IMG/VR virus record: IMGVR_UViG_3300007276_000222
Span: 1-28,313 of that record
Source: a virus
Strand: one strand, 5' to 3'
Length of the DNA stretch: 28,313 bases
The notes under the pieces are model-generated. The model had not been told where the DNA came from, did not search any database, and saw only the letters and a program-made list of their open reading frames with translations. A program made the translations under genes and the position numbers. Below are positions 1 to 28,313 of this stretch, piece by piece. Numbering within the stretch: position 1 is the stretch's first letter; every line of letters begins with the position of its first letter.

Positions 1-20
1 ATCGCTCATAGGAACCACAC

Positions 21-587
21 ATGACCATATATAACACAAAGAGCAGCCGCTTTCGTTCTTACGAATGCTCTCAATGCTCCCTCGTGAAGCCACACACAGA
101 ATTCTTTAAGAACACATCAAGAGTTTCTAAACGTAACAGTAGTTGTAAAGACTGCCAGAAGGAATCCCGCACAGCACGAATGCCTAACCCTCCTGTCGAA
201 TATAGTATAGAATGTAGTAGTTGTCTAGTAACTAAAGAAGCTGACTACTTCCACAAGAACAAAGGTAACAAGACTGGCAGAAATTCCACTTGTCGTAGAT
301 GTGTCAGTAAATCAGCACCCACATATACACAAGATACAAAGAAACAGGAAAGATTAGCCCGTAATAAGGTTGTTATAGACAAATACAAAACAATATGCGG
401 TGGTTGTAGTACTTGTGGATTCAAAGAGAACCCTGTGGCCCTAGAGTTCGTACACTTATCCTCTAGTGCCAAGTATACCATTAGGGCTTCCTGGGGTGCG
501 GTTAGGCTTGAAAAAGAGTTATCCCAGTGTAGGGTATTATGCTCTAATTGTTATTTGATAGAATCACACACAAACAACATCACCTAA
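21..587 (+). CDS. Zinc-ribbon protein with degenerate HNH-like C-terminus
   Basis: 188 residues. Seen: two tandem zinc-ribbon units of the kind found at the N-terminus of many phage HNH proteins (C16/C19 with C42/C45, then C65/C68 with C91/C94), followed by a C-terminal HNH-like module with C129/C132, a single histidine H145 and C174/C177 ending in H183. In canonical members the first strand carries an HH or DH pair and the second knuckle reads CxNCH. Here the first position is V144-H145 and the second knuckle is followed by Y178, so catalysis is doubtful. The start is supported by AGGAA about 7 nt upstream of the ATG. The next gene has the same architecture with only one ribbon, suggesting duplication. 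Likely role: DNA-binding or diverged endonuclease; a regulatory role is possible. The family call is fairly sure, activity is not. Confidence 0.72.
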   Translation: MTIYNTKSSRFRSYECSQCSLVKPHTEFFKNTSRVSKRNSSCKDCQKESRTARMPNPPVEYSIECSSCLVTKEADYFHKNKGNKTGRNSTCRRCVSKSAPTYTQDTKKQERLARNKVVIDKYKTICGGCSTCGFKENPVALEFVHLSSSAKYTIRASWGAVRLEKELSQCRVLCSNCYLIESHTNNIT

Positions 588-617
588 ATCCCCTAACCAC
601 AAAGGACCCCGAGTGAA

Positions 618-666
618 ATGGTTTCCGCGCCAGCATTAGGGATTCTCGATGGTTTCCGCGCCAACA
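618..666. repeat. 18-bp direct repeat, two copies 31 bp apart
   Basis: The 18-mer ATGGTTTCCGCGCCARCA occurs at 618-635 and 649-666, differing only at the R position (G633, A664). The two copies lie about 90-140 bp upstream of the ATG at 755, in the gap between the two HNH-like genes. They are tandem and non-palindromic with a three-turn period, which suits a paired protein-binding site or duplicated promoter element. No copy was noticed elsewhere in the window. Function is not known. Confidence 0.7.
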
Positions 667-754
667 CCAATGGCCCTTTTTGGAGTGTTTTATATTGTGC
701 CCTCTATTAAGACAAGACTCTACCCAATACACATATATCAAAGGAAACCTTCTA

Positions 755-1189
755 ATGAGCCAAACATGTAACCGTTGTAAGGTTGAAAAACCACTCAACG
801 ACTTTTACAAGAACAAAGCAAGAAAGAATGGTTTTAATCTAGCATGTAAGATCTGTCAGATTGAACTAAACAAGAAAAACAGGCGTGAGAAGACCACAGA
901 GTGGAAGAGATTAAACAAACACAGAAAATTCATAGCTAGGGTAAAGACTATCTTAGGTTGTGGTACTTGTGGATACAGGGCTCACGCGTGTGCCATTGAT
1001 TTAATCCCGCACGACCCTAGTTCTGTAAGTAAAGCAGTAAAGAGCTCAGTCCTGTCAGCAGGTTGGAGTTTAAAGAGAATAAAAGAAGTAATCAGAGGAT
1101 GTTTTTTGTTGTGTAGTAATTGCCACCGAGTAAGAACTCACGGACAGCACGTAGGTAAGACAGAGAAAGGTAAGTGTACTAAAGGCTAA
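755..1189 (+). CDS. Zinc-ribbon protein with HNH-like C-terminus (paralogue of the upstream gene)
   Basis: 144 residues from the ATG at 755, which has AAGGAA 8 nt upstream; the frame is open 25 codons further upstream but without a ribosome site. Seen: one N-terminal zinc ribbon (C5/C8 and C31/C34), a lysine/arginine-rich helix (about 36-64), then an HNH-like module with C69/C72, a hydrophobic strand ending at H86, and a CxNCH second knuckle (C121, C124, H125) followed by H130. The second knuckle is better preserved than in the preceding gene, but the first histidine pair is replaced by P85-H86 shifted by one residue. It could be a weak or altered-specificity HNH nuclease or a DNA-binding derivative. 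The shared architecture with the neighbour suggests tandem duplication with one ribbon gained or lost. Confidence 0.72.
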   Translation: MSQTCNRCKVEKPLNDFYKNKARKNGFNLACKICQIELNKKNRREKTTEWKRLNKHRKFIARVKTILGCGTCGYRAHACAIDLIPHDPSSVSKAVKSSVLSAGWSLKRIKEVIRGCFLLCSNCHRVRTHGQHVGKTEKGKCTKG

Positions 1190-1263
1190 GCCAAGGTATC
1201 AGAAATCTGTTAAAGTATGGGAGAGAGCCACTCTGGAGCACTCTGGTACTATCACGAAGCGAG

Positions 1264-1278
1264 AAGTGCGAAGCGCTT
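1264..1278 (+). promoter_or_regulatory. DNA hairpin with GAA trinucleotide loop
   Basis: AAGTGC (1264-1269), loop GAA (1270-1272), GCGCTT (1273-1278): a six-pair stem with one T-G mismatch. The core is the mini-hairpin GCGAAGC, known to be exceptionally stable in single-stranded DNA. N4 virion RNA polymerase uses promoter hairpins of similar shape, a 5-7 bp stem with a 3-nt loop. Given the polymerase at 8431 this is worth testing as a promoter, but a single short hairpin can occur by chance. Confidence 0.3.
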
Positions 1279-1318
1279 TGAAGCCGAGTAGCTACTATTC
1301 TTTTATACAAAATCGCGT

Positions 1319-1348
1319 TCGACATTTTTACAAAGAATCACACATAAT
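1319..1348 (+). promoter_or_regulatory. Candidate sigma70-type promoter
   Basis: TCGACA at 1319-1324 and CATAAT at 1343-1348, separated by 18 bp, each match five of six consensus positions. The predicted start would be near 1355, about 240 nt upstream of the holin gene, with the palindrome and GAGACT repeats downstream of the start where a regulator could act. The call rests on consensus resemblance only. Confidence 0.4.
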
Positions 1349-1445
1349 CAGGTATTTTAAATGTATGATTCCTATGGATAAAAAGTAGTGCCCGCTAGAG
1401 AGGGAAGGATGAACCCCTGCTCCCTTCGTTATATATTAATTACCA

Positions 1446-1522
1446 TTAATGATCATTAAGAGACTATTAGGAGACTATTAGGAGACTAATCCTAAGTATT
1501 CTTAAGAGACTATTAAGAGACT
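1446..1522. repeat. Palindrome plus five phased GAGACT repeats (iteron-like operator)
   Basis: A perfect 14-bp palindrome TTAATGATCATTAA at 1446-1459 runs directly into five copies of GAGACT, at 1460, 1471, 1482, 1506 and 1517. Spacings are 11, 11, 24 and 11 bp, so within each group the copies fall on nearly the same face of the helix. The wider unit is about TTARGAGACTA. The array ends 73 bp before the holin start. This looks like a cooperative binding site for a regulator or a recombination/replication protein. Confidence 0.55.
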
Positions 1523-1595
1523 CATTAATGCTAGATGTTGGTGTGTTTATTAAATCAAACAAAACAAACCAAACTAATTCATAAAGGAACATCTA

Positions 1596-2024
1596 ATGCT
1601 ATCAACAATAGTTAAATTTTTATCTGGAGATGTGTTAGACACCGTAGCTGGCGTGTTTAAAGACTACACCGATAAGAAAATTACCAAAGCAGAATTAAAA
1701 TTTAAATTAGAAACCTTTGAAGCCAGCAATGTACAACAACTTGCCTTGGCTCAAATAGAAGTCAACAACACTGCTGCTAAATCAGATAGTGTCTTTGTTG
1801 CAGGTGCGCGTCCATTCATATTATGGGTGTGTGGCTTAGGATTCGCGATGAACTTCCTAATCGCACCAATAGGCACTTTTAGTGCTCAACTAGCGGGTCA
1901 CCCTGAAATCATATTTCCACAAGCAGACTTATCTATAATGATGCCAGTGTTAATGGGACTACTCGGATTAGGCGGACTCAGAACCTTTGAGAAATTTAAA
2001 GGCGTTGCTAGAAATAAAATATAA
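1596..2024 (+). CDS. Holin-like membrane protein, GTA 3TM-holin family type
   Basis: 142 residues, ATG start with AAGGA 8 nt upstream. Seen: an N-terminal amphipathic segment (about 1-22), a charged helical stretch (23-65), then two strong membrane segments at about 73-93 and 112-130 separated by a short loop, ending in a basic tail. The motif around GARPFILW followed by a hydrophobic helix, and the second helix rich in Leu/Gly before a basic end, match the family of three-TM holins named from gene transfer agents. Such proteins form inner-membrane lesions that release endolysin. No endolysin is visible in this window, so the lysis partner must lie elsewhere. It is the first gene after the control region and probably heads the late operon. 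Confidence 0.7.
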   Translation: MLSTIVKFLSGDVLDTVAGVFKDYTDKKITKAELKFKLETFEASNVQQLALAQIEVNNTAAKSDSVFVAGARPFILWVCGLGFAMNFLIAPIGTFSAQLAGHPEIIFPQADLSIMMPVLMGLLGLGGLRTFEKFKGVARNKI

Positions 2025-2056
2025 TTCACTAAACCAAACTATATATAAGGCACCAT

Positions 2057-2797
2057 ATGAGAAAGAATAAAAGAAGCACTAACAAGAACGATACTGATTA
2101 TGCTCCACCGATTCGCAAGAGTAAGAGCAAACGTAAGGTTAACCCCGAACGTGAATATACTCCACCTTGTAAATTCTATGAACCCCTTACAGACAACCAA
2201 GAAGATTTAGGTGTCTTTTACCACACACACCCCTTAGTTACAGCTACTGGCCCAGCGGGCACAGGTAAAACTTATACCACTGGTATGATTGCTGCACGTA
2301 TGCTTGTTGACGGTAAAGTAAAAAGAATTGTGTTATCTCGTCCAAACGTACCCACAGGTCGTTCACTAGGTCACTTCCCCGGGACCATTGATGACAAACT
2401 AGCCCCATGGTTAGCCCCTATCCTCAACGTATTAAAAGAAGGATTAGGCGCAGGCAACTATGAGAAGATGCTTGGTACTCAAATTATGATTCAACCCATA
2501 GAGACCATCCGTGGTATGAGCTTCGAAGATTCATTCGTGATCATCGATGAATCACAAAACCTTTCTATCGAAGAGATCAAAGCGATCACTACCCGTATAG
2601 GCGAAGGTACTGTAATGGCACTAATAGGTGACCCTAAGCAATCAGACGTTAAGAAAGGTAGTGACCTCTCTCGATTCGTAGAAATGTGTAATCGGAACGA
2701 TATTGAAGTTCCCTCTATAGAATTCGATGTGGAAGACATTGTGCGTTCTGACATTTGTGGTGACTTGATACGTATGTTCCATAAAGAAAACTTATAA
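2057..2797 (+). CDS. phoH: PhoH-like ATPase
   Basis: 246 residues. Seen: a lysine/arginine-rich N-terminus (1-35), Walker A GPAGTGKT at 65-72, the PhoH-typical arginine region after beta strand 2 (SRPNVPTGRSLG, about 95-106), Walker B VIIDESQN at 161-168, and a sensor motif GDPKQSD further on. The protein has the length of compact phage PhoH-like members, lacking the PIN domain of PhoH2 fusions. The family are P-loop ATPases related to superfamily 1 helicases and are common in marine phages; the phage role is unsettled and may be RNA metabolism or nucleic-acid unwinding. AAGG lies about 7 nt before the ATG. Its place between holin and sulfotransferase gives no clear pathway. Confidence 0.9.
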   Translation: MRKNKRSTNKNDTDYAPPIRKSKSKRKVNPEREYTPPCKFYEPLTDNQEDLGVFYHTHPLVTATGPAGTGKTYTTGMIAARMLVDGKVKRIVLSRPNVPTGRSLGHFPGTIDDKLAPWLAPILNVLKEGLGAGNYEKMLGTQIMIQPIETIRGMSFEDSFVIIDESQNLSIEEIKAITTRIGEGTVMALIGDPKQSDVKKGSDLSRFVEMCNRNDIEVPSIEFDVEDIVRSDICGDLIRMFHKENL

Positions 2798-2809
2798 TAG
2801 GATAAAATA

Positions 2810-3499
2810 ATGATCGTAGGTGAAAATTTCATATTTGTACAGGTACCGCGTACCTCTAGCTCCAGTATGTCCGGTTACCTATGTAGGACCTTGGACGTTG
2901 AGGCACCTTCTCAACACGGGTCTTTTCTGGATATGGATATGCCTACTGCTGGTAAAACTGTATTTTTATTTGTAAGAAACCCTTTTGAAAGGGAATTCAG
3001 TGAGTGGAAATACCATGCAGGCAAAAGAGGAGATGTACCACACAACCTCTCATTTACAGAATGGGTGTATTGGCGTTATGCTGACATGCCTCTTCCTGAA
3101 AGCTACTTTGGGAGACCTGGCGTCTCTGATTACCTAAGAACATTTTCGAGATACCCACAACTAGGTTGGATGCTGGATACCGAATGTAATCTAAAAACAG
3201 ATCTTATAGGTTTCTTTGAAACACGAAAAGAATCCACAGAAAGCATCCTTAGCGAACTAGGTATCCCCTTAGATTCGACATATCCTATTACTGAAGCAAG
3301 CCATCAACGTGTACCTACTTCCGACTACCGAAAATTCTACACAGCAAAAACAAGGAAGCTAATTGAGGACAGATACAAACCTGACCTTGAAGCTTTTGGT
3401 TACACTTTTGAAAGTAGAGAAGGTAATAAAAAAATAAACTTATCCGCTGTTTCAGATTTCTCTTTTGTGGAGAAAGTGGGCAGCTATTTACATAAATAA
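2810..3499 (+). CDS. Sulfotransferase-family protein
   Basis: 229 residues, ATG with TAGGA 8-9 nt upstream, 12 nt after the PhoH-like gene. Seen: an N-terminal phosphosulfate-binding-like loop FVQVPRTSSSSM (9-20), corresponding to the family pattern hydrophobic-x-x-P-(K/R)-T-x-x-(S/T)-S, and the second nucleotide-binding motif VRNPFEREFSEW (55-66) with R56 and S64 where PAPS sulfotransferases bind the 3'-phosphate. The C-terminus contains the family-like DLEAFGY pattern. The catalytic P-loop basic residue is arginine (R14) rather than the common lysine. Substrate is unknown: host surface glycans, phage tail glycans or a small molecule are possible. Its insertion between phoH and terminase, without a role in virion assembly, marks it as an auxiliary (moron) gene. 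Confidence 0.78.
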   Translation: MIVGENFIFVQVPRTSSSSMSGYLCRTLDVEAPSQHGSFLDMDMPTAGKTVFLFVRNPFEREFSEWKYHAGKRGDVPHNLSFTEWVYWRYADMPLPESYFGRPGVSDYLRTFSRYPQLGWMLDTECNLKTDLIGFFETRKESTESILSELGIPLDSTYPITEASHQRVPTSDYRKFYTAKTRKLIEDRYKPDLEAFGYTFESREGNKKINLSAVSDFSFVEKVGSYLHK

Positions 3500-3526
3500 T
3501 ATAATACTCAGAGATTGGAGAAGATT

Positions 3527-4867
3527 ATGAGTCTGACGTTACATGCCGGACAATCCGAGATCATCAACGATCTCTTTGTAGCAAAGAATTGCAGATACAG
3601 TGTTGTATGTGCCTCACGTGGTTTCGGTAAGTCTTACCTTGCCGCCACTGCTGCCATATTAGCCGTACAAGAATTAATGTCAATGCCTGCGCACATCCCA
3701 AACAAGAATGTAGCAATCATTGCGCCAACCTACCAGCAATGTGTAGACATATACTTCCCTCTAATAGCCTATCAAATGGGCATGGAGGACTACTGCGATA
3801 AAATGAGTCAGCATTCAGGTACTTTTTGGTTTCCTGGAAATGTAACTCTTAAGCTATGGTCTTACGAGGCCTCTCAGCGTTTACGTGGTAGCGGACAATA
3901 CTTTGTAGTACTGGATGAAGTTACATCATTTAAAGGTGCGGGTTCTACCTTCAAAGAATCCTGGGAATCAGTAGTACAACCTTGTATTACTACCCGTTGG
4001 AGTGAAGACAGAGCAGCGGATTTTAACGCACCGTCACCAGGACGAGCTTTGGTTATATCTACACCTATGGGCAAGGATTACTTCTATGAGATGTTTAACT
4101 TTGAAGAAAGGGATTCTCAGTGGAGGTCTTACCACTACACTTACAAAGATTCACCATACCTCGATGTAAAAGAGATTGAACGTACTAAACATACTATCGA
4201 TCACTTTCAATTTAAACGAGAGTATGAAGCGTCATTTGATGACTCAGGTAATACTGTGTTCTATAACTTTAACAGGTCTGCTCACGTAGACAGAGAGCTT
4301 GAGGAATTACAGCCAGGCGAAGATGCCCATATCGGTATAGATTTTAACGTCTCGATAATGGCATCTTGCTTATTCGCTTTACGGGGTGGACAAATGCATT
4401 TCCTTAACGAATTCCAAGGGCACCCAGATACCGAATGTCTCGCAAAAGACATCAAGAAAAAGTATATAGATAAAGGACATAAGGTTTTTGCTTATCCCGA
4501 TCCAAGTGGTCGAGCCAGAAAATCCAGTGCCGCTGTTGGCCGTACCGATTTCTCTATACTACAATCTTACGGTATACAAACACTGGCAAGAAGTAGAGCC
4601 CCAGGAATGGCAGACTCTGTACAAGCGGTTAACAGATTACTACTGAAAGGTGATGGTGCTATTAATATGTACTTTCATCCTCGTTGTAAGCACACGATAA
4701 AATCAATGGAAAGAACCGTTTGGAGAGAAAACAACCCAGACACTTTGACAATAGATAAGTCAGAAGGTATAGAACATTGGACGGACAGCGTACGATATTC
4801 GACCGAATTCCTCTTCCCTGTACAAGCAGGTACGAAGGTTACATCCAAACAATCAAACAATTTTTAA
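3527..4867 (+). CDS. terL: Large terminase subunit (ATPase and nuclease)
   Basis: 446 residues from the ATG at 3527, preceded by GGAG 6 nt upstream; a TTG four codons earlier is in frame but lies on top of this ribosome site. Seen: Walker A SRGFGKS at 30-36, Walker B FVVLDE with D130/E131, and a coupling motif region near the VISTPMG segment. The C-terminal RNase H-fold nuclease has acidic residues D272 (GIDFN), D325 (YPDPSG) and D420 (HWTDS). These fit a functional DNA-packaging motor that translocates and cuts concatemeric DNA at the portal. No small terminase is recognisable in the window; it may lie upstream of the window. The portal follows after one intervening endonuclease gene. Confidence 0.95.
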   Translation: MSLTLHAGQSEIINDLFVAKNCRYSVVCASRGFGKSYLAATAAILAVQELMSMPAHIPNKNVAIIAPTYQQCVDIYFPLIAYQMGMEDYCDKMSQHSGTFWFPGNVTLKLWSYEASQRLRGSGQYFVVLDEVTSFKGAGSTFKESWESVVQPCITTRWSEDRAADFNAPSPGRALVISTPMGKDYFYEMFNFEERDSQWRSYHYTYKDSPYLDVKEIERTKHTIDHFQFKREYEASFDDSGNTVFYNFNRSAHVDRELEELQPGEDAHIGIDFNVSIMASCLFALRGGQMHFLNEFQGHPDTECLAKDIKKKYIDKGHKVFAYPDPSGRARKSSAAVGRTDFSILQSYGIQTLARSRAPGMADSVQAVNRLLLKGDGAINMYFHPRCKHTIKSMERTVWRENNPDTLTIDKSEGIEHWTDSVRYSTEFLFPVQAGTKVTSKQSNNF

Positions 4868-4882
4868 TTTAAGGATATACTC

Positions 4883-5437
4883 ATGCATTGGCATCACATA
4901 GTCCCCCGACACGCGGGAGGCACGGACGACCCTAATAACTTAGTACAACTAACTATAGAAGAACACGCGCAAGCGCACAAGGAACTATTTGATACCTATG
5001 GCAGATGGCAAGATAAAGTCGCTTGGCAAATGCTGAGTGGTAGAATCCTTCCTGAAGAAGCAAGAATTGAATCTGCGAAGAAAGGGTACCAGGACTGGCT
5101 ACAAGACGAAGATAACCGAGAGTCATCGAGAATAGTTGCTGTTAGAGGAGGTAAGTCTACAGCTGCTATCCGCCGAGAGGCAGGAACCCTCGATTCCACT
5201 ATGCAACACGCCAGAGACACCTACTTTACAGATGAAGCAAAATTTCTGGCGCACCAAATGAGCAGTGCTAAAAAGGCAGGCGAAAAACTTTCTATAGAGG
5301 TAGAAACCGACAAAGGTGTATTCCGTAATGTAGGGGAAGCAGCTATCGCTCACGGTATAAAACATAAAACAGCTGAGGCACGTATAAGACGTGGTACTCT
5401 CGGTTGGAAACAACTTAGGATCCTTAGACCGTTATAA
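4883..5437 (+). CDS. Free-standing HNH endonuclease
   Basis: 184 residues, AAGGA 7 nt before the ATG. Seen: a compact HNH motif at the extreme N-terminus, HWHHIVPRHAGG (2-13), then D16-P17-N18-N19-L20-V21, and H28/H32 in the closing helix, that is the H-N-H order H5, N19, H28. The middle (about 60-140) is helical and charged. The C-terminus (about 145-180) resembles the small DNA-binding helix-turn-helix modules (NUMOD/IENR type) attached to homing endonucleases, with a GVFRNVGEAA-like lead and an ARIRRG end. Position between terL and portal splits two genes normally adjacent, as free-standing homing endonucleases often do. A role in packaging, as for HNH proteins next to terminases in HK97-like phages, is an alternative. 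Confidence 0.82.
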   Translation: MHWHHIVPRHAGGTDDPNNLVQLTIEEHAQAHKELFDTYGRWQDKVAWQMLSGRILPEEARIESAKKGYQDWLQDEDNRESSRIVAVRGGKSTAAIRREAGTLDSTMQHARDTYFTDEAKFLAHQMSSAKKAGEKLSIEVETDKGVFRNVGEAAIAHGIKHKTAEARIRRGTLGWKQLRILRPL

Positions 5438-5462
5438 TACGTGGCTTAAGGCGTCCAGGCAA

Positions 5463-5507
5463 CCCCTCCTTTAACTGTAAATTCGCTACTTACAGTTATA
5501 AACGGGG
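5463..5507 (+). promoter_or_regulatory. Stable inverted repeat upstream of the portal gene
   Basis: A perfect 9-bp stem TAACTGTAA (5472-5480) and TTACAGTTA (5490-5498) with a 9-nt loop, flanked symmetrically by CCCC (5463-5466) and GGGG (5504-5507) across a 5x5 internal loop. No T-run follows, so it is not a typical intrinsic terminator. It may be an RNA processing or translational-control element, a protein operator, or a relic linked to the adjacent homing endonuclease. Confidence 0.55.
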
Positions 5508-5544
5508 AACTAATTTAAACTTAACCAAATCAATGGAGGCCTAA

Positions 5545-7197
5545 GTGGCTAACGCAAATACAGCAGCTAACAACTCGAAGGCCGTTGGAGATCCCAACTC
5601 ACGCTACGAATCTTTAAAACCACTATGGCGCACAGCCCGTGGTATACTAAATGGTCAAAACCACGTAAAAGAACTTGATGCCAACTTAGACTCTTTTACC
5701 TTCACAAACATATTATTACCATTTAGCCCTTCGATGACCCCTGAACAATACTCGTTCTACAAGGCAGAAGCAGAGCTACCTGGATTAACCGCGCAATACA
5801 TTAAGGTATTAGTAGGCGGCATGCTACGTAAAGTACCAGAGATTACATTACCTGGAGATGTACCTGAAGGTGCTATGGACTGGCTAAAGAATACTTTTAC
5901 CTCACACGATAACTCTATGCTCTCTTTCTTAGATGAAGCATTGAGTGAAGAGCTACAGACTTCAAGAGCTTGGGTTATGGTGGATTACCCTACCGTACCT
6001 AATATGGACCTTCTTAGCTTAGAAGAGCGTAAGAAATTAGCTCCTTATCCTGTACTTTTAAAAGCAGAATCAGTAATCAACTGGAGAACAGGTGCCCACC
6101 CTCTTACGGGTTCACACTGTTTACTAGCTATTGTAATACGTACTTTCGAACAACATTATCGTACCAACCCATTACACCCTGACTACATAGATACTACTTA
6201 TGTACACAGATTGAATGAACAGGGTTTCTACGTTGTAGATAAATACGAATTAGATTCTACCGCTGAGAATGTACACTTTATTAATGGTGTAGAGCAGCAA
6301 GACTACCAAGTAACTGGCGGTATGCATGGTGCAAACAAGGGTAACAAGAGCAAATGGAAGTTAATAACTACCTTTGACAACATCTTGGCCAATAACAAAC
6401 CTCTAGATTACATCCCAGCATTACCTCTAAATGGCAATATACATGGTGAAGAGCCTGTACTTATGCCGCTTATCGACCGTGAAGTATCTCTTTATAACAA
6501 AGTATCTCGCAGAAACCATTTATTACTAGGTGCTGCTACTTATACCCCTGTTATTATGTCTGATATGACAGACGACAGTTTTGAAGATGTGGTATCAGCA
6601 GGTCTAGGTTCTTGGATCAAATTAGGGCAAGGCGATGAGATTAAAGCATTAGAAACGCCTTCGGCAGCACTACGTGACATGGAAACAGTAATTCAAAATA
6701 CTGTTAACGAGATGGCTCGTTTGGGTATCCGTATGATGGCAGCAGAGACAGGCGGCGGCAGAGATTCAGGTGTAGCACTTGAAATAAGAAACGCAGGACA
6801 GTCTGCTTTATTAGCTTCTATATCTACCAAAGTATCTCAGCAAATGCGTAAAGTCCTTTGTTGGATGATTAACTGGAGGTATGATACTGACTACAAAATA
6901 GAAGACATAAAATTTGACCTGACTCCAGATTTAAACCCAGCACCTATTGGCGCTGACTGGTTACGCCTGGTTACAGAATGGTACCAAACAGGACTTATAC
7001 CACGTTCAACTTTCCTTGACATTGCTAAGGCAAATGACATCATTGATTCAGATTATGATGATGAAAAAGGACAAGAAGAAATAGGCAAGGATGATTTGAT
7101 TATGGGCGGAGTGGATGCGCTACCTATGGATGACTTAGTCAACCGCATGTCAAAACAACCTGAAACAATTACTAATGAGGAAGATGAAGATGAGTAG
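5545..7197 (+). CDS. Portal protein (DUF4055 type)
   Basis: 550 residues starting at a GTG with GGAGG 5 nt upstream. Seen: the N-terminal region with the pattern YxSLKPLWRTARGILNGQ, an aromatic-rich segment near PFSPSMTPEQYSFYKAEAE, and a long alpha/beta core similar to phage proteins annotated as DUF4055. These occupy the portal position next to terminase and MuF genes. The length suits a portal subunit, which forms the dodecameric DNA channel bound by terminase and then by neck proteins. The C-terminus is very acidic (ends in EEDEDE). The stop codon overlaps the next gene, indicating coupled translation. The DUF4055 call is by recognition of pattern and by synteny rather than alignment. Confidence 0.85.
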   Translation: MANANTAANNSKAVGDPNSRYESLKPLWRTARGILNGQNHVKELDANLDSFTFTNILLPFSPSMTPEQYSFYKAEAELPGLTAQYIKVLVGGMLRKVPEITLPGDVPEGAMDWLKNTFTSHDNSMLSFLDEALSEELQTSRAWVMVDYPTVPNMDLLSLEERKKLAPYPVLLKAESVINWRTGAHPLTGSHCLLAIVIRTFEQHYRTNPLHPDYIDTTYVHRLNEQGFYVVDKYELDSTAENVHFINGVEQQDYQVTGGMHGANKGNKSKWKLITTFDNILANNKPLDYIPALPLNGNIHGEEPVLMPLIDREVSLYNKVSRRNHLLLGAATYTPVIMSDMTDDSFEDVVSAGLGSWIKLGQGDEIKALETPSAALRDMETVIQNTVNEMARLGIRMMAAETGGGRDSGVALEIRNAGQSALLASISTKVSQQMRKVLCWMINWRYDTDYKIEDIKFDLTPDLNPAPIGADWLRLVTEWYQTGLIPRSTFLDIAKANDIIDSDYDDEKGQEEIGKDDLIMGGVDALPMDDLVNRMSKQPETITNEEDEDE

Positions 7198-7441
7198 CAA
7201 ACCTAGTATTAAGAAAACAACTAGCAAAGAGGTTGCCCCAAAGGCAGCCGCAGCTAAACCGGTAGCTAAACCTACTCCTCAATTAGAAGTAGGTGCTATA
7301 TCTAAAAGTGGCCTATGGAAAATTGAAGCATTCCGTCTAAAGGATAGAATGTGGATTATCATAGGTACAAAAGCGAATATTGAATTCCATGGACGAGCTG
7401 CGCTAAGTGAAAAGGCTGCACTTGAAATCTTGCAGAAATGA
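7190..7441 (+). CDS. Small protein with Lys/Ala/Pro-rich N-terminus, function unknown
   Basis: 83 residues from the ATG at 7190, which overlaps the portal stop and has GAGGA about 8 nt upstream; in-frame ATGs at 7175 and 7184 lie on or before that site. Residues 1-35 are a low-complexity Lys/Ala/Pro/Thr linker typical of flexible phage tails. Residues 36-83 form a small predicted alpha/beta domain with a tryptophan-rich core (LWKIEAF, RMWIIIGT). No family recognised. Translation is probably coupled to the portal, suggesting a stoichiometric partner of head assembly. Confidence 0.6.
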   Translation: MSSKPSIKKTTSKEVAPKAAAAKPVAKPTPQLEVGAISKSGLWKIEAFRLKDRMWIIIGTKANIEFHGRAALSEKAALEILQK

Positions 7442-7442
7442 T

Positions 7443-7694
7443 ATGGAATTCACTAGGATAGAGATACTAGGGGCACTAGGGGTGTTGATGACAGTCATAA
7501 CATCCTTATGGTTCCTACTAAACTCATATATAAAGAAAGATGCCGCAAAGCTCGAGAAATTCGAGATGATGCATGACATTAACCAGAAACAAATAGTAGA
7601 CATGACTGGGGATTATAGGGAACTTAAGGGCAGGGTACATTCAGTGGAAACACTAAGCAGATCTGTTCTAGACGAAATACGGAATTTAAGGTGA
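7443..7694 (+). CDS. Single-TM protein with coiled-coil tail (holin accessory or spanin-like)
   Basis: 83 residues from the ATG at 7443, immediately after the preceding stop. Seen: one membrane helix at about 8-29, then a charged heptad-rich helix (32-83) with repeated Lys/Glu/Leu. An N-terminal anchor followed by a coiled coil resembles XhlA-like hemolysin/holin-associated proteins and i-spanins of the Rz type. It lacks any lipoprotein partner nested in another frame, which argues against a classical Rz/Rz1 pair. The next gene also encodes a membrane protein, so together they may form a second lysis or membrane module inside the head cluster. The ribosome site is weak; coupling to the upstream gene is likely. 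Confidence 0.6.
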   Translation: MEFTRIEILGALGVLMTVITSLWFLLNSYIKKDAAKLEKFEMMHDINQKQIVDMTGDYRELKGRVHSVETLSRSVLDEIRNLR

Positions 7695-7699
7695 ACAAA

Positions 7700-8128
7700 A
7701 TGACAGATGTATTATCAGGGGGATTAACTGTCCTAACGATTTTATTAGGAATAGCAGTAGTAGTGCATTGGGGGCAATCAGCAGCCAACGCAATAACAAG
7801 TGATAAGAAATTAACGAGTGAACAATGGTTGATATTAGGCGTAGTGATAGCTTTTATTGGACAAACATTAGATAATACTTATTGGTTAATCACGTGGACA
7901 GCCCACTACTTTGATAACGCATCACCATTAAGTGACTTTTTATTTGAACATGGCACATTAGTTAACATACCATTCAGACAAATATGCGGTATTGTAGCAG
8001 CATACTGCCATGTATACGCAGCAGTTCAGCTCGATAAAACTAAAACATACAAATTTAAATCATACATACTACTAGCATCGGCTGCTGGTTTAGCATTTAG
8101 TGCAGCCATGGTATTCTTCAAGGTGTAA
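7700..8128 (+). CDS. Polytopic membrane protein, unknown
   Basis: 142 residues from the ATG at 7700, with AAGG about 8 nt upstream; a GTG at 7691 is in frame but overlaps that site. Seen: four hydrophobic segments at about 7-23, 42-62, 88-110 and 121-140, with a polar loop containing the motif TLDNTYWLITW between the second and third. No family recognised with confidence. The small size and the position after a TM-coiled-coil gene suit a holin or an inner-membrane protein needed for DNA entry. The stop is 2 nt before the next start, so the genes are co-translated. Confidence 0.55.
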   Translation: MTDVLSGGLTVLTILLGIAVVVHWGQSAANAITSDKKLTSEQWLILGVVIAFIGQTLDNTYWLITWTAHYFDNASPLSDFLFEHGTLVNIPFRQICGIVAAYCHVYAAVQLDKTKTYKFKSYILLASAAGLAFSAAMVFFKV

Positions 8129-8130
8129 AC

Positions 8131-8343
8131 ATGAGTAAAACAACTAAAAGTTCAAAAAAGAATAAGCACAAAAGTATCGAAAAGGTTGGAATAAAAGAAG
8201 TGCCCTCTAGAGCAGAAGAAAGTATAAAAATAGGCGATATTGTTAACAATAGCTGGAAAATTATACATATCTACGAAGATGGCAGGTTTTTAGTTTCAAA
8301 CAAAGATTGCGCTAAGGTAATCGAAACTTCAGATATTAAGTAA
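8131..8343 (+). CDS. Small basic protein, function unknown
   Basis: 70 residues, ATG with AAGGTG 5-6 nt upstream, 2 nt after the previous stop. The first 20 residues are very lysine-rich and the rest looks like a small beta domain (IGDIVNNSWKIIHIYEDGRF). It is the last gene before a strong terminator. No family recognised; a nucleic-acid-binding or structural accessory role is possible but unsupported. Confidence 0.5.
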   Translation: MSKTTKSSKKNKHKSIEKVGIKEVPSRAEESIKIGDIVNNSWKIIHIYEDGRFLVSNKDCAKVIETSDIK

Positions 8344-8349
8344 TAGAAT

Positions 8350-8388
8350 CACTAACGGTACATACAACACACTGTTAGTGGTTTTCTT
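8350..8388 (+). terminator. Intrinsic terminator ahead of the MuF-polymerase gene
   Basis: Left arm CACTAACGGT (8350-8359), 11-nt loop, right arm ACTGTTAGTG (8371-8380): ten pairs with one G-T wobble, followed by GTTTTCTTAT. It ends the portal-to-8343 group only 42 nt before the 8431 start, so the giant gene depends on read-through or its own promoter in a very short gap. Confidence 0.85.
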
Positions 8389-8430
8389 ATACACTAATTT
8401 TAAATATACCTACATAACGGGAGGCTCCAT

Positions 8431-11400
8431 ATGCCAAGCATCAATGATAAGATTTATGACCGCACTGTAGACCACTCGTCAATGGTAAGGCTCAACGAAG
8501 AGAACGTCCAAACAGATACCAAGCGTATAATTAGACGCCATCGTACTCGTCTGACTAAACAACTATCCGCAGGCAATTCCGTAGATAGAACTCGTACAAT
8601 GAAAGACATCATCCACCCTGAAGTCACACGTTTCACATCGGAGATGAACACTCACCTAGTAGGTGGTATGGAGGACTACGGATTAACCGAAGTAGACTTC
8701 ACTACAAACAATTTAAATAAAGCTATTGGTAAGTATGCAAACATACGTAGACCAGGAGCTACAAAGGTACTAGCTGAAATAGTAGGGGTTAACGTTAGAG
8801 GTGATGGTAATCTCGCTCAACGTATACAAAGCCTAGGCAGCGGCGAACTTACCAGGATGCAGACAGCAATCAACACAGGTCTGTCTAAGGGTTTATCGAA
8901 TAGCGAAATAATCCGTAACGTGGTAGGGAAGACTAGACTGACAGAGGCTCACGCTTCCGCTCTAGTACGTACCTCTATAACAAGAACACAAACGGTTGCA
9001 CAGCTAAATGTGCTTAAAGAAAACCGTGAAATTATGAAAGGTATTAGATTTACAGCGGTATTAGATAGCCGTACTTCTTCGATCTGTGCTCACCATGACG
9101 GTAAGGTTTACGATATTGATGATACCCGATTCATACCACCACTCCATTGGCGATGTCGTAGTACTCTGGTTCCGGTGTTAAAGTCACATAGTGAATTACT
9201 AACTAGTGCCTCTCCTGATATCAAGAAGGACGTGTTAAAGGGATTAAAGGCTTCCCAAGTGGCAAACCTTAACGGGGTGGCTCCTTCTAAAGAAGATTAC
9301 GGTACTTGGTTAAAAAGACAAAAACAAGAAGTAAAAATTAGACACTTCCAAGGCGATATACGAAAGGTAGAACTTTTCGATAATGGTCAATTACCTATAG
9401 AAAGTTTTACTACCTCAAGTGGTAAACCGCTTTCCTTAACTGCATTACGCCGACTGGATAATAAGAACACAAATACTACGCCAGTTAGACAAAAAGTGTT
9501 GAGCTCTAATGTAGTTAACGCGCTAGCAATCAACGCAGGCAGGCCCTCCTCCCTTATAAGAAGTGCAGCAGTTGAAGATGAACTACGCTTATTCTTTAGA
9601 GCAGAGGCTCACAATGTACACTCTAATCTGTCCCTGACAGACTTCCGGGGTACTTCGGTTCCTGGTAAGAAAGGTACAAGACGTAGAGCCAACAACCAGT
9701 TCGATGAGAGAAACACAGGCGTTGACCCTTTGACAGGTGAGACTAAATCGACTCTCGTTTATGATCCTGATTTTAAAGTACTACAAGAGCGTATGGATTA
9801 CCTAGACACTTCTAAGCTACTAAGTCAAGACCAAAAGAACTTTATTAAACGATTTGCACTGTCTATGGAAAATGATGGAGTCTCTGTCAATCAGCAATCC
9901 GTTATCATTGAGAACCTACGTGTTGTCATGGAGCGATTCGCTAAGGATAAGAAACCATGGGATAACCTTGCTGCGGTATTAAGAGCAGAGCTTAAAAACT
10001 CTGTTGTCAACGTATCCAGGGTACTAGACAGACGTTCTCGTTCTCGTTCACAGGTCTATAAGTTTGGAGCTAGCGGGGAAGATGCAAAGATACAAATAAT
10101 GGGTGAATGGACTACTTTCAATGAGATAGCTGAGAGAACTCTAAAGAACCAAAGATATGTAACTAACTGGGCAGCAACAGAAGGGATTGGTCTAGCAAGA
10201 AAAAGCTACTTAGGTGGTCGTTCTCCTTTGCGAAATTATTTTCCAAAGCTACCCAACATTCTACCAAAGTTCCCTGATGCGAAAGCTATCATTATTAAAG
10301 AAATTGAAAAGATACCTTTTGGTAAAGCGTTTGTGCGTAGATGGAAAGGTATACCTTCTGATAGTGCTATCACCAAATTCCTACAAGCAGGTACTGAGCG
10401 AAAGCGCAGGTTCCTAGATTTGGAGTGGTGGTATACTAAGAAGAAGGCTGACTTCATACAAGAATCAGCAACTCCTGAGTTTATAAAAGATAGAACTAAG
10501 CTAATGTCTGAGATTATGAAAGACGTTGCTACAGGTCAATCTTCTGACTATGATAGTCTTTCTATACAAATAGGTAAGAAGCTACATGAAGCAGAAGTAA
10601 GAGACTGGGAAGTATTCTTTAAAGCTCCTACTCTTGGTGAATACCATAAAATGGGTTCTAACATTCTCACTGGTCTAAAGGCACAAGGTAAAATCAAAGT
10701 AGGATTACGAGGTGTAACCCGCAGAGGTGTTATCGATTTAGATAGTGGACGTAATGAGATAGGTTCATTTAAAGACACTATAGCTAGAGAGGTACAAATA
10801 GTAGACCCTACTATGCTCAAGTTACAACGAGCTAACCGTGAGCTTATCTATTCAAGACGGATAGGTATAATTAAAGAACAAGACCGTTTAGTTGTTAAGG
10901 CAGGCGAGAAGAAGTTTTTCGATACCCGTGGTAACAAGACTGATGTTAGCGTCATCACACGTAAGGCTGGTGGTAACTACGAAAAGAACCTTGTTGATAA
11001 AGATTTTTCTGAAATGCTCAATCACGTAATGGATGCTGAGTGGGAAGTAGATACAGACTTCGCAGGCTTCTTTGATGACCTGGCGCACTTTCGTGACCCT
11101 AGAGGTCAAGTAGCTAAGTATGATGAGCTTAATAGCTTTCGTAAAGTTATATTACAACGTGGTGAGCAAGGCATGGGTATGATGCAATCTTTAAGGTGGC
11201 ATTTACAAAACAAAACATCATGGCGCACTTGGGCTCAGATAGATGGACGTGGACGAGTTTACACCCAGGGTTATTTACATCCTGCTGGTGGTGAGTTTGT
11301 TCGACCTTTCTTAAACACCAAAATAGCCAAGAATATTAATGAATCAGTTTTACTAGAATTAAAAATACAATTAGGTAACCTAACAGGCGAAGCATTCAGT

Positions 11401-12882
11401 GTTTTAACTAACGAAGGAAGATTAGCTTCATTTGCTGCCAGAGAGAAACAACTGCGAGAGATCGGAGAGCTATTGTTATCTAAAACTCAAAGACAGGGTC
11501 GCATCAGACAGTTTCTGGAGCATCCCCTAGTTAGAGAGATTGAAGCAGAAGAATTACCTAAATTAGCCAGATTCGCATTAGAGTACACTCGTATCCACAA
11601 TCATGTAGATGGCGATTTCACTAATGTTAAAAAGCTAAGAACGTATAAGACACAACTCGGTAATGAAAACGATGCATCAGCATCTGGAGCACAGTTAATA
11701 GCGTTATCCACTAGGGATAGAGCGTTAGCCGAAGCTTCCAATGTACTTGCGACTGGTCGTAAGAATCGTTTATATGACCTTGTAGCAGAAAGAACAATGT
11801 CTGACCCTCGATTTAGGGCTATAAACCCTATTGGTAATGACATCGACTTTGGTGACCTTGCAAAAGGAGCTAAGGGACAATCGATGGTTGCATTTTATGG
11901 GGCAGGACAAGCAACACAGGCAGCAGCTATAGAAGGTAAACTAGCTAAAATACTCACCAAGAAAGACTATGTAGTCATATCAGGGGCTGAACTCCGTGAG
12001 TTTAATCGGTCCATAGATAGTGCCATTAAGAAAGCAGATGGTGATAAAGCTACACAAGTATCTGCCTCTCTAAAAGAATTAAAAAGAGAAGCAAACTATG
12101 CTATCAACAACAACGCACCTATCGGAAACAAGCTCCTTGCTATGGCACAGGACATGCATCCCGATTCTGCTGTATTTGTTAGCAAGTTGACCAACGTCAA
12201 GGGCGGCTTAATCGGACCTAATCAGTTCAAGAAAGTTGCTGAAATAATGAGTGGGCATTTGAAAGATATTGCTCCTGTTACAGAAAAGTTTGTATCATTC
12301 TGGAAAGACGTTGCGAAAGTATACATCACGGAATCCAAAGAGGTTGATATCCCTTGGGTCACGATGGATGGTAAACTTTTATTTCAACGCTATAGACCCG
12401 TTGTTCAAGAAAGGATCGAATTTACTGACCCTGTAACTGGACGAAAGGTTTCAAATATCTACGAAGATACTATAACCGATAGCAAGTTTATCGGTAAGCA
12501 GTCTATTATAGGAGCTCGTAGTGGTTTAGGAGTAAACGGCAATCATATGAATGATGCTACAATCGTAAGGAAATTCCATTTATGGGGCAAGAAGAATCGT
12601 ATTCTGACTGCAACTATTCACGATGGTTTCTTTACAAACCTTGCTGACTCTGTTGACGCTAAATTCGCATTACGTGATATTTATGCTGATGCAATAGACG
12701 GTGAATCTCTCCTAAACACTTTAAAGGCAATGAGAAAAAGAGGACTCTCTGAGGAATCTTACCGAATGCTCTTAGCGAAAGCAGAAGCAGACGGCTTACT
12801 GAACAGTAAAAATGGCATTACTGCCAAAGAAATACGTGCTAAAATCCCTGATGGTTGGGATTGGTATGGCATCGGACCGTGA
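8431..12882 (+). CDS. MuF (SPP1 gp7-like) head protein fused to T7/N4-type single-subunit RNA polymerase
   Basis: 1483 residues, ATG with GGGAGG 6 nt upstream, one uninterrupted frame. N-terminus: MuF domain at about 150-250 with FTAVLDSRTSSIC (C219, H221) and the signature PPLHWRCRS (H239, C242), typical of minor head proteins bound at the portal. Residues about 260-650 are an unassigned helical linker. The C-terminal half aligns by eye with T7 RNA polymerase: LN-x6-W-x-V at 863-873 (T7 helix before the palm), DGRGRVY 938-944 (T7 D421-Y427; R942 for R425), DASASGAQ from D1081 (D537), K1148-x7-Y1156-G (K631/Y639), WVTMDG 1309-1314, NHMNDA around H1372 (H784), and IHDGF with H1397/D1398 (H811/D812). 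All catalytic residues are kept. The A-B gap is shorter (67 versus 94 residues) and B-C longer (250 versus 181) than in T7. Probable packaged virion RNA polymerase. It lies between portal/terminator and scaffold, the normal MuF position. Confidence 0.9.
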   Translation: MPSINDKIYDRTVDHSSMVRLNEENVQTDTKRIIRRHRTRLTKQLSAGNSVDRTRTMKDIIHPEVTRFTSEMNTHLVGGMEDYGLTEVDFTTNNLNKAIGKYANIRRPGATKVLAEIVGVNVRGDGNLAQRIQSLGSGELTRMQTAINTGLSKGLSNSEIIRNVVGKTRLTEAHASALVRTSITRTQTVAQLNVLKENREIMKGIRFTAVLDSRTSSICAHHDGKVYDIDDTRFIPPLHWRCRSTLVPVLKSHSELLTSASPDIKKDVLKGLKASQVANLNGVAPSKEDYGTWLKRQKQEVKIRHFQGDIRKVELFDNGQLPIESFTTSSGKPLSLTALRRLDNKNTNTTPVRQKVLSSNVVNALAINAGRPSSLIRSAAVEDELRLFFRAEAHNVHSNLSLTDFRGTSVPGKKGTRRRANNQFDERNTGVDPLTGETKSTLVYDPDFKVLQERMDYLDTSKLLSQDQKNFIKRFALSMENDGVSVNQQSVIIENLRVVMERFAKDKKPWDNLAAVLRAELKNSVVNVSRVLDRRSRSRSQVYKFGASGEDAKIQIMGEWTTFNEIAERTLKNQRYVTNWAATEGIGLARKSYLGGRSPLRNYFPKLPNILPKFPDAKAIIIKEIEKIPFGKAFVRRWKGIPSDSAITKFLQAGTERKRRFLDLEWWYTKKKADFIQESATPEFIKDRTKLMSEIMKDVATGQSSDYDSLSIQIGKKLHEAEVRDWEVFFKAPTLGEYHKMGSNILTGLKAQGKIKVGLRGVTRRGVIDLDSGRNEIGSFKDTIAREVQIVDPTMLKLQRANRELIYSRRIGIIKEQDRLVVKAGEKKFFDTRGNKTDVSVITRKAGGNYEKNLVDKDFSEMLNHVMDAEWEVDTDFAGFFDDLAHFRDPRGQVAKYDELNSFRKVILQRGEQGMGMMQSLRWHLQNKTSWRTWAQIDGRGRVYTQGYLHPAGGEFVRPFLNTKIAKNINESVLLELKIQLGNLTGEAFSVLTNEGRLASFAAREKQLREIGELLLSKTQRQGRIRQFLEHPLVREIEAEELPKLARFALEYTRIHNHVDGDFTNVKKLRTYKTQLGNENDASASGAQLIALSTRDRALAEASNVLATGRKNRLYDLVAERTMSDPRFRAINPIGNDIDFGDLAKGAKGQSMVAFYGAGQATQAAAIEGKLAKILTKKDYVVISGAELREFNRSIDSAIKKADGDKATQVSASLKELKREANYAINNNAPIGNKLLAMAQDMHPDSAVFVSKLTNVKGGLIGPNQFKKVAEIMSGHLKDIAPVTEKFVSFWKDVAKVYITESKEVDIPWVTMDGKLLFQRYRPVVQERIEFTDPVTGRKVSNIYEDTITDSKFIGKQSIIGARSGLGVNGNHMNDATIVRKFHLWGKKNRILTATIHDGFFTNLADSVDAKFALRDIYADAIDGESLLNTLKAMRKRGLSEESYRMLLAKAEADGLLNSKNGITAKEIRAKIPDGWDWYGIGP

Positions 12883-12891
12883 GGAGGTTGT

Positions 12892-12930
12892 ATGTTTTAT
12901 GTGTACTTGCACATAACAATCTACGATTAG
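12892..12930 (+). CDS. Possible 12-residue leader peptide
   Basis: ATG at 12892 has a near-consensus AGGAGG (12882-12887) overlapping the stop of the polymerase gene, and encodes MFYVYLHITIYD then TAG. A perfect 7-bp stem TTATGTG/CACATAA (12897-12903 with 12910-12916) lies within it. The unusually strong ribosome site with no longer frame suggests a translated leader or a decayed gene start; it may simply be chance. Confidence 0.3.
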   Translation: MFYVYLHITIYD

Positions 12931-12978
12931 GTATCCAAAGATACAAATCAACTTTTTAAAAAACTCTTAACTAGAAAA

Positions 12979-13015
12979 GGCTGTGTCCTTCTCTAACAAC
13001 AATCGGGCTGTGCCC
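12979..13015 (+). repeat. Repeated GGCTGTGYCC hairpin elements ahead of the scaffold gene
   Basis: GGCTGTGTCC at 12979-12988 and GGCTGTGCCC at 13006-13015 are 27 bp apart. Each can fold on a TGT loop; the second is a perfect 4-bp stem GGGC-TGT-GCCC (13005-13015) abutting the AGGAG ribosome site of the scaffold gene. It could tune translation of the scaffold, or mark a promoter. Confidence 0.4.
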
Positions 13016-13028
13016 AGGAGCAACAATT

Positions 13029-13682
13029 ATGGATAACGATAATATGAATGAAAATAACGAAGCAAACCAAGCATCTGCTTTAGACTCTGAAGAACTACAA
13101 AAAATCATCCAAGCAAAAGTGGATGAAGAGCTTGCTAGTATCAAAGAGAAACTAAACAGCGCTTACTCTCAACGTGATGAAGCTATACAAAAGTCTGTTT
13201 CTTTTGAAGAAGAAAAGAGACTTAGCGCGATAGCTCAACTAGAAGAAGATGGTAAGCACAAAGAAGCATCTGACATGAAGCTTACAGAAATTACTGCTAA
13301 ATTGGCAGCAAGAGACAAACAGATCGTTGAGTTAACACGAGACGGTGCTGTACGTAGTGCTCTTAAGGGCTTAGACTTCCGTAACGATACAGCAGCAGAA
13401 TTTGCCTATCGGGACGTGGTATCTCAATTAACACAAAATGAGAATGGTCAGTGGGTGCATAAAACTGGCGCTTCTGTTAAGGATTTCATTGACAGTTTCC
13501 GTAAGGACGATGATAAAGAGTTCTTATTTAAACCAAAGCAATCTTCTGGAACAGGACAAGCAGCAATGCAATCCCCAACTGGAAGTTTCGACACTAACAA
13601 ATCACTAGCAGAAATGACTACTGAAGAGATAATGACAGCAGCAGCTGCAGGACATCTTGACGGTAGTGGCAAGTGGTTGTAA
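13029..13682 (+). CDS. Capsid scaffolding protein
   Basis: 217 residues, ATG with AGGAG 9 nt upstream. Seen: a Asn/Glu-rich start, a long charged coiled coil (about 20-105, with repeated KIIQAKVDEEL and EEEKRLSAIAQLEE-like heptads), a small ordered part (about 108-160), and a Gly/Ser/Thr-rich linker leading to a short acidic helix and a C-terminal GSGKWL tail. This is the usual build of HK97-fold scaffolds, whose C-terminus binds the coat. It sits directly before the major capsid gene. No maturation protease is seen in the window, so scaffold is more likely to exit intact than be cleaved by a phage protease encoded here. Confidence 0.85.
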   Translation: MDNDNMNENNEANQASALDSEELQKIIQAKVDEELASIKEKLNSAYSQRDEAIQKSVSFEEEKRLSAIAQLEEDGKHKEASDMKLTEITAKLAARDKQIVELTRDGAVRSALKGLDFRNDTAAEFAYRDVVSQLTQNENGQWVHKTGASVKDFIDSFRKDDDKEFLFKPKQSSGTGQAAMQSPTGSFDTNKSLAEMTTEEIMTAAAAGHLDGSGKWL

Positions 13683-13726
13683 TAACCCAACTAACTTTAC
13701 TTTTAATTTATTAAGGCATTATAAAA

Positions 13727-14911
13727 ATGGCAATTTCTTCAAGTGCATTCGGCACATTAAATAAAGCAATCTCAGCTTACTCAGATGAGATGTATACTCG
13801 TGCAAAGAAAATCGTATCAACTTCGATTATCGGTCAAGACGCACAAATCAAAGCAGACGGTGAAGACTTCATCGGTCAAGTTCGCTTCTACAAGCCACTT
13901 GGCGCATACGCAGTAGGTGGCGTTAACGCTACTGAAAACGTTGCTGGTTCTAACAATGCAGTTGTTAACGTAGCTAGCCAAGATGAAAATCATGGTGGCA
14001 CTACTAACATCCAAACTGAAGTACAGACTTACATCAAAACTGTCCGTACTCACGGTGCTAACGAATATTTAGTTCAAAGTGTTATCTCTGGCGAAGACGG
14101 CTTAGCCAAGATCGCTCGTGACTTCGCTGAAACTCGTGCTGAAGATGAAGATCAATCATTACGTAGCTGTTTAGCTGGTGTTATGAACACTGAGCTTAAA
14201 ACTGCTAACGACTTGGCAGGTTCTACCTACTCAGAAGCCTTCGCTGGCAACTCTGTAGATGGTGACAACTCTAAAGCTTTCGCTTACGTTGCTGCTTCAA
14301 GCGACACTGTTGGTACTGGTTCTAGCTTAGAAGGCTTAGTAGATTTAACTGCTAGCTCTCCTGGACAACGTGTTGAACATTTAATTCGCGCTATGGGTGC
14401 ATGGTCTGACTACACTCCAGATTTCGTATACTTAGTAGTTTCTCCTGAAGTTTACCTAGATATCAAAGTTGCCAACTTAGTTGATGACGAACGTATCACT
14501 GATGGTAACATCTCTTTTGAAACTTTATTAGGCGGTGTTATTCGCGTAATCGTTTCTCGCAACTTCGGCCAAGGCCTAGGCGCAGTAACTCACGCAGCAC
14601 TTTCTGGTGTTACTTCTATCACAACTGCTAAAGTATCTTACATGATGCTTCCTGGTTCTATCTTCATGCACAGCACAAGCATTGCTAACCCTGTTGCTAT
14701 GGATCGTAACGAGAGCGTAGGTTCTGGTTCTGGCCGTACTACAGCTTGGTACCGTTGGGGCTATGTTATGCATGCACGTGGTTACAGCTTCGCTGGTACT
14801 CAAGATGCTTTCGCTACTAACGCTTCATATGCTGGTACTGCTGCGACTCCTACTTGGACTCGTAAAGTTGACCTTCTTAACCTTGGTATCTTACCAATTT
14901 TCCACGCCTAA
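13727..14911 (+). CDS. Major capsid protein (HK97-like)
   Basis: 394 residues, ATG with TAAGG 9-10 nt upstream. The position straight after the scaffold, the size, the Ala/Gly/Thr/Val-rich composition and the strongly biased codon choice (many ggt, gct, cgt, aac) indicate a very abundant structural protein. The N-terminus (ISAYSDEMYTRAKKIVS) is helical, and the centre has the alternating beta and loop pattern of coat proteins (QTYIKTVRTHGANEYLVQS; FVYLVVSPEVYLDIKVAN). The fold is inferred from context; there is no obvious propeptide or cleavage site. Confidence 0.9.
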   Translation: MAISSSAFGTLNKAISAYSDEMYTRAKKIVSTSIIGQDAQIKADGEDFIGQVRFYKPLGAYAVGGVNATENVAGSNNAVVNVASQDENHGGTTNIQTEVQTYIKTVRTHGANEYLVQSVISGEDGLAKIARDFAETRAEDEDQSLRSCLAGVMNTELKTANDLAGSTYSEAFAGNSVDGDNSKAFAYVAASSDTVGTGSSLEGLVDLTASSPGQRVEHLIRAMGAWSDYTPDFVYLVVSPEVYLDIKVANLVDDERITDGNISFETLLGGVIRVIVSRNFGQGLGAVTHAALSGVTSITTAKVSYMMLPGSIFMHSTSIANPVAMDRNESVGSGSGRTTAWYRWGYVMHARGYSFAGTQDAFATNASYAGTAATPTWTRKVDLLNLGILPIFHA

Positions 14912-14932
14912 TCAAACTAAGAGGTAATTGTT

Positions 14933-15448
14933 ATGTCATTAATAAAAGGCACTAACTCATATATAACATTGAGTGAAGCGGACAGTTACTTTGAGGACCG
15001 ATTAGATGCTGCTGCTTGGTTGAACGCAGATTTTGGATCACAAGAACAGGCTTTAGTGACTGCCACACGTACTCTCGATGAGATGCATTGGCAAGGAAGT
15101 GCAGTAAGTGCTTCCCAAGCTTTAGCCTTCCCCCGTATTGGAGCCTTCCGAGATGACTCGCGAGGTTCTAGAATAGCGTTTACATCAACCTACACTTTTA
15201 GTGAGGAAGATGAAGTAGAAGTAGACTTGAAGAGAGACATTCGTTTAATTAGGCAAGCAGCTTTCGAGTTAGCTTATCACTTGTTAAACAACGATGGACT
15301 CTTAGATTCTACTGGTGAAATAACGGATATAAAAGTTGGACCTATTTCTTTAAAAGATATTAGTGCTCCAGCTAGCATCCCTCGTACAGTAAGACGAGCA
15401 ATTGAACCTATGCTTCAAAACGCAGGGAACTCTTGGTGGGGGTATTAA
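14933..15448 (+). CDS. Head-tail adaptor, DnaT-like family neck protein
   Basis: 171 residues, ATG with AAGAGG upstream. Seen: the family pattern SYITLSEADSYF near the start (9-20), then AAWL, ALVTATRTLDEMHWQG (about 40-55) and SQALAFPR (about 60-68), as in phage proteins named putative DnaT-like ssDNA-binding proteins. In siphovirus neck clusters these occupy the adaptor (gp6/gp15-like) position after the capsid gene and form the ring joining portal to stopper. The DnaT label is historical; the neck role fits context better. Ends in NSWWGY. Confidence 0.8.
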   Translation: MSLIKGTNSYITLSEADSYFEDRLDAAAWLNADFGSQEQALVTATRTLDEMHWQGSAVSASQALAFPRIGAFRDDSRGSRIAFTSTYTFSEEDEVEVDLKRDIRLIRQAAFELAYHLLNNDGLLDSTGEITDIKVGPISLKDISAPASIPRTVRRAIEPMLQNAGNSWWGY

Positions 15449-15451
15449 ATT

Positions 15452-15802
15452 ATGTCTTTACGTAAAAAAATAAGTTCTGCTGTAGATAAAGCATTTACTG
15501 CGGTTGGCGATATAGCTGAGACAGTTATATTACGAACCAAGGCAACAGGCACCTACGATTTTGATACCGGTACAACTACTGACACTTATACTGAAACTTC
15601 AATTGAAGCTATCGTTATGTCTGTCAAACAAGAACCTAATCAAGCTGAGATCTTAGCTCCTCGGAAAGAGGTCTATATCAAAGAAAAAGATCTGGCAAGC
15701 CCTGCTTTATACGATACAGTTGTAATAGATAGCGTATCGCATATAATTATAAATTTCACCCACCAACCGGGTTTAATAACACTATTAGTAACGGAGGGAT
15801 AA
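15452..15802 (+). CDS. Probable head-closure (stopper) neck protein
   Basis: 116 residues, 3 nt after the adaptor gene. Mostly beta-strand: a short helical N-terminus, then the pattern ETVILRTKATGTYDFDTGTTT (about 23-43) and a second beta half ending TLLVTEG. The size and strand-rich pattern resemble stopper/head-closure proteins, and it lies between adaptor and tail terminator, exactly where a stopper is expected. Family call is by synteny. Confidence 0.68.
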   Translation: MSLRKKISSAVDKAFTAVGDIAETVILRTKATGTYDFDTGTTTDTYTETSIEAIVMSVKQEPNQAEILAPRKEVYIKEKDLASPALYDTVVIDSVSHIIINFTHQPGLITLLVTEG

Positions 15803-15803
15803 T

Positions 15804-16199
15804 ATGTCTAAATACACTACTATCTTAGTAGATATAGAATCTGTCTTTGCCACGCCTTCGTGGACAACGTACAGTATATCTGCTTATCCTTCAAACTATA
15901 TGGTACCCGCCCAGAAGACTGAGTTTGTTAAAATTGAAGTATTACCATTAACTGGTGATATTGATTATAACAGGTCAGGCATATTTGGAAAGGTTATCAT
16001 TCAAATCTACGTGAAAGCAAACCAAGGCACTAAGCGTCTCATGGAAATTGCAGATTCACTTGACAATATATTACAGAATAAACACTTAGGGACAGGCACT
16101 AGGACTCGGGAGAGTTCACTATCCGTCTTAGGTATCGACCGAGACAATCCTGATTTATTTCGTGGCGACTATTCTGTAGACTTTAACTATTTTAATTAA
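15804..16199 (+). CDS. Tail terminator protein
   Basis: 131 residues, ATG right after a GGAGGG site, 1 nt after the previous stop. Seen: PSNYMVPAQ and a central strand GDIDYNRSGIFGKVIIQIYVKANQGTKR (about 51-78), then a helix MEIADSLDNILQ, the pattern of phage tail-terminator-like (DUF4128-type) proteins. These cap the finished tail tube and dock to the neck. Its place between stopper and tail tube supports this. Confidence 0.75.
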   Translation: MSKYTTILVDIESVFATPSWTTYSISAYPSNYMVPAQKTEFVKIEVLPLTGDIDYNRSGIFGKVIIQIYVKANQGTKRLMEIADSLDNILQNKHLGTGTRTRESSLSVLGIDRDNPDLFRGDYSVDFNYFN

Positions 16200-16211
16200 C
16201 AGAGGTTAATA

Positions 16212-16823
16212 ATGGCACATATCACATCTATCGGTGCATCTAAGTTTACTACTTTAGATTTTGTAGAAAACACCGCTAATGACGCAAAGTCAGCGGCAGT
16301 AGACTTACACGCTCTTTTTGCAGATAACAGCGTAACTATTCTTGCAACCGAATTACCTACCGATGAAACAATCGTTGCAGAAGTTAAGCACGTTGGTAAC
16401 ATCCGTGAGTTCCCTAGCTTAGGTACCCCGGCAAACATCGTAAACGTTCCAGTATACGGACAAGCAACTTCAAGCCAGGTATCTGGTCAGTCTGATGCTC
16501 CTTCTTTGGAATTCACTGTAAACTACGTTCCTTCAGCTCACGCTAACCTAGACGTATTGCGTAAAGCAAATACTCGTTTATGTTATCGCGTACGTATTAC
16601 TGATGCGGATGTTACTACTGACGCAGCTGGTGTTTTAACAGCTGATAACGTTGATAAATTTGCTGATTTCTATTTCTTTGGTACTATTGCATCATTCGAA
16701 ATCTCTCCTTCATTATCTGATTCATTACAGGCAACTATTGCTGTAACAATCGAAGGCGATTTCAACGGTCCATTTAGCTTAGTAGCAGATATAACTACTT
16801 CTACTTACGCACTTCCTGCATAA
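16212..16823 (+). CDS. Major tail (tube) protein
   Basis: 203 residues, ATG with AGAGG upstream. Beta-rich with strongly biased codons like the capsid gene, so highly expressed. It lies between the tail terminator and the G/GT chaperones, the invariable place of the siphovirus tube gene, and is followed by an intrinsic terminator, as expected for a protein needed in large excess. No immunoglobulin-like extra domain is evident at this length. Confidence 0.85.
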   Translation: MAHITSIGASKFTTLDFVENTANDAKSAAVDLHALFADNSVTILATELPTDETIVAEVKHVGNIREFPSLGTPANIVNVPVYGQATSSQVSGQSDAPSLEFTVNYVPSAHANLDVLRKANTRLCYRVRITDADVTTDAAGVLTADNVDKFADFYFFGTIASFEISPSLSDSLQATIAVTIEGDFNGPFSLVADITTSTYALPA

Positions 16824-16846
16824 GTAAAACAACATTAATCAAGAGG

Positions 16847-16873
16847 GAGAGTCTTTCGGCTCTCTACTTTTTT
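16847..16873 (+). terminator. Intrinsic terminator after the tail tube gene
   Basis: GAGAGTC (16847-16853), loop TTTC, GGCTCTC (16858-16864), one T-G pair, followed by AC and six T residues (16868-16873). It lies 23 nt after the tube stop and would lower expression of chaperone and tape-measure genes relative to capsid and tube. Confidence 0.85.
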
Positions 16874-16889
16874 ATACTAGGATACTAAT

Positions 16890-17138
16890 ATGAATAACGA
16901 CAAACCACCTTTTGACAAAGGTTTTGTTCTTCAAACTACACTACGTAATATGAAGAAAGATATTGATTTCAGTTCACGTAAGACCTTCGATAGGTTCAAG
17001 GATTTCTCTGATGAGACTAACCCTGACCACGTAGAAAAACGTACTGAGATATTCGAAACACTTGACGTGTTAAACAAGATGCATAACCTTTTGGATGAAT
17101 TCCAAGAGCATAACAAACATTTATTTGATAAAGGATAA
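16890..17138 (+). CDS. Small hydrophilic protein, function unknown
   Basis: 82 residues, ATG with AGGA about 8 nt upstream, between the tube terminator and the chaperone gene. Highly charged and helical, with a coiled-coil-like C-terminal half (about 48-80), no membrane segment, no cysteine. Location suggests a tail-assembly helper, but no family is recognised. Confidence 0.6.
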   Translation: MNNDKPPFDKGFVLQTTLRNMKKDIDFSSRKTFDRFKDFSDETNPDHVEKRTEIFETLDVLNKMHNLLDEFQEHNKHLFDKG

Positions 17139-17142
17139 CAAC

Positions 17143-17439
17143 ATGAAACATTTAATCGGTAAACAAATCACAAAGAAAGTACCCTTCATGGGCGAAGAAG
17201 TTGAAGTACGTAGCTTAACTGTAGGACAAGCTCGTGAAATCGAAGCCATATCTAAGGAAGTCAACGCTCTTCCAGAACAGGATAGAGACCACCTTAGCTT
17301 GCTACGTAAAGTAGTCCGTATCGCCGTTGTCGGTGCAGAAGAACTTACTGACGAAGAAATAGACTCTTTCCCTATCTTAGAACTATCCACTTTATCGCAG
17401 TCCATTATGGGCGGCGGTGTTGATTTGGGAAACGGTTAG
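17143..17439 (+). CDS. Tail assembly chaperone G-like
   Basis: 98 residues from the ATG at 17143 with AAGGA 7-8 nt upstream; upstream in-frame ATG codons lack a site. Seen: a short N-terminal strand pair, then a helical region (TVGQAREIEAISKEV) and a C-terminal acidic segment (ELTDEEIDSFPI), ending in a Gly-rich tail before TAG. The position between tube and tape measure is that of lambda gpG, which coats the tape measure during tail assembly. A slippery heptamer overlaps its end, giving a longer form. Confidence 0.82.
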   Translation: MKHLIGKQITKKVPFMGEEVEVRSLTVGQAREIEAISKEVNALPEQDRDHLSLLRKVVRIAVVGAEELTDEEIDSFPILELSTLSQSIMGGGVDLGNG

Positions 17440-17753
17440 ACCCCGAAGACATGTTTGTGTTTGAACTGGCATTCCATTTAGGTATGCCTGTTTATCAAAT
17501 ATTAGACGAGATGCCTGCTAAAGAACTACAACAGTGGGCGCTCTTTCTAGAAGCAAGACCTATCGGTTGGAGAGACGACAACAGAACCTCTATGTTGCTA
17601 AACGCGCAAGGTGTTAAGCAAAGCGGTCCTGAAATGTTCCCTACCTTAAAAGCACTTAAGGACTCGGAAGCTAAACGCTCTGATCAAGAAGTGATGCAAA
17701 CTACTCTTAAGAAATCTATCTTTGGAGCTATGCTGCAATCTGCTCATAAATAA
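17143..17753 (+). CDS. Tail assembly chaperone GT fusion by programmed -1 frameshift
   Basis: The slippery heptamer GGGAAAC lies at 17427-17433, in the frame G-GGA-AAC, two codons before the G stop. A -1 shift there continues as R-L-D-P-E-D into the frame that ends at 17753, giving about 203 residues. Lambda uses the near-identical GGGAAAG at the same place. The -1 frame has a TGA at 17421-17423 just upstream, so the T part is reached only through the slip. The T region (about 98-203) contains FELAFHLGMPVYQILDEMP and a C-terminal helix, like lambda gpT. GT recruits tube protein to the tape measure; G:GT ratio matters for tail length. Confidence 0.88.
17427..17433 (+). promoter_or_regulatory. 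-1 ribosomal frameshift slippery site
   Basis: GGGAAAC matches X-XXY-YYZ with X=G, Y=A, Z=C in the correct phase relative to the ATG at 17143. A downstream stop in the zero frame follows at 17437. No strong pseudoknot was identified by eye. Confidence 0.88.
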
Positions 17754-17764
17754 AGGAGATTATA

Positions 17765-18166
17765 ATGGCATATACAATAAAATTAAAAAACTTTGAAAGT
17801 GTTAGACGCGAGTTGAATGAAGAATATACGAAGTTAATAAATCAATCTCAGCGGATATCTGCTTTTCAGGCCATTACAGAGCTTGCATACAACACTCCTG
17901 TAGACTCGGGTCGCGCAAGAAGTGCTTGGGCTTTGAATACCTCTAAGGAACTGATCGATAGTCAAGGGGGTGTCTTTTCAGCCAACCCTACCATAAGGCT
18001 CGGTCCAGTACCTACAAACGTAATAGAAACGCTTTATATCACTAATGGTACACCTTACATACTAGACCTGAACGCAGGGTCATCCCTTCAAGCTCCTGTC
18101 CGCTTTATTGAAACTACTATTTCAAAGTATTTCAAAATTAAAGGCACAGTCGCAAGAAGTACATAA
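17765..18166 (+). CDS. HK97 gp10-like tail/neck completion protein
   Basis: 133 residues, AAGGAG 8-9 nt before the ATG. Seen: NTPVDSGRARSAW (about 43-55), corresponding to the TPVDTGxxxxxW pattern of HK97-gp10-like proteins, then YITNGTPYI (about 99-107) and GSSLQAP (about 112-118), with a C-terminal helix. In most siphoviruses this gene sits in the neck cluster before the tail terminator; here it lies between the GT chaperone and the tape measure. That shift suggests reassortment, but the family match is strong. Confidence 0.82.
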   Translation: MAYTIKLKNFESVRRELNEEYTKLINQSQRISAFQAITELAYNTPVDSGRARSAWALNTSKELIDSQGGVFSANPTIRLGPVPTNVIETLYITNGTPYILDLNAGSSLQAPVRFIETTISKYFKIKGTVARST

Positions 18167-18172
18167 CAACTG

Positions 18173-18209
18173 CCCCCTGGAACTAATCTTGGGGGTCTTT
18201 TTTTTTTTT
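18173..18209 (+). terminator. Intrinsic terminator with 12-T tract before the tape measure gene
   Basis: CCCCC (18173-18177), 13-nt loop, GGGGG (18191-18195), then TC and twelve T residues (18198-18209). A short GC-only stem with a long T tract. The tape-measure ribosome site GGAGG follows within 10 nt, so some read-through must occur. Confidence 0.75.
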
Positions 18210-18226
18210 CCATCGGAGGCATATCA

Positions 18227-21200
18227 ATGAGTTTAGAAATTGAAATCAAAAGTAATTCTAAACAGGCTGAAGCTAGTCTTAAGCGCCTTCTGTCAACTCT
18301 CGATGAACTCCCTACTTCTGTAAGGAAAAGCGGTGCAGAAATATCCAGCTTTTCTAAAGATGTCTCTAATGATCTAAAGGCCATAAACAAAAATGTAGAA
18401 AAATCCGGTAAAAGCTTACAAAACACAGTACGCAGCCTTAGCACCTTTGCTAAGATCACCGGGGGGCTTATCACAAGTCTGCTTGCGGCAGGAGGAATCT
18501 CTAGCCTAAGCTCACAGTTTACAGAACTCAATAACAGAATTGCACTTACTACAGGTAGAACAGGGCAATTAGTCGTACAACAACAAAAACTATTCGGCAT
18601 AGCTCGTAGGAGCAATGTTGATTTAGAAACTACAGTCAACTTATATTCAAGCTTAGTTGTCAACGCGCAACGTGGCAGAAAAGAAGCCACTGCGCTTACC
18701 GAAGTGCTCATCAAGGCAGGTAAAATTGGTGGTGGTCCTGCAGCAACAATCTCTGCTTCCCTAACGCAGCTACAACAAGGCTTAGCAGCGGGTACTCTCA
18801 GAGGTGACGAGCTTAACTCTGTACTTGAAGGAACTCCGCGTATTGCACAAGCAATCGCTAAGGAGTTGAAAACAACCGTTGGCCAACTGAAGAAGCTTGC
18901 CGAAGAAGGAAAGATTTCTGGAGATACAGTAGCTAACGCATTACTTAATGCCAAGGATGATATTGAAGCAGAATTTGCTACTCTGAAAATTCCTTTTAAC
19001 CAGATCATTGCAAACTCTGGTAGAGAACTCGGTATCTCTCTGAATAGACTGTTTGGCACAGTCTCAGATACCCTCAAAACAATTACTGGTGGAGAGGATA
19101 TTGTACAGAACTTAACAGCAGGAATCACTAACGCTATTGACAATATATCAGTGTTCCTAAGAGTTATACAAACAGATATCTTACTACTTAAATTAGAGTT
19201 TGGAAGCCTAGAAGGCGCTGTTGTAAATAGCTTTAAGCGTATGGTAGACGGAGTAGTTTCTTACGCTAGTCGCCTATTCGGCGCTCTTGATGCGGTTAAA
19301 TCTTTTGCAAAGAGCGTAGGTACTATCTTCTACGACTTGTATATCGAAATTGTAGGTAACTCTACTTGGCCGGACCTAGTAAATGGGGTAGTTGATTACA
19401 CAGACAACTTAAACAAAGCAGCAACTAAAGTTAATTCGTTTGCAGCTAAAGCAGGTGGCATCTTCGCTAGTTTGCGAGATAAGATAAAGGATGCATTTGA
19501 AGGTATAGTTTTCCCTAGTACCGAAGGTTTCCAAACCTTCCTAAAAAAGATACAAAATGGTATTAAACTTTTTGTAAACAAATTAACTTCTTTTGCTGTA
19601 GTAGGGATAATTGGAGCACTAGCTGCTGCCTTGACCGCTGCTTTCGCGATAGCAGTTATAGGAGGAGGCTTCGCTGGCTCCTTAGGCGCTAAGATTGCTA
19701 CTGCTTTCATTGGAGTAGTCGGGGCTTACCTCATAGGTATTGTAGACTCATTTGATATGGGAAGAGCTACCTCTTCTGGTCCAATGAATGAGCTTCTTGA
19801 GAGTCAAGTAAACATTTTGTTAACTATCGCTCACGGGATTAGCGCGCTTGTCTCAGGTGCAGCACCTTTAATGCCTACTGATAGTCTAGAAAAGGTAATG
19901 AACTTCCTTAGTGAGAACATAATAGCCGTTGCGGCGAGCTTACCTATCCTGGTTGCTGCTATAAAAACTATGGTAGCCGCAGGAGCGACAGGTGGTTCAA
20001 GCATACTTAACCCCCTCGGCGGTGCTACTAAAGCCGTGGGTCAAAACCTCGGCGATGTTTGGCAAGGAAGAGCGGCTGGCGGTTTTATTCGAGGACTACA
20101 AGCCCAAGGCCAGCTGTTAAACGCCGAACTTGGAGGTTTAAAAGAATCTATACGAGGACAGAAACTGAGATTAGAATCTGAGTTATCAGGATTAGCTACT
20201 ACGTCAGCGAGAGCCAATAAGATAAACCAGGAGCTAGTTGGGCTGAAAGCGCAAGAGAAAGCCGAAACCACCAAACTTGTTAATTCGATACAAATGAACC
20301 AAAAGAAGTTGCAGATTAACTCACAACTACTAGACGGTCCTAATTCTAGGCTCAAAGAAACACTATCCGCAGCTATCGGTGCTTTCGGTAGGTTAGGCGG
20401 AATGATAGGTGGAACGGTAGGTGGTTTCCTGGGCGCGGGTATGATGGCTAAAGCCGCTAAGACATTTGGCATGAACAGCGCTGAGACTATGATTAGTGTT
20501 CTCATAGCAGCACAGCTTGGACAACTAATAGTAGGGAGTATTGTTCAGGCGATCTTTCAAGTGACCGCTGCTACATTTCAGATGCTAATTACAGGCCTAC
20601 TAACCCCAATGATTACGAGTGTGTTTGTTGGCGCAGGTAAGGCATTACTATTCATCGGTAAGGGCTTCGTATTACTTACAAAAACTCTCCTGGTTGCTAT
20701 GCGTGTAGGCATTTTAGCGGGCGCAGCAGCTCTGAGAGTTGGCATTATGGCCTCATTCGTAGCCGTAAGAGCCATTATGATAGGCGCACAGATCGCAGGA
20801 GCTACCGCAGGCGCAGCTATTACGCTAGCAGCTTCCTCTATAATGACAGCGTCCTCACTTGTTTTCCTCGCTGCTGTCCAAGGCGCTGCATTCTTATTAG
20901 CAATGGCTCCGATAAGTGGTATGGCTCTTCTTGTTATTGGACTTGTAGCAGCACTTGTAGGGGCAATTGCCGTTATTGCATACCTGCTTAGCGATGAGAT
21001 AATGGCAGCAGGCGAAGTTCTGATGGGATACATTAGAGCTGGATTTGACTTCCTCGAGGAGGTAGGTCGTAAACTAGGTGGTGCTATATTTGAAGGTATG
21101 ACGTGGTTAAAAGAAGCAGGTACTACTTTCGCGGATTCCATACTCGATGGTTTAAGTGGTCTAGTAGACCTCGCTTCGGAGATGGGTTCTACTATCCTCT

Positions 21201-22978
21201 CTTACATCAAGAGTGCCTTCGGTTTCGGCGGTGGATCAGACACTAAAACAAATGAAAAACCTATAGCACCTGTTAAACGTGCAAATGGCGGTTCTGTATT
21301 TGGTGCAGGCTCAGCTACTTCAGATTCTATTCCCGCTATGTTGTCTAATGGCGAGTTTGTCATGAAGACATCAGTGGCATCTGAACATCGCCCCTTCTTA
21401 GAACAGCTTAACTCCACAGGTAAACTTCCAGGTTTCGCTGGTGGCGGTAGTGTAGGTAGCTCTAGCAGTGCAACCTCTTCTGGCGGTGGCGGTGTGTTAA
21501 GTGGAATGGGTGATTTATTCATGTCGGCACTTGAATCATTAGGGTCCATGCTTGAGTCTCTTCTTGGTAAAGAGAACTATGCCAGTGTATCTAAGGTTAT
21601 CTCTGGATTAAAAGATACTATCTTAAAAGGTTTTAATGCTTTCGGTGGAGATAGTTCAAAGGCTAGTGATAGTATATTTAGCGCTGATGATCTCATTATC
21701 TCGTTGACTAAAACGTTATCAGATCAAACACTAGACACTGACGTCTTAGCAAAAGAACTTGCTGAAAATGCTAGCTTGACTAAGAGACTTTTGGATCTTA
21801 GCGATAGTCGTAATAAGGTACAAGCTAAGATTTTTGAGATGGAGAAGCGTAACGAGAAAGTACCTCTCCAACTGTTAAGCCAACTTAAAATCTTGGATAA
21901 CGACCTTATCACCCAATTAGGAAATGTATCTGCTATCCTCGAAGATGTTGCAGAAAATACTAAGGTAGTGATTCCCGCAATTGCAGCACTGGCTTCAAAA
22001 GGAGTTGGTAAAATTAAGGGAGATGTAGAATCAGGTATCGGAGGTCTGCTTAAAGGCGAGACTGACTTTAAGGGTTTTGCAAATGGTCTGTTAGACTCTT
22101 TCACGGGTACTGTATTAGATACTTTAGCTAGTGGTATTACTGAAAGTATCTTTAATAACGTAGACGGTGAAGCTAGCGATTTCTCAAAAGCACTAGAAAC
22201 TATGTTTTCTGATATAGGCATGCTAGGTTTTGGCGGCGAGGAAGGCGGTGGTATACTCTCTTCTCTTGGCGGAATCTTTGGCTTTGGCGGTGGAAAGGAA
22301 GATAAAGCACCAAGTAAAGGTGGCAGTGCCGGAGATTACACAGGTGGCGCTTTCGCAGCTTTCGCAGGAGACAAAAGCGAAGGTGGTAGTGCTAAAGATT
22401 ACACAGGTGGCGCTTTCGCAGCTTTCACAGGAGGCGGCGCAGGTGCTGCTGAAGGAGCAGGTGAAGGAGTAGAAGCAGGTATGGACGCAGGTGCTGGTAG
22501 CATCGGTAAAATATTCGATGGCTTTTTACCCGGATTAGGTGGCTTGTTCGATGGGCTACTCGGTGGCTTTGGCGGTGTTTTCAGTGGCTTACTAAGTTCT
22601 CTTGGCGGCTTATTTGGCGGCGGTGGAGGTGGTGGTGATCTACTAGGTTCTCTTGGCGGCTTATTTGGCGGCGGTGAAGGTGGCGGCGGTATATTCTCTG
22701 CTATTGGTGGATTCTTCAATGATGGCGGCTTAGTACCTGGTGGCGGACCTACTCCTGTAATTGCTCATGGTGGGGAAATGATTCTCAACAAAAGGCAGCA
22801 ATCTAATCTTTTCGGTGAACTTGACCGTTCAAGAAATGGACAAGCAGGAAATCAACAGCAAATAAGCATTAATGTCACAGGTGATATCTCACGTCAAACT
22901 AAGAAAGAAATCTATAGTATGATGCCGACTATCGCTCAAGGTGTTAACCAACAAAATAAAGAACAAAACAGAAAATAA
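18227..22978 (+). CDS. Tape measure protein
   Basis: 1583 residues, ATG with GGAGG 8 nt upstream. Seen: an N-terminal coiled coil (about 5-75), the tape-measure N-terminal domain (about 75-260) with the family-like pattern LQQGLAAGTLRGDELNSVLEG, hydrophobic membrane-like stretches at about 455-510, 565-585 and 795-920, and a C-terminal Gly-rich half. The motif SDSIPAMLSNGEFVM (about 1034-1048) and the end motif PTPVIAHGGEMILN recur in tape-measure C-termini. At about 0.15 nm per residue the protein predicts a tail near 240 nm. The hydrophobic block probably enters the host membrane for DNA delivery. Two in-frame tandem repeats lie near the C-terminus. Confidence 0.93.
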   Translation: MSLEIEIKSNSKQAEASLKRLLSTLDELPTSVRKSGAEISSFSKDVSNDLKAINKNVEKSGKSLQNTVRSLSTFAKITGGLITSLLAAGGISSLSSQFTELNNRIALTTGRTGQLVVQQQKLFGIARRSNVDLETTVNLYSSLVVNAQRGRKEATALTEVLIKAGKIGGGPAATISASLTQLQQGLAAGTLRGDELNSVLEGTPRIAQAIAKELKTTVGQLKKLAEEGKISGDTVANALLNAKDDIEAEFATLKIPFNQIIANSGRELGISLNRLFGTVSDTLKTITGGEDIVQNLTAGITNAIDNISVFLRVIQTDILLLKLEFGSLEGAVVNSFKRMVDGVVSYASRLFGALDAVKSFAKSVGTIFYDLYIEIVGNSTWPDLVNGVVDYTDNLNKAATKVNSFAAKAGGIFASLRDKIKDAFEGIVFPSTEGFQTFLKKIQNGIKLFVNKLTSFAVVGIIGALAAALTAAFAIAVIGGGFAGSLGAKIATAFIGVVGAYLIGIVDSFDMGRATSSGPMNELLESQVNILLTIAHGISALVSGAAPLMPTDSLEKVMNFLSENIIAVAASLPILVAAIKTMVAAGATGGSSILNPLGGATKAVGQNLGDVWQGRAAGGFIRGLQAQGQLLNAELGGLKESIRGQKLRLESELSGLATTSARANKINQELVGLKAQEKAETTKLVNSIQMNQKKLQINSQLLDGPNSRLKETLSAAIGAFGRLGGMIGGTVGGFLGAGMMAKAAKTFGMNSAETMISVLIAAQLGQLIVGSIVQAIFQVTAATFQMLITGLLTPMITSVFVGAGKALLFIGKGFVLLTKTLLVAMRVGILAGAAALRVGIMASFVAVRAIMIGAQIAGATAGAAITLAASSIMTASSLVFLAAVQGAAFLLAMAPISGMALLVIGLVAALVGAIAVIAYLLSDEIMAAGEVLMGYIRAGFDFLEEVGRKLGGAIFEGMTWLKEAGTTFADSILDGLSGLVDLASEMGSTILSYIKSAFGFGGGSDTKTNEKPIAPVKRANGGSVFGAGSATSDSIPAMLSNGEFVMKTSVASEHRPFLEQLNSTGKLPGFAGGGSVGSSSSATSSGGGGVLSGMGDLFMSALESLGSMLESLLGKENYASVSKVISGLKDTILKGFNAFGGDSSKASDSIFSADDLIISLTKTLSDQTLDTDVLAKELAENASLTKRLLDLSDSRNKVQAKIFEMEKRNEKVPLQLLSQLKILDNDLITQLGNVSAILEDVAENTKVVIPAIAALASKGVGKIKGDVESGIGGLLKGETDFKGFANGLLDSFTGTVLDTLASGITESIFNNVDGEASDFSKALETMFSDIGMLGFGGEEGGGILSSLGGIFGFGGGKEDKAPSKGGSAGDYTGGAFAAFAGDKSEGGSAKDYTGGAFAAFTGGGAGAAEGAGEGVEAGMDAGAGSIGKIFDGFLPGLGGLFDGLLGGFGGVFSGLLSSLGGLFGGGGGGGDLLGSLGGLFGGGEGGGGIFSAIGGFFNDGGLVPGGGPTPVIAHGGEMILNKRQQSNLFGELDRSRNGQAGNQQQISINVTGDISRQTKKEIYSMMPTIAQGVNQQNKEQNRK
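22319..22433 (+). repeat. 63-bp tandem repeat inside the tape measure gene
   Basis: About 52 nt (22319-22370) recur at 22382-22433 with a few differences, period 63 nt = 21 codons. They encode two copies of GGSAxDYTGGAFAAFxG. The shared part ACAGGTGGCGCTTTCGCAGC is exact. In-frame period points to recent internal duplication. Confidence 0.85.
22596..22676 (+). repeat. Second in-frame glycine-rich repeat in the tape measure gene
   Basis: A 30-nt exact repeat starting GTTCTCTTGGCGGCTTATTT at 22596-22625 and 22647-22676, period 51 nt (17 codons), encoding SLGGLFGGGxGGG twice within a Gly-rich segment (about residues 1450-1490). Confidence 0.8.
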
Positions 22979-22989
22979 GGAGAAAAGGA

Positions 22990-23607
22990 ATGGCAGTATA
23001 TTACTTCCAAGAACAGGAAATCGTAACTCCATTCCGTATCTCATCTAATGAACCTGTTTTCTCTGCGGATACTGTAACATTAAAAGTCCGTAGAGTAAAA
23101 CAAGGCGCACAAAGATGGGAGATGGAATTTAAAGTAGTAATGACTGATGCTACATCTACCTTTGCAGATATGATTACAGGGTTCCATGATGTAGTGAATC
23201 TCGAAATGCCACAGCTGAATGTTCGTGGTGAGACCATACTACAAGGTACTAGTAATAGCGCATTGACAGTTTCTACAAATCATGCTGCTGGGGATAGTAG
23301 TGTTGCATTAACTGGTATGACTACGGGTGAGACAATTAACAAAGGCCGTTTTGTAAAGTTCGCTAACCACGATAAAATTTATTTAGTTACTAGCACTACC
23401 ACCTCTGCTGGAGCTGGTTATGGCACGCTAAATATTTATCCGAGCTTAAGAACAGCGGTACCTAACGCTACCTCGTTTCTTTACCGAGACATAACAGACA
23501 ATATAACATTCACGGCTTATAGAGATATAACTAACGTACAGGGCATCACTTACACTGATGGCATCCTATCCGAGATGGGAACAATAAACCTCATTGAAGC
23601 ATTATAG
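22990..23607 (+). CDS. Distal tail protein, unassigned
   Basis: 205 residues, ATG with AAGGA upstream, 11 nt after the tape measure. Beta-rich, starting with an aromatic patch (VYYFQEQEIVTPF) and a strand block LKVRRVKQGAQRWEMEFKV (about 31-49), with a central Ser/Thr/Gly-rich part (about 85-145). The location directly after the tape measure is that of distal-tail (Dit-like or gpM-like) proteins, which form the ring joining tube to hub. No firm family match by eye. Confidence 0.65.
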   Translation: MAVYYFQEQEIVTPFRISSNEPVFSADTVTLKVRRVKQGAQRWEMEFKVVMTDATSTFADMITGFHDVVNLEMPQLNVRGETILQGTSNSALTVSTNHAAGDSSVALTGMTTGETINKGRFVKFANHDKIYLVTSTTTSAGAGYGTLNIYPSLRTAVPNATSFLYRDITDNITFTAYRDITNVQGITYTDGILSEMGTINLIEAL

Positions 23608-23612
23608 ATAGT

Positions 23613-23635
23613 GGTCTCCGGGCCTCTCTCTTTTT
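23613..23635 (+). terminator. Weak intrinsic terminator candidate
   Basis: GGTC (23613-23616), loop TCCG, GGCC (23621-23624), one T-G pair, followed after TCTCTC by five T. The stem is short, so termination would be partial at most. Confidence 0.3.
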
Positions 23636-23648
23636 AAAGGAGAAACTT

Positions 23649-23738
23649 ATGAAAACAGTAATATACTGTGTACATAAAGAGGCGCGCATATCACAACCCA
23701 CAAAGGGATATACATTCAAAAGAGAGAATTTAAAATGA
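23649..23738 (+). CDS. 29-residue ORF coupled to the next gene
   Basis: ATG at 23649 has a good AAGGAG site 6-7 nt upstream, and the frame encodes 29 residues (starts MKTVIYCVHKEARIS, basic C-terminus) ending at TGA 23736-23738. That stop overlaps the next ATG as ATGA. The following gene has only a weak AGAGAG site of its own, so this ORF could feed ribosomes to it. It may be a real micropeptide or a purely regulatory leader; no family. Confidence 0.45.
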   Translation: MKTVIYCVHKEARISQPTKGYTFKRENLK

Positions 23739-24286
23739 AAAATACACCCAGCTCAATAATTTCTGCTTTAGTATCAGGATTATCACAGCCCTACCTCCTA
23801 CTCGATATGGAGTTTACTGGCGGCACTGTTAGGTTAACCGATCTACCTTTCAGCATAGATGTTGGTGGTAATACTTATATATCCGATGGCGGTTTATCTG
23901 AACTTGAACCACCTCGACTTACTTCTATACTTGATAGAGAAGTATATCGTATTAAATTACTAGATTTCAATAATGAATTTAAGGCTTACTTTGATGCAAA
24001 CGCATTAGGTACCCCTGTTACCGTTCGATTAGGTATTGAGGGAAACTACACAGACCTTGATACAGTCTACAAAGGACGTATCGATGGTGTCTCGATCGAA
24101 ACCAATCCAGCAGAAGGATCAAAGAATGCCGTTATAGAATGTTCTTCCCCCTTCGCAGCATTGGACAGGACTAACAATCGTATGACAGATAAAAATTATC
24201 AACGTAACATCGATGTATTCGATTCCTCAATGGATCTGGTATACGCCGCTGCTAAAGAAACAGAAGTCAAATGGGGTAAAAAATAA
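23735..24286 (+). CDS. Distal tail/hub assembly protein (DUF2163-like N-terminus)
   Basis: 183 residues, ATG overlapping the short upstream ORF. Seen: an early strand LLDMEFTGGTVRLTDLP (about 22-38), a glycine turn with NTYISDGGLSELEPP, a middle region ending VYKGRIDGVSIE (about 112-123), and a C-terminal CSSPFAALDRTNNRMTDKNYQ (about 137-157) that resembles tail proteins which precede the hub in lambdoid-type clusters. The stop TAA overlaps the ATG of the hub gene (TAATG). Probable role: hub assembly below the tape measure. Confidence 0.68.
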   Translation: MKNTPSSIISALVSGLSQPYLLLDMEFTGGTVRLTDLPFSIDVGGNTYISDGGLSELEPPRLTSILDREVYRIKLLDFNNEFKAYFDANALGTPVTVRLGIEGNYTDLDTVYKGRIDGVSIETNPAEGSKNAVIECSSPFAALDRTNNRMTDKNYQRNIDVFDSSMDLVYAAAKETEVKWGKK

Positions 24287-27200
24287 TGGCATGGAGTCTT
24301 GTAATAGCAATTGTTTCTGCGGTATTCACTTACTCGAAACAAGCCAAAATGAAAAAAAGGATGGAGGCAGATGCGCAAGCGCGTAAAGGCTTCCTAGCAA
24401 CCGTCACTGGTGAAACACGGTCCCTTCCCATATGCTACGGTAGGAACAAAGTAGGAGCAGTACTTACCGCAGCAAAAACATCCTCTTCTTATACGTATGA
24501 CGGTACACTACCAGCAGGGACTAAGCAGTGGTCTGTTAGAGACATGGGTGCCAGTATAACTCACAGCAAATCAAAATCAAGGCGTAACCAGTTCTTAACA
24601 TGCCAATATGCTGTATGTCAGGGAGGTATAGAAAGCTTTACACATATAGAAGTAGATGATCAAGACTTCCATAATGAATCCCTGCATTTCGGGCAGATGC
24701 TACGTACCTTCCCAGACGGAGGGATAGCTGACCCCTTGGCCACTGCCAATGGTATGAATGCTAATAACAAGTTTACAGAGATTGCCTATTGTACTGGTAT
24801 ATTCCACTTAGACAATAATGAACCTCAGTACTCTGGTATACCAGCTATGAGCTTCTTCATAAAAGGAAAGAAGATTCCTAATATCGGGAGGATTGGTAGT
24901 CCTGGTGCTTATTTCTATTCTTATAATCGTGCAGGTACTTTAACATATTCTAACAACGCTGCGCTGGTACTACTAGATTACTTGACTGCCCACTACGGCA
25001 TGGGGCTAGCATTAGAAGATGTTAACCTAGAGTCCTTCTATAATGCCGCTGTCCTTTGTGCTTCGACTGTCAACCCTGAGTTAGGGCTGGGCGGATTCGC
25101 ACGACAAGGTAAGATTGATGGCGGTAATTACTTCGATAGCGCAACGTCACCTTCGTGGCATGCATCGGGTGTGAATTTGTCCACTCAGCAGAATGTTGAC
25201 TACTTAGAGCTTGAATCTAGTAATGATGTTGAGGTAAGTATAGAGGACTTTGGAACAGACTTCATTAATGGCACAGGTGTGTTTGCCGCTTCAGATGCAG
25301 GCGGTTTGTCGTTCCATAGAGGTGGAGACAATATATACAGCATAACCGAAACCGTTGGCGCTTACTATGAGGCGTCTACTAATACTTTCAATATACCAAT
25401 ATCAAGTATCGTCCCAGGTCCTAATGCGGATGTTATTGATATCAATACTGAGTTCCTTGTACAGGAATCCTCACTGGTATGGGTAGAGACGATAACACCA
25501 GCAGATACACTACCGTTATACGAGTGTAATGTAACTCTAGATCCATCAAAACCTGTAAGGGATAACGTAGATGAGATTCTACTGGGTATGGGTAATGCGG
25601 ATCTGGTATGGTCGGAAGGCAAGTATAAGCTACAGCTACAGTACCCTGCAACCCAAGCTGAACTAAAAGCTAGCGCAGAGGGTACCCTTATAATCACAGA
25701 TGACATATTACGTACATCAGAGATTAAAATTAGCTATCCTAAAGCCACAGAACGTTTGAACCAGTGTACAGTCAATTATAGAAATGAGCAAGAAGATTTT
25801 AGTTCAGCAAGTGCTACTTGGCCTCCAACAGGCTCTGCTCTACATGACCAACTCTTAGCTGAGGATAATGGGGTTGTACTGAATGCTGCGCTAACTATAG
25901 ACGCTATCGTAGACCCTTACCACGCTACTTCAAGAGCAGAGCAATTTGTTCGTGAGTCCAGGCGCTCTGTCATATATGAATTTGAGACATTCGCTGAGGC
26001 CTACAATCTGGAACCGGGTGACTACATAAAGTTCAACTCAGTTCTAAATGATCTAACAAGTGATGACGATACCGCATTGGTAACAGGAGTTACCCTTACT
26101 GAGAACATGACCGTAAGGATTGAGGCTTTCCGTGTTAACGCTACTGATTTGTCATGGAACATAGCAGATACGGTAGCCAGTACATATCCACCTATCGTTA
26201 GTTACAAGACCTTCCCACCATTCATATCTAACACCGCTATTCCAGTAATAGACTTAGACACTGATACAGTGACTGGTTACTATGTAGATGAAGATAAACA
26301 ACGGGTATTTATTCGTTGGGATGGAGATGTGTTCGGCAGCCAAGTAGACAAGTATATTGTTGAAGCTCGTGAGAATGCTGCCACAGATGACAACCAATGG
26401 GTAACTATTAGTGAAACCTCAAATGAGATAACTTACCACATACCCGGAAACCCGCAGCTTGATATATACTACCGTATTAGGTCAGTTAGCCTAACAGGAA
26501 AGAGGTCTACCAACTCAGTTGTAATTGGACCTGTAAACGTTTCTAATATCAGCCTCAAAGGTGCTGAGGGAGTCAAAGGAGACTTAGGGCCTGAGGGCGT
26601 TAAAGGTATCCAAGGTACCCAAGGTATCCCAGGTGACCAAGGCGTTAAAGGTGAGATAGGAGATAAAGGCATACAAGGTCTCCAAGGTGAACAAGGTGAT
26701 AAAGGTCTCAAAGGTATCGTAGGTTTCCAAGGTCTCCAAGGTGAACAAGGTCTCCAAGGTGACAAAGGCCTCAAAGGTATCTTAGGTTTCCAAGGTCTAC
26801 AAGGTGCCCAAGGCCTCCAAGGTGACAAAGGTATCAAGGGTATCATAGGTTTCCAAGGTCTCCAAGGTGCCCAAGGTCTTCAAGGTCTACAAGGTGACAA
26901 GGGTATCAAAGGTGTTTTAGGTCTTCAAGGTCTTCAGGGTCTTCAAGGTGACAAGGGTCTCAAAGGTATCTTAGGTGCCCAAGGTCTCCAAGGTCTCCAA
27001 GGTCTACAAGGTCTACAAGGTGACAAGGGTATCAAAGGTGTTTTAGGTCTTCAAGGTCTCCAGGGTCTTCAAGGTGACAAGGGTCTCAAAGGTATCTTAG
27101 GTGCCCAAGGTCTCCAAGGTCTCCAAGGTCTACAAGGTCTCCAGGGTGACAAAGGTATCAAAGGTGTTTTAGGTCCACAAGGTCTCCAGGGTCTCCAAGG

Positions 27201-28313
27201 TGACAAGGGTCTCAAAGGTATCTTAGGTTCACAAGGTCTCCAAGGTGCCCAAGGTCTCCAAGGTCAGAAAGGTGACATTGGTATCAAAGGTGTACAAGGT
27301 CCTCAAGGTCCACAAGGTGGTCAAGGTTTACAGGGCGCTGTAGGTAATACCGGAGAAACTAACTTCTCCTATTACACTAACGCTCCGATAGACTATTTAG
27401 AGCCAGAGGCAACTACCTTTGTCACTTCAAATATTGCCACGGGTAGCATGGTTGGTACCACGTTTACCAAAACATCGGTTAGCCCAGATTGGAATGCAGG
27501 TGCTTATTCGCCACAGGCTTATACTACTTGTACTTCTACAGCTACTTTTCCAGACACTACCGCTGGCACACCAACTAAACAAGTTATATTTGGTATGTCT
27601 AATGATCCAGGTACTGATCCTGACTTCGACAAAATCGACTATGCTATTTATGGGGCTAGTAACTCCTTATGGATTTTTGAAGAAGGAGTCAATATAAGTG
27701 GTACTCCAGTTACTACTTATCTACCTGGAGATATTCTTGCTGTAGTAAATGATGGAACCGTAGTAACCTACTTAAAAAATGGGATTGTAATATACACTTC
27801 CTCAGCTGCACCAAGTGGTACTTACCGTTTCGATTGTTCCGTTTATACGCAAAATCTAGCCATCACTGATATATCTTTTGAAGAAATAATTTCAGACTTA
27901 GACATAGCGGGTACTGCTCCGTTGTCTTCGAATCAGTGGGCAACTGCTGGAGGTACTTACTTCTGGTGGCCAAATCCTACTCAGGTACCTGGTGGTGTTA
28001 CTAGTATAAGATGGCAGAGATATGCTGTTACTGATGCGGCTGTTAACATTACGGTTGCTGATTTCACAGGCCCGTTCACAGTAGAGGGTGCTCAAGGTCC
28101 AACTGGTGCTAAAGGGGAACAAGGTGTTATTGGCGTCAAGGGTGTACAAGGTGTACAAGGTGCCCAAGGTCTCCAAGGTCTCCAAGGTGACAAAGGTATC
28201 TTAGGTCCACAAGGTCTTCAAGGTCTCCAGGGTCTTCAAGGTCAGAAAGGTCTCAAAGGTATTACAGGTCTCCAAGGTCTTCAAGGTCTCCAAGGTCTCC
28301 AAGGTCAGAAAGG
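24286..28313 (+). CDS. J-like central tail hub / receptor-binding protein with collagen-like tracts (3' end outside window)
   Basis: Open from ATG 24286 to the window edge: 1342 codons without stop, so partial. Seen: a hydrophobic N-terminus (about 3-16), a hub region (about 35-650) with VTGETRSLPICYGRNKVGAV near the start and LNQCTVNYRNEQEDF later, as in tip-attachment proteins of the lambda J type. An FN3-like domain follows (about 660-750, with FIRWDG, KYIVEAR, YYRIRSVS). Next is an uninterrupted Gly-X-Y tract of about 88 triplets (759-1024), a globular domain (1025-1267) with WIFEEGVNIS and YLPGDILAVVNDGTVVTYLKNG resembling a lectin-like beta sandwich, and a second Gly-X-Y tract from 1268 to the edge. 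It should sit at the tail tip and bind the host. Confidence 0.85.
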   Translation, partial: MAWSLVIAIVSAVFTYSKQAKMKKRMEADAQARKGFLATVTGETRSLPICYGRNKVGAVLTAAKTSSSYTYDGTLPAGTKQWSVRDMGASITHSKSKSRRNQFLTCQYAVCQGGIESFTHIEVDDQDFHNESLHFGQMLRTFPDGGIADPLATANGMNANNKFTEIAYCTGIFHLDNNEPQYSGIPAMSFFIKGKKIPNIGRIGSPGAYFYSYNRAGTLTYSNNAALVLLDYLTAHYGMGLALEDVNLESFYNAAVLCASTVNPELGLGGFARQGKIDGGNYFDSATSPSWHASGVNLSTQQNVDYLELESSNDVEVSIEDFGTDFINGTGVFAASDAGGLSFHRGGDNIYSITETVGAYYEASTNTFNIPISSIVPGPNADVIDINTEFLVQESSLVWVETITPADTLPLYECNVTLDPSKPVRDNVDEILLGMGNADLVWSEGKYKLQLQYPATQAELKASAEGTLIITDDILRTSEIKISYPKATERLNQCTVNYRNEQEDFSSASATWPPTGSALHDQLLAEDNGVVLNAALTIDAIVDPYHATSRAEQFVRESRRSVIYEFETFAEAYNLEPGDYIKFNSVLNDLTSDDDTALVTGVTLTENMTVRIEAFRVNATDLSWNIADTVASTYPPIVSYKTFPPFISNTAIPVIDLDTDTVTGYYVDEDKQRVFIRWDGDVFGSQVDKYIVEARENAATDDNQWVTISETSNEITYHIPGNPQLDIYYRIRSVSLTGKRSTNSVVIGPVNVSNISLKGAEGVKGDLGPEGVKGIQGTQGIPGDQGVKGEIGDKGIQGLQGEQGDKGLKGIVGFQGLQGEQGLQGDKGLKGILGFQGLQGAQGLQGDKGIKGIIGFQGLQGAQGLQGLQGDKGIKGVLGLQGLQGLQGDKGLKGILGAQGLQGLQGLQGLQGDKGIKGVLGLQGLQGLQGDKGLKGILGAQGLQGLQGLQGLQGDKGIKGVLGPQGLQGLQGDKGLKGILGSQGLQGAQGLQGQKGDIGIKGVQGPQGPQGGQGLQGAVGNTGETNFSYYTNAPIDYLEPEATTFVTSNIATGSMVGTTFTKTSVSPDWNAGAYSPQAYTTCTSTATFPDTTAGTPTKQVIFGMSNDPGTDPDFDKIDYAIYGASNSLWIFEEGVNISGTPVTTYLPGDILAVVNDGTVVTYLKNGIVIYTSSAAPSGTYRFDCSVYTQNLAITDISFEEIISDLDIAGTAPLSSNQWATAGGTYFWWPNPTQVPGGVTSIRWQRYAVTDAAVNITVADFTGPFTVEGAQGPTGAKGEQGVIGVKGVQGVQGAQGLQGLQGDKGILGPQGLQGLQGLQGQKGLKGITGLQGLQGLQGLQGQK
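26560..27354 (+). repeat. First collagen-like Gly-X-Y repeat tract
   Basis: Every third codon is glycine from 26560 to about 27354. Dominant triplets are GLQ, GDK, GLK/GIK and GIL/GVL, arranged in a higher-order unit of the form GDKGxKGxLG followed by a variable number of GLQ. At DNA level GGTCTCCAA and close variants recur dozens of times. Proline is almost absent. Confidence 0.95.
28087..28313 (+). repeat. Second collagen-like Gly-X-Y repeat tract (continues past the window)
   Basis: Glycine at every third codon from 28087 to the last base, again dominated by GLQ with GDK and GQK triplets. It follows the 240-residue globular domain and is cut off by the window end. Confidence 0.93.

Follow-up and report, generated by a model that had tools for sequence, protein, structure and literature searches.

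A MuF head protein fused to a T7-like RNA polymerase is a probable virion RNA polymerase in a lineage of long-tailed phages

Does a phage head protein carry a transcription enzyme into the infected cell? The question is raised by one open reading frame (ORF) in a 28,313-nucleotide stretch of viral DNA (IMG/VR virus record IMGVR_UViG_3300007276_000222; hereafter the window), in which a MuF domain is joined, in a single frame of 1483 aa, to a single-subunit RNA polymerase (RNAP). The sequence-only reading of this DNA had described such a fusion and proposed that it is a likely packaged virion RNAP. The fused architecture was borne out by sequence profiles, by a predicted structure and its fold matches, and by conservation among relatives, and each residue named in that reading was found where it had been placed. 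A strong ribosome binding site, GGGAGG, lies at about 8419-8424, just 5' of the ATG at 8431, and within the ORF no convincing internal start that would free the polymerase half alone was found. The predicted protein has a mass of roughly 164 kDa. Features of the locus are collected in Table 1.

Table 1. Coordinates of the fusion gene, its domains and motifs, and neighbouring genes in the window.
Feature	Coordinates	Strand	Evidence
Terminase large subunit	3515..4867	+	phrog_2 E=3.5e-35
Portal protein, presumed docking partner of MuF domain	5545..7197	+	phrog_145 E=7e-54
MuF-RNA polymerase fusion protein	8431..12882	+	ORF, Pfam, PHROG, relatives
MuF (SPP1 gp7-like) domain, residues 143-246, with C219, H222, H239, C242	8857..9168	+	PF04233
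Linker and RNAP N-terminal region, residues 247-880	9169..11070	+	conserved in relatives; AF2 model from residue 380
Single-subunit RNA polymerase core, residues 881-1430	11071..12720	+	PF00940, hhalign, Foldseek
Motif DGRGRVY, residues 938-944; R942 = T7 R425	11242..11262	+	alignment
Motif A, DASASGAQ; D1081 = T7 D537	11671..11694	+	alignment
Motif B, DLAKGAKGQSMVAFYG; K1148 = T7 K631, Y1156 = T7 Y639; A1144 = T7 R627 position	11854..11901	+	alignment
H1372 = T7 H784 equivalent	12544..12546	+	alignment
Motif C, H1397-D1398 = T7 H811-D812	12619..12624	+	alignment; AF2 model
Scaffolding protein	13029..13682	+	phrog_206 E=1.2e-9
Major head protein	13727..14911	+	phrog_247 E=2.8e-21
Tail tape measure protein (long-tailed phage)	18227..22978	+	phrog_3519 E=1.2e-47

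Both halves of the protein were matched by Pfam profiles above cut-off. In the N-terminal half, PF04233 (Phage_Mu_F) was matched at residues 143-246 (E=1.8e-13, 51.6 bits vs a cut-off of 29.6), and the head morphogenesis family phrog_241 covered residues 1-345 (E=2e-57). C219, H239 and C242 are invariant in all 77 loci that cover them. When the fold of the MuF region was searched against solved structures, no significant match came back, so sequence profiles are the basis for calling this domain MuF. The region between the MuF domain and the polymerase core is kept in all relatives, with 41-46% identity in the far ones.

In the C-terminal half, PF00940 (RNA_pol) was matched at residues 1065-1437 (E=2.4e-5, 23.8 bits vs a cut-off of 22), together with a PHROG RNA polymerase family (E=3e-21), and T7 RNAP was the sole polymerase match in a sequence search of solved structures. 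Residues 380-1483 were modelled with AlphaFold (AF2) on the basis of 44 relatives, with a mean pLDDT of 83 and a pTM of 0.76. When this model was compared with solved structures using Foldseek, the best matches were T7 RNAP (E=2e-19, prob 1.00) and mitochondrial RNAPs; the TM score normalised to T7 RNAP was 0.46-0.56 and overall identity to it was about 14%. Among viral models, the top match was a DSS3_VP1-like homologue of 1463 aa (E=1.5e-96), followed by T7-like RNAPs (from 4e-20), with N4-like virion RNAPs lower (from about 8e-12). Profile comparison with hhalign also favoured T7 RNAP (prob 95.4%, E=1.6e-8), whereas the N4 mini-vRNAP domain gave no match (prob 0.1), and an N4 lineage for the enzyme was ruled out on the basis of this comparison. 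Since T7 RNAP was matched by both profile and fold and the N4 mini-vRNAP lacked a profile match, the MuF-fused enzyme is, as judged from profiles and predicted fold, a T7-like single-subunit RNAP. The earlier label of a 'T7/N4-type' polymerase therefore holds for its T7 part and not for its N4 part.

To assess conservation, 61 diverse members of the family, drawn from two distant clades, were aligned over 550 core positions, 81 of which are invariant (14.7% background). The equivalents of T7 R425, D537, K631, Y639, H784, H811 and D812 are all among them (7/7; chance P=1.2e-6). In the DGRGRVY motif, D938, R940, R942 and Y944 are likewise invariant, and motif C forms a beta-turn-beta in the AF2 model. 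The claim that all expected catalytic residues are present stands for the seven that were named. It does not extend to the position of T7 R627 in motif B, which is Ala1144 here and Ala, Ser, Arg or Gln across the family, the Arg being kept in 13 of the 16 EBPR-clade members tested. Absence of this Arg lowers certainty about catalysis and not about the fold assignment, because the other catalytic positions are all in place. A C-terminal half without catalytic activity, or one that now serves only to bind DNA or as structural cargo, would be in keeping with the missing Arg and with the low identity to T7 RNAP. However, both metal-binding Asp residues and the Lys, Tyr and His are invariant across two distant clades, and introns are inserted at the active-site motifs (see below), making a dead enzyme highly improbable.

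The MuF-RNAP is not unique to the window contig. One search of IMG/VR recovered 560 related stretches and another recovered 48 loci of an EBPR-like clade; most loci of sufficient length hold the fusion as a single open frame. It is also present in three isolated or sequenced phages. The roseophages DSS3_VP1 and DSS3_PM1 (Naomviridae) encode full-length relatives with 45.6% identity, and EBPR siphovirus 1 encodes a relative with about 30% identity (gp47+gp49). Public records that were checked label the protein only as a head or hypothetical protein; the DSS3_PM1 counterpart of DSS3_VP1 gp108 bears the record name 'minor head protein-like protein', and the polymerase is annotated in neither of the two nor in EBPR siphovirus 1. 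Within the marine clade, 72 of 90 loci span the whole protein (a count that includes repeats of the same sequences), and in-frame stops were seen only in L056 and in L017, which is split by an intron. The frame is thus no artefact of assembly. The window is a metagenomic contig, and an assembly or annotation artefact could in principle have fused two genes, but the fusion recurs in isolated DSS3_VP1 and DSS3_PM1 and in dozens of independent open-frame contigs, which leaves this explanation a negligible probability.

In the EBPR clade, the polymerase half is a recurrent target of group I introns, with several per gene in some phages, at sites that include motif B and the vicinity of motif C. 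In EBPR siphovirus 1, for example, a group I intron carrying an HNH gene splits the coding sequence at motif B. Introns placed at active-site motifs point to a strongly conserved and presumably functional polymerase. Four loci (L130, L143, L144 and L151) carry in-frame inserts before motif A; these have neither a Pfam match nor intein features, and an intein reading of them was rejected. No prophage or cellular copy was found in two scans of sequenced bacterial and archaeal genomes or among plasmids, which agrees with lytic phages.

Gene order places the fusion in the head module. In the window, genes for an HNH endonuclease, holin, PhoH, a sulfotransferase-like protein, TerL, a homing endonuclease, the portal protein and small ORFs precede the MuF-RNAP gene, and scaffold, major head protein, connector, tail, tape measure and collagen-like fibre genes follow it. 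The portal gene lies upstream and the scaffold and capsid genes downstream in 26 of 26 loci checked, from both clades, and the order TerL, portal, MuF-RNAP, scaffold, major head protein, tape measure holds in the same 26 as far as each contig reaches. The SPP1 module has the same gene order around gp7, and SPP1 gp7 is drawn into the procapsid by the portal (PMC6316719). For MuF proteins with C-terminal cargo, delivery at infection has been proposed (PMC6316719, PMC5512222).

Several relatives encode a second RNAP, of the canonical T7-like type. In DSS3_VP1 it is gp080 (Pfam E=8.5e-83), one is also annotated in DSS3_PM1, and others were found in the marine IMG/VR relatives G003 and G007 and in each of the eight EBPR-clade contigs that measure 64-104 kb (G013-G020). 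Two single-subunit RNAPs per phage are therefore common in the lineage. Neither the 28-kb window nor its closest relatives, all of which are fragments, showed a second RNAP, and the partial 54-kb sequence of EBPR siphovirus 1 showed none either. Descent of the MuF-RNAP from a recently duplicated second RNAP of the same phage was not supported, as the two gave only a weak profile match (E=0.043).

A 24-bp element, AATAGGGTGCGTTAAAGAGGGGGA, occurs in DSS3_VP1 in 13 strong copies, all on the + strand and many directly 5' of genes. Its core was found in several related contigs, and no credible copy was found in the window. The element resembles a T7-type promoter, for which gp080 would be the simplest reader. 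The region from 38.5 to 45.9 kb of DSS3_VP1, which holds the second RNAP gene, is without strong copies; this agrees with a polymerase cascade and is not counted as proof because other gaps are at least as large. N4-like hairpin promoters were rejected for DSS3_VP1, with just four perfect stems of at least 7 bp genome-wide, one of which (8 bp, at 1579) falls inside the annotated gene gp005. No promoter for the virion RNAP was identified.

These observations are best explained by a MuF-delivered virion RNAP that transcribes the first phage genes, a reading that we consider probable. By analogy with SPP1 gp7, the N-terminal MuF domain would bind the portal during head assembly and bring a few copies into the procapsid. 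At infection, the fusion protein would exit through the portal and tail together with the DNA, and its C-terminal polymerase would read the first phage genes with no need for host RNAP. SPP1 gp7 itself is not known to be ejected. Among the early products of relatives whose genomes are larger would be the second canonical RNAP, whose gene is seen there. This enzyme would transcribe the middle and late genes and, in DSS3_VP1, would probably do so from AATAGGGTGCGTTAAAGAGGGGGA. There is precedent for such a scheme in P23-45, where a virion RNAP fused to a structural protein transcribes the pre-early genes, including that of the non-virion RNAP (PMC10770324); on this two-polymerase model the MuF-RNAP would arrive together with the DNA and then hand over to the second polymerase. 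The earlier proposal of a packaged virion RNAP is, as an inference, well supported by the slot behind the portal shared with SPP1 gp7, the MuF cargo precedents and the second RNAP of relatives with large genomes.

Two other roles have to be weighed. The protein may be packaged or head-associated while its polymerase acts in the producing cell, for example in late transcription or in helping to package DNA at the portal, and does not reach the next host. Its gene does lie among late genes, and ejection is so far inferred only. Yet relatives already have a canonical second RNAP for late transcription, a covalent link to MuF would be an odd tether for a cytoplasmic polymerase, and in other phages MuF fusions have been proposed to serve for delivery (PMC6316719, PMC5512222), so that action in the producing cell appears unlikely. 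Alternatively, a delivered polymerase might prime DNA replication or pull the DNA in by transcription, and not serve early-gene expression as such. T7 RNAP offers a precedent for each role, being used both to prime replication and to draw the genome into the cell, and entry driven by transcription could go along with early gene expression. DSS3_VP1, however, encodes its own primase/helicase and a T7-like DNA polymerase, and we consider such a role very unlikely in place of early transcription by the delivered enzyme.

On a wider scale, it is likely that in a large aquatic lineage of long-tailed phages (Naomviridae and an EBPR-like sister group) virion RNAPs arose independently of N4 through fusion of a T7-type enzyme to MuF, with a virion-to-non-virion cascade of two T7-type RNAPs. 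We know of no earlier T7-type virion RNAP in long-tailed phages. If correct, this would be a third structural route for a phage-carried RNAP, after N4 gp50 and P23-45 gp96, and the MuF slot would deliver more than toxins. It would also give a role to a protein whose annotation in public phage records is wrong, and explain how such phages could begin transcription without host promoters. This is relevant to the DSS3 phages, in whose DNA uracil replaces thymine, and the idea is directly testable in cultured DSS3_VP1 on Ruegeria pomeroyi DSS-3.

The sequence-only reading had also supposed the architecture to be new. No description of a MuF-RNAP fusion was found in the literature searched, a scope that excludes the Naomviridae description paper; a virion RNAP fused to a structural protein as such has a precedent in P23-45 gp96 (PMC10770324). 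The true homologues of the window protein are DSS3_VP1 gp108, its DSS3_PM1 counterpart and EBPR siphovirus 1 gp47+gp49, which are the same fused protein. Among MuF proteins, SPP1 gp7 and the MuF polymorphic toxins share the N-terminal MuF domain, the portal-adjacent gene and the C-terminal cargo (PMC6316719, PMC5576092). The cargos described for the toxins are, however, toxins or effectors in temperate phages, unlike the MuF-RNAP with no prophage copy found, and a polymerase goes unmentioned in the text of PMC5576092.

Among phage polymerases, the strategy resembles that of N4 gp50 and P23-45 gp96, with a different carrier and enzyme lineage. P23-45 likewise has a long tail, an RNAP joined to a structural protein of the virion and a second, non-virion RNAP (gp64), but there the fused enzyme is of the two-barrel (cellular-like) kind and forms the N-terminal part of the tape measure protein (PMC10770324), whereas in the MuF-RNAP a T7-type enzyme forms the C-terminal part of a MuF head protein. 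N4 gp50 (Schitoviridae) is a single-subunit virion RNAP, as is expected here, and is accompanied by a second T7-like phage RNAP. In contrast to it, the MuF-RNAP is not matched by profile to the polymerase domain of N4, lacks the N4 injection and metallopeptidase regions, has a T7-like HD motif C and MuF delivery, and belongs to a siphovirus and not a podovirus; according to Iyer et al. 2017, N4-like virion RNAP modules are confined to N4-like phages or prophages. T7 RNAP (Autographiviridae) is closest in fold and profile and has motifs T/R, A, B and C in common with the MuF-RNAP, but it is made early in the cell and unfused to a virion protein, and where it has R627 the window protein has Ala.

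The gene encoding MuF-RNAP, a MuF head domain fused to a T7-type single-subunit RNA polymerase, is split by group I introns in relatives resembling EBPR siphovirus 1 (L108-L155), some of which carry multiple such introns in this one gene. In phages with the split gene, that of the second RNAP, a separate canonical T7-like enzyme, is frequently split too. Some MuF-RNAPs (L143, L130, L144, L151) contain in-frame inserts of ~130-150 aa directly upstream of motif A. These inserts comprise at least two unrelated sequences and have no match in Pfam.

In the roseophage DSS3_VP1, which encodes a MuF-RNAP homologue, an element of 24 bp that resembles a promoter (core AGGNNACGTTAAAGA) has 13 strong copies, every one of them on the + strand; L046, L051, L054 and L158 contain related copies. 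The window, which encodes a tail fibre with collagen-like repeats, contains the 11-mer CAAGGTCTCCA 18 times. The 400-bp stretch at 1190-1595 lacks any ORF of at least 60 aa; direct repeats (GGAGACTATTA) are found there, and a holin gene lies next downstream.

Locations of features in the window and in related loci
Feature	Location	Strand	Remarks
Sulfotransferase-like gene	window 2810-3499		flanked by the PhoH and terminase genes; match to phrog_3347 at E=3.5e-11
Tail fibre, collagen-like repeats	window 24286-28311
Intron-interrupted MuF-RNAP gene (example)	L155:8339-17063
In-frame insert before motif A	L143:6077-6525
24-bp promoter-like element (examples)	DSS3_VP1 2332, 7407, 19236, 29395, 45925, 59195	+
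Kolga MuF protein	L166:5998-7899		adjoins capsid genes

By tblastn, the closest MuF protein without a polymerase match was a 633-aa protein of Pelagibacter phage Kolga. Two Vibrio phages, 1.152.O and 1.169.O, encode proteins that carry the annotation 'coil containing protein' and whose BFVD models (A0A2I7RBA8 and A0A2I7REM6) match the predicted polymerase fold; these may be unannotated virion RNAPs.
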